A stretch of 64,000 nucleotides of DNA from Pyxidicoccus trucidator (GTDB lineage: Bacteria; Myxococcota; Myxococcia; Myxococcales; Myxococcaceae), in the NCBI RefSeq assembly GCF_010894435.1, contig NZ_JAAIXZ010000011.1, positions 310,001 through 374,000 on the forward strand. Reading direction: 5' to 3'. Positions 1 through 64,000 of the stretch are shown piece after piece. A model generated the notes under the pieces. That model was given only the letters and a program-made list of their open reading frames with translations. It did not search any database and was not told the DNA's origin. Position 1 is the stretch's first letter. Each line of letters begins with the position of its first letter. The position numbers and the translations under genes were made by a program.

Positions 1-811
1 CGGCCAGCGGCGACACGGCCTCGCCCAGCAGCAGCGCGCCCATCACCCACGAGAAGGCGGGCGTGAGCTGGGTGGCCACGCCCCCCGCCGCGGCGGTGAC
101 GTAGCCAAAGGCATACGTGAAGGTCATCTGCGCCACCACGGACGTCAGGCCCACGCCCAGCAGCGGCAGCACCACGTCCCACCCCAGCGGCCGCCAGTCC
201 TGCACCGCGAAGGGCAGGCTGAAGAGGAGGCCGAAGAGACAGAAGGAGAGGAAGACGGTGGCCGAGTCCGTGTCGTGCCGCAGCGCCCGCACCACCACCA
301 CCGCCGCGCCGCCCAGCACCGCGGAGCCCATGCCCGCCCACGCGCCCAGGCCCATCTCCAGCGAGGCGCCCCCGTCCATGGTGCTCCACATCACCAGGCC
401 CGCGCCCAGCGTGGTGAGCGCCAGCCCGGCCAGCAGCGGCCCGGTGACGCGCTCGCGCAGGAAGAGCCAGCCGATGATGGCCGCGTAGATGGGCCAGCAC
501 GCATTGAGGAGCACCGCCGGCCCCACCGTCATCCGGTCGATGGCGACGAAGTACAGGTAGACGGCCGCGCCGCCGAAGATGCCGCGCAGCGCCCACAGCG
601 ACAGGCGTCCGTAGCGCGGCCGGCGTCCCAGCACGGGGAAGTAGACGGCCAGGAACAGCAGCCCGATGACGAAGCGGCCGGACGCCACCTGCCCGGGGGA
701 CAGGCGGCCCGCCAGCAGGCGGGTGCACAGCGCCATCACCGAGAAGAGGAAGCTCGAGAAGATGAGCAGCGGGACACCGCGGTAGCGCTCCGGAAGGACC
801 CAGCGGTTCAT
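1..811 (-). CDS. EamA/DMT-family permease, 3' end cut by the window
   Basis: The reading frame starts at the ATG at 811 (MNRWVLPERY...) and runs off the left edge still open after about 270 codons, so the C-terminus is missing. It is a string of hydrophobic helices with short basic loops. Small-residue-rich segments (such as AGLALTTLGAGLVM) and the glycine-rich motif near TFTYAFGYVTAAAGGVATQL are typical of the ten-helix drug/metabolite transporter (EamA) superfamily. Members are inner-membrane exporters or importers of small metabolites; the substrate cannot be told from sequence. It is divergent from uvrA, with about 180 bases between the starts. An antisense frame on the plus strand here is only a high-GC shadow. 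Confidence 0.8.
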   Translation of the reverse strand, partial: MNRWVLPERYRGVPLLIFSSFLFSVMALCTRLLAGRLSPGQVASGRFVIGLLFLAVYFPVLGRRPRYGRLSLWALRGIFGGAAVYLYFVAIDRMTVGPAVLLNACWPIYAAIIGWLFLRERVTGPLLAGLALTTLGAGLVMWSTMDGGASLEMGLGAWAGMGSAVLGGAAVVVVRALRHDTDSATVFLSFCLFGLLFSLPFAVQDWRPLGWDVVLPLLGVGLTSVVAQMTFTYAFGYVTAAAGGVATQLTPAFSWVMGALLLGEAVSPLA

Positions 812-989
812 GGACGCCGCGCACCCTACAGGGAAACGCCTCCCCCGCCAGCCCCGCCCTGCCCGCCCGGCCGCCCACCTGCCACATGTGGGATGAGCGT
901 TGAAACCCGGCGCGTTGAGCGTCATTCACTCCACCCGTGCGAGTTTCCACGCACCGGAACACCCATTCAGTGGTAAACGGCCGCCCATC

Positions 990-3884
990 ATGTCCGAGCC
1001 CGACGTCATCTCCCTCCGAGGCGCCAAGGAGCACAACCTCAAGAACGTCTCCCTGGACATCCCCAAGAAGAAGCTCGTCGTCTTCACGGGGGTGTCAGGG
1101 TCCGGCAAGAGCTCGCTCGCCTTCGATACGCTCTACGCGGAAGGCCAGCGTCGCTACGTGGAGAGCCTCTCCGCCTATGCCCGGCAATTCCTGGGGCAGA
1201 TGGAGAAGCCGAAGTACGACACCATCCGGGGACTGTCGCCCACCATCTCCATCGAGCAGAAGGCGGCCAGCAACAACCCCCGCTCGACGGTGGGCACCGT
1301 CACCGAGGTGCATGACTACCTGCGCGTGCTCTACGCCTCCATCGGCGTGCAGCACTGCCCCAACTGCGGGCGCAAGGTGGGCAAGCAGAGCGCGCAGCAG
1401 ATTGTGGAGGAAATCCTCAAGTCCCCCGCCGGCACCAAGCTGCAAGTCCTGGCGCCCCTCGTCACCAACCGCAAGGGCGAGCACAAGGAACTGCTGGCCG
1501 AGGCGCAGAAGCGCGGCTTCTCCCGCGCGCGCATCGACGGGGTGCTGAAGAGCCTGGAGGAGCGCATCGAGCTGGACAAGAAGTCCAAGCACGACATCGC
1601 GCTCGTCATCGACCGGCTGGTGCTCAAGCCCGACTTGAAGACGCGCCTCACCGACTCGGTGGAGACGGCGCTGCGCGAGGGCAAGGGCACCCTCATCGTC
1701 ACCGACGAGAAGGGCACCCCCGCCTCGGACCGCGTCATGTCCGAGCTCAACGCGTGCCCCACCTGCGGCCTGTCCTTCGGCGAGCTGACGCCCGCGTCCT
1801 TCTCCTTCAACAACCCGCTGGGCATGTGCACGGACTGCAACGGCCTGGGCACCAAGCCGGAGATGGACCCGGACCTCATCGTCCCGGACCCGTCCCGCAC
1901 CATCCGCGACGGCGCCATTGAGCCCTGGGCCAGCGGCATGAATCGCGGCGAGGGCTGGACGGCGGACTTCGTGGAGAGCCTGGCCAAGGCGTTCAAGATT
2001 GATTTGGACGTGCCCTACGCGAAGCTGTCCAAGCGCGAGCGGGAGACGCTGATGTACGGCTCCCACGGCAAGAGCTTCACCGTCGAGTGGGGCGAGGGCG
2101 GCCAGTACAAGATGGAGTGGGAGGGCCTGGTCGAGCGGTTGATGCGCAACTTCAAGACGACCACCTCCGAGGCGCGCCGCACCGAGCTGCAGAAGTACTT
2201 CAGCGACAAGCCCTGCCCCTCCTGCAAGGGCGAGCGCCTGAAGCCGGAGAGCCGCGCGGTGAAGGTCCACGGTCACACGATTGTGCAGCTGAGCCGGCTG
2301 ACCATCTCCGACGCGCTGGGCTTCCTGGGGGAGATGGGGCTGACGGCGCACGAGCGGAAGATTGCCACCGAGCTCCTGAAGGAGATTCGCAGCCGCCTGT
2401 CCTTCCTGGTGGACGTGGGGCTGGGCTACCTGATGTTGGACCGCACCGCGTCCACGCTGTCCGGCGGAGAGAGCCAGCGCATCCGGCTGGCGTCGCAGAT
2501 GGGCAGCGAGCTGACCGGCGTCATCTACATCCTCGACGAGCCCTCCATCGGCCTGCACCAGCGTGACAACGGCAAGCTGCTGACCACGCTCAAGCGCCTG
2601 CGGGACTTGGGCAACTCCGTCCTCGTGGTGGAGCACGACGAGGAGACGATGGAGGAGGCGGACTGGCTGGTGGACTTCGGCCCCGGCGCGGGCGAGCTGG
2701 GCGGCCAGGTGGTGGCGCAGGGCACGCCGGCGCAGGTGATGGAGAACGTGGCCAGCGAGACGGGCGCGTACCTCTCCGGGCGCAAGGAAATCGAGATTCC
2801 GGAGCAGCGCCGCAAGCTGGACCCCAAGCGCAAAATCGTCATCCAGGGGGCGCAGGAGAACAACCTGAGGAACGTGGACGCGGAGATTCCGCTCGGCGTC
2901 TTCAGCGCGATTACCGGCGTGTCCGGCGCGGGCAAGTCCACGCTCATCAACGACATCCTCTTCCCTGCCCTGGCGCGGCACCTCTACGAGAGCCGCGAGA
3001 CGCCCGGCAAGCACAAGTCGATTCAGGGCTTCGAGCACCTGGACAAGGTCATCGACATCGACCAGCGCCCCATCGGCCGCACCCCGCGCAGCAACCCCGC
3101 CACGTACACCAAGCTGTTCGACAACATCCGCGACGTGTTCGCGATGACGCCCGAGGCGCGCGCCTTCGGCTACGGGCCGGGCCGCTTCAGCTTCAACATC
3201 AAGGGCGGGCGCTGCGAGTCGTGCGAGGGCGACGGCGTGAAGCTGGTGGAGATGCACTTCCTCGCGGACGTGTACGTGCCCTGCGAGAGCTGCGCCGGCA
3301 AGCGCTTCAACGAGGCCACCCTGCGCGTGCGCTACAAGGGGAAGAACATCGCCGAGGTGCTGGACTTGAGCGTGCGCGAGGCGATGGAGCACTTCGGCGC
3401 GCACCGCGACATCATGCGCGTGCTCCAGACGCTGCACGACGTGGGTCTGAGCTACATCCGCCTGGGCCAGCCCTCCCCCACCCTGTCCGGCGGCGAGGCC
3501 CAGCGCATCAAACTGGCGCGCGAGTTGGCCCGCGTGGCCACCGGCCGCACCCTCTACATCCTGGACGAGCCCACCACCGGCCTGCACTTCGAGGACATCC
3601 GCAAGCTGCTGTCGGTGCTCAACCGGCTGGTGGAGGCGGGCAACAGCGTGCTCGTCATCGAGCACAACCTGGACGTCATCAAGAGCGCGGACTGGGTGAT
3701 TGACCTCGGCCCCGAGGGCGGCGCGGGCGGCGGCCTGATTCTGGCCACCGGCACACCCGAGCAGGTCGCCCGCGTGGAGGGCAGCCACACCGGCCGCTAC
3801 CTGGCGCACGTGCTGTCCAAGGCGCGGCGCGCCCGCGTGGGCCAGCGCGTGGACGGCCCCGCCCTGCGGGAAGTGGCGGGCTGA
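990..3884 (+). CDS. uvrA: Excinuclease ABC subunit A
   Basis: Damage-recognition ATPase of nucleotide excision repair, cytoplasmic, partner of UvrB. The 964-residue product has the usual family length. Visible features are the first Walker A ([14 protein letters not shown], about residue 33), a zinc module with CPNCG about residue 127, a CPTCG/CTDC module, the ABC signature LSGGESQRI with Walker [11 protein letters not shown], a second Walker A ([10 protein letters not shown]), the CESC...CESC zinc finger, and a second LSGGEAQRI with [11 protein letters not shown] chose the ATG at 990 because the protein then begins [19 protein letters not shown] as in the family. The open frame extends upstream to a TTG at 900 but without homologous residues. 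I saw no convincing LexA box upstream. Confidence 0.97.
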
Positions 3885-3917
3885 CGCTCGCGACACTCCG
3901 TCCCGTGACAATGGAGC

Positions 3918-3954
3918 GGGGGGCGGGGGTGCCTTCATTCACCCCCAACCCCCC
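3918..3954 (+). terminator. Hairpin after uvrA
   Basis: A G-run arm (GGGGGGCGGGGGTG, 3918-3931) pairs with CACCCCCAACCCCCC (3940-3954) across an 8-base loop, 34 bases after the uvrA stop. There is no T-run, so termination would be imperfect or factor-assisted. Confidence 0.5.
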
Positions 3955-4330
3955 GTCCACCTTGGAGGAATGGTGTCACGGGAGGGGTGTGGGTCGCGAA
4001 GTGAGACGTACCGCGTGACACATGATAGGGAGGCCACAATTCCTGTCAAACGCGCGTCAACTGATTAATGTGTATTGATAAAGACGCATTCCCACCGGAA
4101 TGGGGCGCCCAGACACGCGCGAGAATTCCGGTGCGGGTGCGGCCAGGCGGCACCGGGGCGGGCTTCGGCCGGGCGGGAGGGCCTCCCCTCCTCCCTGGAG
4201 GGGGACAGTCCCAGAGGGCACGGCACCCCACGGCGCAGCGGTAGGTGGAGTCCCGACGTGCGGTTGGGTAGGGTTCGCTTCTCGTTTTCTTGGAGCCCCC
4301 ACCTTTCGCCACGAGGGAGCACCCCGTCGC
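3955..4330 (+). promoter_or_regulatory. Long leader/intergenic region before the POT transporter
   Basis: No gene is visible in this stretch. It holds an inverted repeat GTGTCACG (3973-3980) / CGTGACAC (4014-4021), and an A+T-rich patch around 4058-4085 that stands out in this G+C-rich DNA and is a likely promoter region. A second inverted repeat is CACCGGAAT (4093-4101) / ATTCCGGTG (4125-4133). G+C-rich potential stem-loops follow around 4170-4215. The arrangement (promoter-like A+T patch, then more than 200 bases of structured leader) suggests regulated expression of the transporter, but I recognise no known riboswitch. Confidence 0.35.
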
Positions 4331-5788
4331 ATGGCCCAGACAGCCGCTGCGCAGAGCAACAAGTTTCCACCGCAAATCCCGTTCATCATCGGCCAGGAGG
4401 CCTGTGAGCGGTTCAGCTTCTACGGGATGCGCGGCATCCTGACCGTGTTCCTGGCGGACTACCTGCTCAAGCAGTCCATGGACGCGGGCGGAGGCGACGA
4501 GCGCAACGCCATCGCGAAGAGCTACTTCCACCTCTTCATGTTCGGCGTGTACTGGTTCCCGCTGGTGGGCGGGTGGCTCGCCGACCGGATGTTCGGCAAG
4601 TTCAAGGTCATCCTCTGGCTGAGCCTCGTGTACTGCGTGGGCCACGCGTGCCTGGCGTTCTTCGAGGACGTGCCGCTGGGCTTCTACTTCGGCCTGCTGC
4701 TCATCGCGATGGGCTCGGGTGGAATCAAGCCCTGCGTCGCGGCGATGGTGGGAGACCAGTTCAACGAGTCGAACAAGCACCTCGTGAACAAAATCTTCTC
4801 CATCTTCTACTGGAGCATCAACCTCGGCTCGTTCTTCGCGGCGCTGTTCATCCCCGCGGTGCTGGCGAAGTACGGGCCGTCGGTGGCCTTCGGCATCCCC
4901 GGCATCCTGATGTTCATCGCCACGGCCATCTACTGGGCGGGCCGCAAGCACTACGTCATGGTGCCGCCCACCGGGAAGAACCCGCACTCGTTCTTCAAGG
5001 TGGTCCTGGCCGCGCTGAAGCCGAAGGGCGAGCGCACGAAGGGGAGCCACTGGCTGGACACCGCGCGGACCGAGCACCCCGAGGCGGCCATCGACGGCGC
5101 GAAGGCCGTGCTCCGCCTGGTGGTGCTCTTCATCCCGGTGATGTTCTTCTGGATGATTTTCGACCAGAAGGCGTCCACGCTGGTGCTCCAGGCCAAGGCC
5201 ATGGACCCGGTGGTGGGGCCCTTCACCTTCCAGCCGAGCCAGATTCAGCTCATCAATCCCGGCCTGGTGATGATTCTCATCCCCCTGCTGACGATTGGCG
5301 TGTACCCGCTGTTCAAGCGCCTGGGCTGGGAGTTCACCCCGCTGCGCCGCATGCCGCTGGGCATGGTGCTGTGCGCGGCCTCCTACGTCATCGCCGGCTT
5401 CTTCCAGCAGCGCATGGACAACAAGGAAGTGCTCAACATCGCGTGGATGGTGCTGCCCTACGCGGTGCTGACGGTGGCGGAAATCCTCGTGTCCACCACG
5501 GGCCTGGAGTTCGCGTACACGCAGGCGCCGCGAGAGATGAAGAGCGTCGTGCAGTCGCTGTGGCTGGTGACGACGGCGCTCGCGAACATCTTCGTCGCCT
5601 TCATCGCGCGCATCGACTACTTCAAGGGCCCGAGCCAGTTCTTCTTCTACGGCAGCCTGGCGCTGCTGGCGGGGCTGATGCTGTGGCTGGTGGCGCGCAA
5701 GTTCCAGGTGCGCGACTACTTCCAGGCGGCGCCCCCCGTCCCCACCGGCGAGCACACCCAGGCCGGCGTGACGGCGAAGACGGCGTAG
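4331..5788 (+). CDS. POT/PTR2-family proton-dependent oligopeptide transporter
   Basis: Predicted 485-residue inner-membrane symporter that takes up di- and tripeptides with protons (MFS superfamily, POT family). The N-terminus has the POT hallmark ExxER (EACERFSFYGMRG, about residues 23-35), needed for proton coupling in characterised members. A GMGSGGIKPCVAAMVGDQF-type segment after helix 4 corresponds to the PTR2 signature region, and about twelve to fourteen hydrophobic helices follow. The start at 4331 (MAQTAAAQSNKF) is chosen over the upstream in-frame ATG at 4100, which would add 77 hydrophilic residues unlike the family. A second POT gene lies 2.6 kb away beyond the sulfatase homologue, in the opposite orientation. 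Confidence 0.88.
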   Translation: MAQTAAAQSNKFPPQIPFIIGQEACERFSFYGMRGILTVFLADYLLKQSMDAGGGDERNAIAKSYFHLFMFGVYWFPLVGGWLADRMFGKFKVILWLSLVYCVGHACLAFFEDVPLGFYFGLLLIAMGSGGIKPCVAAMVGDQFNESNKHLVNKIFSIFYWSINLGSFFAALFIPAVLAKYGPSVAFGIPGILMFIATAIYWAGRKHYVMVPPTGKNPHSFFKVVLAALKPKGERTKGSHWLDTARTEHPEAAIDGAKAVLRLVVLFIPVMFFWMIFDQKASTLVLQAKAMDPVVGPFTFQPSQIQLINPGLVMILIPLLTIGVYPLFKRLGWEFTPLRRMPLGMVLCAASYVIAGFFQQRMDNKEVLNIAWMVLPYAVLTVAEILVSTTGLEFAYTQAPREMKSVVQSLWLVTTALANIFVAFIARIDYFKGPSQFFFYGSLALLAGLMLWLVARKFQVRDYFQAAPPVPTGEHTQAGVTAKTA

Positions 5789-5798
5789 GCCGTCCCCT

Positions 5799-5825
5799 GC
5801 CCCGGAGCGCGGTGTGCTCCGGGGC
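5799..5825. terminator. Bidirectional hairpin between convergent genes
   Basis: A perfect 10-base inverted repeat, GCCCCGGAGC (5799-5808) / GCTCCGGGGC (5816-5825), with a 7-base loop sits between the convergent POT transporter and sulfatase-family genes. It lacks a T-run in either direction. Confidence 0.55.
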
Positions 5826-5848
5826 TGCACCGGCCTTGCCGCCGGGCC

Positions 5849-8221
5849 CTACTGCCGGGCCAGCACCGCGCGGAGCTGCTCCAGCGGAGAGATGCGGTGC
5901 TCGAAGGTCTCCCGGCCCTTCTCGAGCCGCACCCACCGCACGCGGCCGTTGAACCGGCGGTCGCCTTCGTGGAAGCCCTCCACCACGGGAGAGCCCAGCG
6001 CGAGCCCTACGTCGGCCGTGTCGTCCAGGAAGAAGGTGTGGGCCAGCGTCGCCTCCACCCGCCCCCGGCCCACCTGCTTCCCGTCGACGAGCAGCGTGAC
6101 GTCGCCGCCCCTGCCCACGCCGCCGCCGTCGTACTTGAACTCCATGCGGACCTGGTGCGTGCCCGCGGGCAGCTCGCGGTCGGCCTCGACGTGGAAGCGG
6201 CGCAGCCCGGCGTAGTTGTAGCAATAGGAGAGCCGACTCCCGCGTGCGTAGAGGCACCACCCGCCGAACGCGCCGCCCTGGGTGAAGATGACGCCGTGCG
6301 CGCCGCCCTCGGGCACCTCCACCTCGGCGAGGAGGGCGTGCGACTTGTTCTTGAGGTCCAGCAGCGAGTTCCCTCCGAGGCGCCGCATGCCCCCGGACAG
6401 CCGCTGCGAGTCGCCCTGGACGAGCCCGGGCCGGCCCGCCAGCTCCGGGCTGAAGCGCTCGATGCTCCGGTCATCCAGCGGCAGCACGTCGTACCGGGCG
6501 GCTTCGATGAGGAAGAGCTGTCGCAGCTCGCGCAGCTTGTCCGGCCGCTCCGCCGCGAGGTCTCTCGCCTGGGACGCGTCCGCGCGCGTGTCGTAGAGCT
6601 CCCAGACGTCCTCGTCGAGCGGCACCTTCACGCCCGGCTCCCACGGGGTGCGGTGCTTCGCCACGGCCGTCCAGCCCTGGTGGTAGAGCGCCCGGTTGCC
6701 GAACAGCTCGAAGTACTGCGTCTCGTGACGCTCCGGCGCCAGGGCGTCGTCGAAGCCATAGCGCATGCTCACCCCCTGCATCGGGGTCTGCCGCACGCCG
6801 TTGACGCTCGCCGGCTGGGGCAGGCCCGCGGCTTCGAGGAGGGTGGGCGCCACGTCGATGACGTGGGTGAACTGGGAGCGCACCTCTCCGCGGGCGCGAA
6901 TGCCCCGGGGCCAGTGGATGATTGCGCCGTTGCGCGTGCCCCCCAGGTGCGAGGCCACCTGCTTGGCCCCCTGGAAGGGCGTGTTCATGGCGTGCGCCCA
7001 GCCCACCGCGTAGTGGTTGAAGGACTCCGGCGTGCCGAGCCTGTCCACGTGCCGGACGAGGAAGTCCGGAGTCTCCACGTCGAAGAGGCCGTTGCAGAGC
7101 AGGCCCCCGTTCAGCGTGCCGTGGAGGGTGCCCTCGGCGGAGGCGCCGTTGTCTCCGAGGACGTAGTAGACGAGCGTGTCCTCCAGCGCGCCGAGCTGCT
7201 CCAGCGCCTCCACGAGCCGCCCCACGTGGAAGTCCGCGTACTCGAGGAACCCCGCGTAGATTTCCATCTGCCGCGCGAGCACGGGCCGGAGCGGCTCCGG
7301 AATCGCGCCCCACGCGGGGATGCCCTCGGGGCGGGGCGTGAGCGCGCAGTCCGCGGGGAGGACGCCGCGCTGCTGCTGCCGTGCGAGGATTTCCTCGCGC
7401 AGCGCGTCCCAGCCCGCATCGAAGCGGCCCCTGTACCGGTCCGCCCAGGCCTTGGGGACATGGTGCGGGGCGTGCGTGGCGCCCGGCGCGAAGTAGACGA
7501 AGAAGGGCTTGTCCGGCACGAGCGCCCGCTGCTGGCGCACCCAGTCGATGGCCCGCTCCGTCAGGTCCTCCATGAAGTGGTAGCCCTGCTCCGGCGTGCG
7601 GCGCGGCTCGACGGGCGTCGTGTTCTCGTAGAGCGCCGGGTACCACTGGTTCGTCCCGCTCCCGAGGAAGCCGAAGAAGTACTCGAAGCCGGAGCCGGTG
7701 GGCCACCTGTCGAAGGGGCCCATGGGGCCCGTCTCCCAGGCGGGCACCTCGTGGCACCGGCCGAACTGCGCGGTGCTGTAGCCGTTGAGCTTGAGGACCT
7801 CGGCCACCGGCGCGCAGTGGTTGGGGCGCACGCAGGTGTAGCCCGGCGAGGAGGTGGCCAGCTCGGAGATGCCGCCGAAGCCCACCGTGTGGTGGTTGCG
7901 GCCCGTGAGCAGCGCGGCCCGCGTGGGCGCGCCCAGGCCCGTGGTGTGGAAGCGGTTGTACTTGAGGCCACCGGCGGCCAGTCGCTCCGCGGTGGGCGTG
8001 TGGATGACGCCACCGAAGGTGCTGGAAGCGCCGAAGCCCACGTCGTCCAGCAGGACGACGAGCACGTGGGGCGCGTCCGAGGGAGGCCGCAGCGGGGTGA
8101 TGGGAGGGAAGCTCGCGGCCGGGTCTCTCGCGGTGAAGGGCCGGACGCCCGGGTAGGGCTGGTCCGGAATGGGAAGGACCTCCCGCTGGACGGTGTCGTT
8201 CCGCTGGCCGGGCTTCTTCAT
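5849..8221 (-). CDS. Arylsulfatase-family protein with altered active site
   Basis: A 790-residue alkaline phosphatase/sulfatase-fold protein of the long PAS-like arylsulfatase type. Family context is clear: metal-binding LLDDVGFG (Asp59-Asp60), RFHTT...PTRAALLTGRNHH, THAPHHVPKAW, YVLGDNGAS and GGTRNGAIIHWP. The formylglycine motif is normally C-x-P-S/T-R. Here it reads G-A-P-T-R, so residue 97 is Gly where Cys (or Ser) is converted to formylglycine. The Lys of the downstream GK-x-H motif is Arg155 (GRCHEVP). Classical sulfate-ester hydrolysis is therefore unlikely (inference). I prefer the ATG at 8221, with AAGGGAG upstream, over the in-frame GTG at 8230. No export signal is obvious. A C-terminal beta-rich domain of about 150 residues follows the catalytic domain. 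Confidence 0.85.
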   Translation of the reverse strand: MKKPGQRNDTVQREVLPIPDQPYPGVRPFTARDPAASFPPITPLRPPSDAPHVLVVLLDDVGFGASSTFGGVIHTPTAERLAAGGLKYNRFHTTGLGAPTRAALLTGRNHHTVGFGGISELATSSPGYTCVRPNHCAPVAEVLKLNGYSTAQFGRCHEVPAWETGPMGPFDRWPTGSGFEYFFGFLGSGTNQWYPALYENTTPVEPRRTPEQGYHFMEDLTERAIDWVRQQRALVPDKPFFVYFAPGATHAPHHVPKAWADRYRGRFDAGWDALREEILARQQQRGVLPADCALTPRPEGIPAWGAIPEPLRPVLARQMEIYAGFLEYADFHVGRLVEALEQLGALEDTLVYYVLGDNGASAEGTLHGTLNGGLLCNGLFDVETPDFLVRHVDRLGTPESFNHYAVGWAHAMNTPFQGAKQVASHLGGTRNGAIIHWPRGIRARGEVRSQFTHVIDVAPTLLEAAGLPQPASVNGVRQTPMQGVSMRYGFDDALAPERHETQYFELFGNRALYHQGWTAVAKHRTPWEPGVKVPLDEDVWELYDTRADASQARDLAAERPDKLRELRQLFLIEAARYDVLPLDDRSIERFSPELAGRPGLVQGDSQRLSGGMRRLGGNSLLDLKNKSHALLAEVEVPEGGAHGVIFTQGGAFGGWCLYARGSRLSYCYNYAGLRRFHVEADRELPAGTHQVRMEFKYDGGGVGRGGDVTLLVDGKQVGRGRVEATLAHTFFLDDTADVGLALGSPVVEGFHEGDRRFNGRVRWVRLEKGRETFEHRISPLEQLRAVLARQ

Positions 8222-8354
8222 GTCTCCCACGCTCCCTTGGAACCCTAGAAACCGAAGCTAGGAGGGGGCCAGGCCCCTGGCCATGAGCCCTGGAGGCCGG
8301 GAGCGGTGAGCAACCGGGAACGGTGGAGGCAGCCGCGAGGGTGGAAGAAAGAAA

Positions 8355-8387
8355 GACGCCGGCGACCCTCGCGGGCACGCCGGCGTC
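8355..8387 (-). terminator. Rho-independent terminator of the downstream POT gene
   Basis: Perfect 10-base arms GACGCCGGCG (8355-8364) and CGCCGGCGTC (8378-8387) with a 13-base loop. Read on the minus strand, the stem is followed by TTTCTTTCTT, so it terminates the minus-strand transporter ending at 8440. Confidence 0.85.
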
Positions 8388-8439
8388 TTCGTCACAACGG
8401 CGTCCCGGAGTCAGCTCGGGACGCACCGGGGGGCGGGGC

Positions 8440-10002
8440 TCAGGCCGCCGCCACCGAGCCGCCCTGCGTGGCGGAGGCCGGCGCGGCGGGCTTCACCTCG
8501 TCCGTGCCGTGCATCAGCGCCTTCACCTTGCCGCTGAGGACCCAGAGCAGGCCGCCGCCCAGCACGCCCACCGCGACGAGCGAGAGGAAGATGCTGCCCT
8601 CACCCATCTGCTCGCTGTAGCCGCCCACCACGCCGGACAGCTTGTTGGCCGCGGCGTTGGCGAGGAACCACACGCCCATCATCGCGCTCACCATCCGCAT
8701 CGGGGCGACCTTGGTCACCATGGACAGGCCCACCGGCGACAGGCACAGCTCGCCCACGGTGTGGAAGAGGTAGGCCATGATGACCCACCAGGCGGCCGCC
8801 TTGCCCATGGTGGCGCTCTCACGCGAGGCGCCCACCATGAAGAGGAAGCCCACGCCCATGAAGATGAGGCCGAACGCCATCTTCACCGCCACGTTCGGGT
8901 CCTTGCCCCGCGCGGCCAGCCGGCTCCAGAGCGCGGCGAAGACGGGGGCGAGCAGCACGATGAACGCGGAGTTGAAGTTCTGGAACCAGGTGGTGGGGAC
9001 CTGCCAGCCGAACAGGCCGCGGTCCACCTTCTGGTCCGTGTAGAGGTTCATCAGGCCGCCGGCCTGCTCGAAGCCCATCCAGAAGAGGACGACGAAGATG
9101 GCGATGATGAAGATGGAGATGACGCGGTCCTTCTCCTGCTTCGTGAGCGCGCCCGCCTCCACCTGGGCCTGGGACTGCCCCTTCGCCAGCGCGTTGTTGC
9201 CCGCCCAGGCGACGCCCGCGAACACCAGGCCCGCGATGACGAAGCGCAGGAAGGACTGCTCGACGAGGGCCGGCACCTGCTTGAGGCCGTAGAAGACCAC
9301 CACCGCGCCGGCGGTGGCGACCGCGTACATGCCCACCCGCTTCCACGCCTCGAGGCGCTCGGCGGCCGTCTTCTCGGGGCTCAGGCCCACCTGGCCGAGC
9401 AGGCCGCGGCTCAGCCCGAGGAAGGTGATGAGACCCAGGAGCATGCCCACGCCGGCGGCGCCGAAGCCCCAGTGCCAGCCGACCTTCTCGCCCAGGGTGC
9501 CGCAGATGAAGTTGCCGAGCACCGCGCCCAGGTTGATGCCCATGTAGAAGATGGTGAAGGCGCCGTCGCGGCGGCCGTCACCGGGCGCGTACAGCCCGCC
9601 CACCATGGTGGAGATGTTGGGCTTGAAGAAGCCGTTGCCGCAGATGAGGAAGCCGAGCCCCGCGTAGAAGATGCTCTCCCCGGGTAGCGCCAGTAACAGG
9701 TGGCCAATCATCATCAGCGTGCCGCCGAACACCACCGCCTTGCGCTGGCCGATGATGTTGTCGGCGATGTAGCCGCCGGCAATGGGCGTCAGGTACACGA
9801 GGCCCGTGTACGTGCCGTAGAGCGCGAGCGCATCCGCGGTGGACCAGCCCCAGCCGCCAACCTTGTCGGTGAGGAAGAGCACCAGCAGGCCACGCATGCC
9901 GTAGTACGACATGCGCTCCCACATCTCGGTGAAGAACAGGAGGTAGAGCCCGCGCGGGTGGCCCTTGGGCGCCTCCGCGAGCCCTGCAGCGTTTGCGTGC
10001 AT
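8440..10002 (-). CDS. POT/PTR2-family oligopeptide transporter (second copy)
   Basis: Predicted 520-residue proton-coupled peptide symporter. It carries the POT motif EMWERMSYYGMRG near residues 20-32, a second family segment (GNGFFKPNISTMVG), and multiple hydrophobic helices including an extra pair in the middle (IFIIAIFVVLFWMGFEQAGG). The start at 10002 (MHANAAGLAEAP) has CAAGGAA eleven bases upstream; 30 extra in-frame codons upstream do not resemble the family. The C-terminal 30 residues are Ala/Gly-rich. A strong terminator follows. It is only moderately similar to the first POT protein, so the pair are probably old paralogues with different substrates rather than a recent duplication. 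Confidence 0.88.
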   Translation of the reverse strand: MHANAAGLAEAPKGHPRGLYLLFFTEMWERMSYYGMRGLLVLFLTDKVGGWGWSTADALALYGTYTGLVYLTPIAGGYIADNIIGQRKAVVFGGTLMMIGHLLLALPGESIFYAGLGFLICGNGFFKPNISTMVGGLYAPGDGRRDGAFTIFYMGINLGAVLGNFICGTLGEKVGWHWGFGAAGVGMLLGLITFLGLSRGLLGQVGLSPEKTAAERLEAWKRVGMYAVATAGAVVVFYGLKQVPALVEQSFLRFVIAGLVFAGVAWAGNNALAKGQSQAQVEAGALTKQEKDRVISIFIIAIFVVLFWMGFEQAGGLMNLYTDQKVDRGLFGWQVPTTWFQNFNSAFIVLLAPVFAALWSRLAARGKDPNVAVKMAFGLIFMGVGFLFMVGASRESATMGKAAAWWVIMAYLFHTVGELCLSPVGLSMVTKVAPMRMVSAMMGVWFLANAAANKLSGVVGGYSEQMGEGSIFLSLVAVGVLGGGLLWVLSGKVKALMHGTDEVKPAAPASATQGGSVAAA

Positions 10003-10184
10003 GCGCTGATTTCCTTGGGGGGACGGGTGTAACGGAAAAGGAGCGTGACTGTAGCAGACACGCCGGCCATGCCCAGGAGGACACCTGGGCACATCCAGAA
10101 TTCCCTACCCGGTGAATGGGCCGCCCCACCGCGGGTGCGGGCAGGCGGCCCGGGCCCGGCGCAGGCGAGCCGGCGGGCGCGAGG

Positions 10185-13070
10185 CTAGGCGGAGGACGCC
10201 CCGGACAGCGGGGCCAGCGGAGGACGCAGGGGCAGCCGCACCTCCACCTTCGTCCCCTCCCCTGGCGTGCTGCTGAGGGAGACCTGGCCGCCATGCCGCA
10301 TGATGATGCGGCGGCTGAGAGCCAGTCCCAGCCCGGTGCCCTCGCCCGCGGCACGGGTGGAGAAGAAGGGCTGGAACAGCCGCTCCATGTCCTCCTGGCG
10401 GATGCCCACGCCGTTGTCGCTGATGGTGACCACGGCGTCGTCGCCCTGACGCGACGTGGCAACCTCCACCCGACCCCGCTCGCCCACCGCGCGGAGGGCA
10501 TTGTCCAGCAGGTTGAGCCACACCTGGTTGAGGGTGCCCGGGTCGCCCATCACCGGCTCGTGGCACTGGTAGGCGCGCTCCACCGTGACGCCGGAGGGCA
10601 CGCGCCAGGCGAGCACGCTCAGCGTGGAGTCGAGCGAGGACGTCAACGAGAGAGCCAGCGGCGTGTCGCTCGTGCGGGTGAAGGACAGCAGGGACTCGGC
10701 CAGGTGGCGGATGCGCTGGCCGCACTCCTCCACCACGTCCAGCATCGTCCGGCTCATCTCCAGGTCCGAGGGCCCGCCCCCGAGCGCGCTCTTGAGCGGC
10801 CCCAGCGCGTTCATCAGCCCGTTGAGCGGGTTGCGCACCTCGTGCGCGAAGCCGGAGGTGAGCAGGCCGATGGCCGCCAGTCGCTCGTTCTCCGCGGCAC
10901 GCACCGCGGCCTCCCGCAGGCGCAATTGGGTTTCGATGCGGGCCAGCAGCTCGCGCGGGCTGAAGGGCTTGCCCAGGTAGTCGTTGGCGCCCGTGCCCAG
11001 GCCCTCCACCTTGGCCGACACCTCCTGCCTCGCGGTGAGGAGGATGACGGGGATGTCCACCGTGCGCGCGTCGTTGCGCAGCGCCGTCAGCATCTGCAGG
11101 CCGGACATGATGGGCATCATCACGTCGGACACGATGAGGTCCGGCCGCTCGGTCCGCGCGCGCTGCAGCCCCTCCTCGCCGTTGACGGACTCCAGCACCC
11201 GGTAGTGCTGCGCCAGCAGGCCGGCGATGAAGCCGCGAATCTCCGCGTCGTCCTCCACCACCAGCACGCGGGGCGACTCCAGCCCCGGCCCGACATGGTC
11301 CTTCGCGGGCGCGGACGTCGAGCCCGAGCCGGGCAGGCCGGCCGTGTCCAGCGTGGGGAAGGAGCCGGAGGTGCGCCGCTCCCGCCGCACCGGCGAGTCC
11401 GCCCGGCGACGCTCGCGCAGGTCCTCGCGGATGTGGGCCGTCCCCTTGGGCAGCCGCACGTGGAAGGTGGACCCCTTGCCCAGCTCGCTCGTCACGGAGA
11501 TGCCGCCGGAGTGCAGCTCCAGCGTCTCCTTCACCAGGGCCAGGCCGATGCCGGTGCCGCCGAAGCGCCGGGTGCCGCTGTTGTCCGCCTGGGCGAAGCG
11601 GTCGAAGATGACGGGGATGTCCTGCGGGGAGATGCCCGGGCCGGTGTCCTCCACCTCCACGTGCACGTCCGTGGCGTCCTCGCGCAGGCGGACCGTCACC
11701 CCGCCCTGCTGGGTGAACTTGAGCGCGTTGGACAGCAGGTTCTGGAAGACGATGTCGATGCGCTCGTGGTCCACCTGGACGGGCGTCACCGAGCCGCCCT
11801 CCAGCCGCAGCCACAGGCGCTGCCGGTCCGCCATGGCCTGGAAGGGCGGCAGCACCGAGCTCAGGAAGCCGTTCAGCTCCAGCGGCTGGTAGCGCAGCCG
11901 GGCCTTGCCCGACTCGAGCTGGGCCAGGTCCAGCAGGTTGTTGATGAGCCGCAAGAGCCGCTGGGCGCTGCGGTCCATGGTGACCAGGTGATGCCGCACC
12001 GCCGGAGGCAGCGAGTCCTCGTGCCGGCGCTCCAGCGACTCGAGCGTCAGCAGCATGAGCGTCAGCGGCGTGCGCAGCTCATGGCTGACGTTGTCGAAGA
12101 ACTCGCTCTTGAGCCTGTCCAGCTCCTGCTGCCGGGCGAGCGAAGCCTCCAGCTTGGAGTTGGCCTCGGACAGCGCCTGGGTGCGCTCCGCCACCCGGTC
12201 TTCCAGGGCCACGTTGGTGCGGAAGATCTCCTCGTTGCGCCGCTGCAGGTCCTCGAGGGAGGTGCGCAGGCCATGGTGCTGCTCGGACAGCTGCGCGTCC
12301 TTGCGGCGCAGCGCCGTGCGCGTGTCCAGCCAGGTGCCCAGCGCGATGCCCGCCACGCCCAGCGAGAACACCGCGAACACCGAGGACGCGAGGTCCAGCG
12401 TCCCGGACACCAGCCCCGCCAGCATGCCCATCATCCCGCCCGCGACGCTGCGCCAGGCCAGGGGCGGCAGGTTCTGCCAGTGGCACTCGTACTCGCAGCA
12501 GGGCGCACCCTGCACCTGGCACTGCACCTCCGTGACTTCGGCGAGGGGCAGGTTCCAGACGGTGGGAAAGGCCGACAGGTTGGCCTGGCGCGTCCGGCAG
12601 AGGTTGCGGTTCCGCTCGCGAATCTTGCTGATGTACTGCACCTTCACCCACGAGTCGGTGAGCTGCAGGATGTGGAAGCCACCCACGCGGTTGTAGGTGT
12701 GGTCCAGCTCCAGCCCGCGCTGGTAGACGCTGCGGGGCGTGGCCAGCGCCTTCATCATGTAGAAGAGGAAGCCCACGGCCTCCGGGCTGGCGATGCGGCG
12801 GCCCGCCTTGGTGATGAAGTCCGGGTCCCCCGAGTCCCGGTCGAGCGCCTCGAAGAGGCGCTCGGTGAAGTCCAGGGACACGAAGTTGGTCAGCGTCTCC
12901 ACGTACTCCAGCGACAGCGGCAGCCCCTCGGCCTGCCAGACCTGGAGCAGCCGCTCACGCCCGTACGTGCGCTCGTAGTGCAGCAGCAGGGCACGAAACG
13001 TCCTGACGCTGATCTCTGGCGTGTCGGGGGCTGGCGGTGCCGCCGCCACGTCTGCAGAGACAACCGTCAA
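10185..13070 (-). CDS. Hybrid sensor kinase: sensor-TM-kinase-receiver-kinase
   Basis: A 961-residue membrane histidine kinase. The N-terminal 200 residues form a sensor with a Cys cluster (C158, C184, C191, C192, C196) resembling V4R/4-vinyl-reductase small-molecule domains (tentative). Two hydrophobic helices lie at about 205-246 and a coiled coil at about 255-325. The first kinase has phospho-acceptor His330 (SHELRTPL) and an ATPase domain with N-box QNLLSNALKF. A receiver follows at about 601-715 (D607/D608, Asp649, Lys701). A second kinase has His743 (FAHEVRNPL) and its own ATPase domain (NLLDNALRAV, GTGLGLALS). The TTG start at 13070 overlaps the stop of the methyltransferase gene (TTGA), implying translational coupling. 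No DNA-binding output domain is encoded nearby. Confidence 0.88.
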   Translation of the reverse strand: MTVVSADVAAAPPAPDTPEISVRTFRALLLHYERTYGRERLLQVWQAEGLPLSLEYVETLTNFVSLDFTERLFEALDRDSGDPDFITKAGRRIASPEAVGFLFYMMKALATPRSVYQRGLELDHTYNRVGGFHILQLTDSWVKVQYISKIRERNRNLCRTRQANLSAFPTVWNLPLAEVTEVQCQVQGAPCCEYECHWQNLPPLAWRSVAGGMMGMLAGLVSGTLDLASSVFAVFSLGVAGIALGTWLDTRTALRRKDAQLSEQHHGLRTSLEDLQRRNEEIFRTNVALEDRVAERTQALSEANSKLEASLARQQELDRLKSEFFDNVSHELRTPLTLMLLTLESLERRHEDSLPPAVRHHLVTMDRSAQRLLRLINNLLDLAQLESGKARLRYQPLELNGFLSSVLPPFQAMADRQRLWLRLEGGSVTPVQVDHERIDIVFQNLLSNALKFTQQGGVTVRLREDATDVHVEVEDTGPGISPQDIPVIFDRFAQADNSGTRRFGGTGIGLALVKETLELHSGGISVTSELGKGSTFHVRLPKGTAHIREDLRERRRADSPVRRERRTSGSFPTLDTAGLPGSGSTSAPAKDHVGPGLESPRVLVVEDDAEIRGFIAGLLAQHYRVLESVNGEEGLQRARTERPDLIVSDVMMPIMSGLQMLTALRNDARTVDIPVILLTARQEVSAKVEGLGTGANDYLGKPFSPRELLARIETQLRLREAAVRAAENERLAAIGLLTSGFAHEVRNPLNGLMNALGPLKSALGGGPSDLEMSRTMLDVVEECGQRIRHLAESLLSFTRTSDTPLALSLTSSLDSTLSVLAWRVPSGVTVERAYQCHEPVMGDPGTLNQVWLNLLDNALRAVGERGRVEVATSRQGDDAVVTISDNGVGIRQEDMERLFQPFFSTRAAGEGTGLGLALSRRIIMRHGGQVSLSSTPGEGTKVEVRLPLRPPLAPLSGASSA

Positions 13071-13855
13071 TGCTTCACTCCTTCCGTCGTCAACACTATC
13101 GCATACTTGAGGGTGTCGGGGTCATCCAGGAGGGCCAGGAAGCGCTGGCAGAAGGCGTCGTAGGGCGCGACGCCACCGAAGGCCCGCTCCGCCAGGGGGC
13201 GCAAGGTGCGGAAGCGGATGACCCAGTCCTCATGCAGCCGCGAGTCCACCGCGCCCGCGGCCACGTAGAAGGGCGAGACGTGGACCCGCACGTCCGCCAG
13301 CCCCACGCGCCGGAAGAGGTGGAACATCTTCCGGCCTGCGTGCACGTCGAAGCGGGCCTCGCGCAGGGCCTGGAGCAGCTTCTGGCTCTCCTGCTGGAGG
13401 TCCTCCGGAAAGGGCCAGTTCCACAGCCCCACCCCGTCGATGTCGGCCACCACCACCCGGCCTCCGGGGCGGGCCACCCGCACCAGCTCCTCCAGCGCGG
13501 ACTGGGGCTCGCCCAGGTACTCGAAGACGTACTGACACCAGACGTAGTCGAAGGTGTCCGCCTGCAGTGGAAGCGTCGGCAGTGCCGCCTGGAGCAGCTC
13601 CACGTTGGGGCGGTCCGCCAGCAGCGCGCGCGCCGCCGCCAGGTGCTCGGCGATGGGCTCCACGGCCACCACCCGCCCGCGGGGGCCCACCACGTCCAGC
13701 ATCTCCGCGGTGATGATGCCCGGGCCGCAGCCCGCGTCGAGCGCCACCTGGCCGGGCCCCAGGCCCGTCAGCCGCAGCCGGTCCGCATAGGAGTTGGCAC
13801 TCGCCTGGGCCCTGAGTCGGCGAACCTCCTCGTCCGACTCCATCAGGTAGGTCAT
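13067..13855 (-). CDS. Class I SAM-dependent methyltransferase
   Basis: A 262-residue cytosolic methyltransferase. Motif I is LDAGCGPG (residues 39-46), followed by an acidic end of strand 2 (VAVEP) and a motif around FDYVWCQYVFEYL, as in Methyltransf_11/UbiE-like enzymes. The substrate is unknown. Its ATG (13855-13853) overlaps the stop of the preceding PilZ-domain gene as ATGA, and its own stop overlaps the start of the hybrid kinase gene. It is thus the middle gene of a three-gene coupled operon and probably modifies something linked to the signalling proteins on either side (inference). CheR-like features are not evident. Confidence 0.85.
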   Translation of the reverse strand: MTYLMESDEEVRRLRAQASANSYADRLRLTGLGPGQVALDAGCGPGIITAEMLDVVGPRGRVVAVEPIAEHLAAARALLADRPNVELLQAALPTLPLQADTFDYVWCQYVFEYLGEPQSALEELVRVARPGGRVVVADIDGVGLWNWPFPEDLQQESQKLLQALREARFDVHAGRKMFHLFRRVGLADVRVHVSPFYVAAGAVDSRLHEDWVIRFRTLRPLAERAFGGVAPYDAFCQRFLALLDDPDTLKYAIVLTTEGVKH

Positions 13856-16263
13856 GCCGCGATGTCCTTGTCGTCCGGCTTGGTGCCTCCGCGGGTGTGG
13901 GCGGCCAGTCGCTCGAAGACGGCGAGCAGGTAGGCGTTCCAGTCACGCACCAGCTGGCGGTGGGCGGTGAACTCCATCACCTTGCCGAGGTTGTGGAAGC
14001 CCAGCCCTTCCAGCGAGGGCAGGTCGGCGTCCGTGGCCAGGCACTCGGCGGTGGGACGTCCGCGCCGCGCCGCGTCCCCCACCGCGTGCTTCACCAAGGC
14101 GTGGCGCACCGCGTCCGCCTCCCGGGCGTCCTGCTCCACCATGACGAGCGAGAAGGCGTTGTACCACTCGGCCCAGAAGAGCCCGGGCGAGGAGTCCTCC
14201 ATGAGGACGAAGCCCTTGGGCCCGTCGCGGCCCTCCACCATGGCGATGGAGCGGGCGCGCCGCAGCCCCACATCCGTGTAGCGCCCCCCGAGCGTGCCCA
14301 GCGACATCTCCCCCTCGACCAGGTCGGAGCTGCGCAGGCGCACCACGTCCTGCGTCTCGCGCAGGTGTTGCTCCAGCCACCGCAGGTCGGACGTGCTCGC
14401 CACGCGCACGCGCAAATCCTCGCGCGCCGGGGGCAGCGCGGCATCCACCGGCAGGCGGCAGGGGGTGAAGGCGTGCAGGCAGCTCAGCCCCGGGCGCTCC
14501 AGGCGGCTGGCGATGGCGCCATAGATGCGCGACGTCCACCGGTTGCGGCAGCGCCAGAGGGCCCGCAGGTACTCCACGTCCTCCAGGCTCTCCGCGTAGT
14601 CGGCCGCCAGGGCCACCAGCTCCTGGGAGATGGACTCGTGGCGGTGGTAGCCCGGCCGCACCACCAGGTGCTGGGACAGCCAGGTGCGCGAGTAGATGCG
14701 CAGGCCGGAGATGTGGCCGTAGAGGCGGCCCTCGCGCTGGTAGACGATGGTCTTGGACAGGCCATGCGTGCCGTTGCCGAGGGTGCGGTGGCCCGCCAGC
14801 AGCGCTTCGTGGGGAGGCCCGTCATGGTACGGGTAGTCCGGGAAGCGCACCTCCGCCGCGCGGAACAGGTCCCAGATGTCGGAGAAGGCCAGCTCCGAGC
14901 CGTCGCGCGCGTCCGAGCAGCGCGCGGTGATGAACGCGTCCAGGACGGCGGTGCGTGCCTCGGGGGCCAGCTCGAGGATGCGCACCCCGCAGCGGCGAGG
15001 GCGCATCATGCTGCCGCCCTCGTCCATGGCGGTGAGGAGCCCGGTGTCCTGCACCTGGGCGCGGCACCGGGAGCGCGTGCCATCCGGCAGGTGCAGGGTC
15101 ACCTCGTCCAGCACCAGTCCGGGCGGGAAGACCTCGTGGGTGCCATCGAAGGGGAAGGCGAAGCCGCCGGTGTGCAGGTCCAGGAGCGGGCGGTAGAGCA
15201 GCTCCCCGGTGAAGGGCGAGGCGAACGACACGGCGAACGGCCGCTCCGCGGTGGAGCGGAAGCGCAGGCTGTTGCGCCGGTGGTGCAGGCTGAGCGAGCG
15301 CGGCAGGGCAATCTCGAGCCCGTTCTCCTCCACGGCCATCACGGCCGTGGTGCCCACGTGGCACACACCACCGAAGTCCAGGCACAGCTGCACCAGGTCA
15401 CCGGGGTGGAACAGCGCGCCGGGCCGCGACTGCTCGCGCAGCATCAACCGGGAGGCCTCGGGGTGCACCTCCGCGGTGGCGAAGTCCACCAGCCGGTTGC
15501 CCTCGTGCGTGCGCAGCCCGAAGCCCACCCCCGCGCGCACCGCGCGGCGCAGCAGCCCGCGAATGCGCACCGCGTCCTGCAGCAGCGGCGCGGGGCTGGA
15601 GCGGGAGTGCTCCACGGGGCGCTCCAGGGACACGCCCAGGTGGAAGCCGCCGTCCTGCCCGCGCACGGGCCTCACCATGCGCACCGTGGCATGGCCGGCG
15701 CGCAGCACCAGGGCGCTGCCACGCATCACCTGGAGCCCCTCCAAGACTGTCCCCGGCGTCAGCCGCTCGATGCGCACACTGGGCTGCAGCCGCAGCCCCA
15801 ACCCGCCCGTCCCCACGTCCAGCAGCTCCGCGCGGAAGGCGGTGCCGTCCGCCACGAAGCGCGCCTCCAGGGAGCCCCGCGGCACCTGGCGCTCGGACTC
15901 GCGCAGCTCCAGCAGGTCCAGCACCGAGCGGCGCAGCCCCGGGCCGGGCGCGTCATCCAGCGTGAAGAACATGTGGCCCGCGGCCGCCACGTCCACCAGG
16001 TTGTGATGGGTGCGGGGGCTGTCTCGCGGACACAGCACCGCGCGGATGGCCCGAGGCGCGTAGCGCTCCAGATCCTTCAGCAGCCGGGGAAAGGGCTCCG
16101 GGTGGGTGAGAACCAGCGCGGGGGGGGCCCGTGCCAGGAATTCGACCGCCTCCTGGCGGTTGGTGGCTTCGAAGACCTCGTAGCCTGCCAGCACGGACCG
16201 AAGCTGCGTACGACACTCCGCATCCGGGTGCACGACCAGCACTGCGCGCGTCGTCACGGTCAT
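13852..16263 (-). CDS. Pseudo-receiver, PilZ and acyltransferase-like multidomain protein
   Basis: An 803-residue cytosolic protein. Residues 6-115 resemble a response-regulator receiver, but the phospho-acceptor region reads VLTHPEP with no Asp, so it is a pseudo-receiver. Two PilZ-like segments follow. The first, at about 128-215, has only the LLDVGTGGLGL half. The second, at about 328-412, has the full c-di-GMP motif pair: R330-N-S-L-R334 and D362-L-H-T-G-G. The C-terminal 370 residues look like tandem GNAT-type acyltransferase folds (for example VVRPGYHRHESISQELVALAADY), which is tentative. The start at 16263 has GGAGGAGG just upstream. It is the first gene of a coupled operon with a methyltransferase and a hybrid kinase. 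I expect a c-di-GMP-responsive effector. Confidence 0.75.
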   Translation of the reverse strand: MTVTTRAVLVVHPDAECRTQLRSVLAGYEVFEATNRQEAVEFLARAPPALVLTHPEPFPRLLKDLERYAPRAIRAVLCPRDSPRTHHNLVDVAAAGHMFFTLDDAPGPGLRRSVLDLLELRESERQVPRGSLEARFVADGTAFRAELLDVGTGGLGLRLQPSVRIERLTPGTVLEGLQVMRGSALVLRAGHATVRMVRPVRGQDGGFHLGVSLERPVEHSRSSPAPLLQDAVRIRGLLRRAVRAGVGFGLRTHEGNRLVDFATAEVHPEASRLMLREQSRPGALFHPGDLVQLCLDFGGVCHVGTTAVMAVEENGLEIALPRSLSLHHRRNSLRFRSTAERPFAVSFASPFTGELLYRPLLDLHTGGFAFPFDGTHEVFPPGLVLDEVTLHLPDGTRSRCRAQVQDTGLLTAMDEGGSMMRPRRCGVRILELAPEARTAVLDAFITARCSDARDGSELAFSDIWDLFRAAEVRFPDYPYHDGPPHEALLAGHRTLGNGTHGLSKTIVYQREGRLYGHISGLRIYSRTWLSQHLVVRPGYHRHESISQELVALAADYAESLEDVEYLRALWRCRNRWTSRIYGAIASRLERPGLSCLHAFTPCRLPVDAALPPAREDLRVRVASTSDLRWLEQHLRETQDVVRLRSSDLVEGEMSLGTLGGRYTDVGLRRARSIAMVEGRDGPKGFVLMEDSSPGLFWAEWYNAFSLVMVEQDAREADAVRHALVKHAVGDAARRGRPTAECLATDADLPSLEGLGFHNLGKVMEFTAHRQLVRDWNAYLLAVFERLAAHTRGGTKPDDKDIAA

Positions 16264-16616
16264 ATGTCCTCCTCCACCGGGCGTCAGACCTGATTCCGGA
16301 AGCGAACCCCGGCAGGTCTGGAGATGTGGATTGTCGTGCTGGCCCCCGTCAGTGCTCCGACGGCGCCCGTCTCACATTCCCCATGCTCCGAAAGCCCCTG
16401 GTCGCAGAGGCCGAAACCCATGCATAGCGTTCGGTGCAGGCGGGCATCTTAACGAACCTCGCAGGGAAGATCGTGCCCAGCATGAGGACAGGGCAGATGT
16501 TCGTTAGGGCCCGGCAGCCTGGGTCCCGGCCGCCCGGCCGTCAGCCAGTGGGGTAAACCGCACCCTGGCCGATCCCCGCGGACCCGGTTAAATGTCGGCT
16601 CCAAGAAGGAGGTGCC
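16264..16616. promoter_or_regulatory. Divergent promoter region between the PilZ operon and nadA
   Basis: No gene is visible in these 353 bases. Two perfect 8-base inverted repeats occur: CAGACCTG (16285-16292) / CAGGTCTG (16313-16320) just ahead of the PilZ operon, and TAACGAAC (16450-16457) / GTTCGTTA (16499-16506) nearer the middle. A GGTTAAATG patch at about 16586-16594 could be the -10 region for nadA. The nadA ribosome-binding site AAGGAGGTG (16606-16614) is near-consensus. Sigma factor and regulators are not identifiable by eye. Confidence 0.4.
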
Positions 16617-17549
16617 ATGGGCACCGAGGTGGACTACGGGCGGCAAATCCAGGAGTTCAAGCGTTCGATGAACGCGGTCATCCTGGCGCATTACTACCAG
16701 GAGAGCGAGGTCCAGGACCTGGCGGACTTCGTGGGGGACAGCCTGGCGCTGGCGCAGGCGGCGGCGACGACGAAGGCGGACGTCATCGTCTTCTGCGGCG
16801 TGCACTTCATGGCGGAGACGGCGAAAATCCTCAACCCGACGCGTCAGGTGCTGCTGCCGGACCTGAAGGCGGGCTGCTCGCTGTCGGACCGGTGCCCACC
16901 GGGGGCCTTCAAGGCCTTCAAGGACAAGCACCCCGGGGCCTTCGTGGTGAGCTACGTGAACAGCTCCGCCGCGGTGAAGGCGATGAGCGACGTCATCTGC
17001 ACGTCCTCCAATGCGGTGAAAATCGTGAACCAGGTGCCGAAAGACAGGCAGGTGCTCTTCGCGCCGGACCAGCACCTGGGCCGCTACGTGATGAAGCAGA
17101 CCGGTCGCGACATGGTGCTGTGGCCGGGCAGCTGCATCGTCCACGAAATCTTCAGCGAGAAGAAGCTGGTGCAGCTGAAGGTGGAGCACCCGGAGGCGGA
17201 GGTGGTGGCCCATCCGGAGTGCGAGGCGGCGGTGCTGCGGCACGCGGACTTCATCGGCTCCACCAAGGGGCTGCTGGACCACGTGCTGAAGAGCCCGAAG
17301 GAGAAGTTCATCGTGGTGACGGAGGCGGGCATCCTCCACCAGATGAAGAAGGGGGCGCCGCACAAGACGTTCATCCCCGCGCCTCCGGACAACGGCTGCG
17401 CGTGCAACGAGTGCCCGTACATGCGGCTGAACACGCTGGAGAAGCTCTGGCGCTGCATGAAGGACCGCTCACCGGAGCTGGTGATGCCGGTGGACCTGAG
17501 GGAAGCCGCCCGGGCGCCGCTGCAGCGGATGCTGGAGTGGTCACAGTAG
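16617..17549 (+). CDS. nadA: Quinolinate synthase A
   Basis: Condenses iminoaspartate with dihydroxyacetone phosphate to quinolinate in de novo NAD synthesis, using a [4Fe-4S] cluster. The 310-residue protein shows the family blocks VILAHYYQ (residues 21-28), [32 protein letters not shown] (C87), WPGSCIVHE (C173), HPECE and the C-terminal [13 protein letters not shown]87, C173 and one of C261/C263/C266 should hold the cluster. Length matches the archaeal-type NadA class rather than the longer E. coli enzyme. An excellent Shine-Dalgarno precedes the ATG. Neither nadB nor nadC lies in the window. Confidence 0.96.
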
Positions 17550-17629
17550 GGGCAGGCGGGAAATCGCAGCAGCGGACATTTGCCAACTCGCGTCTTGCGC
17601 CAGAACGGGCGGGGTGCAATGGAGCAGCC

Positions 17630-18229
17630 GTGGCCTTCCGATTCCTCGCAGTCCCCGGGCATCGACTGGTGAACTACCCCCAGTCCCTGCCGGACGATGA
17701 GCGCCTCGAGCCGGAGTTGCCTCCGGTGCACGAGGCCGTGGAGCGCGCCCTGACGGGCGCCGAGTTCCGCGATGTGCGCGCACGAGACAGGATGCGCGCC
17801 CTGTTGCAGGGGGACCGTCCCCCCACTCTGGGCGCCCCCGAGGCGGGCTTCGGCCCGTGCGCCATCTTCGCCCAGCCGCCCCAGGACCTGCCGGCGCTGC
17901 TGCGCCTGGCGGACGAGCTGGAGAACCTCGCGAAGCGCGAGGCCGGCGAGCGCGCCCTGGTGTGGAAGTGCGGCGAGTGCGGGGCCCGCTACGCGGTGCC
18001 GGTGGCGCTGGTGCGCCAGGTGTCCATCCGCTGCGAGCGGTGCGGCAACCCGGTGGAGCTCACGTCCCCGCGCAGCCTGGGCGAGGAGGCGCTCATCGAC
18101 CCCTTCCTGGGCGCGGTGAACCACAGCCGGCGCGAGCTGGCGGCCTTCTTCCGAGAGGCCATGGCCCGAGGCTGGCCGGTGCTGGTGGCCGAGGACCGGC
18201 GCGTGCCCCGCACGCCCCCCTCGGCCTGA
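17630..18229 (+). CDS. Zinc-ribbon protein of unknown function
   Basis: A 199-residue protein. The reading frame continues nadA's shadow frame, but real coding starts at the GTG at 17630, which has GGAG six bases upstream; no ATG is available. A CxxC...CxxC zinc ribbon of MJ0042-like type (KCGECGARYAV, then RCERCGNPVEL) lies at about residues 106-140. The rest is acidic and helical with no recognised domain. It follows nadA by 80 bases on the same strand, and the next gene also carries an N-terminal zinc-knuckle, but no functional link is evident. Confidence 0.65.
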   Translation: MAFRFLAVPGHRLVNYPQSLPDDERLEPELPPVHEAVERALTGAEFRDVRARDRMRALLQGDRPPTLGAPEAGFGPCAIFAQPPQDLPALLRLADELENLAKREAGERALVWKCGECGARYAVPVALVRQVSIRCERCGNPVELTSPRSLGEEALIDPFLGAVNHSRRELAAFFREAMARGWPVLVAEDRRVPRTPPSA

Positions 18230-18286
18230 GAGCGTCCCTGAAAGCGGTTCTCGTGTGGGGCCGGGGGCAGTAGCCTTGCCGGCTCC

Positions 18287-19099
18287 ATGCGGCGCGCGCT
18301 CGTTCCCCTCCTGAGGTGTCCCCGGTGCCGGCGTGGCGGCCTCCAGCCGGAGGCGGACGCCGCGGTGCTGCTCTTCGGCCCGTTGCGCTGCGGCGAGTGC
18401 CGCGCCACCTACCCCGTGGCCGAGGGTGTGGCGGACCTGGTGGCGGAGCACCACGCGTCCGGCACGGTGCAGCGCGGCCTGGAGCAGCGCTGGGTGGCGC
18501 GCTCCTATGAGCGCTACGTGCGCCCCGCCCTCGAGCGAGCCCTCACCCGCCAGTCGCTGGACCGCGACAGCGAGTACCTCCTCTACCGGAGCCTGCTGGG
18601 CCGCCCGGAGGCGCCGGTGCTGGACGTGGGCTGCGGCACCGGGCTGCTGGCGCGGCGGCTGGCGCGAGAGGCGGCCTTCCCGGCCGTGGCCGCCCTGGAC
18701 GTGTCCCGCGCCATGCTGGAGGAGGGCGTGGCCCAGGCGCGCGAGGCCGGGGCGACGGTGGACTTCCTGCGCGCGGAGGCACCCTACCTACCCTTCCAGG
18801 ACGGCGCGCTCGGCGCGGTGCTGATGGCCGGCTCGCTGCACTTCGTGGCCGACCTGGGCCGGATGATGTTGGAGGTGGCGCGCGTGCTGCGCCCCGGTGG
18901 CCGCTGGGTGGCCAGCACCTACGTGCCCCCGGGAGCGCCCACGGCGCTGCTGCACCGGAAGCTGGGACTGCACCCGCGCGGCGAGGCCGAGTTGCGCCGG
19001 GAGGCCGCGGCGGTGGGGCTGGTGCGCTTCGAGCGCATGGCCCTGCCCCCGCTGCTGGTGCTCAAGGCGGAGAAGGGCTCCGCCGAGACAGTCAGATGA
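18287..19099 (+). CDS. Methyltransferase with Trm112-like N-terminal zinc segment
   Basis: A 270-residue SAM-dependent methyltransferase. Residues 8-45 hold CPRC...CGEC, followed by the YPV..GVADLV stretch typical of Trm112-like or RlmA-like zinc segments fused ahead of a methyltransferase. Motif I is VLDVGCGTGLLA (about residues 109-120), with a Methyltransf_11-like core after it (LDVSRAMLEEG, ADLGRMMLEVARVLRPGG). The target (rRNA, lipid or small molecule) is uncertain. The last 8 bases overlap the 3' end of the convergent metallothionein-like gene. Confidence 0.82.
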   Translation: MRRALVPLLRCPRCRRGGLQPEADAAVLLFGPLRCGECRATYPVAEGVADLVAEHHASGTVQRGLEQRWVARSYERYVRPALERALTRQSLDRDSEYLLYRSLLGRPEAPVLDVGCGTGLLARRLAREAAFPAVAALDVSRAMLEEGVAQAREAGATVDFLRAEAPYLPFQDGALGAVLMAGSLHFVADLGRMMLEVARVLRPGGRWVASTYVPPGAPTALLHRKLGLHPRGEAELRREAAAVGLVRFERMALPPLLVLKAEKGSAETVR

Positions 19100-19523
19100 A
19101 GATGCCGGCGGAGGCGTCGTAGCGCGCCTCCTGGAGCTTCAATTCGGCGGGACGGCCGCGCAGCGCGTCCATCACCTGCCGCTTGGGCTTCTGGCACTTG
19201 GAGCAGTCGCACGAGCCCTTCTTGCAGGTGCAGTCCGCCTTGCTGCCGCACTGACACTTGCCGGCGATGAGCGAGTCCAGCGCATCCAGCGGACGCTCCA
19301 CCTCGCCGCGCGCGCCCTTCGCGTCCACCGCGCCGGCCTGGTTCGCCTTGACGGTGTCCGTCGGCTTCGCGTCGGCCTTGCCCGGCTCCGCCTGGCTCGC
19401 CTCGGCCTTCTTCGCCTCCGCGGCGGCCCGTGCATGGGCCTCGCAGGCCTGCGCCGAGCCCGGTGCCAGCAGCAGCCCTCCGGCCATCAGCCCCGCGGCC
19501 ACCAGCGTCGCGATGCGCGTCAT
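19092..19523 (-). CDS. Secreted Cys-rich metallothionein-like protein
   Basis: A 143-residue predicted exported protein. The start at 19523 has GGAGGAGAA just upstream; 43 in-frame codons further upstream are not signal-like. A signal peptide (hydrophobic core at about residues 5-21, cleavage near AQA-C27) leads into an Ala/Lys/Glu-rich linker. Then comes a compact cluster of seven Cys within 21 residues (C90, C92, C98, C100, C105, C107, C110) interspersed with Lys and Gly. Pairwise CxC spacing resembles metallothionein thiolate clusters, so I infer metal binding in the cell envelope. I know no named family for it. Confidence 0.7.
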   Translation of the reverse strand: MTRIATLVAAGLMAGGLLLAPGSAQACEAHARAAAEAKKAEASQAEPGKADAKPTDTVKANQAGAVDAKGARGEVERPLDALDSLIAGKCQCGSKADCTCKKGSCDCSKCQKPKRQVMDALRGRPAELKLQEARYDASAGIFI

Positions 19524-19699
19524 GTCCGTTCTCCTCCGGGATACCGCCACGGCACCCACTCTCGCCGTGCGCCTATACCGCAGCCCCCGCCCCCTGCCAA
19601 GGACGAAGGCCGTACCTTTGCCTACCCCCGACACCTGGCTGCCTGCTGCCACCGGTTGCTCGCCGGGGCGGGAGGTGGCGCGTACAGTCCGCGCCCTCC

Positions 19700-21265
19700 G
19701 TGACGAACCGACCCGACCGACTCGTCTACGCCGTCGCGCTGGTGCTGGGCGCGCTGCCCCTGTGGGTGTCGCGCCACCTGCCCATGGCGGACCTGCCGCA
19801 GCACCTGTACCTCATCTCCGTCCTGCACCGGCTGGATGACCCCACCACGCTGTACCCGCAGCTGTTCGCCGCGCGGCACGCACTGACGCCGTACCTGGGC
19901 TACTACTACCTCGTCAGCGCGCTCAACTGGCTGCTCCCCCTGGAGGCCGCCAACCGCGTCTTCCTCACCGCCTACGTGGTGGGACTGCCGCTGGGGCTGG
20001 GCTTCCTGCTGCGGAGCCTGGGCCGGCCCGCGTGGCCCTCGCTGCTGGCGCTGCCCTTCGCGTACGGCGACAGCTTCGGCTGGGGCTTCGTCAACTACTG
20101 CGCGGCGCTGCCGCTGACGCTGCTGTGCTGCGGCCTCTTCGTGCGCGCGCTGGAGGACGTGCCCCGCCGCCGTGCCTGGGCCGGCGGGCTGGCGCTGTGC
20201 CTCGTCGCGGTGCTGCTCTTCCACGTGCAGGCCTTCGGCTTCCTCGCCTTCGGGCTGCCGTGGCTGCTGCTCACCAGCGCGGTGCCGGAGGACGCCACCG
20301 CGAAGGGGCTCGTGGCGAGGCTGCGGCCCCGCGTGCCGGCGCTGCTGGGCGTGGTGCCCGGCGTGGCGCTCTTCCTGGGCTGGGTGGTGCTGCGCTTCGG
20401 CGAGCCGCCGGACATCCAGCCCGGGGTGCCGTGGAAGGCGTGGGGGCCCACCTTCTCCCCCCAGAATCTGGCCTGGAAGAGCTTCGAGCAGAACCGGGCC
20501 GAGTTCCTCGACGTGCTCGCCAACACCTTCCGGGACGGCTCGGACCGGTGGGCGCTGTACGCCGTGGGCGCGGTGGCGCTGGCCGCGTGGGTGGCCGGCC
20601 TGGTGCGACCGCAACGCCCGGCGACGCGGGGGCCGGTGGCCGGCGCGCGGCTGCTGGGGCTGGGCCTGCTGGCGCTGGCGCTCTACTTCCTGCTGCCCTT
20701 CGACATCCGCGGCTACGTCTACTACCTCAACACGCGCTACGCGCACCTGGCCGCGGCGCTGCTGGTGGCCACCGCGCCCGCCACCGTCGTGGAGTGGCGG
20801 CGCCCCCTGCGACTGGCCGCCCTCGCGTGCGCGCTGGTGCTGGCCTTCGTCATGGCGCGCGGCTACCGCGCCTTCTCGCGCGAGGCCGGGGAGTGGGAGC
20901 CGCTGGTGGCCGCCACCGCGCCGAGGCCTCGCGTCATGGGGCTCATCTTCGACAGCAGCTCGCGCGTGGTGCGCTTCCCCGTGTTCCTCCATGGCGCGGC
21001 CGTGCTGGCCCGCGCGCGCGGCGGCGTGCCCAACTTCACCTTCGCGTCCACGCCGCACTCGCCGCTGCGCTACCCGGGAGAGGTGCCCCCCACCTTCCCC
21101 TCCGAGTGGCATCCGCAACAGATGGACTACGCCACGCAGGGCGTCTGGTACGACCACTTCCTGGTGCGCGGCGTCCACCCCTCGCAAGTGTTCGGCGAGC
21201 GGCTCCAGTCGGAGCTGGTGGTGGTGGCGCAGTCCGGCCGGAGCTGGCTGGTGCGCCGCCGCTGA
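19700..21265 (+). CDS. Polytopic membrane protein, GT-C glycosyltransferase-like
   Basis: A 521-residue membrane protein with about ten hydrophobic helices. The GTG at 19700 gives an N-terminus VTNRPDRLVYAVALVL; the open frame upstream overlaps the promoter side of the metallothionein-like gene and is not membrane-like. After the first helix comes a short acidic loop, MADLPQH, comparable to the catalytic Asp loop of GT-C-fold glycosyltransferases that use polyprenyl-phosphate sugars. A soluble C-terminal domain (about residues 410-521) follows the last helix. I see no defining family motif, so enzymatic activity is inference. Confidence 0.6.
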   Translation: MTNRPDRLVYAVALVLGALPLWVSRHLPMADLPQHLYLISVLHRLDDPTTLYPQLFAARHALTPYLGYYYLVSALNWLLPLEAANRVFLTAYVVGLPLGLGFLLRSLGRPAWPSLLALPFAYGDSFGWGFVNYCAALPLTLLCCGLFVRALEDVPRRRAWAGGLALCLVAVLLFHVQAFGFLAFGLPWLLLTSAVPEDATAKGLVARLRPRVPALLGVVPGVALFLGWVVLRFGEPPDIQPGVPWKAWGPTFSPQNLAWKSFEQNRAEFLDVLANTFRDGSDRWALYAVGAVALAAWVAGLVRPQRPATRGPVAGARLLGLGLLALALYFLLPFDIRGYVYYLNTRYAHLAAALLVATAPATVVEWRRPLRLAALACALVLAFVMARGYRAFSREAGEWEPLVAATAPRPRVMGLIFDSSSRVVRFPVFLHGAAVLARARGGVPNFTFASTPHSPLRYPGEVPPTFPSEWHPQQMDYATQGVWYDHFLVRGVHPSQVFGERLQSELVVVAQSGRSWLVRRR

Positions 21266-21342
21266 GCGAGTGTGGGCCAGTGGGCGCATGCCCCCCACGG
21301 CCCGTGCCCCGCCGTGCGCCGTGCGCGGTAGAAGGCGCGGGC

Positions 21343-22566
21343 ATGAGCCCCACCGAACCCCGCCCCCTGCTGGACGCGCTGCGCGCCGGAACTCCGCTGC
21401 CCGCCTTTCCCGCCGACGCGGTGGAGGCCGCACGTGCGCTCGCGCGGGACGTGGGCGCGGCCACGCCCGCCGCCGTGGAGCCCCTGCCGGACGCCCTCGC
21501 CGCCGCCGTGCTGGAGGCGGCCGTGCTGGAGGGCCTGCCCGCCCTGCCCGAGGCCCTGTCCGATTCCAGGGTGAAGCCCCTGGCCAAGGCCGCGAAGAAG
21601 GCGCTGTACCGGCTGCGCTCGCGCGGCGTCGCCGTGGCCGTGGCCCCCCGCCCCAGCACGCCCGAGCCCTCGCACGCCGCCGCGCCCGTACCGGAAGCCC
21701 TGCCCGCCATGGCGTCCACCCTCTCCAGCGCGGGCGAGCGGGCGGTCGTCATGGCCCGTGCGCTGCGAGGTGGCGGCGTGGAGATGGTGCAGGCGCTCAT
21801 CTCCGACGTGGAGGGCGTGGTGGAGCTGCGCGTGGGGGACACGAGCCGGGGCGGCTGGAGGAAGCTCCTCAGGGAAGCGCTGGAGCAGGGCGGCACGGTG
21901 GAGCTGCCCCAGCACGAGGCCGCCGCCCTGCTGGCCGAGGCCGCCGGCACCAACCTCCGCGCCCGCACGCCCTTCCCGCCCGGCCTGGACGTCGCGCTGC
22001 GCCACTTCGGCGTGCAGCCGGTGGAGCCGCCCCCCCTGCCCCCACCCGAGCCCGAGGACGCGCGCCGCGCACTGGAGGGCGACCTGCTCCACGAGACGCG
22101 GGAGCTGGCCACATGGGTGCCCCCGGAGCCCGAGGTGAAGCGGCTGCTGGAGAAGATGGACGAGGTGATGCACAGCCCGCTGGCGCTCAGCGACGTGCAG
22201 CGCCAGGAGCAGCTCCTGGCGGCGGTGCGCTCGGTGGCGCGCGACTTCTTCGCGTCCGAGGGCCGTCAGCGCTACGCCCTGCGGCTGTGGCGGATGGCGG
22301 ACTACTTCGAGCGCACCGCCCGCCCCCGTGAGGCCGAGCTGGCGCGAGCCGAGGCCCGCCGCCTCTACCACGGCGCCGGGGAGCCCCTGTCCCGCTTCGC
22401 CGAGCGGCTCTTCGAGAAGGTGCTCGCCCTCGTGGCCGCCGCGGGTGCTCGGGCCGAGGCCCAGGGGGCAGAGGCGACGGCGGCCCCCGGTGCTTCCACG
22501 GCCCCCGCGGCCACGGCCGCCCCTTCGCAGGAGCGGCGCAGCCCCGGTGGCCTCATCCTCCCCTGA
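21343..22566 (+). CDS. Conserved-looking protein of unknown function
   Basis: A 407-residue soluble protein with Ala-rich helical ends and a basic central region. The ATG at 21343 begins MSPTEPRPLLDALRAG. The long open frame continues upstream as a shadow of the membrane protein gene and is discounted. Codon use is strongly G/C-ending throughout, consistent with real coding. Residues about 70-95 contain a KPLAKAAKKALYRLRSRG segment, as seen in proteins that scan HEAT-like arrays. A low-complexity Ala/Thr/Pro tail closes the protein. No domain, signal peptide or transmembrane helix is recognised. Confidence 0.65.
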   Translation: MSPTEPRPLLDALRAGTPLPAFPADAVEAARALARDVGAATPAAVEPLPDALAAAVLEAAVLEGLPALPEALSDSRVKPLAKAAKKALYRLRSRGVAVAVAPRPSTPEPSHAAAPVPEALPAMASTLSSAGERAVVMARALRGGGVEMVQALISDVEGVVELRVGDTSRGGWRKLLREALEQGGTVELPQHEAAALLAEAAGTNLRARTPFPPGLDVALRHFGVQPVEPPPLPPPEPEDARRALEGDLLHETRELATWVPPEPEVKRLLEKMDEVMHSPLALSDVQRQEQLLAAVRSVARDFFASEGRQRYALRLWRMADYFERTARPREAELARAEARRLYHGAGEPLSRFAERLFEKVLALVAAAGARAEAQGAEATAAPGASTAPAATAAPSQERRSPGGLILP

Positions 22567-22590
22567 GGCCAGGGGAGGACGCCCGCCCGC

Positions 22591-23430
22591 TCACACCGAG
22601 GCGATGCGGGCGCGCAGCAACAGGTCCAGGTTCTCCCGCTCCCAGGCCTGGGCGCGCGAGTAGTCGTGGAAGCGCTTCTCGTGCTCCATCAGCTCGGGCG
22701 GGTGGATGCAGCGCCGCCCATCGTCGCCCCGCCGCGTCCGGTACACGTGGTGGAGCATCTCGTGGAAGACAATCCACTCCACGAAGTAGCGCGGCACCAC
22801 CGGCTGGTCCAACGCCGGGTGGATGCGGATGACCTTCGAGTCCGCCGAGTACGAGCCCATCTTGATGCTCTTGCGAGGCCCCCTCACCCGTGGCGCCGGG
22901 CCGTAGGTAATCGCCGCGTCGATGCGGCTGTCGAAGTAGCGCTCGTTGAGCCGGGCGAAGATGCGCTCCAGGTCGTGGTGCTGGCCCTCCGGCTCCAGGC
23001 GGATGCGCTTGCGCATCTGCGCCGGAGACAACCGGCGGATGTAGGCGCGGTTGCGTTCGATGTAGCGGTCCAGCAGCACGCTGGCGTCCGGGTCACCCCT
23101 GCGCACGAAGCTGGCGAGCGCCTGCACCACGTCATCCGGCGCGGCGAGGAACATGTGGTGCAGCCGCAGCCGCCACATCGCTCGCTGGCGTTGGAACGTG
23201 AGCATGGTGTGCGTGTTGTCGTGGATCTCCAACGCCACCTTCGCGCGCAACCTCGTGCGGAGGCGGCGCTCGAGCACGCGTCTCCACACCTTGAGGAGCC
23301 TGTTGGGCTCCGGTGCGACGGGAAGCTGCCGGGCCACCCGGCCGGCCGTGTAACTCCTCTTCGTGACTACGCTTTTCTGACTCTTCGGGCGCGCCATAAG
23401 GGTCACGGATTCTACGGACCCCTCTGACAT
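22591..23430 (-). CDS. SprT-like zinc metalloprotease-fold protein
   Basis: A 279-residue protein with a zinc-protease motif FHEMLHH (about residues 219-225). Further His residues lie downstream (IHPP, EHEKRFH), and a preceding LERIFARLNERYFDSRI segment is characteristic of SprT/SprT-like domains (YgjP/DUF45 relatives). The N-terminal half is basic and Arg-rich, suggesting nucleic-acid contact. Starts at 23430 or at the second Met (23397, MARPKSQK) are both possible and neither has a clear Shine-Dalgarno. It is convergent with the upstream unknown gene. Proteolysis of DNA-protein crosslinks by SprT relatives is known in eukaryotes; the role here is unproven. Confidence 0.72.
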   Translation of the reverse strand: MSEGSVESVTLMARPKSQKSVVTKRSYTAGRVARQLPVAPEPNRLLKVWRRVLERRLRTRLRAKVALEIHDNTHTMLTFQRQRAMWRLRLHHMFLAAPDDVVQALASFVRRGDPDASVLLDRYIERNRAYIRRLSPAQMRKRIRLEPEGQHHDLERIFARLNERYFDSRIDAAITYGPAPRVRGPRKSIKMGSYSADSKVIRIHPALDQPVVPRYFVEWIVFHEMLHHVYRTRRGDDGRRCIHPPELMEHEKRFHDYSRAQAWERENLDLLLRARIASV

Positions 23431-23502
23431 GTGTAAACGCGCTCAGGAAGATGAAAACCTAGGAATTCCAACGACTTAATGGCACTCAAGCCCACCCGGG
23501 CC

Positions 23503-23546
23503 CACTTGTCCGCCCCGGGGGCAGGATGCCGCATACGGGCCAAGTG
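23503..23546 (-). terminator. Possible terminator of the kinase gene
   Basis: CACTTG (23503-23508) and CAAGTG (23541-23546), flanked by G+C-rich complementary bases (GGGCC / GCCC), can form a stem just past the stop of the minus-strand kinase at 23557. No T-run follows. Confidence 0.3.
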
Positions 23547-23556
23547 CCCGACACGA

Positions 23557-26046
23557 CTAGCGCCGTCCCTTGCACGGGAGCTGGAAGACCAGCGGCCCCT
23601 CGCTCGCCGGCTCTACAGGGTAGGTTTTTGTACCCTTGGGGGTCCGACGTCCCGGGCAGTCGTATCGGACCCGGACCCGGCCGGGCGGCAGGGAGATGAC
23701 CCTGTTGATGGGCAGCTTCTCGCCCCCCTCCTGCCACAGCAGGGTGCGGGCCGGTGCCTCGAAGCGGACCTCCACCAGCACGGGCTCCGGCGTGCCCGCG
23801 TCGGCGACTTCCGGCTCCGGCGTCGCGCCTTCTTCCGGCGCCTCCGGACCCGCGGGCACTGCGGGCTCGACGGGCTCGCTCCCCGCGTCCGGAGCCAGCG
23901 CCACCACGGCCGCCTCGGGGGCGACTGGCACGGGCGTGTCCACGGCGGGCGGCGAGCCCGCGGGCCGGGGCGTCTCGGGCGCCGGCTTCGGGGGCTCGTT
24001 GAGGACGGTGGCGGAGAGGTCTCGAGGTGCCGCGGACGCCGGGGTGCGCAGGGCCCAGACGACACCGGCGCCGAGCGTCAGCAGCAGCGCGCCGCCGCTC
24101 GCCACCAGCAGCGCCACCGGAAAGCGGCGCCGGGGGAGGCTGGCGTGCGTGTTCGCGTACGCCTCGCCGTCGGTATCGCTCAAGTAGCCGTCGTAGCCCG
24201 CGGTGGACTCGTCGTCGTCCGGGTCCGGCCGCAGCGTGGGCGTCGGGTCGGTGTGCTCCACCGTGGACATGCCCGAGTCGGTGGGGAAGTAGTCGTCCTC
24301 CTCGTCCGGCGCGGCCAGGCGCGAGGCCGGCAGCAGGGGGCGGGACACGGCCCGCTGGTTCACCGTCGCCGGCGTAATCGACACGGACCGCGACGCCTCC
24401 TCGTCCTCGTCCACGGGCGGGGGACGGCGCGGCGGCGCGGGCGGCGTGACGGAGACGGACTGCGAGGCCTCCTCGTCCGGGCGCGGCGTGCGGCGCGGCG
24501 GCACGGAGGCGGGCGCCGGCGGCGGCGAGACGCGGCGCGAGCGCGGCGGCTCGGAGATGTTGGAGGGGCGCGGTGGCGGAGGGGGCTCGGAGTGCGGGCC
24601 GGAGCGGCGCACGGGGGCCTGCGGCACCGGCGGCGCGGAGGGCGGGCGCGGGCGCTCGTCGCGAAGGCGGCTCCGCTGCGGCACGGTGTGCTCGGCGTCG
24701 TCCGTCTCCAGCTCCGCCGCCACCAGGGCCGCCATCTGCATGCCGGTGGGCGTGGTGTTGATGGCGGTGGACACGTCCGAGTCCACCTCGTCGTCCTCGT
24801 CCCGGACGCCGGTGGGCAAGTCGCGCGGGCGCGCCATCTGCGTGGCGGGCTCGGGCTCGTCGGAGTAGGCGGGCACCGCCAGCGCCTCGGCGGAGGTGCG
24901 CCGCGGCGTGGGCCGGGCGGTGAGGCCCGGGGTGAGCTGCGCGGCCGACACCGGGGGCTCGGACGCGGGCGTGGTGGAGGACAGCGTGGGGGCGGTGGAC
25001 TCCAGCACGGAGGGACGCTGCGGCGGCGCGGCCTCCACCGGCACCCGCGCGCCCGGCAGCGGCAACGTGGCCTCCCGCCGCCCCGGCCCCCGGGCCACGG
25101 GGATGTGGAGGATGGTGCGCTCCTCCTCCGCGCCCAGCAGCCGGGCGGTGTAGTCCGCCACGTCCAGGCTCTGCCGCAGCGCGCCCGACTCCAGGAAGGA
25201 CTCCAGCTCCGCGCGCACCGCCGAGGCCCGCTGGTAGCGCTGGTTCCGGTCCTTCGTCAGGCACCGCATGATGATGCGCGACAGCTGCTCCGGGTAGTCG
25301 TCGCGCAGCAGGTGCGGCGGGGACGGGTCCTCGTAGCGGATGGCGTAGAGGATGCCCTCGGTGGTGGGCTTGGCGAAGGGCTGCCGGCCGGTGGTGATTT
25401 CGTACAGCATGGTGCCCAGCGCGAAGATGTCCGCGCGGTGGTCCAACCGCTCCTGCGACACCTGCTCCGGCGCCAGGTAGAGGAACTTGCCCTTGATGAC
25501 GCCCGGCTTGCTGCGCTCCATGAACGCGCCGGCCTTGGCGATGCCGAAGTCGACGAGCTTGATGCGCCCGTCGTAGCCAATCATCACGTTCTGCGGGCTG
25601 ACGTCCCGGTGGATCAGCTCCAGCGGGCGCCCGTCCACGCCCCGGCTGTGGTGCGCGTAGTCCAGCCCCGCCGCCACCTGTGCGCAGATGCGCGCCGCCA
25701 CGCCGTAGGGCACCGTGGCGCCGTACTTGGCCTCCTCGGACACCACGCGCCGCAGGTCCACGCCCTCCACGTACTCCATGGCGATGAAGATGTTGTCCCC
25801 CTCCTTCCCCAGCTCGTGCGTCTGCACGATGTTGGGGTGGTGGAGCTGCGCGGCGATGCGCGCCTCGTCCAGGAACATCTGGACGAACTCCGGCTCCTCC
25901 GACAGGTACGGGAGGATCCGCTTCAGGACCACCAGCTCCGGCTCGGGCGGACGCTGCGCCAGGAACAGCTCCGCCATGCCTCCCACGGCGAGCCGCTTGA
26001 TCAGCAGGTAGTTTCCGAACGGGATGGCCGTCTGGGGCGAGCTCAC
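23557..26046 (-). CDS. Transmembrane Ser/Thr protein kinase
   Basis: An 829-residue eukaryote-type kinase of the Pkn class. Catalytic residues are intact: glycine loop at about 19-25, Lys42, Glu61, HRD at 146-148 with Asn153, and DFG at 166-168, followed by an APEQ block. Residues 280-640 form a long Pro/Arg/Glu-rich linker with many PPRR and SVSITP patches, probably disordered and a phosphorylation target. One transmembrane helix lies at about 642-666. The C-terminal 160 residues (Ala/Pro/Glu-rich, then a small beta domain with two Cys) would be periplasmic. The kinase thus faces the cytosol and may sense outside. It is followed closely by the SprT-like gene. A paralogue lies at 32.6-34.9 kb. 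Confidence 0.92.
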   Translation of the reverse strand: MSSPQTAIPFGNYLLIKRLAVGGMAELFLAQRPPEPELVVLKRILPYLSEEPEFVQMFLDEARIAAQLHHPNIVQTHELGKEGDNIFIAMEYVEGVDLRRVVSEEAKYGATVPYGVAARICAQVAAGLDYAHHSRGVDGRPLELIHRDVSPQNVMIGYDGRIKLVDFGIAKAGAFMERSKPGVIKGKFLYLAPEQVSQERLDHRADIFALGTMLYEITTGRQPFAKPTTEGILYAIRYEDPSPPHLLRDDYPEQLSRIIMRCLTKDRNQRYQRASAVRAELESFLESGALRQSLDVADYTARLLGAEEERTILHIPVARGPGRREATLPLPGARVPVEAAPPQRPSVLESTAPTLSSTTPASEPPVSAAQLTPGLTARPTPRRTSAEALAVPAYSDEPEPATQMARPRDLPTGVRDEDDEVDSDVSTAINTTPTGMQMAALVAAELETDDAEHTVPQRSRLRDERPRPPSAPPVPQAPVRRSGPHSEPPPPPRPSNISEPPRSRRVSPPPAPASVPPRRTPRPDEEASQSVSVTPPAPPRRPPPVDEDEEASRSVSITPATVNQRAVSRPLLPASRLAAPDEEDDYFPTDSGMSTVEHTDPTPTLRPDPDDDESTAGYDGYLSDTDGEAYANTHASLPRRRFPVALLVASGGALLLTLGAGVVWALRTPASAAPRDLSATVLNEPPKPAPETPRPAGSPPAVDTPVPVAPEAAVVALAPDAGSEPVEPAVPAGPEAPEEGATPEPEVADAGTPEPVLVEVRFEAPARTLLWQEGGEKLPINRVISLPPGRVRVRYDCPGRRTPKGTKTYPVEPASEGPLVFQLPCKGRR

Positions 26047-26431
26047 GGAAGGGGAAAGCCGTCTGTCTGGAGGTGGATGGGGCTAACTTTTCCTGAGCTT
26101 ACCCACAATCACAGGGTTGGGGGAGCCAGGGAACCTACCTGCTTCGGTAGGTACCGGACAGGACCGGGCAAACCAGAAAACGAGCCACCACTCCCAGTGC
26201 TGGCGGGTGGCGACGGATCATCAGAAGAAGCAGCGCCACAAGGAAGCCTCCGGGACAGAACGGACGCAGCCCCAACCCGCAAGCCCGCCTCTTCCCGAAA
26301 AACGGGCTGTCCCGAGAGGGAAATCACGGGCTTGTGACGACTCCATGCCCAACAGTCCCGCTATTGGACGCCCCCCGGGGCGGCGGTGTAAGAGCGGGGC
26401 CAACTACAAAGCATCCTGGAGGCATGACCCA
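26047..26431. promoter_or_regulatory. Divergent intergenic region, kinase versus lamin-tail lipoprotein
   Basis: No gene is visible in these 385 bases. A hairpin-capable inverted repeat, ACCTACC (26133-26139) / GGTAGGT (26146-26152), lies about 90 bases upstream of the kinase start. A relatively A+T-rich stretch at 26080-26120 could hold the kinase promoter. The lipoprotein gene has GGAGG at 26418-26422. I cannot assign -35/-10 boxes with confidence. Confidence 0.35.
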
Positions 26432-28303
26432 ATGATGATTCGCAATGGGCGGTTGGTGCTGGTGGCTGGTCTCACCGCGCTCGCCGCGATGGCCTGCTCT
26501 GACCGTGACGACAACTCGTGTGAGACCAATGTCGACTGCGCCACCGGTCAGGTCTGCACGGCGAATGTCTGCGTATCCCCGACCCCGCCCGATGCCGGGA
26601 CGGGCACGGACGCCGGGACGGACGCGGGCACGGATGCCGGGACGTCGACGACGGACATCCCCGCGGACCTGAGCAGCCCCGAGAACACGCAGATCCGGGC
26701 CTTCCTCGCGGCGACCGCCCCCACCAACGGCAACGCGGCCCCGGTGAGCCCGCCGCTGCCCATCACCAACGTGTACGTCACCTACATCGCGCCCGCGGTC
26801 GGCTCCACGCCGGCAGGCTTCTACGTGCAGGCGACCGCGCCGGGCCCCTCCTTCCTCGTGAAGCTGGACGCCGCCGCCCAGACGCCCGCGCTCGCGGTGG
26901 GGGACATGATCTCCTTCAACGTGACGGAGAAGACCCTCTTCAACGGCCTCAACCAGGCGAGCGCCATCACCGGCCTCACCCGCGCGAGCCAGGGTGCTCC
27001 CGTGCAGAGCCTGGTGACCGCCACCCCCCCGGGCCTCACCGCGGACATCAGCAGCCGCGCGGACGTGAGGAGCCCCGCGGCGCTCGCGGCCTACGAGTCG
27101 GACCTCGTGCAGGTGCGCGGCACGGTGACGGGCCCCGCCACCGCCTCGGGCAGCAGCTTCACCACCTTCACCTTCAGCACCGCGGGCGCGCCCACGCCTT
27201 CGAGCAGCTTCATCCTGCGCATGCCCAACACCGTGGTGTCGGCCTCGGGCATCAACCAGCAGTGCAACTTCACCGCGGTGGCCGTGCCCTACGGCCGCTT
27301 CGGCACCACGGCGCAGATCTCCCCGTTCCGCGCCAGCGACCTCATCGTGGCCTGCCCCGTCATCGTGACGGGCGTGCGCTCGCTGGGCGCGACCACGGCC
27401 GAAGTGCTCTTCAACGTGAGCGTGGACGCGGCCACCGTGGCGGCCGCTGACTTCACCATCACCCCGGAGCTCGCCGTCAGTGCGGTGGAAGTCACGGACA
27501 ACAAGGTGAAGCTCACCACCGCGGCCCAGACAGAGGGCACCCGCTACACCGTGACGGCGGCGGGCCTGAGCGGCACCAACGGGGCTCCCGTGAGCACCAC
27601 CGCCGCGACCGCCAGCTTCTGGGGCGCCGGCGACGCGCCGCCCACCGGCCTGATCATCAACGAGGTGGAGTCGGACAACGTCGCGGCCACGGCCGGCGCC
27701 GTGGATGACAAGGAGTTCATCGAGCTCATCAACAACTCCGACGCCCCCGTGCACGTGGGCAACATGGTGGTGGTGCTCGTCAACGCGAGCCCCAACGGCA
27801 ACCCGCCCACCGCGCCCGCCACCAGCCGCCAGGAGTACCGCCGCTTCGAGCTGACCTCGGTGACGGATGGAACCACCGCCACCGACACGCTCGCCCCGGG
27901 CGCGGTGCTCGTGCTCGGCCCCGCCACCGTGACGAACGCGCTGCCCGCGGGCACCCTGCGCGTCACCATCACCAACCCGCTCACGGACATCATCCAGAAC
28001 GGCGCGGACGACTCGGTCGGCCTGCTCTACTACCCCACCGGCGTGCTGACCGACGCGCTCTGGTACGAGGCCTCCAAGGATGCCGCCGCCCCCACCGCCT
28101 TCACCGGGACCATCGCGACGGGCGCGGGTGACAGGGAGCTCTCCTTCGCCGAGGGCGCCCCGACCGAGCTCTTCGAGAGCAACGCCAGCGACGTGTCCTT
28201 CCAGCGCAAGGTGAACCCCGACGTGGCCGGCACGGTGCTGGACACGAACGACAACAAGGCCGACTTCGAAATCTCGCTGCCCACCCCGGGCGTCAAGCGC
28301 TAG
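26432..28303 (+). CDS. Lipoprotein with lamin-tail domain
   Basis: A 623-residue predicted lipoprotein. The ATG at 26432 follows GGAGG, and the lipobox LAAMAC gives Cys22. A short Cys-rich segment (SCETNVDCATGQVC) is followed by a DAGT repeat linker (about residues 54-72). A beta-rich region includes an OB-like stretch and a bacterial Ig/SbsA-like strand pattern (VTGVRSLGATTAEVLFNVSV...). The C-terminus carries a lamin-tail domain from GLIINEVESDN onward with EFIELIN. Such proteins are outer-membrane-attached or surface-displayed in myxobacteria and may bind carbohydrate or matrix (inference). A clear terminator follows. Confidence 0.82.
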   Translation: MMIRNGRLVLVAGLTALAAMACSDRDDNSCETNVDCATGQVCTANVCVSPTPPDAGTGTDAGTDAGTDAGTSTTDIPADLSSPENTQIRAFLAATAPTNGNAAPVSPPLPITNVYVTYIAPAVGSTPAGFYVQATAPGPSFLVKLDAAAQTPALAVGDMISFNVTEKTLFNGLNQASAITGLTRASQGAPVQSLVTATPPGLTADISSRADVRSPAALAAYESDLVQVRGTVTGPATASGSSFTTFTFSTAGAPTPSSSFILRMPNTVVSASGINQQCNFTAVAVPYGRFGTTAQISPFRASDLIVACPVIVTGVRSLGATTAEVLFNVSVDAATVAAADFTITPELAVSAVEVTDNKVKLTTAAQTEGTRYTVTAAGLSGTNGAPVSTTAATASFWGAGDAPPTGLIINEVESDNVAATAGAVDDKEFIELINNSDAPVHVGNMVVVLVNASPNGNPPTAPATSRQEYRRFELTSVTDGTTATDTLAPGAVLVLGPATVTNALPAGTLRVTITNPLTDIIQNGADDSVGLLYYPTGVLTDALWYEASKDAAAPTAFTGTIATGAGDRELSFAEGAPTELFESNASDVSFQRKVNPDVAGTVLDTNDNKADFEISLPTPGVKR

Positions 28304-28327
28304 TCGCGGACGCCGCCTGAAGTACCG

Positions 28328-28366
28328 GGCCGCAGCCTCCCACCGGGGGCTGCGGCCTTCGTCTTT
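28328..28366 (+). terminator. Rho-independent terminator
   Basis: GGCCGCAGCC (28328-28337) pairs perfectly with GGCTGCGGCC (28348-28357), followed by TTCGTCTTTT, 25 bases after the lipoprotein stop. Confidence 0.88.
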
Positions 28367-28396
28367 TCCGGCCCCCGCTGCCGCTACAATGGCCGC

Positions 28397-29218
28397 ATGT
28401 CCCCTCCCCTCCCCCCCTTCCTCCGGGGCCTGCGGCCCACGCTGCACATCTCCCACCGCGGTGGCGCGGCGCTGGCCCCGGAGAACACGCTGGACGCCTT
28501 CCGCCAGGCGGTGGAGCGCTACCGCACCGACATGCTGGAGCTGGACGTCCACCTCACCCGCGACGGCGAGGTGGTGGTGGCCCATGACGACACCCTGGAG
28601 CGCTGCACCGACGCCACCGGGCCGCTGGCCGCCCTCACCCTGGCGGAGCTGCGCCGTGTGGACGCGGGCTTCGGCTTCAGCCCGGACGAAGGGCGCACCT
28701 TCCCCTTCCGTGGCCAGGGCGCACGCATTCCCACCCTGCGCGAGGTGCTGCGCGCCTTTCCCGGCCTGCGCCTCAACGTGGAGCTGAAGCCGGACGTGCC
28801 CGGCATCGAAGAGGCCTTCGCGCAGCTCCTGAAGGAGGAAGACGCCCTGGAGCGGGTGTGCATGGGCAGCGAGCAGGACACCGTGGGGGAGCGGCTGGCC
28901 GCGCGGCTCCCGGACGCGTGCCACTTCTACCCGCGTGACGCGCTGGCCGCCTTCGTCATCGCCCTGCGCGGCGGGGACACGCCCCCCGAGGATCTGCGCT
29001 TCACCGTCCTCGACATGCCCCTGTACTTCGGGGAAATCCGGCTGGTGGATCCGTCCTTCCTCCGCGAGTGCGCCGCCCGGGGCAAGTGGGTCAACGTCTG
29101 GACGGTGGACGACCCGGCGGAGATGCAGCGGCTGCTACAGGAAGGAGTGGGCGGCATCATGACGGACCGGCCGGACCTGCTGAGGCAGCAAATGGACGCC
29201 TCCGCGAAGCCGGGTTAA
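28397..29218 (+). CDS. Glycerophosphodiester phosphodiesterase
   Basis: A 273-residue GDPD-family enzyme hydrolysing glycerophosphodiesters to glycerol-3-phosphate and an alcohol. The catalytic blocks are present: SHRGG..LAPENT (about residues 18-30), LELDVHLTRDGEVVVAHD with the metal-binding Glu/Asp and the second catalytic His, and later NVELKP and VNVWTVDDP. No signal peptide is evident, so a cytosolic UgpQ-like role is likely. It is the first gene of a tight operon: the deoxynucleoside kinase gene starts 10 bases after its stop. Confidence 0.92.
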   Translation: MSPPLPPFLRGLRPTLHISHRGGAALAPENTLDAFRQAVERYRTDMLELDVHLTRDGEVVVAHDDTLERCTDATGPLAALTLAELRRVDAGFGFSPDEGRTFPFRGQGARIPTLREVLRAFPGLRLNVELKPDVPGIEEAFAQLLKEEDALERVCMGSEQDTVGERLAARLPDACHFYPRDALAAFVIALRGGDTPPEDLRFTVLDMPLYFGEIRLVDPSFLRECAARGKWVNVWTVDDPAEMQRLLQEGVGGIMTDRPDLLRQQMDASAKPG

Positions 29219-29228
29219 GCCCAGTTCC

Positions 29229-29963
29229 ATGCCCCGCACCACCTCGCGCTCGCGCCCGTCCGCTGCACCGGCCGCCCCCGCTGGGGACGAGGAGGCCCCG
29301 GCCTCCCGCCTCAAGAACACGGTCCGCGTAAAGGTGCCCAAGAGCCGGCGCTTCGTGGCGCTGGCGGGCAACATCGGCGCGGGCAAGACGACGGCCGCGA
29401 AGATGATCAGCCAGAGCTTCGGCTACCAGCTCTTCGACGAGCCCGTCATCGACAACCGCTTCCTGCGTGACTACTACGCGGACATGTCGCGCTGGTCCTT
29501 CACGCTCCAGCTCGAGTTCCTCATCCGGCGCGTGGAGCACCACGAGCTCATCCACTCGTACAAGCGCAGCTGCGTGCAGGACCGCACGCTGTACGAGGAC
29601 CCGGAAATCTTCGCCAAGTACCTCCACGGCCTGGGGAACATGACCGACGCGGAGCTGGACCTGTACTACGAGTACTTCCAGCGCCTGTCGCGCCACATCA
29701 TCCGCCCCGACAAGGTCATCTGCTTCGAGGTGGGTAGCGTGGACGTGCTCCTCCAGCGCATCCGCACCCGCGGCCGCGAGGAGGAGAAGGGCATCCGCCA
29801 CCAGTTCCTGCGCGGGCTCAACGGCTACTACGCGAGCTTTCCCCAGGTGCTGCAGGAGAAGTACGGCGTGGAGTGCCTCGTCCTGGACGTCTCCACCCAG
29901 GACATCCGGCGCGGCAAGGGACGCGACGAGTTCCTCGACCGCGTCTCCAGCTTCCTGGCCTGA
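29229..29963 (+). CDS. Deoxynucleoside kinase
   Basis: A 244-residue dCK/dGK-type salvage kinase that phosphorylates deoxynucleosides using ATP. Residues 47-55 form the P-loop GNIGAGKTT. The family ExxxDNRFL-like block (DEPVIDNRFLRDYY) and the DRTLYEDPEIF motif, equivalent to DRSxxED, follow. A lid with RIRTRGREEE lies near residue 180. A 40-residue basic, Ala/Pro-rich extension precedes the catalytic core and is not part of the family fold. It lies between GDPD and thioesterase genes with gaps of about 10 bases. Confidence 0.9.
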   Translation: MPRTTSRSRPSAAPAAPAGDEEAPASRLKNTVRVKVPKSRRFVALAGNIGAGKTTAAKMISQSFGYQLFDEPVIDNRFLRDYYADMSRWSFTLQLEFLIRRVEHHELIHSYKRSCVQDRTLYEDPEIFAKYLHGLGNMTDAELDLYYEYFQRLSRHIIRPDKVICFEVGSVDVLLQRIRTRGREEEKGIRHQFLRGLNGYYASFPQVLQEKYGVECLVLDVSTQDIRRGKGRDEFLDRVSSFLA

Positions 29964-29972
29964 AGGTGTGAG

Positions 29973-30491
29973 ATGCCAGATTTGACGCCCAAGAACGCCA
30001 AGGACACGGAGGTGGTGATGACGCAGCTCATCCTCCCTCCGGATGCCAACAACCTGAACGCCGCCTTCGGCGGGAAGGTGATGCAGTGGATAGACATCTG
30101 CGGCGCGGTGGCGGCGCAGCGCCACTGCCGTCAGGTCGTCGTCACCGCCTCCATGGATGACCTGCACTTCCACGCGCCCATCAAGGTGGGCTGGGTGGCC
30201 CTGCTGCACGGCAGGGTGCTGGCCGCCTTCCGCACGTCCATGGAGGTGGGAGTCACGGTGCACGCGGAGAACCCGCTCACCGGGGAGCGCTTCCTCACCA
30301 CCAGCGCGCTCATGACGTTCGTGGCCATCGACAAGGACGGGGGCCGGGTGCAGGTGCCTCCGCTGCTGATGGAGACGGACGCCGAGCGCGAGGCCTTCCG
30401 CGAGGCCGAGTCCCGCCGCGCCCAGCGCCTGGCGCGCCAGAAGGAGAACCAGACCTGGCTGAAGGTGATGAAGCCGCTCGCCGGCGCCTGA
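29973..30491 (+). CDS. Hotdog-fold acyl-CoA thioesterase
   Basis: A 172-residue YciA/BFIT-like thioesterase hydrolysing acyl-CoA. The conserved segment NNLNAAFGGKVMQWIDICG (about residues 26-44) carries the Asn/Gly/Asp active-site pattern. DDLHFHAPIKVGWVALLHGRV and a C-terminal Arg/Glu-rich helix complete the usual short form. It starts 9 bases after the deoxynucleoside kinase stop and is the last gene of the operon, convergent with the iron-sulfur assembly gene. Confidence 0.9.
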   Translation: MPDLTPKNAKDTEVVMTQLILPPDANNLNAAFGGKVMQWIDICGAVAAQRHCRQVVVTASMDDLHFHAPIKVGWVALLHGRVLAAFRTSMEVGVTVHAENPLTGERFLTTSALMTFVAIDKDGGRVQVPPLLMETDAEREAFREAESRRAQRLARQKENQTWLKVMKPLAGA

Positions 30492-30587
30492 GCGGGTGCC
30501 CGCAACGACGAAGGCCGGGGAGGCACCCTGCCCCACCCGGCCCGACGTCCCTTCAAGGACGGGCGCCGCTGGAAACCGCGCCGTCGC

Positions 30588-30980
30588 TCAGGTGGTGAAC
30601 GAGGTGCCGCAGCCGCAGGAGGACTTCGCGTTCGGGTTGTTGAACTTGAAGCCCGCGCCGGTGATGGCGGAGACGTAATCAATCTCCGTGCCCGCGAGGT
30701 ACTGGCTGCTCATCGCGTCGGTGGCAATCTTCACGCCGTCCTGCTCCCAGACGAGGTCGCCGGCCTTGGACTCCTTGACCAGGTTCAAGTCGTAGCCCAG
30801 GCCGCTGCAGCCGGCGGGGACGACGCGGATGGAGAAGAAGTAGCCCTCGAAGCCCTGGGCCTTGGTGACGGCCTTCACCTGGTTGATGGCCGCCTCCGTC
30901 AGCCGCACGGCCTCGCCGGGGGTGGCCTGGGGGGCCGGCGCGGTGCCGGGAGCGGAAGTCGTCGTGGGGGTGCTGTCCAT
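30588..30980 (-). CDS. HesB/IscA-type iron-sulfur assembly protein (ErpA-like)
   Basis: A 130-residue A-type carrier protein that passes [Fe-S] clusters to apo-enzymes. The ATG at 30980 has AGGAG seven bases upstream; 29 upstream in-frame codons are rejected. A Thr/Pro/Ala-rich N-tail of about 24 residues precedes the A-type fold. The three conserved Cys occur as AGCSGLGYD and the C-terminal SCGCGTSF. It is divergent from the rhodanese-MoeB gene with a 128-base gap, so the two sulfur-transfer genes may share control (inference). Confidence 0.92.
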   Translation of the reverse strand: MDSTPTTTSAPGTAPAPQATPGEAVRLTEAAINQVKAVTKAQGFEGYFFSIRVVPAGCSGLGYDLNLVKESKAGDLVWEQDGVKIATDAMSSQYLAGTEIDYVSAITGAGFKFNNPNAKSSCGCGTSFTT

Positions 30981-31108
30981 GTCGGTTGCTCTCCTATGCC
31001 GTGCGTTATAACGCCCGGGCCGCGAAAATCCATGGGCCCGGCTGGCCGACCGCCCATAGGCCCACATCCGGACGGACGGCCCGGGGGCGGCGGGTTATAC
31101 CCGGCGTC

Positions 31109-32275
31109 ATGGCTCCCACCTTCCAAGAGCTGCTGGCCGGAGTGAAGCAGGAGATTCGCGAGGTCTCCGTCGACGAGGTGAAGCGGCTGCTGGACGCCCG
31201 CGCCCCCGTGAAGCTCGTGGACGTGCGGGAGGCCGACGAGTACGCGGGCGGCCGCCTGCCCGGCGCCCTGCACATCCCCCGGGGCTACCTGGAGCTGCGG
31301 ATTGAGGACAGGGCCCGGCGCGACGAGGAGCTGGTGGTCTACTGCGCGGGCGGCACCCGCTCCGCGCTGGCCGCGAAGACGCTGAAGGAGCTGGGCTACA
31401 CGCGCGTGGCCTCGCTGGCAGGCGGCTACAACCGCTGGAGCGACACGGCCCTCCCGGTGGAGAAGCCCTTCGTCCTCACCGCCGAGCAGAAGGAGCGCTA
31501 CCGGCGCCACCTCATCCTCCCCGAGGTGGGCGAGGAGGGGCAGGCGAAGCTGCTCCAGGCCCGGGTGCTGCTGCTGGGCGCGGGCGGGCTGGGCTCTCCC
31601 GCGGCGCTGTACCTCGCCGCGGCCGGCGTGGGCACGCTGGGCATCGTCGACTCGGACGTGGTGGACCTGAGCAACCTCCAGCGCCAGGTCCTCCACACCC
31701 GCGAGTTCCAGGGCCAGCCCAAGGTGGTCAGCGCCCGCGCCGCCATCGAAGCCCTCAACCCCGACGTGAAGGTGGTGCCCTTCCAGGAGCGGCTCACCTC
31801 GCACAACGTCCTGCGCGTGCTGGAGGGCTTCGACCTGGTGCTGGACGGCGGGGACAACTTCCCCACCCGCTACCTCCTCAATGACGCGTGCGTCATGCGG
31901 GGCAAGCCCAACATCCACGGCTCCGTCTTCCGCTTCGAGGGACAGGTGACGTCCTTCGTCCCCGGCCAGGGCCCCTGCTACCGCTGCCTCTACCCCGCCC
32001 CGCCGCCGCCGGAGCTGGCCCCGTCCTGCGCGGAGGCCGGGGTGCTGGGCGTGCTGCCCGGCCTCATCGGCCTGCTCCAGGCCAACGAGGCCCTCAAGCT
32101 CATCCTCGGCCGGGGCGAGCCGCTCACCGGCCGGCTGCTCACCTTCGACGCGCTGGGCACGCGCTTCCAGGAGCTGAAGCTGCGCAAGGACCCGACCTGC
32201 CCGGTGTGCGCGCCGGGCGCGAAGGTGGAGCTCATCGACTACGAGGCGTTCTGCTCCGCCCCCACCGCCGCCTGA
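31109..32275 (+). CDS. moeB: Rhodanese-MoeB/ThiF adenylyltransferase fusion
   Basis: A 388-residue E1-like enzyme that adenylates the C-terminal Gly of MoaD- or ThiS-type sulfur carriers. Residues 1-120 are a rhodanese domain with active-site CAGGTRS. The ThiF/MoeB domain follows with YRRHLILPEVGEEGQ, nucleotide loop GAGGLGSPAALYLAAAGVG, DSDVVDLSNLQRQ, zinc Cys pairs CYRC and CPVC, and the DGGDNFPTRYLLND block. The order is reversed relative to human MOCS3, whose rhodanese is C-terminal. A stand-alone rhodanese gene starts 8 bases after the stop. The likely partner is the MoaD-MoaE fusion at 58 kb. Confidence 0.9.
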   Translation: MAPTFQELLAGVKQEIREVSVDEVKRLLDARAPVKLVDVREADEYAGGRLPGALHIPRGYLELRIEDRARRDEELVVYCAGGTRSALAAKTLKELGYTRVASLAGGYNRWSDTALPVEKPFVLTAEQKERYRRHLILPEVGEEGQAKLLQARVLLLGAGGLGSPAALYLAAAGVGTLGIVDSDVVDLSNLQRQVLHTREFQGQPKVVSARAAIEALNPDVKVVPFQERLTSHNVLRVLEGFDLVLDGGDNFPTRYLLNDACVMRGKPNIHGSVFRFEGQVTSFVPGQGPCYRCLYPAPPPPELAPSCAEAGVLGVLPGLIGLLQANEALKLILGRGEPLTGRLLTFDALGTRFQELKLRKDPTCPVCAPGAKVELIDYEAFCSAPTAA

Positions 32276-32283
32276 GGCCTGTG

Positions 32284-32616
32284 ATGCCGATTCCCGAAAT
32301 CTCCCCCACCCGCCTCGCCGAGCTGCTCGCTGGCCCCGCCGAGTCCCGCCCCGCCCTGCTGGACGTGCGCTTCCCGGACGAGCACGCCTGGGTGGCGCTC
32401 CCGGACTCGGTGCTCATCCCCCTGCCGGAGTTGGACGAGCGCGCCGACGAGCTGGAGGCCCTGCGAGGCCGGCCCGTGGTCGTCTACTGCCACCACGGCG
32501 TGCGCAGCCTGGACGGCGCGGCGTACCTGCTCTCGAGGGGACTGGACGCCGTGTCGCTCAAGGGCGGCATCGACCTGTACTCGCGGCAGGTGGACCCCAC
32601 CCTGCCCCTCTACTGA
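32284..32616 (+). CDS. Single-domain rhodanese
   Basis: A 110-residue sulfurtransferase-fold protein. The active-site loop is CHHGVRS (about residues 71-77), preceded by LLDVRFPDEHAW and followed by LKGGIDLYS, as in GlpE-like rhodaneses. The ATG at 32284 follows the MoeB-fusion stop by 8 bases, so the two are co-transcribed. It may supply persulfide sulfur to the adenylated carrier (inference). The 3' end converges on the kinase gene with a 10-base gap. Confidence 0.88.
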   Translation: MPIPEISPTRLAELLAGPAESRPALLDVRFPDEHAWVALPDSVLIPLPELDERADELEALRGRPVVVYCHHGVRSLDGAAYLLSRGLDAVSLKGGIDLYSRQVDPTLPLY

Positions 32617-32626
32617 GAGGCCCGCG

Positions 32627-34915
32627 CTAGCCCACGAAGGCGCTGAGGTCCTGCGTGTCCTTGTTGATGACGCCGGGCTTGATGTCGACCTCGAAGAGGA
32701 AGGGCTCCTTCAGCGGGCCGCCGTTGAGCTCCAGCTTGTGGCGGCCCTCCATCAGCTCCATCTTCAGGCCCTTGCTCCCCGAGTAGGTCCCCACGTCCTG
32801 GCCGTTGCGCCGCACGGTGATGCCGCGCAGCCCTTCGGGCTTCAGCGTCAGCTGGAGGTGGCCACTTCGGAACTCGTAGGGGATGACCTTGACCTGGCCG
32901 GGCTCTCCGTACGCGAGGCTCTCGCTGTCCTCCTTGTAGATGCCCCGCTGCTCGTTCTCCAGGATGAGCGTGTCCTGGAGGTGCGCGCCCGACACCATCG
33001 TCATCGGCGAGGAGCCCAGCTCCGTCACGGGCTGGGCGCTGCCGCACCGCTCGGTGTGGCGGACGGACACCTTCACCCGCTCATTGGTGTTGATGGTGAG
33101 CATCACACCCTGCCCATCCGCCGCCCGGCCGTTGAGCACCGCGAGGATGGGCTTGTGGAAGATGCCAATCACCGCGAGCAGGCCCACGATGAAGCCCACC
33201 GTGGCCACGTTGCGCGTGGCGATGGCCCGGCGCGCGCGCTGGGACGACGCTTCGATGGCGCGGTCCACCGCCTCGTCGTCGTCCCGGCGCATCGCCGGAG
33301 CGGAGACCGAGGAGCGGCGCGGCGGCGGCGGCGGGTCGGGCATCTCCGCGCGGCTGTCCACGCGGCTGGAGGTGCGCCGACGCGGCGGCTCCGAGGCAGG
33401 CTGCACCGAGGACTGCATGCCGGTGCGGCGGCGCGGCGGCGGGGCGGGCTCCGGAGGCGGCGGGAGCATGGTGCGCTCGTCGTCCTCCTCCTCGTCCACG
33501 GCCGGCAGGTTGGCGCGCGAGCGGGACGGTGGCGGCGGCGGCTCCGAGTCCGGCAGCGCCGGGGCGCGCGTGTTGGAGCGGCGCGGCAGGGGTACCTCAC
33601 CCGTGGGCGTGCGGCTCAGGTCCGAGCGGGAGTTGGTGCGCGCCACCTGCGTGGCATTGGGGTTGGACGGCCGGCGCACCGCGTCCGACGTGCGGCGCCG
33701 GGCGGGCATCTCGTCCGTGCCGGAGGGGGCATCCCACTCGTTCGGGTCCTCCTCCACCACGGGCGCGGCCACCGAGGCGGCGCGGCGCGGGGGCGCGGAG
33801 GGGCGCGCGGCCGAGGCGCGCGGGCGCTCGCCGCGGTTCGAGGGCTCGCCCGGGGGCGCCTCCCAGCTCATGTCCGCCGCGGCGGAGGACCGGCTGCGGC
33901 CCTTCTCCTGGGGCGGAGGCGGCGGCTGGGGCGTGCCGGAGTTGTTGGACTCCTCGCCCATCAGGACGACCTGGCCCTGGGCCTTCTCCTCGGCCAGCCG
34001 GTCCGCGAAGAGCGTCTCCATCAGCTCGGAGATCTGCACCGAGCCGGCCACCCAGCGCTGGCCGACGAGGATTTCCTCCAGCGCCACCTGGAACTGGCGC
34101 GCGTCGCGGTAGCGGTCGTCCGCGTTCTTGGCGATGGCCCGCATCACCACCGGGTCCATCTCCTCGGGTACGTCCGCCACCTGCGAGGGCGCGGCGATGG
34201 CGCACTCCATGGCGGCCTGCAGCGTCGCCAGCTCGGAGTCCCGCTTGAGGGGCCTCACGCCGGTGAGCAATTCGTAGAGCACCAGGCCGATGGCGAAGAT
34301 GTCCGCGCGCCCGTCCAGCGGCTTGCCGGAGGCCTGCTCCGGGGCCATGTACGCGAACTTGCCCTTGATGGCGCCCGACTTCGTCAGCGACGCCTGGTCG
34401 GCGGCCTTGGCGATGCCGAAGTCCACCAGCTTCACCGAGCCGTCGAAGCTGATGAGGATGTTCTGCGGGGAGATGTCGCGGTGCACCACGCGCAGCGGCC
34501 GGCCAGCGTCGTCCGTGCGGCTGTGGGCGTAGTGCAGGCCCTCGCAGGCGGCGGCGACGATGCGGATGGCCAGTGGCCGGGCCACCCACTGCCCGGAGCC
34601 CGCCGCCTTGCGCATGACCCGGCCCAGGTCCTCGCCATGGATGAACTCCATGGCGATGTAGTAGGTGCCGTTGGCCTCGCCGAACTCGTAGACCTGGGCG
34701 ATGTTCGGGTGGTTGAAGCGCGCGGCAATCAGCGCCTCGTTCCGGAACATCTCCACGAACTCACGGTCCTCCGCGAGGTGCGGAAGGATGCGCTTGACGA
34801 CGAGGTTCTTCTGGAACCCCTCGATGCCCATCTGGCGCGCAAGCCACACCTCGGCCATGCCGCCCGTGGCGAGCTTCTTCAGAAGCTGATATTTCCCGAA
34901 TGATTGAGGGTTCAT
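32627..34915 (-). CDS. Transmembrane Ser/Thr protein kinase (second)
   Basis: A 762-residue Pkn-class kinase. Catalytic residues are intact: Lys41, Glu60, HRD at 145-147 with Asn152, DFG at 165-167 and MAPEQ. Residues about 310-565 form a Pro/Arg/Ser-rich linker with repeated PPPPxR and RRxS patches. A single transmembrane helix lies at about 571-590. The roughly 170-residue C-terminal domain contains two PEGA-like beta segments (ITVRRNGQDVGTYSG, RHKLELNGGPLKEP). Architecture parallels the kinase at 23.6-26.0 kb, so they are paralogues. The start at 34915 is only 31 bases from the divergent neighbour's start. Confidence 0.92.
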   Translation of the reverse strand: MNPQSFGKYQLLKKLATGGMAEVWLARQMGIEGFQKNLVVKRILPHLAEDREFVEMFRNEALIAARFNHPNIAQVYEFGEANGTYYIAMEFIHGEDLGRVMRKAAGSGQWVARPLAIRIVAAACEGLHYAHSRTDDAGRPLRVVHRDISPQNILISFDGSVKLVDFGIAKAADQASLTKSGAIKGKFAYMAPEQASGKPLDGRADIFAIGLVLYELLTGVRPLKRDSELATLQAAMECAIAAPSQVADVPEEMDPVVMRAIAKNADDRYRDARQFQVALEEILVGQRWVAGSVQISELMETLFADRLAEEKAQGQVVLMGEESNNSGTPQPPPPPQEKGRSRSSAAADMSWEAPPGEPSNRGERPRASAARPSAPPRRAASVAAPVVEEDPNEWDAPSGTDEMPARRRTSDAVRRPSNPNATQVARTNSRSDLSRTPTGEVPLPRRSNTRAPALPDSEPPPPPSRSRANLPAVDEEEDDERTMLPPPPEPAPPPRRRTGMQSSVQPASEPPRRRTSSRVDSRAEMPDPPPPPRRSSVSAPAMRRDDDEAVDRAIEASSQRARRAIATRNVATVGFIVGLLAVIGIFHKPILAVLNGRAADGQGVMLTINTNERVKVSVRHTERCGSAQPVTELGSSPMTMVSGAHLQDTLILENEQRGIYKEDSESLAYGEPGQVKVIPYEFRSGHLQLTLKPEGLRGITVRRNGQDVGTYSGSKGLKMELMEGRHKLELNGGPLKEPFLFEVDIKPGVINKDTQDLSAFVG

Positions 34916-34946
34916 CCCGGGACTCTGGCCGCAGGGAGCAGCTCAG

Positions 34947-35861
34947 GTGGAATGCGTCAGGGCACGGCATCTTAGAGGACAGACCGCTCCGAGGCAAAGG
35001 AGGGGTACGAGGTTTTCCGGGTGGGCACTGGTTGCCTGCCTGCTGGTGGCCAGTAGCGCGACCGCCGCCCCCTCTATCGATCAGATCCGCGTGGAGCGCC
35101 GGGGCGACATGCTCGAGCTCCGCTGGTCGGACGCGGAGGAGCGCCTCCAGGGCACCATCCACCCCGCCTTCCCCCGGGAGGGCCAGCCCCTCACCGTGTC
35201 GCTCCATGTGGGGAACTTCCAGGGCGCCGAGTTCGACGGCCCCCTCACCCTGACCTTCCACCAGGTTGGCGCCCCCGCCCTGGTGACGCGGACCCTGACG
35301 CGGCAGGGGGTCAATTGGCACACCGAGCTCACCCCGGATGCCTCCGGCCTCTGGGAGCTGGAGGTGCGCTACCGCCACACGCATCTGAAGGTGCTGACCG
35401 CGCAGCTCTCCGTGGCGGATCAACCCCTGCCGCGCGGCCTGGGCTGGGGGCTGATCACCGTCGCGGCCGGCACGGCGCTGGTGCTCGGCATGCGCGGCGT
35501 GCTGCGCCGCATCCGGGCCCAGGCCTCGGAGTCGGGCCCGGCGGCTGGCACGGCCGGATCCGCGCCGCCTGTCACGAGCGCCACCGCGAGCTCCACGCCG
35601 GAAGCGTCCACCGCCACCCCTCCCCCGCCGCTCGCGTCGGAGACGCCTCCCTCCCCCGGCACCGCGCCGCTGGCTTCGGCCGGATCGCCCGCGTCCCCGC
35701 TGGCGCCCGAGACTCCGTCCGAGCCCGCCGCCGCGACGACGCCGGCAGCACCGTCCGAAGCGCCCGCCGCGACGACGCCGGCAGCACCGTCCGAAGCGCC
35801 CGCCGCGTCGGGCTCCGACGCGGCGTCCGAGCCTCCGGCGGATCCGTCCTCCACCCGGTAA
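34947..35861 (+). CDS. Exported single-pass membrane protein with Ala/Pro repeat tail
   Basis: A 304-residue protein of unknown function. The GTG at 34947 is the only good start and has AGGGAG eight bases upstream. A signal peptide (WALVACLLVASSATAAPS, about residues 26-43) precedes a beta-rich domain of about 120 residues. A transmembrane helix follows (about residues 160-180), then a 120-residue tail rich in Ala, Pro, Ser, Thr and Glu. The tail includes a perfect 36-base tandem repeat. It is divergent from the Ser/Thr kinase with only 31 bases between starts, so their promoters must overlap each other's coding ends. It may be a kinase substrate or partner (inference). Confidence 0.65.
   Translation: MECVRARHLRGQTAPRQRRGTRFSGWALVACLLVASSATAAPSIDQIRVERRGDMLELRWSDAEERLQGTIHPAFPREGQPLTVSLHVGNFQGAEFDGPLTLTFHQVGAPALVTRTLTRQGVNWHTELTPDASGLWELEVRYRHTHLKVLTAQLSVADQPLPRGLGWGLITVAAGTALVLGMRGVLRRIRAQASESGPAAGTAGSAPPVTSATASSTPEASTATPPPPLASETPPSPGTAPLASAGSPASPLAPETPSEPAAATTPAAPSEAPAATTPAAPSEAPAASGSDAASEPPADPSSTR
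35730..35801 (+). repeat. Two perfect 36-base tandem repeats in coding sequence
   Basis: Copies at 35730-35765 and 35766-35801 are identical. Each encodes 12 residues of the Ala/Thr/Pro/Ser/Glu tail of the membrane protein. Confidence 0.85.
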
Positions 35862-36060
35862 GTCCTTCCAACCGGCGGACATTCGTACAGGCCCGCCTGC
35901 CTGGAGAGTGGAACTCTCTTTCCCTCTCGTGGCCCGGTGACGACCTCGTGACGGGCGTTTTCGGCCTCACGGGCGCGATTTCCGTCCAACACCCGACGTC
36001 CTCCCGACGGGCACCGGTGTTGCACAGAGGCCCTCCGACTGCGGCGGGGAGGCGAGGGAC

Positions 36061-37380
36061 ATGGGCGGGTGGGGGTTCGATGAACGGGCGAGGCGGGGCC
36101 TTCTCGCCGCGGTCCTTCTGGGCATGCCGGCGCTCGCGAGCGCTGGAACTCCGGCCCCGGAGGTAGAGGCCTCCAGCACGGAGGCGGCGGAGGACACGCT
36201 CTCGGGTGGGGTGGTGGATGGCGTGGAGGGGCTCGAGGGCGATGTGCCGGCCAGCGCGGCCGCGGAGGGGCCCACGGGCGACGACTCGGACGAGGTGATG
36301 GAGGGGGCGCTGGCGGAAGCAATCCCAGCGAAGGGCGTGTCCGAGGAGCAGCTGTCGCCCGTGGGCCCGGTGCCGGGTAAGTCGGCGCCCGCGGCGGAGC
36401 AGCCGGGCAAGAAGAAGAAGAAGGTGAAGCCGGGTGAGGCCCAGGACGACTCGCTGGGTGAGAACCCCGACGCGGTGGACGACACGGCCGCGGAGGACCG
36501 GCAGGCCCTGCGCGTCGTCGGCCGGGTGTACGCGAGGGCTCGCGCGGACGAGCGCCAGAAGTACGCGCGCTCGCTGAGCATCCCCTCCGCCCGCGTGGGC
36601 GTGAGCACGTCGCTGTCCAACCTCGAGGCGGAGGTGACGGCGGACCTGGCGGATGACTCGGTTCTGAAGGACGCCTTCGTGCGGCTCGCGGACGACGCGA
36701 AGCGCTTCCGTATCTACGGCGGCCAGTTCAAGTCGCCCTTTCTCCAGCGCTCGCTGGAGTCCTCGTGGGATTTGCCCATGCAGGGCCGCGGGCTGGTGGA
36801 GGACTACCTCACCGAGGTGCACCAGCTCGGCGGCCGCAGGCTGGGGCTGATGGGCGAGGTGCGGCTGAAGGACGTCTGGGGCCTCAAGCTGTCCGCTGGC
36901 GTGTTCGAGGGCGGCAAGGACGAGGCGGGAGTCCGCATGAAGGAGGACGCCTCCGCGCGGCTGAGCCTGCGTCCTTTCAAGGCCCTCACCGTGGGCGTGA
37001 GCACCTACGTGGCGGAGGCGATGGACATGGCGCGCAAGCACGCGGTGGCCGGCGACGTGGGGCTTCGGCTGGGCGGGCTGGCGCTGACCGGCGAGGCCGT
37101 CACCGGCCGGCTGCCGCTGGGCCCCTTCACCGCGCAGCTGCTGCTGGCGCACTACACGCTGCCCGTGGGCAGTGAAGAGTGGGCAATCCAGCCGATGGCG
37201 GGCGTCGAGGCGCTCCAGCTTCGCGGGGACGTGGAGGGCAAGGGCCACGCGATGGTGGGCGGCCTCAATGTCCTGCTGGGAGACCGCTTCAAGGCGCAGT
37301 TCCAGGCGGAGCGCGCGCTGCGTCCCGGGGACGAGGCCGCCGCGCTCGAGTACTCGCTGCAGCTCGCCACCCGTTTCTGA
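36061..37380 (+). CDS. Phosphate-selective (OprO/OprP-like) porin
   Basis: A 439-residue outer-membrane protein. A signal peptide (LLAAVLLGMPALASAG) precedes an acidic, low-complexity region of about 130 residues with a KKKKVK patch. The beta-barrel then starts near RVYARARADERQKY and includes FRIYGGQFKSPFLQRSLESSWDLPMQGRGLVEDY, as in the Porin_O_P family, and ends in Phe (QLATRF). Known members pass phosphate, pyrophosphate or polyphosphate. A good GGAGG lies upstream of the ATG. It is followed after 17 bases by the VTC-domain gene and so leads a likely operon. The acidic N-terminal insert is not usual for the family. Confidence 0.8.
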   Translation: MGGWGFDERARRGLLAAVLLGMPALASAGTPAPEVEASSTEAAEDTLSGGVVDGVEGLEGDVPASAAAEGPTGDDSDEVMEGALAEAIPAKGVSEEQLSPVGPVPGKSAPAAEQPGKKKKKVKPGEAQDDSLGENPDAVDDTAAEDRQALRVVGRVYARARADERQKYARSLSIPSARVGVSTSLSNLEAEVTADLADDSVLKDAFVRLADDAKRFRIYGGQFKSPFLQRSLESSWDLPMQGRGLVEDYLTEVHQLGGRRLGLMGEVRLKDVWGLKLSAGVFEGGKDEAGVRMKEDASARLSLRPFKALTVGVSTYVAEAMDMARKHAVAGDVGLRLGGLALTGEAVTGRLPLGPFTAQLLLAHYTLPVGSEEWAIQPMAGVEALQLRGDVEGKGHAMVGGLNVLLGDRFKAQFQAERALRPGDEAAALEYSLQLATRF

Positions 37381-37397
37381 GCACGGAGAGGAAGACC

Positions 37398-38111
37398 ATG
37401 CTCTCGTTCGCCGAGGGGGAAGTCACCAAGCTCCGGCGTGAGTTCAAGCTGGTGCTGGAAGAGGAAGCGACGCAGGCCCTGTGCGGGCTGCTGTCGCAGG
37501 AGCTGGGGGGGCACCTGCCTCCGCCCACGCGCATCGTCTCTGTCTATTTCGACCGGCCGGGCTGTCCGCTGGCGTCGCGCGCGCTGCGCACGCCGGATGA
37601 CTGCCTGAAGGTCCGGACCAAGGAGTACTCGCCGGACCTGGGTGCCGGCGGCGTGCAGCGGGTGGTGGTGGAGGTGAAGCGCGAGCGGCGGGGCCTGACG
37701 CAGAAGCGGCGGGTGTGGGTGCCGCGCGCGGACCTGGGCCGGGTGCTGCGCGGCGGCGCGGGCCTGCTGCCGCTCATCGCCGGGGGCAGCCTCATCCCGG
37801 TGCTGGCCGTCACCTACAAGCGGCACGTGTACCAGGCCACGCAGTCGTGGCGGGTGACGGTGGACCGGGACATCGCCTACCACGCGATTACGCCGGAGCT
37901 GGCGATGTCGCAGCTGGCGCTGACGGCGGAGCGGCTGGGGCCGCCCCAGTGGATGGACCACCGCGTCGTGGTGGAAGTGAAGCATCTCGGGCACGTGCTG
38001 CCCGAGTGGCTGGCGTCGCTCAATCCGGGCGGAGCGCCGGCATACAGCAAGTTCGCGGAAGGGATGGCGAGGGTGCACGCCTTCGTCACGGATGGGGTCG
38101 CAGGGGGATAG
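37398..38111 (+). CDS. VTC-domain (polyphosphate polymerase-like) protein
   Basis: A 237-residue cytosolic protein of the VTC domain family, whose yeast member Vtc4 makes polyphosphate from ATP inside a basic beta-tunnel. Diagnostic blocks are LRREFKLVL at the start, SVYFDRPG, CLKVRTKEYSP, VVVEVKRERRGLTQKRRVWV, VTYKRHVYQ, WRVTVDRDIAYH, and the metal-site block VVVEVKHLGHVLPEWL. Basic tunnel residues and acidic metal ligands look conserved by eye. No membrane helix is present. The ATG at 37398 has AGAGGAAG upstream. The thymidylate-kinase-like gene begins 6 bases after the stop. Confidence 0.82.
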   Translation: MLSFAEGEVTKLRREFKLVLEEEATQALCGLLSQELGGHLPPPTRIVSVYFDRPGCPLASRALRTPDDCLKVRTKEYSPDLGAGGVQRVVVEVKRERRGLTQKRRVWVPRADLGRVLRGGAGLLPLIAGGSLIPVLAVTYKRHVYQATQSWRVTVDRDIAYHAITPELAMSQLALTAERLGPPQWMDHRVVVEVKHLGHVLPEWLASLNPGGAPAYSKFAEGMARVHAFVTDGVAGG

Positions 38112-38117
38112 GGCACC

Positions 38118-39824
38118 GTGTTCATCGACTTCGAGGGGATTGACGGCAGTGGCAAGACAACGCTCTCCAACCTGCTGGCCGCGCGGCTCAAGCGGCTCGG
38201 CTACCGGGTGGCGCATGCGCGAGAGGGGGGCGAGCTGCAGGCGCCCGCGGCGCGGCGCGTCCGGGAGCTGACGCGTGACTCACGGCTGCTGGAGATGTCT
38301 CCACGCACCGAGTTCTTCCTCAACCTGGCGCGTGACGCGCAGCAGTTGGACGAAGTGGTGGCTCCCGCGCTGCGGCGGGGCGAGGTGTGCATCACCGACC
38401 GCTACCTGTACTCGCAGCTGGCGCTGAGCGGCGGCGGGCGCGGGCTGCCCATGTCGGAGCTGCTGCCGGCGTGCGAGCTGGCCTCGCAGGGGCTGTGGCC
38501 GGACCTGGTGGTCCTGGTGGACGTGGACCCGGACCTGGCGCGCTGGCGCAAGCGCCTGGGCAAGCTGCAGAGCGCCCGGGTCAGCGACGGCGACAGCCGC
38601 AAGGGGCTGGCCGGAGCGGGGCTGGCGGTGCGGGTGCGGGAGTCCTTCCTGGAGATGGCGCGCAAGGATCCGCAGCGCTGGCTCATCCTGGAGAACAACG
38701 ACGTGCCGCTGCGCGTGCTGGAGCAGCGGCTGGTGGACGCGGTGGTGGCGCGGCTGGAGGGGCGTGAGGTGCCGGTGCAGCGCATCGTCCCCGCGCCGGC
38801 CGCCCTGCCCTCCGGAGCGACGACGGTGGAGAACGCGGAGGAGCGCTTCTTCCAGGCGCTCGACTCGGTGGAGGTGCGCGAGCCCGCGCTGGCGGCGTGG
38901 ATGGTGGGCGGCCTGCCCGGGCCTTCCGCGCACCAGCGGCGCCTGGCGTACATGGAGCGCTTCCCGGCCCTCACCGCGCGCGGCCTGGGCGGGCTGGACG
39001 ACGACGCGGCGTGGACGCTGCGCGACGTGCTGGCGCCGGTGGCGCCCGCGGAGGTGGCCACCAGCCTGGGCGGCCTGACGGGCCCGCGGGCGATGATGCT
39101 GCGCGAGCGCCTGTACGCGCAGGCCCCGGTGGAGGTGCTGGCGGGCCTCAAGGGTGACAGCTCGCCCCAGGCGTGGGCGCTGCGCGAGCGCGGCATGCGG
39201 GATGGCCGGCTGGCGGACGTGCTGTCCGGGCTGGCCGGCGTGGACGGTGACGAGTCCTGGGTTGTGCGCGAGGCGGGCATGCAGCGCAAGCTGTACGCGG
39301 ACGTGGCGCGCAGCCTGGGCGGGCTCACCACGGGGCGCGCGGACGCGCTGCGCGAGGTGCTGCTCGCGCATGACCGGCTGGCGGTGCTGCGCAGCACCAC
39401 CGGGGTGTCCACTCCGGTGGCCCGAGGCCTGCGCGAGGCGCTGGCGGGCAAGGCGCTGAAGCTGGTGCTGCGCTCGCTCACCGGCCTCACCACCGAGGAG
39501 GCCTGGGCGCTGCGCGAGAAGGGCGCGCCGCTGACGAAGGAGGCGCTGGACTCGGTGGACGGGCTGGATGACTCGCGTGCATGGCAGCTGCGCGTGGCGC
39601 ACCTGGGCCGCTGGCCGTCCACCGTGGTGTCGTCGCTGAAGGGACTGCCGCTGGGGCCACACGCCCGGACGCTCATCGACCGCGTGCTCGAGGAGAACCC
39701 GGGCCGGCTGCCGGTGCTGCGCAACGCGTACGCCGTCATCGCCACGGCGCGGTACGCCGTCACGCACACCCGCGCGCCCCGCCCGGAGGCGGAGGTCTCC
39801 CCGCAGCTGGCGCTCCAGGGATAG
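38118..39824 (+). CDS. Thymidylate-kinase-like protein fused to a 27-residue repeat array
   Basis: A 568-residue fusion. Residues 1-215 are a dTMP-kinase-fold P-loop domain: FEGIDGSGKTT (5-15), REGG, ITDRYLYSQLAL with the DRY motif (94-96), and an Arg-rich lid near RWRKRLGKLQSARV. Residues about 288-536 consist of about nine imperfect 27-29 residue repeats, approximating S-L-x-G-L-x(4)-A-W-x-L-R-E-x(8)-V-L-x-S, likely an alpha-solenoid. Normal Tmk is about 210 residues, so the C-terminal half is extra. The GTG start at 38118 is close behind the VTC gene, and DUF4956 follows after 6 bases. The P-loop domain could use dTMP, or act on polyphosphate like the related-fold PPK2 (inference). Confidence 0.8.
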   Translation: MFIDFEGIDGSGKTTLSNLLAARLKRLGYRVAHAREGGELQAPAARRVRELTRDSRLLEMSPRTEFFLNLARDAQQLDEVVAPALRRGEVCITDRYLYSQLALSGGGRGLPMSELLPACELASQGLWPDLVVLVDVDPDLARWRKRLGKLQSARVSDGDSRKGLAGAGLAVRVRESFLEMARKDPQRWLILENNDVPLRVLEQRLVDAVVARLEGREVPVQRIVPAPAALPSGATTVENAEERFFQALDSVEVREPALAAWMVGGLPGPSAHQRRLAYMERFPALTARGLGGLDDDAAWTLRDVLAPVAPAEVATSLGGLTGPRAMMLRERLYAQAPVEVLAGLKGDSSPQAWALRERGMRDGRLADVLSGLAGVDGDESWVVREAGMQRKLYADVARSLGGLTTGRADALREVLLAHDRLAVLRSTTGVSTPVARGLREALAGKALKLVLRSLTGLTTEEAWALREKGAPLTKEALDSVDGLDDSRAWQLRVAHLGRWPSTVVSSLKGLPLGPHARTLIDRVLEENPGRLPVLRNAYAVIATARYAVTHTRAPRPEAEVSPQLALQG

Positions 39825-39830
39825 GCATAC

Positions 39831-40532
39831 ATGGACCCCTTCTCGACGATTCTCCAAAGCGCGAAGTCGGAGCTGGGCTCGGTGCCCGTCGCCGCCATGC
39901 TTCCCCGGATGCTGGCGGCGGCCCTCATCGGCGCGGTGCTGTCGCTGCGGCCCTGGCGGCTGCTGATGAAGCGCTCGCTGCCGAAGGCCGAGATGATTCA
40001 GACGCAGGTGCTGCTGTGCGCCGCGGCGGCGGTCATCACCGCCGTCATCGGCGACAGCGTGGCCAAGGCCTTCGGCCTCGTGGGCCTGGGCGGCTTCGTG
40101 CGCTTCCGCTCCGGGCTGAAGGACCCGCGCGACGCGGCCATCCTCTTCCTCATGATTGGCCTGGGCATGGCGTGTGGCCACGGGGCACTGGGATTGGCGG
40201 GCATGGGCACGCTCTTCGTGGCCGCGCTGCTGTGGGTGCTGGACCTGTTCAACCGCGAGGAGAAGAGCGCGCCCAAGCAGCGGATGCTGGTGTCCGCGCA
40301 GGCGGATGACCTGGTGGGCGCCGAGGCCACGCTGCGGCAGGCGCTGCGGGAGCGGAACGTGCTGGTGAAGAGCTGCGCGCTCGACTTCGACGGTCGGCGC
40401 GTGGAGCTGGAAGTGGAGGAGCCGGAGCCAGGCTCCCTGGCGGCGGCGCTGGGCCGGACGGAGGGGGCACCCCTGCGGGGGCTGCGGTGGACAGCGGTGA
40501 GCCCCAAAGGGGCACGGGAGGACATGGTATGA
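39831..40532 (+). CDS. DUF4956-like membrane protein
   Basis: A 233-residue protein with about four transmembrane helices (about residues 22-40, 54-74, 76-120, 122-140). It carries the block FGLVGLGGFVRFRSGLKDPRDA, which matches the DUF4956/MgtC-like loop. A soluble C-terminal domain of about 90 residues resembles a small ferredoxin-like regulatory fold. DUF4956 genes often sit beside VTC-domain genes in bacteria, which supports the reading of this locus. The stop overlaps the next gene's start as ATGA. Confidence 0.75.
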   Translation: MDPFSTILQSAKSELGSVPVAAMLPRMLAAALIGAVLSLRPWRLLMKRSLPKAEMIQTQVLLCAAAAVITAVIGDSVAKAFGLVGLGGFVRFRSGLKDPRDAAILFLMIGLGMACGHGALGLAGMGTLFVAALLWVLDLFNREEKSAPKQRMLVSAQADDLVGAEATLRQALRERNVLVKSCALDFDGRRVELEVEEPEPGSLAAALGRTEGAPLRGLRWTAVSPKGAREDMV

Positions 40533-41335
40533 CGCGCAGTTGGGTGGCCGCGCTCGCGGCGGGTTGGGTGCTGGTGGCGTGTGGTGGGGGTGGCAGTCTG
40601 CCGCCGGGGGATGGACAGCAGTCGCCCATCGGCAATCCGGACGGGAGCATCGACCTGCCGGGCGACGCCGTGGACCCGGACGACCAGAACCCCGACGACC
40701 AGGACACCGGGGATGAGACCTCGCTGTGGCCGATGACGACGGGCTCCAGGTGGGTCTACGACATCAAGGACCCCGTCCATGGCGAGTTCCAGAAGACGGT
40801 GACGGTGCTGGGTCCCCGCGAGGTGCCGGAGACGCAGGGGAAGATGACGGCGGTGCTGATGCACAGCCGGCAGGACCGCTCCCTGAGCGGCGTGGTCTAC
40901 GAGGAGTATTCGTGGCAGCTCGAGCTGACCAACGGCCTGGTGGTGCGGCTGCGCGAGGAGGACCACAAGGACGGTGACCGGGTGCGCACCACGACCTGGT
41001 CCCCCGCCACCGTGAAGTCCATGGCCCGCGTGCCGGAGACGCTGCCCTGGAGCTACCAGAGCGCGGTGCTGGAGCAGACGGTGCTGGGTGACGGGACGAA
41101 GGAGGACTCGGACCCCACCTACAACTGGCGCGTGGTGGAGAAGGGCCTGACGCTCCAGACGAAGGCGGGCACCTTCACCGACGTCATCAAGGTCCAGCGC
41201 GACAAGCTCAACGACGCGGGCGAGGTGAAGCAGGACAAGGTCCGCATCTACTGGCTCGCGCCCGGCGTGGGGAAGATTCGCGAGGAGGGCGAGCGGATTG
41301 AAGAGCTGTCCTCGTATGACGTGAAGAAGAAGTAG
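40529..41335 (+). CDS. Lipoprotein of the phosphate/polyphosphate locus
   Basis: A 268-residue predicted lipoprotein with lipobox VLVAC (Cys18), followed by a Gly-rich and then acidic DPDDQNPDDQD linker. The remaining 200 residues form a beta-rich domain without a name I recognise; it begins LWPMTTGSRWVYDIKD, a pattern common in secreted bacterial lipoproteins. The start overlaps the DUF4956 stop (ATGA), so it is translationally coupled to that membrane protein. Function unknown; an envelope partner of the locus is likely. Confidence 0.72.
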   Translation: MTRSWVAALAAGWVLVACGGGGSLPPGDGQQSPIGNPDGSIDLPGDAVDPDDQNPDDQDTGDETSLWPMTTGSRWVYDIKDPVHGEFQKTVTVLGPREVPETQGKMTAVLMHSRQDRSLSGVVYEEYSWQLELTNGLVVRLREEDHKDGDRVRTTTWSPATVKSMARVPETLPWSYQSAVLEQTVLGDGTKEDSDPTYNWRVVEKGLTLQTKAGTFTDVIKVQRDKLNDAGEVKQDKVRIYWLAPGVGKIREEGERIEELSSYDVKKK

Positions 41336-41465
41336 CGCCTGTCCGGGGAGGCGGCGGAGGCGGGAGCGCCCGCTCCGTCGCCTGCCCTGACGTGTCGATG
41401 GCTGGATGAAGGTTGGAGAATAGACGGTTGGGCCTCGGTCCCGAGCTCGTTCGGGAGGAGGCTTC

Positions 41466-43127
41466 ATGCACCGGACTTCAACCTTCACTCTCGCGCCGCT
41501 CGTGGCGGTGCTGACGCTCGTGACGGGCGTCGCCTGCGCGGGCGTGCTGCCCCGAGACCCCTACCTCCAGAAGGTAGGACCGGACACGGCCACCGTGGCC
41601 TTCCGGCTCGCGGCCGACTGCGCGCCTACCGTCCTGTTTGGCGAGGGAGCGACCGACCAGTCCACGCCCTCCACGGCCAAGGGGCGCGTGCACGCGGTGG
41701 TCCTGACGGGCCTCAAGCCCGCCACCGAGTACACCTATGTGGTGGACGCCTGTGGCAAGGCGACGCCGGCCAGGCGCTTCCGCACCGCGCCCACGCCCGG
41801 CACGCGCAGCGTGCACTTCACCGCCGTGGGCGACTTCGGCACGGGCGGCTCGGACCAGAAGCAGGTGGCCGCGGCCATGCTCAAGGCCCGCCCCGAGCTG
41901 TTCGTGGCGCTGGGCGACAACGCCTACTCGTCCGGCACCGAGTCGGAAATCCAGAACAACCTCTTCGCTCCCATGGCGGAGCTGCTGTCCGAGGTGCCCC
42001 TCTTCGCGTCGCTCGGCAACCACGAGTACGTGACGAACCAGGGGCAGCCGTACCTGGACAACCTCTACCTGCCGTCCAACAACCCGGCGAACAGCGAGCG
42101 CTACTACTCGTTCGACTGGGGCCACGTGCACTTCGTGGCGCTGGACTCCAACTGCGCCATCGGCCTGGCCTCGTCGGACCGCTGCGCGCTGGCCGCGCAG
42201 AAGGCGTGGCTGGAGAAGGACCTGGCCGGCACCACGCAGCCGTGGAAGGTGGTCTTCTTCCACCACCCGCCCTGGTCCAGCGGCGAGCACGGCTCGCAGC
42301 TCGCCATGCGCCGCAACTTCGCGCCCCTCTTCGAGAAGTACGGCGTGGACCTGGTGCTCACCGGGCATGACCACAACTACGAGCGCAGCAAGCCGATGCA
42401 GGGCGACGCCGTGGCGGGCGCGGGCAAGACGGGCATCCCCTACCTCGTGGTGGGCGGCGGCGGCGCGTCCCTGCGTCCCTTCGCCACCTCGAAGCCGGCG
42501 TGGAGCGTCATCCGCGACGACCAGGCGCATGGCTTCCTGGACGTGAAGGTCGTCGACGGCACGCTCACCGCGGAGCTGGTGGAGACGGACGGCAAGGTGC
42601 TGGACACCTTCACCCTGCGCAAGGAGCTGCCCCCGCTGGAGCCGCCACCCACGGGCACGCTGACGGTGACGGTGGAGGGCGAGCGGGGCGTGGCCCCGCA
42701 CAAGGCGCTCTTCCTCGCCACCCCGGGCGTGGCGGGCTCGAAGGTGACCTGGGACTTCGGTGATGGCGGCTCGGCCGAGGGCACGTCGGTGGAGCACACC
42801 TACGCGAAGGCCGGCAGCTACACGGTGACGGCCACGGCCACGCACGGCACGCAGCTCCAGTCGGCCACCGCCGTGGTGCAGGTGACGGGCTCGGGGAACA
42901 CGGATGAGGAGACGCCGGTGGACCCGGAGGACCCCTCGACTCCGGGGGACCCGTCGACTCCGGCGGACCCCGACACGCGGCCCGGGCTGCCTGGGAACCC
43001 CTCGGGAGACGACTCGGAAGCGACGGGTGGCCAGTCCGGGGGCGGCTGCACCGCGAGCCCCACCGCCGCCCTCTTCCCGGCCCTGGGCCTGCTGGTGGCC
43101 GGGCTGATGCGGCGGCGCCGCAAGTAG
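41466..43127 (+). CDS. Secreted metallophosphoesterase with PKD domain and MYXO-CTERM tail
   Basis: A 553-residue exported protein. A signal peptide (LTLVTGVACAG) is followed by a purple-acid-phosphatase-type N-terminal beta domain. The calcineurin-like phosphoesterase core has all metal motifs: VGDFGTGG, GDNAYSSG, GNHEY, FHHPPWS and GHDHNYER (about residues 118-310). A PKD domain (VTWDFGDGGSAEGTSVEHTY) and an acidic Pro/Asp linker precede the C-terminus. There, GGGC, a hydrophobic helix and RRRRK form a MYXO-CTERM sorting signal, predicting surface anchoring. It closes the porin-VTC-kinase-DUF4956 locus after a 130-base gap that may hold a separate promoter. Confidence 0.88.
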   Translation: MHRTSTFTLAPLVAVLTLVTGVACAGVLPRDPYLQKVGPDTATVAFRLAADCAPTVLFGEGATDQSTPSTAKGRVHAVVLTGLKPATEYTYVVDACGKATPARRFRTAPTPGTRSVHFTAVGDFGTGGSDQKQVAAAMLKARPELFVALGDNAYSSGTESEIQNNLFAPMAELLSEVPLFASLGNHEYVTNQGQPYLDNLYLPSNNPANSERYYSFDWGHVHFVALDSNCAIGLASSDRCALAAQKAWLEKDLAGTTQPWKVVFFHHPPWSSGEHGSQLAMRRNFAPLFEKYGVDLVLTGHDHNYERSKPMQGDAVAGAGKTGIPYLVVGGGGASLRPFATSKPAWSVIRDDQAHGFLDVKVVDGTLTAELVETDGKVLDTFTLRKELPPLEPPPTGTLTVTVEGERGVAPHKALFLATPGVAGSKVTWDFGDGGSAEGTSVEHTYAKAGSYTVTATATHGTQLQSATAVVQVTGSGNTDEETPVDPEDPSTPGDPSTPADPDTRPGLPGNPSGDDSEATGGQSGGGCTASPTAALFPALGLLVAGLMRRRRK

Positions 43128-43144
43128 GCGCCTGAAGCCCCGCT

Positions 43145-43300
43145 CCCTTGTCCGGAACATCGGACAAGGGGCCCATGCCCCTCGGGAACGAGGGGTCCCG
43201 CGCCCCTCCGGGAGGCCGCGGCCCCGCCCGGGTGGCTCGGTGGACCTACGTCCACCGGCCCCCGGGTTTGCTTTCGGGGCTTGTCAAGCCGGCCCGGGGG
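43145..43300 (+). other. Cluster of four tandem hairpins upstream of the rsmB-like gene
   Basis: Within 156 bases there are four inverted repeats with perfect arms: 43145-43154/43161-43170 (10 bases, loop 6), 43178-43184/43189-43195 (7 bases, GGAA loop), 43238-43245/43250-43257 (8 bases, loop CTAC), and 43259-43266/43293-43300 (8 bases) enclosing a small GGCTT/AAGCC stem. None is followed by a T-run. The last one ends 20 bases before the start codon at 43321. They may combine termination of the upstream gene with a structured leader. Confidence 0.6.
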
Positions 43301-43320
43301 ATGCAAAGGCCCATTCCGCC

Positions 43321-45117
43321 ATGGCCATCAAACGCAAGTCCCGCCCGGTCTCCCGGCCGGCCCCGAAGAAGTTCTCCGCCGACAGGTCCGGGAAACAGCC
43401 CGAGTCCACCGAGCGTCCCCGACGCTCCGAGGACCCGCGCCGCACCGAGCGCACTGAGCGTTCCGAGCGCCCCCAGCGCGCCGACTCGCCGCGCAAAGCC
43501 GAGCGCACGGAGCGTCCGCGACGCGCTGATGACACGCGCGGTGGTGAGCGCGCCGAGCGGCCTCGACGCACCGAGGAAGCACGTGGTGGCGAGCGCGCGG
43601 AGCGGCCTCGACGCACCGAGGACGCGCGCGGCGGCGAGCGTGCCCAGCGCCCGGAAGGCCCCGGCGCCGGCCGCACCGAACGCGCCTGGCGCTCGGACGG
43701 CACCGGCCGCTTCGGCCACGCCAAGCGCGGTAAAGACGGCGAGCGCCCCGTGCGGGTCTCCCCCGCCCAGCGCGCGAAGAACCCCGAACGCTACGAGCGC
43801 CCCGTGCGCGAGGACCTCGTCCTCCAGGCGTGCCTCGAAGCCTACGGCGCCGTCCGTCACGAGGGCCGCCTGTCGGACCGGGCCCTCGACTTCGTCCTGC
43901 GCCACAAGAAGAACCTCTATTCCAACGAGCGCCGCGCCGTGGCCGAGCGCGTCTACGGCCTGCTGCGCCGCCAGCGCACGGTGGACTTCCTCCTGTACCG
44001 CGCGCACCCGCGCTTCGACGCGCTCGACAAGACGCGCCAGGACGTGCTGCGGCTGGCCACCTCGCGCATCCTCTACGGCGAGCCCGTGGGCATGGTGACG
44101 CACACCAGCGCCCTGACGGGCGCGGACGCCGAGGCCCTGAGCGCCCTGCCCGACGCCGCCGCCGCGCTGGAGGCCCTGCCGGAGCGCGAGCGCTTCCCCA
44201 TCGCCGCCTCGCTGCCCGACTTCCTCGCCGAGCTGTTCCGCAAGCAGTTCGGCCGTGACGCCGCCCGCGCCGTCGAGGCGATGAACGAGCGCGCGCCCCT
44301 CACCGCCCGCGCCAACCTCCTCAAGGAGGACCGCGAAGCGCTGGCGAAGCGCCTGAAGGCCGAGGGCGTGGACACCAACCCCACCCCGCTGTCGCCCATG
44401 GGCCTGCTCCTGGAGTCGCGCCTCAACGTCTTCTCGCTGGAGAGCTTCCGCGAGGGCTTCCTGGAGCTCCAGGACGAGGGCAGCCAGCTGCTCGGCATGC
44501 TGGTGGACGCTCCGCCCACGCGCGTGGTGGACGCCTGCGCGGGCGCGGGCGGCAAGACGCTGCAACTGGCCGCGCAGATGAAGAACCGGGGAGACCTGCA
44601 CGCGCTCGACGTGGACGAGCGGCGCATGGAGGACCTCAAGAAGCGCGCGCGCCGCGCGGGCGTGCACAACGTGCGCACCCAGCTCATCCCCCACGAGGGC
44701 CCGGAAGCGGACGCCGCGCTGGAGCCCCTCAAGGGCAAGGCTGACCGCGTGCTGGTGGACGCGCCGTGCAGCGGCACCGGCACCTTCCGCCGCAAGCCGG
44801 ACGCGCGCTACCGCCTCACGCCCGAGGATTTGGAGATGCACGTGGGCCGGCAGAAGGCCCTGCTGGCGCGCTTCGCCATGCTGGTGAAGCCGGGCGGCCG
44901 CCTCATCTACGGCACGTGCAGCGTGCTGCGCGACGAGAACGAAAACGTCATCGAGGACTTCCTGTCCAAGCACCCCGACTTCACCGTGCGCCCGGTGGCG
45001 GAGCTGCTGGGCCCCGAGCTGGGACCGAAGCTGGGCCCCGGCCCGTTCCTGCGACTGGCGCCGCACACGCACGGCACCGACGGCTTCTTCGGCGCCGTGC
45101 TCGTCCGCGCGAAGTAG
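43321..45117 (+). CDS. RsmB/NOL1/NOP2-family rRNA cytosine-C5 methyltransferase
   Basis: A 598-residue SAM-dependent RNA m5C methyltransferase. The first 150 residues are extremely Arg/Glu-rich and contain three 15-residue repeats (about 66-110), probably a disordered RNA-binding tail. Then comes a NusB-like domain (about 163-300) and the methyltransferase core with motif I VVDACAGAGGKTLQLA, motif IV VDAPCSGTGTFRRKPD (general Cys) and motif VI YGTCSVLRDENE (catalytic Cys). Likely targets 16S rRNA near C967 as E. coli RsmB does. The M61 peptidase gene follows after 24 bases. The basic tail is far longer than in E. coli RsmB. Confidence 0.88.
   Translation: MAIKRKSRPVSRPAPKKFSADRSGKQPESTERPRRSEDPRRTERTERSERPQRADSPRKAERTERPRRADDTRGGERAERPRRTEEARGGERAERPRRTEDARGGERAQRPEGPGAGRTERAWRSDGTGRFGHAKRGKDGERPVRVSPAQRAKNPERYERPVREDLVLQACLEAYGAVRHEGRLSDRALDFVLRHKKNLYSNERRAVAERVYGLLRRQRTVDFLLYRAHPRFDALDKTRQDVLRLATSRILYGEPVGMVTHTSALTGADAEALSALPDAAAALEALPERERFPIAASLPDFLAELFRKQFGRDAARAVEAMNERAPLTARANLLKEDREALAKRLKAEGVDTNPTPLSPMGLLLESRLNVFSLESFREGFLELQDEGSQLLGMLVDAPPTRVVDACAGAGGKTLQLAAQMKNRGDLHALDVDERRMEDLKKRARRAGVHNVRTQLIPHEGPEADAALEPLKGKADRVLVDAPCSGTGTFRRKPDARYRLTPEDLEMHVGRQKALLARFAMLVKPGGRLIYGTCSVLRDENENVIEDFLSKHPDFTVRPVAELLGPELGPKLGPGPFLRLAPHTHGTDGFFGAVLVRAK
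43516..43650 (+). repeat. Three 45-base tandem repeats in coding sequence
   Basis: Three imperfect 45-base units encode P-R-R-x(2)-D/E-x(2)-R-G-G-E-R-A-E/Q-R in the N-terminal tail of the rRNA methyltransferase. They are direct and in frame with no spacers, so this is not a CRISPR array. Confidence 0.85.
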
Positions 45118-45141
45118 CCTCCAAGGAGAAAGCCACCGGTC

Positions 45142-46920
45142 ATGCCCCAAGCCGTCCGCTACCGCGTTTCCATGTCCCGGCCGCACTCGCACCTCCTGGA
45201 GGTCGAGGCGACCTTCCCCGAGGGTCCCGTCGAGCTCGACGCCATGCTCCCGGTGTGGACGCCGGGCAGCTACCTGGTACGCGAGTTCGCCCGGCATGTG
45301 CAGGACCTGACCGCGTCAGGCCCGGACGGCGCGCCGCTGCCGGTGCGGCGCACGGACAAGCGCACCTGGCGCGTGCAGGCGGACGGGCAGGCCGTCACCC
45401 TGCGCTACCGCGTCTATGCGAACGAGCTGACGGTGCGCACCAGCCACCTGGACGGCACGCACGCCTTCATCAACGGCGCCTGCGTGTTCCTCTACACGCA
45501 GGCCACGCTCGGCCTGGAGCACCACGTCCGCGTGGAGGCTCCGCCGGGCTGGCGCGCCTTCTGCGCGCTGGGGCAGCGCGAGGAGTCCTTCGTCGCGCAG
45601 GACTACGACACGCTGGTGGACAGCCCCTTCGAGGTGGGGCCCCACACGCCCCTCACCTTCACCGCCGCGGGCGTCCCGCACGAGGTGGTGGTGTGGGGCG
45701 ATACCGTGCAGGACACGGAGCGGCTGTGCGCGGACCTGCAGCGCATCTGCGAGGCCCAGGCGCGCATGTACGGCGGGCTGCCCGTCCCCCGTTACCTCTT
45801 CCTGCTGTACCTGACGGACAAGGGCCGGGGCGGGCTGGAGCACCAGGCCAGCACCGCCCTGCTCTTCCCCCGCGCGGGGCTGGCCAGCTCGCGCGGCTGG
45901 GAAGACCTGCTCACCCTGGCGGCGCATGAGTACTTCCACCTGTGGAACATCAAGCGGGTGAAGCCCCGGGCGCTGGTGCCCTTCGACTACTCGCAGGAGA
46001 ACTACACCTCGCTGCTGTGGGCCTTCGAGGGCTCCACCGCGTACTACGACAACCTCTTCGTGCGCCGCGCGGGGCTGATGTCCGCGCAGCGCTACGTCAC
46101 CCGGCTGGGCGAGACGCTCACCCACCTGCACGCCACCCCGGGGCGCCGGGTGCAGACGCTGGCCGAGGCGTCGCTGGTGGCCTGGGTGAAGCACTACCGC
46201 CCGGACGAGCACTCGCCCAACAGCGCCATCTCCTACTACCTCAAGGGCGAGGTGGTCTCCGCGCTGCTGGACCTCGAAATCCGCCGTGCCACCGGTGACG
46301 CGAAGAGCCTGGACGACGTGATGCGCCTGCTGTGGGAGCGTCACGGCGACGGCTCCGGCGTCCCCGAGGACGGCGTGGAGGCGGCGGCGAGCGAGGTGGC
46401 GGGCACGGACCTCACGCCCTTCTTCGACCGCGCGCTGCGCACCACGGAGGAGCTGGACTACTCCGCCTTCTCGCACGTGGGCCTGGAGCCGAGCTTCCGC
46501 CCGCGCGAGTCCACCAGCGACAAGGGCGGCACCCCGCCGCCCAAGGGCAAGGCCGGCGAGGCCCGGCCCCGGGGCTGGCTGGGCCTCACCACCAAGGGCA
46601 ACTCCACGGTGGCCACGGTGCTGGAGGGCTCGCCCGCGCAGGAGGCCGGCCTCTACGTGGAGGACGACGTGTTGGCGCTGGACGGGTGGAAGGTGGACGG
46701 CGCCGGCCTGCTCAGCCGCTGCGAGGACCGCAGGCCGGGGGAGACGGTGCGGGTGACTGTGTTCCGCCGCGACAGGCTGCTGGAGGTGCCGGTGGTGCTG
46801 GGGCAGAAGCCCGCGGATGCCGTGTGGCTGTCCCGGGTGGAGCGTCCCACGGACGCACAGAAGGCGGCATACCAGGCGTGGCTCGGCGCCCCCTGGGACG
46901 AGGCCCCCGGCCCGTCATAG
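45142..46920 (+). CDS. M61-family aminopeptidase with PDZ domain
   Basis: A 592-residue zinc metallopeptidase related to Sphingomonas glycyl aminopeptidase. The N-terminal beta domain begins VRYRVSMSRPHSHLLEVEATF, and the WTPGSYLVREFARHV block is typical of M61. The catalytic motif is AAHEYFHLWNIKRVKP, with the third zinc ligand Glu in WAFEGSTAYYDNL. A PDZ domain follows near the C-terminus (GWLGLTTKGNSTVATVLEGSPAQEAGLYVEDDVLALDG). No signal peptide is visible, so a cytosolic location is likely. AAGGAG lies upstream of the ATG. The next gene follows after 11 bases. Confidence 0.92.
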   Translation: MPQAVRYRVSMSRPHSHLLEVEATFPEGPVELDAMLPVWTPGSYLVREFARHVQDLTASGPDGAPLPVRRTDKRTWRVQADGQAVTLRYRVYANELTVRTSHLDGTHAFINGACVFLYTQATLGLEHHVRVEAPPGWRAFCALGQREESFVAQDYDTLVDSPFEVGPHTPLTFTAAGVPHEVVVWGDTVQDTERLCADLQRICEAQARMYGGLPVPRYLFLLYLTDKGRGGLEHQASTALLFPRAGLASSRGWEDLLTLAAHEYFHLWNIKRVKPRALVPFDYSQENYTSLLWAFEGSTAYYDNLFVRRAGLMSAQRYVTRLGETLTHLHATPGRRVQTLAEASLVAWVKHYRPDEHSPNSAISYYLKGEVVSALLDLEIRRATGDAKSLDDVMRLLWERHGDGSGVPEDGVEAAASEVAGTDLTPFFDRALRTTEELDYSAFSHVGLEPSFRPRESTSDKGGTPPPKGKAGEARPRGWLGLTTKGNSTVATVLEGSPAQEAGLYVEDDVLALDGWKVDGAGLLSRCEDRRPGETVRVTVFRRDRLLEVPVVLGQKPADAVWLSRVERPTDAQKAAYQAWLGAPWDEAPGPS

Positions 46921-46931
46921 GCTTCGGGGCG

Positions 46932-48407
46932 ATGAACGCCCTGCCCCCGGACGTCCTGGACGCGGACTCGCCGCCGCCCTTCTGCAAGAGTCACCCACGC
47001 GCTCCCGCCGGCTGGCGCTGTCAGCGCTGCGACGCGGCGCTGTGCCCGGACTGCGCCGTGGGCCGGCGCGCGCAGACGGTGGAGTTGGTGGGGTGTGGCC
47101 TCTGTGGGAGCGGCGCCTCGCCCATCCTCGCCCACCGCCGACGCACGCCCCTGGCCGGGCGGCTGAAGGACGCGTGGCGCTACGTCTTCACCTCCTCCGG
47201 GTTCCAGGTGCTGATGGCCGTGAGCCTCACCCTGGCGTTCCTGTCGTGGATGACGGAGATGGTCATCGTCTTCCTGAAGGTGCTGCCCCTGGCGCTGTAC
47301 GGCAGCATGTTCTGGGCGACCTTCTTCACCCTGGTGCGCGACACGTCCCGGGGGGAGCTGGAGCTGGACACGCCGGAGTTCATCGAGTTCTTCCGCGACG
47401 GCATCCTCCCCGGCCTCCGCGGGCTGACGGCCGCCACCCTCGTCTGGGTGCCGGCCATCCTCTACGTCGGCTTCCTGCGCCCGGGCAGCACCGGCTGGAG
47501 CACGCTCGGCCTCATCCTGACGGGGGACGTCACGCCCCAGGGGCTACTGGGAGACCCCGTGCTCTGGGGCCTGCTGGTGCTGGGCGTGGTGTGGCTGCCC
47601 CAGGCGCTCCTCGTCACCGCGGCGGGCATGCCGCCCACGGCCATCATCAACGTGCCCAGGGTGCTGCGCATGGTGCAGGGGCTCGGCCGCGACTACCTGC
47701 TGACCGCGGGCGTGCTCGCCCTGCTCGGCGCGGCGCACCTGGCACTGCACGCCGTGGCCTTCGGACTGCGGGCGCTGGACCTGTTCATCGTCTCGCGCGT
47801 GCTGGCGGAGGGCCTCACCCTGCTCGTCCCCTTCACCGCGGCGCACGTGCTGGGGTTGCTGCTGTACGTGCGGGGCGACTCGCTGGGCTACGGCGTGGAC
47901 CGCGACTACCTGGAGCCCGTGCTGGGCAGCACCCGGCCCCGCCTGGCCGCCCCGCCCATGCGCGACGACGCGCCGTTTCCCGAGGCTCCCGAGGGCGCGA
48001 CGCTGGTCGATGTCCCGGACGCCGACCAGCGCGCCGCGAGCGAGGGGCTCACCGCGCTGGCCTCGGCGGTGGAGGCGCGAGACGTCCCCCAGGCCATGGC
48101 CCTGTATGCGACGTTGAGAGGACAACCGAAGGCGCGTGTCCCTCCGGCGCACCACCTGTTCGTCGGACAGGCCGCGGCAGTGGAAGGAAACTTCCCACTG
48201 GCGGTACAGGCGTTGGAGTCCGCGGCAGATGTGGCGCCAGATGACCCCACCGCGCCCCGTGCGTTGGTACTTCTGGCGCGCGTGTTGGGCGAGCGGATGC
48301 AGGATGTGGGGCGCGCGGAGGAAGTCTATCGCTACGTGTTGCACCGCTATCCGGACTCGAGCGCGGCGCGCTTCGCACGAGAGCGCGTGGCTCCGTCATC
48401 CGACTGA
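46932..48407 (+). CDS. Membrane protein with B-box zinc finger and TPR-like C-terminus
   Basis: A 491-residue protein. The ATG at 46932 begins MNALPPDVLDAD. Residues about 18-60 form a B-box-type zinc finger (C-x2-H, then CQRC...CPDC...CGLCG). Five to six hydrophobic helices lie at about 90-330. A soluble C-terminal region of about 140 residues contains TPR-like helix pairs (AVEARDVPQAMALYATLRGQP, AVQALESAADVAPDDPTAPRAL, VGRAEEVYRYVLHRYP). Such zinc-finger-membrane-TPR proteins are common in myxobacteria, without a known role. It lies 11 bases behind the M61 peptidase gene and is probably co-transcribed. Confidence 0.75.
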   Translation: MNALPPDVLDADSPPPFCKSHPRAPAGWRCQRCDAALCPDCAVGRRAQTVELVGCGLCGSGASPILAHRRRTPLAGRLKDAWRYVFTSSGFQVLMAVSLTLAFLSWMTEMVIVFLKVLPLALYGSMFWATFFTLVRDTSRGELELDTPEFIEFFRDGILPGLRGLTAATLVWVPAILYVGFLRPGSTGWSTLGLILTGDVTPQGLLGDPVLWGLLVLGVVWLPQALLVTAAGMPPTAIINVPRVLRMVQGLGRDYLLTAGVLALLGAAHLALHAVAFGLRALDLFIVSRVLAEGLTLLVPFTAAHVLGLLLYVRGDSLGYGVDRDYLEPVLGSTRPRLAAPPMRDDAPFPEAPEGATLVDVPDADQRAASEGLTALASAVEARDVPQAMALYATLRGQPKARVPPAHHLFVGQAAAVEGNFPLAVQALESAADVAPDDPTAPRALVLLARVLGERMQDVGRAEEVYRYVLHRYPDSSAARFARERVAPSSD

Positions 48408-48454
48408 CACGGACATTGCAGTGCGCCTCCTGAGACACCACCTTGGGAGGCATC

Positions 48455-48838
48455 ATGAATCGGGTGCGAGGGTTCTCATGGCTGGTCGGTCTCCTCTTCA
48501 TCGCCGCGTGCGACGAGGCACCGCGGATGGAGCGTGGAGGTGACGACTGCCAGGCGGAGTTGGTGGCGTTGAGGGTGGAGGTGCTGAACGCGGAGGGGGC
48601 ACGTGTGCGGGGGGCCACCGTCACGGCCACCAACACGGCGTCGAACGTGAGCATCACCGGTGTCACGGATGAGGACGGTGTCTCCACCGCCGTCAACGAG
48701 TCGCTCGCGCCCAGCCCGGTGCGCGTGGTGGCCAGCGCGGGCTCCAAGGTGTCGTCGCCCCAGCGCATCGAATGGACGTGCGACGCCTGCAACTGCACGC
48801 CGGAGCCGAGCACGCTGCGGCTCCAGTTGAACCCGTAG
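48455..48838 (+). CDS. Small lipoprotein with Ig-like (carboxypeptidase regulatory) fold
   Basis: A 127-residue lipoprotein with lipobox FIAAC (Cys19). The ATG at 48455 follows GGGAGG; an in-frame ATG four codons upstream is less likely. The mature part reads as one beta-sandwich of CarboxypepD_reg type: VEVLNAEGARVRGATVTATN, then TGVTDEDGVSTAVNE. Four Cys (one early, three in CDACNC) could form disulfides or bind metal. Function unknown. Confidence 0.75.
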   Translation: MNRVRGFSWLVGLLFIAACDEAPRMERGGDDCQAELVALRVEVLNAEGARVRGATVTATNTASNVSITGVTDEDGVSTAVNESLAPSPVRVVASAGSKVSSPQRIEWTCDACNCTPEPSTLRLQLNP

Positions 48839-49149
48839 GGGCAGCCGGAGTGGGAAGCGCCAGGCTGGAGCCCGGCACGATGCGGCTCCCTCTGGCCCCG
48901 TAGACGCGCCCGGTGCCGCACTTCGTACCAGGGTGGTTGTGCTGGCCCCTCCGCCTGGGGTACTGCATTGCGTCATGCGCGACGCCCCCCTGCCCTCCCA
49001 GCGTCCGGCCTTCTCCGTCCACCGGGCGAGCCGCCAGTCGGGCGCCGCCCGCTCCGTGGCCTGCGGAACGTGTCCAGGCGGGCGGCGGGTTCCCACTCCA
49101 CGAGGTAATGCTGGCTTGCTACCTCCAAGGTAGGCTCCCGGTCATCACC
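48839..49149 (+). other. Intergenic stretch ahead of rnhB
   Basis: About 311 bases with no convincing gene. The open frame of rnhB extends back through it, but codon pattern and homology begin only near 49150. A 6-base palindrome CTACCT-CCA-AGGTAG (49119-49133) lies 16 bases before the chosen start. An alternative rnhB start, ATG at 49108 with GAGGT just upstream, would place this palindrome inside the gene. Confidence 0.4.
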
Positions 49150-50031
49150 ATGTCCGCAGACACCGTGGAACAGCTTCTCCTGTGCGCGCTCTCCGAGCTG
49201 ACGGAGCGCTATGTCACCCACTCCCAGCCCGTGCCTGCTGGACTGCTGGAGGCCCTCGACGGGGACTCGCGGCGCGGGGCGCGTGAGCTCGCCCGCCGGA
49301 TTCGGGGGCGGCAGGAGCGCAACCGCTCCGAGGGCCAGCGCCTGCGCCACCTGCTGAAGTTCGAGGTGGAGCTGTGGGAGCAGGGGCTCACGCACGTGGC
49401 GGGCGTGGACGAGGCGGGCATGGCGCCGCTGGCCGGCCCGGTGGTGGCCGCCGCGGCGGTGCTGCCGAAGGGCTACCGGCTGAAGGGGCTGGACGACTCG
49501 AAGAAGATTCTCGACGCGGAGAAGCGCGAGGAGCTGGCCGTGGCCATCAAGCGGGACGCGGTGGCGTGGGCGGTGGGCCGGGCGGAGGTGGAGGAAATCG
49601 ACCGCATCAACATCTACCACGCGGGCCTGCTGGCCATGCGCCGCGCGGTGGAGGGGCTGGGGCTGAAGCCGGACTTCGTGCTGGTGGACGCACGGAAGAT
49701 TCCGGAGTGCCCCTGCCCGCAGCGCGGCATCATCAAGGGCGACACGCTCTCCATGAGCATCGCCGCGGCCTCCATCCTGGCGAAGACGACCCGCGACAGG
49801 ATGATGGCGGAGCTGGACACGCGGTACCCGGGCTACGGACTGGCGGCCCACAAGGGCTACCCGACGCCGCAGCACGTGCAGGCGCTGAAGGAGAAGGGCG
49901 TGCTGCCCATCCACCGCCGCAGCTTCGCGCCGGTGCGCGAGGCGCTCGGGCTGGGGCCTGCCTCCATGCCTTCCGCCGTGCAGACGGAGCTGTTCGCCGC
50001 TATCCCTACCGCGACGACGACCAAATCGTGA
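49150..50031 (+). CDS. rnhB: Ribonuclease HII
   Basis: Cleaves RNA in RNA-DNA hybrids and initiates ribonucleotide excision repair. From the ATG at 49150 the product has 293 residues. The catalytic acidic pair is in [14 protein letters not shown] (D87, E88), and later blocks are [37 protein letters not shown] and [15 protein letters not shown]. coli RnhB has about 198 residues; here about 80 extra N-terminal helical residues precede the domain, and an insertion with CPCP lies before the KGD block. The stop overlaps the next start as GTGA. An alternative start at 49108 would add 14 residues. Confidence 0.93.
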
Positions 50032-50663
50032 GCTCGGACCAGGACATCGACGGCTGGATGGCGGCGCGAGGCATCACCCTGCCCGAGGCCCGGGTCCGTG
50101 CCCGCGCGGTGCTGGAAGAGGTGGGACTCACCCGGCCCGGCAAGCAGCGCATGAGCGAGCCCAAGCTGCTCAAGGCGGCCGAGGTGCTGGACGGCCGCTT
50201 CTTCCCCGTGTGCGCCGATGGTGCGTGTCTCAAGGTGGCACAGGCGAGCGGCCGGGAGCCGCTGCGCGTGGAGCCCCGGAGCCACTGCGCGCGGTGTGGA
50301 GGCTCGGCCAACCGCCGCGCGGAGGTCGCCTTCGTGGAGAGCTGCCTGCGTCACGGCGTGCGCAAGGTGGTGGTTGTCGGCGGCTCGCCCGCGGTGCGCG
50401 AGGAGCTGGAGGAGAAGCTCGGGCACCAGATTGATTTGCGCATGGTGGACGGCACCGAGCGGCGCACGTCGGACCGGGCGCGGAGCGATTTGGACTGGGC
50501 GGACCTGGTGCTGGTGTGGGGTGCCACGGAGCTGCACCACAAGGTGAGCGGGCACTACACGCACGGGGGCCCGGCCTACAGCCACAAGGTGGTGCACGTG
50601 GTGCGCCGGGGCGTGGCCGCCCTGCTGGAAGAAGCCATGACGCACCTGGAGCGCTCTCGTTGA
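50028..50663 (+). CDS. DUF2325-like protein coupled to rnhB
   Basis: A 211-residue protein starting at a GTG that overlaps the rnhB stop (GTGA). The N-terminal half contains a helical region and a small Cys cluster ([15 protein letters not shown]). The C-terminal half reads [19 protein letters not shown]...[26 protein letters not shown], resembling DUF2325 domains with a nucleotide-like GGS turn. Function unknown. Coupling to rnhB upstream and a phosphatase downstream suggests a nucleic-acid or nucleotide-related role (inference). Confidence 0.65.
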
Positions 50664-51289
50664 AGACTGAATTCATCCTCATCCGTCACGGCGAGACGGA
50701 GTGGAACTCCCAGAACCGGCTGCAGGGGCACCGCGACAGCGCGCTGAGCCGCGAGGGCCTGCGGCAGGCGGACGCGCTGGCCGCGCGGCTCGCGTCGGTG
50801 AGCTTCAGCGCGCTCTACAGCAGCGACCTGGGACGGGCCCTGGAGACGGCGCGGCGCATCGCCGCGCGCACGGGGCACTCCGTCGTCCCGGACACGCGGC
50901 TGCGCGAACGGGGCCTGGGCATCCTCGAGGGGCTGACGCGGGAAGAGGCCACCCAGCGCCACCCGGAGGCGTTCGCGGGCTACGTGGAGGGCGGTCCGGA
51001 CTACGTCGTCCCCGAGGGAGAGAGCACGTCCCAGCGGCTGCGGCACGCGGTGGAGTGCCTGGAGGAGCTGGGGGCGCGCCACCGTGGTGAGCGGCTGGTG
51101 GCCGTGACTCACGGCGGCGTCCTGGGCCTGCTGTTCCGCCACAGCCTGGGGGTTCCGCACGGCATGCGGCGCGCCTTCTCCGTGCTCAACGCGGGGTGGA
51201 ACCAGTTCGACTACCACGACGGCGGCTTCCGGCTGGTGACCTGGGGCGACATCACCCACCTGAAGGACGTCAGCCGCGACGACACGTAG
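50660..51289 (+). CDS. Histidine phosphatase family (phosphoglycerate mutase-like) protein
   Basis: A 209-residue phosphatase of the RHG branch. The catalytic block LIRHGETEWN is at residues 7-16, followed by LYSSDLGRALETARRIA and the second catalytic His in AVTHGGVLGLLFRH. The start is a TTG overlapping the preceding stop (TTGA), with GGAG upstream; no ATG or GTG is available nearby. It resembles GpmB/CobC-type enzymes, and the substrate is not evident. It is the last gene of the rnhB operon, convergent with the aminotransferase gene. Confidence 0.88.
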   Translation: MKTEFILIRHGETEWNSQNRLQGHRDSALSREGLRQADALAARLASVSFSALYSSDLGRALETARRIAARTGHSVVPDTRLRERGLGILEGLTREEATQRHPEAFAGYVEGGPDYVVPEGESTSQRLRHAVECLEELGARHRGERLVAVTHGGVLGLLFRHSLGVPHGMRRAFSVLNAGWNQFDYHDGGFRLVTWGDITHLKDVSRDDT

Positions 51290-51335
51290 TCGGCGCCGCG
51301 CCCCACCCTTCACGGGCGGGGCACGGCTTCGCTGG

Positions 51336-52694
51336 CTACAGCTCGCCCTGGAGCCGCGCCTGGGCCGGGGCCTCGGCGCGGGACGGCCGGGCCGGCTGGG
51401 CCTTCAACCACTGGCCGGCCTCTTCAATCGCGCCGGAAATCACCTCGGCGGCCCGGCGCACCTGCTCCGGCGTGTGCGAGGACATGACGAGCACGCGGAA
51501 GCGCGAGTCGCGCACGCGCACCGCCGGGTACTCCACCAGGTTGGCGGACACGCCGCGCTCGAGCACGAGCTTCGACGCCAGCCGCGCCACCTTCGGGTCT
51601 CCCACCGGCACGGGCACCACGTTGGAGGGCTCGCCCAGGCACTGGATGCCGCGCTCCAGGAAAGCCCCGCGCAGCGCCAGGCTGTTCTCCCGCGCCTTCG
51701 CGCGCAGCGCCTCGCCCTCTTCCGAGCGGACGATGCGCAGCGACTCCAGCACCACCGCCGCCTGGAGGGGCAGCAACGCGTTGGAGAAGATGTGCGGCCC
51801 ACCCATGATTCGCACGAACTGGCGCACCGCGGGCGAGCGCGTCGCCATGAAGCCGCCGGTGGAGCCGAACGTCTTCGAGAAGGTCCCCACCACCAGGTCC
51901 ACCTTCCCCAGCAGCCCCTGCACGCCCAGGCTGCCCGTGCCGCGAGGCCCCAGCGCGCCCAGGTCATGGGCCACGTCGACCAGCAGCGTGGCGTTGAACT
52001 CGTGGCAGATGGACTGGAGCTCCTCCAGCCGCGGCACGTCCGAGTCCATGGAGAACAGGCCCTCCGTGACGACCAGCACGCCGTTGCGCGTGTCGCGGGC
52101 GCGAATCTCCTGCAGCTTGCGGCGCATGGCGCGGTTGTTCAGGTGCGGCACGCGGCTCACGTTCTGCGTGGCGGCGGCGGCCCCCTGCTGCAGCGACTGG
52201 TGCGACAGCGCGTCCATCACCACATGGTCATCCGGACGCACCAGCCCGGAGATGGCGCCGAAGCCCGCGCTCCAGCCCGTGGAGAACAGCACCACGTGCG
52301 GCATCTGCAGGTGCTCGGCGAGCGCCTTCTCCAGCATCAGCGCTGGCGGCGTGTTCCCCCCGAACATCGCCGAGCCCGCGCTGTGCAGTCCGTACTGCTC
52401 GATGGCCCGATGCCCCGCGGCCACCACCTCGGGGTGCGTGGACAGCCCCAGGTAGTCCTGTGAGCCGAAATTCAGACCCTGGTACGAGATGCCCCTCTCA
52501 CAGCGCACACCACACTCCGCGGTGGGAGCTGCCTCCAGGCTCCGGGAGTATGGCCAGAGCCCTGCCTGTCGCCGCGACTCCTGCCACTGGAAGAAGGCTT
52601 CCGTCCGTCCCAGGAGGTCCGGCCCAGTGGGTTGGGTGTAATGTGAGATGAAGTGGGTGAAGAGGGGGGAGTCGAGCTGATCTCGGAAATCCAT
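51336..52694 (-). CDS. Alpha-oxoamine synthase family PLP enzyme
   Basis: A 452-residue fold-type I PLP enzyme of the AONS/KBL/SPT family, which condenses an amino acid with an acyl-CoA. Key features are NFGSQDYLGLSTHPEV, the substrate loop GSAMFGGN, DVAHDLGALGPRG (Asp for the PLP pyridine), and the Schiff-base Lys in VVGTFSKTFGSTGGF. An N-terminal extension of about 70 residues precedes the core. Which of serine palmitoyltransferase, KBL or BioF-like activity applies cannot be decided. No bio or acyl-carrier genes are adjacent. The upstream region is unusually A+T-rich, with a TTGACA box. Confidence 0.85.
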   Translation of the reverse strand: MDFRDQLDSPLFTHFISHYTQPTGPDLLGRTEAFFQWQESRRQAGLWPYSRSLEAAPTAECGVRCERGISYQGLNFGSQDYLGLSTHPEVVAAGHRAIEQYGLHSAGSAMFGGNTPPALMLEKALAEHLQMPHVVLFSTGWSAGFGAISGLVRPDDHVVMDALSHQSLQQGAAAATQNVSRVPHLNNRAMRRKLQEIRARDTRNGVLVVTEGLFSMDSDVPRLEELQSICHEFNATLLVDVAHDLGALGPRGTGSLGVQGLLGKVDLVVGTFSKTFGSTGGFMATRSPAVRQFVRIMGGPHIFSNALLPLQAAVVLESLRIVRSEEGEALRAKARENSLALRGAFLERGIQCLGEPSNVVPVPVGDPKVARLASKLVLERGVSANLVEYPAVRVRDSRFRVLVMSSHTPEQVRRAAEVISGAIEEAGQWLKAQPARPSRAEAPAQARLQGEL

Positions 52695-53042
52695 GAAGAA
52701 GCAGGTCCAGAGGGGGGAAGAAGGGAGACGGTGCTGGAAAGACGAGCCGTAGAGCGCTCAGGGGGGCAAGCGCGACCCCTGATGCCCTTGCATCTTTCCA
52801 GTGTCAACCTACCTACTCAGTCGGTCCTGCTGTATTCGTTTGTTACGATGAAACAAAATGTAATCAAAAGAAGGAATAGCGCGCCGGGAGTGAGACTCTT
52901 TCAGGTATTCCTGGCTCACATGTGACGTTTGGAACGCACATGCGAAGGCCCCGAGGCCGCCGTGTTCCTGGGCGACTCCGGGGCCTGTTGAAGCGCTCGG
53001 GCAGGGCCGCGTGGTGGCGCGGCCCCGCCCCCGGAGGCGGCG
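52695..53042 (-). promoter_or_regulatory. A+T-rich promoter region of the aminotransferase gene plus acsA terminator
   Basis: No gene is visible in these 348 bases. On the minus strand a perfect TTGACA (52807-52802) is followed 17 bases later by CATCAG (52784-52779), a weak -10, about 85 bases before the aminotransferase start. Bases 52830-52880 are strikingly A+T-rich and contain TTTGTT (52839-52844) / AACAAA (52852-52857). Near the acsA end are two hairpins, described separately. Confidence 0.4.
52947..53030 (-). terminator. Two hairpins after acsA
   Basis: First past the acsA stop (minus strand) is a 13-base stem: CGCGGCCCCGCCC at 53018-53030 with GGGCAGGGCCGCG at 52999-53011, one mismatch, loop TGGTGG. 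Further on, AGGCCCCG (52947-52954) pairs with CGGGGCCT (52979-52986). Confidence 0.55.
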
Positions 53043-54998
53043 TTACTCGTCGTTCTGCCGGAGCGCGGCGAGGACGTTGAGGTCCTCCAGGGTGGTGGTG
53101 TCCTGGGTGGACTGCTTGCCCGCGGCGACGTCGCGCAGCAGCCGGCGCATGATCTTCCCGGAGCGCGTCTTGGGCAGCCCCTCGGCGAAGCGGATTTCAT
53201 CCGGCCGGGCGATGGCGCCAATCTCCTTGCTCACGTGCGTGGCCAGCTCCTTCTTCAGCTCGGGGGAGGGCGCGTTGCCCTGCTTCAGCGTGACGAAGGC
53301 CACCAGCGCGGTGCCCTTCAGCTCGTCCGGGCGGCCCACGACGGCGGCCTCGGACACGCGCGGGTGCGCCACCAGCGCGCTCTCCACCTCCGCGGTGCCC
53401 AGGCGGTGGCCTGCCACGTTCACCACGTCGTCCACTCGGCCCATCAGCCAGAAGTAGCCGTCCAGGTCCGTGCGAGCGCCGTCGCCGGTGAAGTACTTCC
53501 CGGGCAGCTCGCTGAAGTACGTGCGCACGTAGCGCTCGGGGTCGCCGTACACCGTGCGCAGCATGGAGGGCCACGGCCGGGTGACGAACAGCAGGCCGCC
53601 CTGCCCCTTCGGCACCGGGTTGCCCTGCCGGTCCAGAATCTCCGCGTGGATGCCAGGCAGCGGCAGCGTGGCCGAGCCGGGCTTGGTGGGCGTGGCCCCC
53701 GGCAGCGGCGAAATCATGATGGCGCCCGTCTCCGTCTGCCACCACGTGTCCACCACGGGGCACCGGTTGCCGCCGATGACCTCGCGGTACCACATCCACG
53801 CCTCGGGGTTGATGGGCTCGCCCACGCTGCCCAGCAGCCGCAGCGAGGACAGGTCGTGCTTGCGCGGGTGGTCTTCCCCCAGGCGCATGAAGGCGCGGAT
53901 GGCGGTGGGCGCGGTGTAGAGGATGGTCGCCTTGTAGCGGGCGATGATTTCCCAGAAGCGGTCCGGCCCCGGCTGCGTGGGCGCGCCCTCGTAGAGGACG
54001 GTGGTGATGCCGTTCATCAGCGGGCCGTAGACGACGTAGCTGTGCCCCGTCACCCAGCCCACATCCGCGGTGCACCAGTAGACGTCGTCCTCGCGCAAAT
54101 CGAACACCCAGCGCGTGGTGAGCGACGTCATGACGGCGTAGCCGCCCGTGGTGTGCAGCACGCCCTTGGGCTTCCCGGTGGAGCCGGACGTGTAGAGGAT
54201 GAACAGCGGGTGCTCGCTCTCCACCCACTCCGGCTCGCACACGTCGGACTGGCCCTTCACCAGCGCGTCCCACGCCAGCAGCTTCGGCCCGGACAGCGCC
54301 AGCGAGTCACCCGTGCGCCGCAGCACCACCGCCTTCTCCACGGTGGGCATGTTGGGGAGCGCCGCCTCCACGTTCTTCAGCAGCGGCACCACCGCGCCCT
54401 TGCGCCAGCCGCCGTCGGCGGTGAGCAGCACGCGGGCGCCCATGTCGTTCATGCGCTCCTGGAGCGCCTCGGCGGAGAAGCCACCGAACACCACCGAGTG
54501 CACCGCGCCGATGCGGGCACACGCCAGCATGGCCACCGCGGCCTCGGGCACCATGGGCAGGTAGATGCCCACCCGGTCTCCCTTGCGGATGCCCAGGGAC
54601 TTGAGCCCGTTGGCCAGGCGGTTCACCTCGGCCGCCAGCTCACCGTACGTCAACCGCCGCCGGTCTCCGGGCTCGCCCTCGAAGAGGATGGCGGGCTTGT
54701 CGCGGCGCTTGTCGAGGTGCCGGTCCAGGCAGTTGTAGGCCAGGTTGGTGCGGCCCTCGACGAACCAGCGCGCGTGCGGTGGCTTCCAGTCCAGCACCGT
54801 CTGGAAGGGTTGCTTCCAGAACAGCTCCTCGCGGGCCCGGTCTCCCCAGTACTTGTCGGGGTCCTTCGCGGCCTCGTCCCAGAGCCTCCGGTAGTCCTCC
54901 ATGCCGCGCAGGTGGGCCTGCCGAGCAAAGGCCTCGGGGGGCGGGAAGACGCGTGTCTCCGTCAGGACCGATTGAATCTCATGCTGCTTTTCAGCCAT
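53043..54998 (-). CDS. acsA: Acetyl-CoA synthetase (AMP-forming)
   Basis: Activates acetate to acetyl-CoA through acetyl-AMP, cytosolic. The 651 residues match the family. Visible motifs: the adenylation loop [14 protein letters not shown], the ACS-type [13 protein letters not shown], the [10 protein letters not shown] block, [16 protein letters not shown], and the C-terminal [14 protein letters not shown], whose Lys is the site acetylated by Pat in other bacteria. The ATG at 54998 has GGAGGAG six bases upstream. The next minus-strand gene upstream ends 63 bases before its start. A strong hairpin follows the stop. Confidence 0.96.
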
Positions 54999-55061
54999 GG
55001 GCTCCTCCGAGGAAGGACAACCGCCCCTCTCTTCTAGGAACCCGCGAGCCCGGGCTCAAGC

Positions 55062-55553
55062 CTACAAGTCACAGGGCTTCGAATCCTTGACGGCTTCATA
55101 GCGCATCCACAGCTCACACACGCACGTGTCCGGGCGCTGGGCCTCGTAGCGCACGCGCAGCTCGCCGTTGAACTGCGTCTCGCACCGGGTGGTGCCTTCC
55201 AGGTGGATGTTGACCTGGTCGAGCAGGCACGCCTGGTCATTCACCGTCGCGACGGCGTTCACCACGCTGCCGTCGATGGAGAAGTCGTCCCCGCCCTCGA
55301 GAAAGTAGCCGGTGAGGCGGCTGTCCAGCAGGTCGAGGTCCATGCTGACGACGCGGCCGGTAATCTGGAGGGTGCCCTGGAACTGGTCCCGGTTGGACTC
55401 CGCGAGCCCACACTCGTCGCGGAAGACCTCGACGGGGGTGAGCACGTAGTCCCCCTCTTCCTGGGGGTAGGGCAGGCAGCCCGCCATGCCGACCACGAGC
55501 AGGGCGGGAACGAGGAAGCGGAAGCGTCTCGGGGTGGACACGGCGCGCACCAT
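55062..55553 (-). CDS. Small lipoprotein of unknown function
   Basis: A 163-residue predicted lipoprotein. I take the Met at 55553 (MVRAVSTPRRFRF), giving a basic n-region, a hydrophobic core and lipobox VGMAGC (Cys26). The upstream 26 in-frame codons are not signal-like. The mature domain is beta-rich, with five further Cys, two of them in CVCELW near the C-terminus. It lies upstream of acsA on the same strand but with no obvious functional link. Confidence 0.68.
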   Translation of the reverse strand: MVRAVSTPRRFRFLVPALLVVGMAGCLPYPQEEGDYVLTPVEVFRDECGLAESNRDQFQGTLQITGRVVSMDLDLLDSRLTGYFLEGGDDFSIDGSVVNAVATVNDQACLLDQVNIHLEGTTRCETQFNGELRVRYEAQRPDTCVCELWMRYEAVKDSKPCDL

Positions 55554-55611
55554 ACCCCACGGCCTGCATTGGGTGCAGTGCGTCGTGGCGGGCGCGGTTA
55601 GACTGCGGGCC

Positions 55612-55683
55612 ATGTTCGACCACGGCACCATCCTCTCCGACTACCTGGCCTGCAAGCGGACCGGGCAGCGTCGGAAGCTGTAG
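55612..55683 (+). CDS. Possible 23-residue leader peptide before the site-2 protease gene
   Basis: ATG at 55612 to TAG at 55681-55683, encoding MFDHGTILSDYLACKRTGQ plus RRKL, ends 16 bases before the protease start. A TAGACT hexamer at 55599-55604, 7 bases ahead of the ATG, could be a -10 for a leaderless message. No -35 or Shine-Dalgarno is clear. The peptide is basic at its end. Low confidence. Confidence 0.25.
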   Translation: MFDHGTILSDYLACKRTGQRRKL

Positions 55684-55699
55684 GGAGCGGCGCGCCCGG

Positions 55700-57145
55700 A
55701 TGCACTACGCACTCGTCCTGCTCGCCCTCGGGGCGCTGCTGGCCCTGCACGAGCTGGGGCACCTCGTCGCCGCGCGGCTGCTCGGCGTGCGGGTGCCGCG
55801 CTTCGTGCTGGGCTTCGGTCCTCCGCTGGTGTCCTTCCGCCTGTGGGGGACGCAGTACATGGTGGCCGCGATTCCGCTGGGGGCCACGGCGCATGTGCAG
55901 GGGCTGAACCCGCACCGCGCGGACGCGGAGGAAGCGGGCAGCTTCCGGGTGCTGGGCCCGCTGCGGCGCATGCTCATCATCCTGGCGGGGCCGCTGGCCA
56001 ACTACCTGCTGGCGCTGGGCATCCTGTTCGCGCTGTACACGTCGGGCACGCACGTGGTGGTGCCGCTGACGGTGGGCACGGTGCAGCCCGGCTCGGAGGC
56101 GGCGCGAGCGCAATTGCTGCCGGGAGACCGCATCGTCAGCGTGGCCGGGCAGCCGCCGCGAAACTGGTCGGAGTTCGTGGAGAAGGTGGCGGAGTCGCCG
56201 GGCCGCACGCTGGAGCTGGGCGTGGAGCGGCATGGCGAGCAGCGCACGGTGCAGGTGCGCCCACGTCCGGACGAGCGGGGCACGGGCCGCATCGGTGTGA
56301 GCCAGCAGTACGTGTACCGCACGCACGGCTCGGGCGAGGCGCTGGGCCACGCCTTCGCGCACACGGGCAGCGTGGCCACCGAGGGCCTGGGAATGCTCGT
56401 GCGGCTGGTGAGCGGGCCGCATCACGAGGACATGGAGGGGCCCGGGGCGCTGATGCGGCAGGAGTCCTCGGATGCGAGGGCGTCGGGGATGGACTCGGTG
56501 CTGAGGGCGCTGGTGGCAGCGTCCGTGGCGCTGGCGCTCCTGACGATGCTCCCCGTGCCCGGACTGGATGGCGGCCGGGTGGTGCTGCTGCTGGTAGAGG
56601 CGGCGAGCGGCCGGAAGCTTCCCACGCGCGTGGAGACGGTGGCGCAGACGGTGGGCTTCCTCGCCATCGCCGCGGTCATCCTGGCCATCGCGGGCATGGA
56701 GATCCGCCGGGCACTGCCGGTGCGCCCGGCCCCCGCGCCGGCACAGGTGGCGGGCTCGGGACCCGCCGTACCGGTGGCGCCGGCCGGAGCCCCCACGCCC
56801 GCAGTGAGGACCACGCCGGGGACCGCCACCGCGCCGGCAGCACCCGCGCCCGGTGCTCCGGGGGTGGCCGCGCGGCCGGCGGTGGCCCCCGCTTCGGATG
56901 CGGGGACGGCTGTGAGTGTCGCTGCGACACCGGATGCCTCGACACCAGCGCAAGCGGTGGCCCCCACCTCGGATGCGGGGACTGTCGCGAGCGTCGTCGC
57001 GACACCGGACGCCTCGACACCGGCGCAGGCAGTGGCCCCCGCCCCGGATGCGGGAACAGTCGCGAGTGGCGCCGCGACAGCGGATGCCTCGACACCGGAC
57101 CAGGGCAGCCAGCCTCCGGCGACGGCGGCCGACCCGCCGCCGTAG
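55700..57145 (+). CDS. RseP-like site-2 (M50) intramembrane protease with repeat tail
   Basis: A 481-residue membrane metalloprotease. Zinc motif HELGH at residues 17-21 lies in the first helix, the FGPP/GP loop follows, a PDZ domain spans about 120-200, and the second metal motif LPVPGLDGG (284-292) lies in a later helix. This fits regulated intramembrane proteolysis, as for RseP on anti-sigma factors. After the last helix (about 315-333) is a 140-residue Ala/Pro/Thr-rich tail ending in three 25-residue repeats, which is absent from E. coli RseP. The ATG at 55700 has GGGAG upstream. No sigma/anti-sigma pair lies in the window. Confidence 0.88.
   Translation: MHYALVLLALGALLALHELGHLVAARLLGVRVPRFVLGFGPPLVSFRLWGTQYMVAAIPLGATAHVQGLNPHRADAEEAGSFRVLGPLRRMLIILAGPLANYLLALGILFALYTSGTHVVVPLTVGTVQPGSEAARAQLLPGDRIVSVAGQPPRNWSEFVEKVAESPGRTLELGVERHGEQRTVQVRPRPDERGTGRIGVSQQYVYRTHGSGEALGHAFAHTGSVATEGLGMLVRLVSGPHHEDMEGPGALMRQESSDARASGMDSVLRALVAASVALALLTMLPVPGLDGGRVVLLLVEAASGRKLPTRVETVAQTVGFLAIAAVILAIAGMEIRRALPVRPAPAPAQVAGSGPAVPVAPAGAPTPAVRTTPGTATAPAAPAPGAPGVAARPAVAPASDAGTAVSVAATPDASTPAQAVAPTSDAGTVASVVATPDASTPAQAVAPAPDAGTVASGAATADASTPDQGSQPPATAADPPP
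56879..57103 (+). repeat. Three 75-base tandem repeats in coding sequence
   Basis: Three imperfect 75-base units encode residues 394-468 of the site-2 protease, each approximating A-V-A-P-x-x-D-A-G-T-x(5)-A-T-x-D-A-S-T-P-x-Q. They are in frame and contiguous. Confidence 0.8.
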
Positions 57146-57276
57146 CGTCAGCCGCGGGCGCTCCCTTCCCTGGAACCTCCGCACCTCCCCGGCTGTCCAG
57201 GAGCCTGGCGGGCAAAGGAAGTCGTCCGCGAGACGTCCCCCCTCACTTCGAGGGGCGACGGCCGGTGAAGGGACCT

Positions 57277-57948
57277 ATGCTTCAGCGCGTGACGAGCACC
57301 AAGCCGAGCGGAGGGCTGTACTGCGAGCTGTACTGGGGCACCAACCTGTCCGAGGCCTGGAGCTACGGCCCCGAGCAGGCCAGCGTCCACGCCGCTCCGG
57401 ACGAGAAGGCCCCGATGCCGCTCTACGGCTTCACGCTTCCGGAGGAGCCCTTCCTCCTGGCCGAGCGCACCGAGCGCGGCTGGCGCATCCATCTGCCCCC
57501 CGCCGTGCGCACGGAGCGCAAGGTGCGCGGTGACGTCTTCGGCACCATCCCCGAGACAGCGCTGCGCAGGCAGGATGGCCGCACCTCCGTGGAGCTGGCC
57601 GACGGCATGACGCTGCGCCTCTCCGAGGGACACCTCTCCCTGGTGGTGCAGGACTCCGTGGTGAAGGAGCGCGTGGGCCGGCTCCAGTGGAAGGACTTCG
57701 GCTGGCTCGTGATTGTCAGCGCCCTCTTCCTCAGCCTGCCGGTGGGCTTCCTCATCGCGGGCCCGACGCCGGAGCGCAAGGCCGAGGCCAACGCGCGCGC
57801 CCTGAAGATGGCGGCCGAGAAGGAAGCCGAGCGCCGCAAGGCCCTGGGTGTGGACACGCCAGCGCGCCCGCTCACCGACACCGAGCGCGCCCAGCAGGCG
57901 GATGGCGGCACCAACACCAACCTCCCCGGCTTCTTCCGCGTGCGCTGA
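57277..57948 (+). CDS. Single-pass membrane protein of unknown function
   Basis: A 223-residue protein beginning MLQRVTSTKPSGGLYCELYWG at the ATG at 57277. The first 130 residues form a beta-rich cytosolic domain. One transmembrane helix follows (about residues 145-163, LVIVSALFLSLPVGFLIAG), then a charged Lys/Glu/Ala-rich helix and a short tail. No family is recognised. It follows the protease gene by 131 bases on the same strand and converges on the MoaD-MoaE gene with a 2-base gap. The long open frame upstream is a shadow of the protease gene. Confidence 0.65.
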   Translation: MLQRVTSTKPSGGLYCELYWGTNLSEAWSYGPEQASVHAAPDEKAPMPLYGFTLPEEPFLLAERTERGWRIHLPPAVRTERKVRGDVFGTIPETALRRQDGRTSVELADGMTLRLSEGHLSLVVQDSVVKERVGRLQWKDFGWLVIVSALFLSLPVGFLIAGPTPERKAEANARALKMAAEKEAERRKALGVDTPARPLTDTERAQQADGGTNTNLPGFFRVR

Positions 57949-57950
57949 GG

Positions 57951-58625
57951 TCAGGGCCCCAGGCCCACCCAGACCTCGCCGTCCTCGAAGAACTCCTTCT
58001 TCCAGATGGGCACGTCCTGCTTGAGCCGCTCAATCGCGTGCTCACAGCCGCGGAAGGCCTCCTTCCGGTGGGGTGCCGCCGCGGCGATGACCACGGCCAG
58101 CTCCCCCGGCACCAGCGTGCCCACGCGGTGGACGATGGCCAGCCGCGTCCCGGGCCACTGTGACGCCACCTCCGCGCCAATCTCCGCCAGCTTCTTCTCC
58201 GCCATGGGCGCGTAGGCCTCGTACTCCAGCCGCAGCACGCGCCGGCCCTTCGTCTGGTTGCGCACGGAGCCGCTGAACGTCACCAGCCCGCCGTACGCCT
58301 CGCCGCCCACCGCCTCCACCACGTCCTCCAGCCGCAGCGGCCGGTCCACCACGGAGAACAGCCCGGGCGAGCCACCCGCCACCGGCGGAATCAGCGCCAC
58401 CTCCGCGCCCGGGCGCACCGGCGCCTCCGGGCCCACGAACTCCTGGTCCACCGCCACGCGCAGGTGCGGCAGCAGTGGCGCCAGCGCCGGGTGCCGCTCG
58501 GTGAGCAGCCGCAGCACGTCCCTCACGAGCGCGCCCTCGGGCACCTCCAGCACCGCGCGCGCACCACCCGCGCGCTCGCGGGCCGCGGCGAAGAAGAGGA
58601 CGGTGACACTCCCGCTCCCGCTCAA
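57951..58625 (-). CDS. MoaD-MoaE fusion (molybdopterin synthase, MoaX-like)
   Basis: A 224-residue fusion of both molybdopterin synthase subunits. Residues 1-85 are MoaD (VTVLFFAAARERAG..., ending IPPVAGG with Gly84-Gly85). Residues 86-224 are MoaE, with GGLVTFSGSVRN, LEYEAYAPMAEKKL, HRVGTLVPGELAVVI, and the catalytic-Lys block RLKQDVPIWKKEFF. The MoaD Gly-Gly must be a free C-terminus to carry thiocarboxylate, so cleavage after GG85 is predicted, as reported for mycobacterial MoaX. The start is a TTG overlapping the stop of the upstream gene (TTGA), with GGGAGGT six bases before it. The partner activating enzyme is the rhodanese-MoeB protein at 31 kb. Confidence 0.88.
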   Translation of the reverse strand: MSGSGSVTVLFFAAARERAGGARAVLEVPEGALVRDVLRLLTERHPALAPLLPHLRVAVDQEFVGPEAPVRPGAEVALIPPVAGGSPGLFSVVDRPLRLEDVVEAVGGEAYGGLVTFSGSVRNQTKGRRVLRLEYEAYAPMAEKKLAEIGAEVASQWPGTRLAIVHRVGTLVPGELAVVIAAAAPHRKEAFRGCEHAIERLKQDVPIWKKEFFEDGEVWVGLGP

Positions 58626-60442
58626 CGCGAGACCTCCCGCGCGCCGCGCAGGGAGACGCGCCCCTTGAGCCGGGCCCCGCCCTCCGCCAGCGAGAGGTCC
58701 AGGAACGCCGAGTCCAGCGGCGTGAGCTGCTCCAGCAGCGCCCCGGTGAAGGCCTGCGCCGCGTCGAGCTGCCCCGAGGGCACGCCCGGCACCTCCTCCG
58801 GCGCCTGCAGGTCCGCGCGCAGCTGCCCCAGGTCCAGCATCACCGACACGTGCCCCGCGCCGAACGCCTGGCCGCCGAAGCGCTCGCGCAGCGCCGTGCC
58901 CACGTCTCCGCGCGGGCGCCCCTCCAGCTGCTCGCCGGCCAGCAGCGTGGCCCGCTGCGCGGTGATGCGCAGCTCCACCGGCTGCTCCCGTACCTTCGTC
59001 CGGTAGAGCACGCCGTCCGGCAGGCTCTGCGTGGTGAAGCCCAGGGACAGGTCCTGGAGCTGCTTGTCGACGAGCCCCCGCACCGCCTCCGCGGAGGTGA
59101 TGCCCGCCTCCACCACCACGGTGCCCTTGGGCTCCGGCCGCTTGTTGCGGATGAAGTTGCGGAAGAAGGCCGGCGCGTCGAAGTACACCAGCATCGCCAC
59201 GTCGCCGCGCAGCGCCTTCAGCAGCGCCTCCGCGTCCAGGCCCTCCTGACGCCACAGCTCGAGCGTGCGCTCACGGCGCGGAGAGCCCGGCGAGCCGAAG
59301 GCCAGCTTCGCCAGCTCCTCGGGAGGCACGGACAGCTGCGCCGCCGCCATGGGGCCTGATGCCGCCTGCTCCAGCAGGGCCGACGCCGGAGCGCCCGCGC
59401 TCTGCCACAGCGGACGGGACGAGGCGAGGAAGCCATCCAGCTCCAGCTGCTCCGGCCCCACGCCCAGCGACGCGAAGAAGCCGCGCACGGGGCCCTCCTC
59501 CTCTTCCGGCTCCGGGCGCGCCCCCGAGTACAGGTACACGCTGCCCTCGGCCACCTTCCCGCGCAGCTCGCCCAGCAGCGGCTCCTCGGACAGACCGGGC
59601 CCGGTGAGCCCCATCACCGCGCGACGGGCGACTTCCGGGTCCGGGGACACCACGAGCTGCGCCTGCATCGGCTCGCCCTCCTCCGGCGCGTCCGGGCTCT
59701 CCGGCACGGCCAGGTAGAGGTAGCCCCGGTCCACGAACAGCAGCAGGGGCGGGCCACCGTCCCCGGGCACCACCCGCGCCGAGCCGTCCTCCTGGGGCAG
59801 CACCCGGTGGCCCGCTTCCTCCAGCTCGCGCACCACGGCGTCCATCGCCTCGGCCGGCTCCTGGATGCCCAGCAGCGCCACCACGCCGTCGAAGCCCGGC
59901 AGCAGGAAGAAGCCGAAGCCCTCTTCGGGGTCCACGACGCTGGGGCCGCCGTCCAGGCCGCGCAGCACCAGCGACACCAACGGGGCCTCCTCCAGCGAGC
60001 GCCGCGCGTTCTCCGGGCCGATGAGCCGCTCGTAGAAGTCCACCAGCGGCTCCACGCCGCCGCGCAGCCGGGGCATCCACAGCGCCGTCTGCGCGCCCGC
60101 GGGCACCGCGCGCAGCACCGGCCGGGGCACCACGGACAGCTGGACGCGGCCGACCTCCTCGCCCTTGTGCAGCGCGCGCACGGTGTACGCGCCCGGCCGC
60201 GCATAGGCATGGGACAGCCGCGCGGCCTGCTGGAGCGCGGTGCCGTCACCCAGCTCCCAGGTGACGGCCTCCGCGCCCTCCTCGCGCGAGCCGAGCTCCA
60301 CCGGCACGCCCGCCTCCACCGTGCGGTCCTGACCCAGCTCCGGCCGCACCGCCCGCTTGCAGCCGGAGGCCCCAGGGCCCACGGCGGCAGTCAGCAGCAG
60401 GAGCGCGACCAGCGGGACGGAGGGGCGTGGGGCAAGCGGCAT
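58622..60442 (-). CDS. Large lipoprotein with PKD-like domain
   Basis: A 606-residue predicted lipoprotein (lipobox GASGC, Cys28). A PKD-type domain follows (about residues 40-105; VTWELGDGTALQQAARLSHAY). Then comes a 480-residue region of alternating alpha/beta character with FYERLIGPENARRSLEE and several tandem-looking segments, not matching a family I know. It contains no catalytic motif. It is coupled by TTGA overlap to the MoaD-MoaE gene downstream and lies 7 bases after the beta-barrel gene upstream, so it belongs to a four-gene operon. Confidence 0.75.
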   Translation of the reverse strand: MPLAPRPSVPLVALLLLTAAVGPGASGCKRAVRPELGQDRTVEAGVPVELGSREEGAEAVTWELGDGTALQQAARLSHAYARPGAYTVRALHKGEEVGRVQLSVVPRPVLRAVPAGAQTALWMPRLRGGVEPLVDFYERLIGPENARRSLEEAPLVSLVLRGLDGGPSVVDPEEGFGFFLLPGFDGVVALLGIQEPAEAMDAVVRELEEAGHRVLPQEDGSARVVPGDGGPPLLLFVDRGYLYLAVPESPDAPEEGEPMQAQLVVSPDPEVARRAVMGLTGPGLSEEPLLGELRGKVAEGSVYLYSGARPEPEEEEGPVRGFFASLGVGPEQLELDGFLASSRPLWQSAGAPASALLEQAASGPMAAAQLSVPPEELAKLAFGSPGSPRRERTLELWRQEGLDAEALLKALRGDVAMLVYFDAPAFFRNFIRNKRPEPKGTVVVEAGITSAEAVRGLVDKQLQDLSLGFTTQSLPDGVLYRTKVREQPVELRITAQRATLLAGEQLEGRPRGDVGTALRERFGGQAFGAGHVSVMLDLGQLRADLQAPEEVPGVPSGQLDAAQAFTGALLEQLTPLDSAFLDLSLAEGGARLKGRVSLRGAREVSR

Positions 60443-60449
60443 GAGCCGC

Positions 60450-61178
60450 TTAGTAGTCCAGGGCCAGTCCGAACATCCAGCGCCGGCTCGACAGGTTGAG
60501 CCCGCCCGCGCCGAAATTGTTCACATCCGCGTACGTGTACTCGGCGAAGAGGTAGCTGTGGTTCACCCCGAGGTCCGAGTCGAAGTCACGTGCGAAACGC
60601 GGCTCCAGCACGTCGAGCATGAAGGCCAAGCCGCCGGTGGCGCCCCAGCCCCACTTGCCGCCGGAGCCCTTGTTGCCGCCCACCGTCTCGGTGGAGCTGC
60701 CCTTGGTAATCCACCACGGCGTGTAGATGAGGCCCAGCTTGCCGTACGGCACCAGGGGGATTCCCCACTCGAAGGCGGCGTAGTCGAACTTGTAGAAGGC
60801 GTTGACGCCCAGCGGGATGACCTTGATGGCCGTCTGCTCCCCCGCCGCGGCACCGCTGGCCAGCCTCGCGGGCGCGAACTTCTCCCCGTAGCCAGCGGAC
60901 AGCCCGATGCCCGCCGTGCCGAAGCCCTGGTAGAAGTAGCGCTGCAGCTCCGCCTCGAACAGCAGCAGCGAGGCATCACCGAAGGTGTCCTTGTACGGCG
61001 TGCCGTTGAGCCCCTCCTCCTCGTCGACGAGCGGCCTGTACCCGCCCAGCCGGAACGCGACTCCGCCCGTGCGCGGCGACTGCAGCGACACTTCCTCCTC
61101 CACCACCGCTGAATCCTGTCCCCATGCGGGAAGCGCGGCCAGGAGCGCCGCGAAACCGAGGGCCGTTGCCCGACTCAT
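60450..61178 (-). CDS. Outer-membrane beta-barrel protein, MXAN_2562-like
   Basis: A 242-residue protein. The ATG at 61178 gives a signal peptide (MSRATALGFAALLAALPAWGQ). The mature part is all beta-strand, with alternating aromatic residues, and ends WMFGLALDY, a C-terminal aromatic as expected of barrels. Glycine-rich loops (GGNKGSGGKWGWGATGG) are surface candidates. I believe it belongs to the myxobacterial family named for MXAN_2562. Its start overlaps the stop of the upstream MYXO-CTERM gene (ATGA), matching the known pairing of the two families. Function unknown. Confidence 0.78.
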   Translation of the reverse strand: MSRATALGFAALLAALPAWGQDSAVVEEEVSLQSPRTGGVAFRLGGYRPLVDEEEGLNGTPYKDTFGDASLLLFEAELQRYFYQGFGTAGIGLSAGYGEKFAPARLASGAAAGEQTAIKVIPLGVNAFYKFDYAAFEWGIPLVPYGKLGLIYTPWWITKGSSTETVGGNKGSGGKWGWGATGGLAFMLDVLEPRFARDFDSDLGVNHSYLFAEYTYADVNNFGAGGLNLSSRRWMFGLALDY

Positions 61179-62074
61179 GACTGCTTCCTCCTCGACAACC
61201 AGAACCCCAGGGCGGCCAGCACCGCGCCACCCGCGATGCCTCCGCCCGTCGCGCCACACCCGCCCGTCTCGTCGCCACCCGCGCCCAGATAGCCCCCGTA
61301 GAAGCCATTGCTCGCGACAGGCGTGCCCTCGCTCGGGTCCGACGGCTCGCTGGCGTTCTTCGCCACGTCCGTCGCCACCGCGACGACGCGATAGGTCACC
61401 CCGTTCTCCAGTCCCAACAGCTCCGCGGTACCCTCGGTAGACGTCGTCTCGTCGCTGGACACCTCGGTGCCGACCCCGCCGTCGGCGTCCAGCGGATAGG
61501 CGGACACCTTCACGGTGGTGTCACTCTCCGCCGTCACGGTGACGCCCAACGCCGAGTCGCGCGCGGACACAGCGGAGATGGCGGGCTTGGGAGGCGCCTT
61601 GGTGTCGAAGCGCAGCAGGGGGGCCGTGCTCACCTTGACGGACACGTCGCAGGCGGTGGGGTTCAGGGCGTTGGCCACGAAGGTGGCGCCACAGACGCGC
61701 ATCGTCTGCTCCACGCTGGCGGTCTCACACGTCCCCGTGCCGCCATCCGTCCCCGAGAAGATGGGCAGGCGGCTCACGTCGATGGAGCGCACCACGGTGC
61801 CCGGGGTGCTGACGTTCGCCTCCGGCACGTCCTCCAGCACGTAGTCGCCAGTCGCGGGCTCTTCCCTACAGGAGCCGGACGTGGTGACCCAGAGCTGCAG
61901 CGGCTCACAGGCCACCCCCGCGAAGGTCCAGTCCAGGTCCAGGTCCCGGTCGCAGTCCAAGCTGTTGAGGCCGAGGGGCTGGTTGGTGGTGGGAGTGTTG
62001 TTGACCGTCAGGGTCAGGGTCTGCCCCAGGGCGGTCGACGCGAAGAGCAGGAGACCAACGAGTAGGAAACGCAT
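61175..62074 (-). CDS. MYXO-CTERM-anchored surface protein, MXAN_2561-like
   Basis: A 299-residue exported protein. A signal peptide (MRFLLVGLLLFASTALGQ) is followed by a beta-rich domain with several Cys pairs and a fibronectin-type-III-like segment (PPKPAISAVSARDSALGVTVTAES...ENGVTYRVVAVATD). The C-terminus shows a MYXO-CTERM pattern: GGCG, a Gly/Ala-rich hydrophobic helix, and SRRKQS. It resembles the MXAN_2561 family. Its stop is coupled to the beta-barrel gene by ATGA overlap, and it leads the minus-strand operon. Confidence 0.8.
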   Translation of the reverse strand: MRFLLVGLLLFASTALGQTLTLTVNNTPTTNQPLGLNSLDCDRDLDLDWTFAGVACEPLQLWVTTSGSCREEPATGDYVLEDVPEANVSTPGTVVRSIDVSRLPIFSGTDGGTGTCETASVEQTMRVCGATFVANALNPTACDVSVKVSTAPLLRFDTKAPPKPAISAVSARDSALGVTVTAESDTTVKVSAYPLDADGGVGTEVSSDETTSTEGTAELLGLENGVTYRVVAVATDVAKNASEPSDPSEGTPVASNGFYGGYLGAGGDETGGCGATGGGIAGGAVLAALGFWLSRRKQS

Positions 62075-62126
62075 GGGTACGCGCACGCTAGCAAGCGGGA
62101 GGCCACCCACAACCCCTTCCTGGCTG

Positions 62127-62170
62127 GCCTGTTTCCCCTCGGGGGGAGCCCCCCGCCCCGCCAAACAGGC
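62127..62170 (-). terminator. Long stem-loop after the ASADH-like gene
   Basis: GCCTGTTT (62127-62134) and AAACAGGC (62163-62170) enclose a second G+C-rich stem (CGGGGGG / CCCCCCG). It lies about 30 bases past the stop of the minus-strand gene ending at 62200 and before the start of the next operon. Confidence 0.6.
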
Positions 62171-62199
62171 AAGGCCGTGAGCGGGGGTTTGCCATTTTG

Positions 62200-63234
62200 T
62201 CAGGCGGGGCGCTCGGCGAGCTTCAGCCCGGCCTCCACCAGGTTGAGGCCGGCGCCCCGGCTGGCGTTGTCCACGGCGGCGAAGAGCGTCACCCACTCGG
62301 GGGCCTGGGGGAAGGCCCGCACCCGGCCCACGTGCACGGCGGGGTCCGACATGACAAGCATGGGCATGGGGTAGATGCGCTCGCCGGGGGCGTCCAGCAC
62401 CTTGAGGGCGGGCGACGTCTTGAGGGCGGCGCGCACCTGCTCCACCGGGCCGGCCTTCTTGAGCTGCACGTTGAGGGTGATGCCGTGGCCGTGGAAGGTG
62501 GGCACCTGCACCGCGGTGCCGGCGATGACGGGCACCTCGCCTCGGGAGGAGAACAGGCGCGCGGCCTCGAGCGTCCAGCCGCCCTCCTCCTCCGTCCAGG
62601 GCGAGTTCACCATGAAGCCGCCCACCTGGGGCACCAGGTTGAAGCCCACGCGGTGGGGGAAGGCCTGGGGCTCCGGCTCGCGCCCGGAGAGCAGGTCCGC
62701 CGTCTGCTTCTCCAGTTCCGCCACCCCGCGCACACCCGCGCTGGACACGCTCATCATCGCCGTCACCTGCGCGCGCACCACGCCGAAGGCCCGGCGCAGC
62801 GGCTCCACCACGTGCACCACGGCCGAGGTGACGGCGCCCGGCAGGCACACCACGCGGCCCTTGAAGGTGAAGCCGGCGCCCAGCGCCTCGGCGTTGAAGC
62901 CCGGCAGCACCAGGGGCACGTTGCCGTCGCTCCGGAAGGCGGAGCTGGCGTCCACCACCCACGCGCCCGCGGCCTGCGCGGCCGGCGCCAGCGTGCGCGA
63001 CGCCTCGGCCGGCGTGGCCAGCAGCACCAGCCCCAGCCCCCGGAAGGCTTCCGGCGTGGCCCGCTCCACCTCGAGCGAGTCCTCGCCGTACTCCACGTCG
63101 AGCCCCTTCGAGCGCTCGGAGCCGAAGGCACGCACGCGCTCGGCGGGCACGTCCTGCGCGTACAGCGCGGCCAGCGCCTCGCGGCCCACCACGCCGGTGG
63201 CACCCACCACGCCAATCTTCAGGTCGTCTCTCAT
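62200..63234 (-). CDS. Aspartate-semialdehyde dehydrogenase family protein, Usg-1-like
   Basis: A 344-residue protein of the ASADH fold. It has the N-terminal NADP loop GVVGATGVVGREAL (residues 8-21) and a C-terminal VDNASRGAGLNLVEA block. In true ASADH the central motif is N-P-N-C with the catalytic Cys. Here the stretch reads RVVCLPGAVTSAVVHVVEPL, and aligning on the PL end puts Ala134 at the Cys position, with Cys130 four residues early. The substrate Arg of R-x-P-V-x-x-G-H appears as Gln243 (QVPTFHGHG), though His250 is kept. The segment VTAMMSVSSAGVRGVAELEKQTADLL closely resembles Usg-1 paralogues of Pseudomonas. Pipelines would call it asd; I expect it may be inactive as ASADH. Confidence 0.72.
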   Translation of the reverse strand: MRDDLKIGVVGATGVVGREALAALYAQDVPAERVRAFGSERSKGLDVEYGEDSLEVERATPEAFRGLGLVLLATPAEASRTLAPAAQAAGAWVVDASSAFRSDGNVPLVLPGFNAEALGAGFTFKGRVVCLPGAVTSAVVHVVEPLRRAFGVVRAQVTAMMSVSSAGVRGVAELEKQTADLLSGREPEPQAFPHRVGFNLVPQVGGFMVNSPWTEEEGGWTLEAARLFSSRGEVPVIAGTAVQVPTFHGHGITLNVQLKKAGPVEQVRAALKTSPALKVLDAPGERIYPMPMLVMSDPAVHVGRVRAFPQAPEWVTLFAAVDNASRGAGLNLVEAGLKLAERPA

Positions 63235-63289
63235 GGCGCGTCCTTTACGTCACCGCGCACGCGCGGGCGAGCGCCGCGAGGGCAGAGCG

Positions 63290-64000
63290 TCAGTCTTCCT
63301 TCAAACGCGCCGTCGGCGCCGGCCCGGGCAGCGGGGGGAACTTCGGGTTGCGCTCCGGCTCGGAGGCGCGCACGTAGTGCGGCTCCAGCGCGAAGAGCGC
63401 CTGCAGCGAGCGCTCCTCCGGGAAGCGCACCAGCCGCGCCAACTCCACCGCCGAGGGGAACGCCGGCCCCGCCAGCAGCCGCTGGGGCGCCACCCCGTGC
63501 GACTCCAGCGCGGCGCGGTAGTCCGTCAGCGCGGGCCCCAGCGCCAGCGCGCGGGGCTCGGCGGCCAGGCGCGCGGCCACCTCCTGGGGGGACATGGCCG
63601 TCTCCGGCTCCAGCGCCTCCACCGTCCCGCCCCGCCGCACGTACGCGCCCAGGTACAGGTCGTCCCTGCGCGCCACGGCCAGGCAGTACAGCGGCACGTC
63701 CTCCGGGCCCTCCAGCGCCACCGCCGCCAGCGACGACGCCCCGGCCACCTTGAGTCCCGTCGCGTACGCCAGCGACTTCACCGTGGCCAGGCCGATGCGC
63801 AGCCCCGTGAAGGAGCCTGGGCCCAGGCCCACGGCCAGCCCCTCCAGGTCCGCCAGCTTCACGCCATGCCGCGCGAGCAACTCCCCCACGACGCCGGGCA
63901 GCGCCTCGCTCTGCTTCTGGGGCGGACCCACCACCACGTGCTCCAGCACGCGCAGGCTTCCGGAGGGCCCTCGCTCGGACGGCTCACGCTCCACCAGGGC
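63290..64000 (-). CDS. tsaB: tRNA threonylcarbamoyladenosine biosynthesis protein TsaB, 5' end missing
   Basis: Partner of TsaD and TsaE in t6A37 synthesis on ANN-decoding tRNAs. The frame runs off the right edge in ALVEREPSERG, so about 15-20 N-terminal residues (the DTST-type start) are outside the window. The internal GTG at 63994 is not the real start. The family signature GLGPGSFTGLRIGLATVKSLAYATG is intact, as is AGASSLAAVA. A Pro-rich C-terminal extension (NPKFPPLPGPAPTARLKED) is present. The gene ends 55 bases upstream of the ASADH-like start on the same strand, so the two may be co-transcribed. Confidence 0.9.
   Translation of the reverse strand, partial: ALVEREPSERGPSGSLRVLEHVVVGPPQKQSEALPGVVGELLARHGVKLADLEGLAVGLGPGSFTGLRIGLATVKSLAYATGLKVAGASSLAAVALEGPEDVPLYCLAVARRDDLYLGAYVRRGGTVEALEPETAMSPQEVAARLAAEPRALALGPALTDYRAALESHGVAPQRLLAGPAFPSAVELARLVRFPEERSLQALFALEPHYVRASEPERNPKFPPLPGPAPTARLKED

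Follow-up and report, generated by a model that had tools for sequence, protein, structure and literature searches.

Do the six genes at positions 36061-43127 of the Pyxidicoccus trucidator window (the whole 64000-nucleotide stretch analysed) form a real unit, and what would such a unit do with phosphate or its polymers? A preliminary description had proposed a phosphate-handling locus of six tightly spaced same-strand genes, in which a repeat-fused kinase takes the place of a CotH-type neighbour. The genes are as follows.

36061..37380, + strand: porin-like protein of the outer membrane, probably related to Porin_O_P, 439 aa (ORF call)
37398..38111, + strand: protein with a VTC domain (TTM fold), probably a polyphosphate polymerase, 237 aa (PF09359)
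38118..39824, + strand: thymidylate-kinase-fold P-loop kinase fused to a 27-residue-repeat alpha-solenoid, 568 aa (PF02223, AlphaFold2)
39831..40532, + strand: DUF4956 membrane protein with a C-terminal ACT/MgtC-like domain, 233 aa (PF16316)
40529..41335, + strand: DUF3108-like lipoprotein (lipobox in sequence)
41466..43127, + strand: MYXO-CTERM metallophosphoesterase with a PKD domain, looser partner (PF00149, TIGR03382)

Gene layout and assignment of the products

Along the + strand the open reading frames are separated by 17, 6 and 6 nt, a 4-nt overlap and 130 nt, so that four of the five junctions are at most 17 nt or overlapping and the tight spacing first described was borne out. The overlap is that of the DUF4956 stop with the lipoprotein start, which we placed at 40529 within the listed open reading frame 40487-41335. 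A promoter and terminator scan gave nothing in excess of shuffled sequences. The genome holds one copy each of the VTC and DUF4956 genes, both in this interval.

Pfam searches recovered the VTC domain (PF09359, E 4.8e-14, 52.9 bits against a cut-off of 23), the dTMP-kinase fold (PF02223, E 4.4e-24, residues 5-193), DUF4956 (PF16316, E 6.7e-11, 42.6 bits against 30.6) and a metallophosphoesterase (PF00149, Metallophos, E 9.8e-18) with PKD, for which NCBIfam gave 21.7 bits with the MYXO-CTERM model TIGR03382 (cut-off 15.85) and 18.1 with TIGR03901, below its cut-off of 20. DUF3108_like scored under cut-off in the window lipoprotein and above it in the homologue from locus L128 (30.7 bits against 27). 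For the porin the outcome was divided: the window protein had no Porin_O_P (PF07396) match in Pfam, and a scan of its own genome listed two other places and not 36061-37380, but six of 16 aligned porins match at E≤0.001 and nine at E≤1, with a best E of 2.4e-9. The porin of locus L134 had no Porin_O_P match, and the porin profile had no meaningful match in the PDB.

The DUF4956 protein was modelled (pLDDT 75.4) as helices, the membrane part at low confidence, followed by a beta-alpha-beta-beta-alpha-beta tail. Its Pfam match to MgtC (E 5.7e-5) is under cut-off, and the MgtC C-terminal domain 7qa5 (E 5e-3) is among its weak Foldseek matches, none of which reached E≤0.001; the DUF4956 profile had no notable match in the PDB.

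Conservation of the module across lineages

Both VTC and the repeat kinase were seen in 50 of the 51 cluster-1 loci, sharing a strand in every one of these and with 8-21 nt between their profile envelopes; the remaining locus, L190, is cut by a contig end. Of the 53 named repeat-kinase loci, 48 have a same-strand VTC gene within 6 kb, among them all eight Planctomycetota or uncultured loci, and the VTC-linked loci are mainly from Myxococcota and Planctomycetota. Profile A2, built from cluster-1 VTC proteins only, matched in 47/53 repeat-kinase loci at E≤2e-5, one of these having its VTC 8 kb off on the other strand. The five loci with no VTC within 6 kb are L132 and L143, which are short contigs, L134 and L135, which are not, and L137, where VTC is 8 kb from the kinase; L188 likewise has no VTC.

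Gene order differs by lineage while the gene set remains together: porin-VTC-kinase-DUF4956-lipoprotein, CotH-VTC-porin-kinase-DUF4956, PPDK-porin-kinase-lipoprotein-VTC-NaPi, VTC-NaPi-kinase and VTC-kinase were all encountered. A porin is near the kinase in clusters 1 and 2 and in 11/16 other Myxococcota-type loci; the eight Planctomycetota-type loci contain none, and one of them contains DUF4956. Some loci add a Na/Pi cotransporter, a CotH or a PPDK_N protein; Na_Pi_cotrans adjoins VTC in 9/16 distant Myxococcota-type loci and is confirmed by Pfam in L149, L144, L152, L153 and L128. The neighbourhood check upheld the genes as a real unit, kept across the family and beyond even where flanking genes are not. 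Genes one to five make up a single copy of this conserved module, and the repeat-fused kinase belongs to a family of its own whose association with VTC is wider than was initially supposed. The sixth gene is a weaker member than had been proposed: a metallophosphoesterase gene adjoins the cluster in most family loci and is divergent from it in the L078 group, but its position varies where present, and in 16/51 family loci it is either absent or separated by over 500 nt; one further locus is cut by a contig end. We regard it as an optional, looser partner.

The idea that the kinase replaces CotH was rejected because the two share loci: they occur together in L126, L146, L151 and all but one of the six named second-cluster loci, and CotH also occurs near L078-type clusters. 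No CotH was found within 6 kb in the 22 named cluster-1 loci, and the six CotH genes of the window's genome all lie on other contigs. A trio of CotH, VTC and DUF4956 sits in Gram-positive pel loci (PMC7112168; PMC12345266), and PMC12345266 reports a failure to find the trio outside the Pel locus. All three occur in five named cluster-2 loci and in L151, with no PelF, PelG or DUF4832 relative in the DNA fetched. Like the trio of S. intermedius (SIR_1592-1594), the window has VTC adjoining a DUF4956 protein with an ACT-like tail, and its sister clusters contain CotH; unlike it, the window has neither pel genes nor an adjacent CotH and adds the repeat kinase, porin and lipoprotein. In that species deletion of the DUF4956-like SIR_1592 or of the CotH gene SIR_1594 changed Pel levels and aggregation; the mutant in the VTC gene SIR_1593 was able to aggregate and to produce Pel, and the text consulted describes no such change for it (PMC12345266).

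This likeness, with CotH beside the module and a pel locus, L137 (PelF, DUF4832, PelG), that contains VTC, DUF4956 and a repeat kinase, would suit export or surface display, in which polyphosphate made by VTC passes out by way of DUF4956 and the porin and then coats the cell or binds matrix. Against this, Pel genes turned up in a single locus, L137 itself, among the 160 fetched and are not in the window, other loci carry a Na/Pi cotransporter, and Porin_O_P porins are known as uptake pores. We consider export a doubtful possibility.

The VTC protein and the repeat kinase

The broad family profile A7 matches yeast VTC4 (3g3q) across the whole domain (E 5.9e-24); E-values of one iterated VTC profile were left out because long stop-free frames had inflated it. 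By alignment to 3g3q, R361, which we take to be catalytic, E426 and K458 of VTC4 correspond to R142, E193 and K218 of the window protein, invariant in 18/18 aligned homologues, and by motif R264/R266 correspond to R73, which is invariant, and K75, which is not. As far as the alignment reaches them, the window VTC retains the catalytic residues of yeast VTC4. E426 and K458 are named in PMC9911596 and PMC4641920, and the inactivating set of Vtc4 is given as R264A/R266A/E426N (PMC9911596). Like the yeast complex (Vtc1/3/4), the module has a catalytic TTM domain, which may likewise be coupled to a membrane protein bearing conserved basic residues; unlike it, the window VTC lacks an SPX domain and membrane helices of its own, DUF4956 supplies the membrane part as a separate protein, and a kinase-solenoid, porin and lipoprotein are added. 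Among the entries listed by our literature searches, none names a bacterial VTC with measured polymerase activity. Because the genome also encodes PPK1, VTC is probably dispensable for bulk polyphosphate.

Hydrolases and cyclases are also among the TTM enzymes (PMC4641920), and the VTC protein might instead be a tripolyphosphatase-like or signalling enzyme beside a kinase that makes a nucleotide or another small messenger, with no bulk polymer. The small-molecule kinase fold, the ACT-like DUF4956 tail, which may suggest ligand sensing, and E15, possibly one remaining Glu of a hydrolase-type acidic patch, are consistent with this. The family, however, aligns to VTC4 along the whole domain and keeps the K458 equivalent, a residue described as important in the polymerase and of little weight in a plant hydrolase (PMC4641920), and we hold a regulatory module to be rather unlikely.

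The third protein comprises a kinase domain (residues 1-232) and a repeat solenoid (about 240-550). Its model (AlphaFold2, pLDDT 92.1) resembles T. thermophilus Tmk (VIA Z 24.8, rmsd 1.5, 178 aligned residues), and it shares with bacterial Tmk the Walker A and DR motifs; Asp-9, P-loop Gly-12 and Lys-13 and Asp94-Arg95 are retained in all 37 aligned repeat kinases. These were compared with 27 canonical Tmks, a set from which the window genome's own is absent. Canonical enzymes have R at position 73 (27/27; D/E in 37/37 repeat kinases), P at 37 (27/27 versus 0/37), Q at 104 (27/27 versus 0/37), F21/Y6 at 69 (Y23/N14 in repeat kinases, N in the window) and Y26/F1 at 103, where no repeat kinase (0/37) has either. 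In M. tuberculosis Tmk, mapped here by spacing as it is absent from the alignment, thymine contacts involve Phe70, Arg74 and the Pro37 region (PMC3619541). Judged by its residues, the repeat kinase keeps the ATP site and has lost those that read thymine.

It is highly improbable that we are dealing with an ordinary second dTMP kinase beside unrelated genes in mere local synteny. The TIGR00041 score (96.1 bits, cut-off 83.25; NCBIfam) and the synteny of all eleven searched genes of the region within the genus would fit that view, but thymine-contact positions are lost in 37/37, the association persists where the flanking genes are gone, across further families and phyla and in altered gene orders, and the 27 canonical Tmk loci recovered in that scan are without any module gene. 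A housekeeping role was rejected because a canonical tmk (143.5 bits) is encoded elsewhere in the genome. PPK2 enzymes are P-loop kinases for which a common origin with thymidylate kinases has been suggested (PMC8776046); PPK2 identity was rejected, the protein matching Tmk profiles and no PPK2 family in Pfam at E≤1.

Unlike Tmk, the protein has a co-located VTC and a tail of 27-residue repeats, each with one near-invariant arginine (invariant in eight of nine consecutive repeats, R in 31/37 in the ninth). Pfam gave no repeat family beyond the PF02223 region and nothing at E≤10 for the solenoid, whose sequence had a single PDB match (E 0.44); the fold-search matches listed all lie within residues 1-217, leaving the solenoid fold uncompared. 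The residue after the ladder arginine is Glu in 48% of cells, and the ladder may be structural (R/W or R/E) and not anion-binding. TTM-CHAD proteins such as E. coli ygiF offer an analogy, a TTM enzyme with a helical module of conserved basic residues, and CHAD binds polyphosphate; here, however, the helical architecture differs, the genes are separate and polyphosphate binding by the solenoid is putative. Plasmid tblastn with the kinase returned 38 records, none with 80% query coverage, and in the 20 of these that were listed the matches were confined to the Tmk part. The role of the solenoid kinase as a VTC partner seems undescribed so far.

A candidate polyphosphate machine at the envelope

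Our best reading, which we consider probable, is that the genes encode a bacterial polyphosphate machine of VTC type, situated at the envelope, to which the solenoid kinase is a dedicated partner. Counting against it are the presence of PPK1, the window porin's failure to match Porin_O_P, the lack of porins and near-lack of DUF4956 in Planctomycetota-type loci, the low-confidence model of the DUF4956 membrane part, the S. intermedius SIR_1593 mutant and the repeat-kinase loci with no VTC nearby. We infer polyphosphate as the product from the retained catalytic residues: VTC would synthesize it from cytosolic ATP, working at the inner membrane alongside the MgtC-like DUF4956 protein, whose part may be to anchor or regulate it or to form the passage. 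The solenoid kinase would act on or together with the polymerase; because its ATP site is intact and its acceptor site is no longer suited to dTMP, it may phosphorylate another small molecule, or its arginine ladder may hold the chain. The OprO/OprP-type porin and the lipoprotein would move phosphate or polyphosphate through the outer envelope, in whichever direction, with the surface phosphoesterase as an optional partner.

The VTC catalytic residues, the Porin_O_P matches among porin homologues and the nearby Na/Pi cotransporter sustain the phosphate/polyphosphate theme first proposed. The latter two, with the adjoining phosphoesterase and the MgtC-like tail (MgtC reportedly switches on phosphate transport through PhoR; PMC6658541), would also suit phosphate uptake and storage, the porin admitting phosphate or pyrophosphate, inner-membrane transport following and VTC trapping polyphosphate. 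The window's cluster, however, has no inner-membrane phosphate transporter gene, PPK1 is already present, and the neighbours CotH, LTD and Pel are not uptake genes; we treat uptake and storage as a tenable but tentative alternative. A bolder form of the preferred envelope machine, distinctly unlikely in our estimate, would span the Gram-negative envelope for synthesis and translocation: VTC would polymerize at the inner membrane, DUF4956 pass the chain, and porin and lipoprotein bring it to the surface, the solenoid being a polyphosphate-binding fold of a new kind that grips the chain or measures it as it grows.

Research on bacterial polyphosphate has centred on PPK1 and PPK2, and VTC-type synthesis has been studied in eukaryotes. 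The likely task of the block described here is to make phosphate polymers, or to move them, at the cell envelope. The repeat kinase of the window and its relatives are likely to be misannotated, scoring as dTMP kinases without the substrate-reading residues. A conserved Gram-negative VTC module, bringing its own membrane partner, porin and dedicated kinase-solenoid, would open the questions whether bacterial VTC proteins synthesize polyphosphate, and where it is sent, to direct testing in a genetically tractable organism.

The cluster and its genome

The six open reading frames under study (36061-43127) encode, in order, a porin-like protein, VTC (a probable polyphosphate-polymerase domain of the TTM fold), a repeat kinase, DUF4956, a lipoprotein and a metallophosphoesterase. 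They are real, all lie on one strand, and are separated at successive junctions by 17, 6 and 6 nt, a 4-nt overlap and 130 nt. Pfam and NCBIfam profiles recovered VTC, Thymidylate_kin, DUF4956, Metallophos with PKD, and a MYXO-CTERM tail. These data confirm the observation made in the preliminary description, whereas its interpretation, i.e. phosphate uptake across the outer membrane coupled to storage or remodelling of polyphosphate, is partly supported. The window porin gave no match to the Porin_O_P profile. Among 16 aligned porins, the window's included, this profile was detected in six at E≤0.001 and in nine at E≤1 (best E 2.4e-9); the porin of a distant locus, L145, matched at 4.4e-9, that of locus L134 gave no match, and two Porin_O_P sites are present elsewhere in the window's genome. 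The lipoprotein is DUF3108-like, the window copy falling below the cut-off and its homologue in locus L128 above it.

A profile search of the genome found one copy each of VTC and DUF4956, both inside the cluster, and only one repeat kinase. A separate canonical thymidylate kinase (143.5 bits) is encoded elsewhere, PPK1 is present, and the genome's six CotH genes all lie on contigs other than that of the window. The repeat kinase and the two genes adjoining the cluster are:

32627-34915, minus strand: Ser/Thr protein kinase
34947-35861, plus strand: divergent protein bearing a signal peptide and a tail rich in Ala and Pro
38118-39824: repeat kinase, a P-loop kinase of the dTMP-kinase fold with an α-solenoid

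The two adjoining genes are syntenic in the genus but were not found beside the cluster in the sister family (loci L078-L080), so they are probably unrelated to it; none of the four flanking window genes searched for in L078-L080 was found.

Conservation of the gene set

In the window's family we compared 51 loci, L189 and L190 being the two parts of a single cluster divided by a contig break. The porin-VTC, VTC-kinase and kinase-DUF4956 pairs were each found in 50 of the 51, and DUF4956-lipoprotein in 48, always tightly spaced on the same strand. The phosphoesterase followed the lipoprotein in 40 loci (within 200 nt in 32, at 509-3951 nt in eight), occurred without a detected lipoprotein in two (L074 and L083) and was absent from eight in the 3.4-6.0 kb searched; one further locus was not assessable. 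In the sister family (L078, L079, L186 and L187) porin, VTC, kinase and DUF4956 stay together, with a divergent phosphoesterase homologue upstream of the porin and CotH beyond; in L080 the phosphoesterase match was a weak fragment only. A paralogous Myxococcaceae set, cluster 2, has the order CotH-VTC-porin-kinase-DUF4956. CotH and VTC lie within 6 kb in five of its six named examples; L135 has neither within 6 kb. In genome G109, apparently of one strain with L135, the two genes are found together on a different contig (L089).

At the level of the order, VTC was detected in 75 of 145 genomes and, by our reading, a repeat kinase with a best E under 1e-100 in 75 of the same 145. The genomes are for the most part closely related, so these counts are not independent events. 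Seventy of the 75 repeat-kinase genomes were also on the VTC list, and three more (G108, G013 and G014) carried VTC in the repeat-kinase locus once fetched, giving 73 of 75 with both; of the remaining two, G060 has a contig that starts within the kinase, and G139 (L188) has a repeat kinase with no VTC in 18 kb. VTC occurred without the repeat kinase in five genomes (G050, G051, G053, G131 and G133). Four loci fetched from these five genomes (L085, L086, L087 and L191) all carry a PPDK_N-type gene, which adjoins VTC in three and is Pfam-confirmed in L085 and L086; DUF4956 is also present in L085-L087. PPDK_N, an ATP-grasp dikinase domain, also accompanies the repeat kinase in four of the 16 distant loci of Myxococcota type and in cluster 2, where L090 and L127 carry it further along together with a lipoprotein.

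When the kinase alignment was run against 84,980 named species genomes, at least 80 loci were retained, and 53 among the 80 listed were of the repeat-kinase type. A same-strand VTC lay no more than 6 kb away in 48 of these 53: Myxococcaceae cluster 1, the window-type set (22/22), a related MAG (1/1), cluster 2 (5/6), distant Myxococcota-type loci (12/16) and Planctomycetota or uncultured loci (8/8). The distant category is our own grouping by title (Myxococcales, Polyangiaceae, Kofleriaceae, Sorangium, Myxococcota, Delta- and Proteobacteria). As the profile behind this count included some distant VTCs, a profile built from cluster-1-type sequences only is also given, and matched in 47 of 53 at E≤2e-5, counting L137, where VTC is 8 kb off on the opposite strand. 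VTC was Pfam-confirmed in L127, L129, L137, L142, L147, L149 and L151. One of the 53, L154, has a contig ending within the kinase domain, its tail unseen, and in two MAG loci (L155 and L164) the kinase frame is spread over two frames, through sequencing error or decay. None of the 27 ordinary Tmk control loci among those listed, which come from other bacterial groups in stretches of 4.7 to 18.6 kb, contained module genes. The eight Planctomycetota-type loci had no porin and only one DUF4956, so that the core shared there is VTC plus kinase. L110 (BNCN01000003.1), titled ‘Comamonas sp. KCTC 72670’, carries Myxococcaceae cluster 1, and its title looks mislabelled for a myxobacterium.

The kinase, its solenoid and the VTC domain

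The AlphaFold2 model of the repeat kinase, built with 37 sequences, had a pLDDT of 92.1 and pTM of 0.90, and residues 1-213 matched Thermus thermophilus Tmk (Z 24.8, rmsd 1.5 over 178 residues). We compared 37 repeat kinases with 27 canonical Tmks, the latter drawn entirely from the control loci. Asp-9, Gly-12, Lys-13 and Asp94-Arg95 are kept in all 37 repeat kinases, whereas four positions differ without exception between the two sets: 73 (Arg in canonical, Asp/Glu in repeat kinases), 103 (Tyr/Phe versus Leu/His/Gln), 104 (Gln versus Ser/Ala/Gly/Thr/Cys) and 37 (Pro versus other residues). Position 73 corresponds by motif spacing to Arg74 of Mycobacterium tuberculosis Tmk, in which, according to PMC3619541, Phe70 stacks on thymine and Arg74 and Asn100 hydrogen-bond to it. 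The TIGR00041 equivalog model scores the window kinase at 96.1 bits against a cut-off of 83.25, and a dTMP kinase is therefore the probable label from automatic annotation, though the thymine-reading residues are gone.

From about residue 240 to residue 550 the chain folds into helix pairs that recur every 26-28 residues; Pfam gave no match for this part. Each repeat carries one Arg, invariant in 37/37 sequences at eight positions and present in 31/37 at the ninth (98% Arg over nine positions in 37 sequences); the most acidic repeat positions are about half conserved. For most of the 13 sequences with a listed value, the net charge of the solenoid ranged from about zero to weakly positive. Beside a polyphosphate polymerase, such a ladder might attractively be read as a polyanion binder, an inference we keep tentative because repeat proteins also build structural arginine ladders, as HEAT repeats do, and because the tail charge is near neutral. 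A parallel for VTC plus solenoid is ygiF, in which a TTM enzyme and a helical CHAD domain that binds polyphosphate form one protein (PMC6537752).

An 18-member cross-lineage VTC profile aligns with yeast VTC4 (structure 3g3q) across the whole TTM domain at E 5.9e-24. VTC4 R361, E426 and K458, numbered from the printed alignment, correspond to window R142, E193 and K218, all invariant in 18/18, and R264 and R266 correspond by motif to R73 (invariant) and K75. Two of these sites, E426 and K458, are mentioned by PMC9911596 and PMC4641920, the latter of which also describes TTM hydrolases with glutamates at four sites that are basic in VTC4. The first strand of the window VTC reads R-x-E-x-K, so that one hydrolase-type glutamate (E15) may remain, and its possible presence makes a polymerase reading weaker.

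Relation to pel-associated modules

In the model of DUF4956 (pLDDT 75.4), an ACT-like tail accompanies five long helices, and the MgtC C-terminal domain is among the weak fold matches. SIR_1592 of Streptococcus intermedius is described in PMC12345266 as a protein of four helices that also has an ACT tail and an MgtC domain, and its deletion altered Pel amount and aggregation. The VTC-DUF4956-CotH set has been described in Gram-positive pel loci (PMC7112168 and PMC12345266), the latter reporting no occurrence of the trio beyond the Pel locus. We found all three trio genes in five named cluster-2 loci and in L151, and the DNA fetched for these six contained nothing related to PelF, PelG or DUF4832. 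In L151 (a Planctomycetota MAG), VTC, kinase and DUF4956 are followed by four tandem CotH-type genes at 6496-11882, the first Pfam-confirmed. L137 (a Myxococcales MAG) is a pel locus, carrying PelF, PelG and DUF4832/DUF4874 together with VTC, the repeat kinase and DUF4956, the last below the Pfam cut-off and detected by the family profile. This locus is a bridge from the Gram-positive pel accessory set to the repeat-kinase module; tblastn of PelF, PelG and DUF4832 against 160 fetched loci and the window matched only L137 itself.

In the distant Myxococcota-type loci, Na_Pi_cotrans adjoins VTC in nine of 16 (Pfam-confirmed in five). A lamin-tail-domain protein is encoded in locus L139. The pairing of VTC with the repeat kinase had no description in the literature searched, which included few subscription papers and was available in part, a result that stops short of proving absence. 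The cluster is a VTC-DUF4956 module to which outer-membrane parts and an apparently undescribed solenoid-kinase partner are added.
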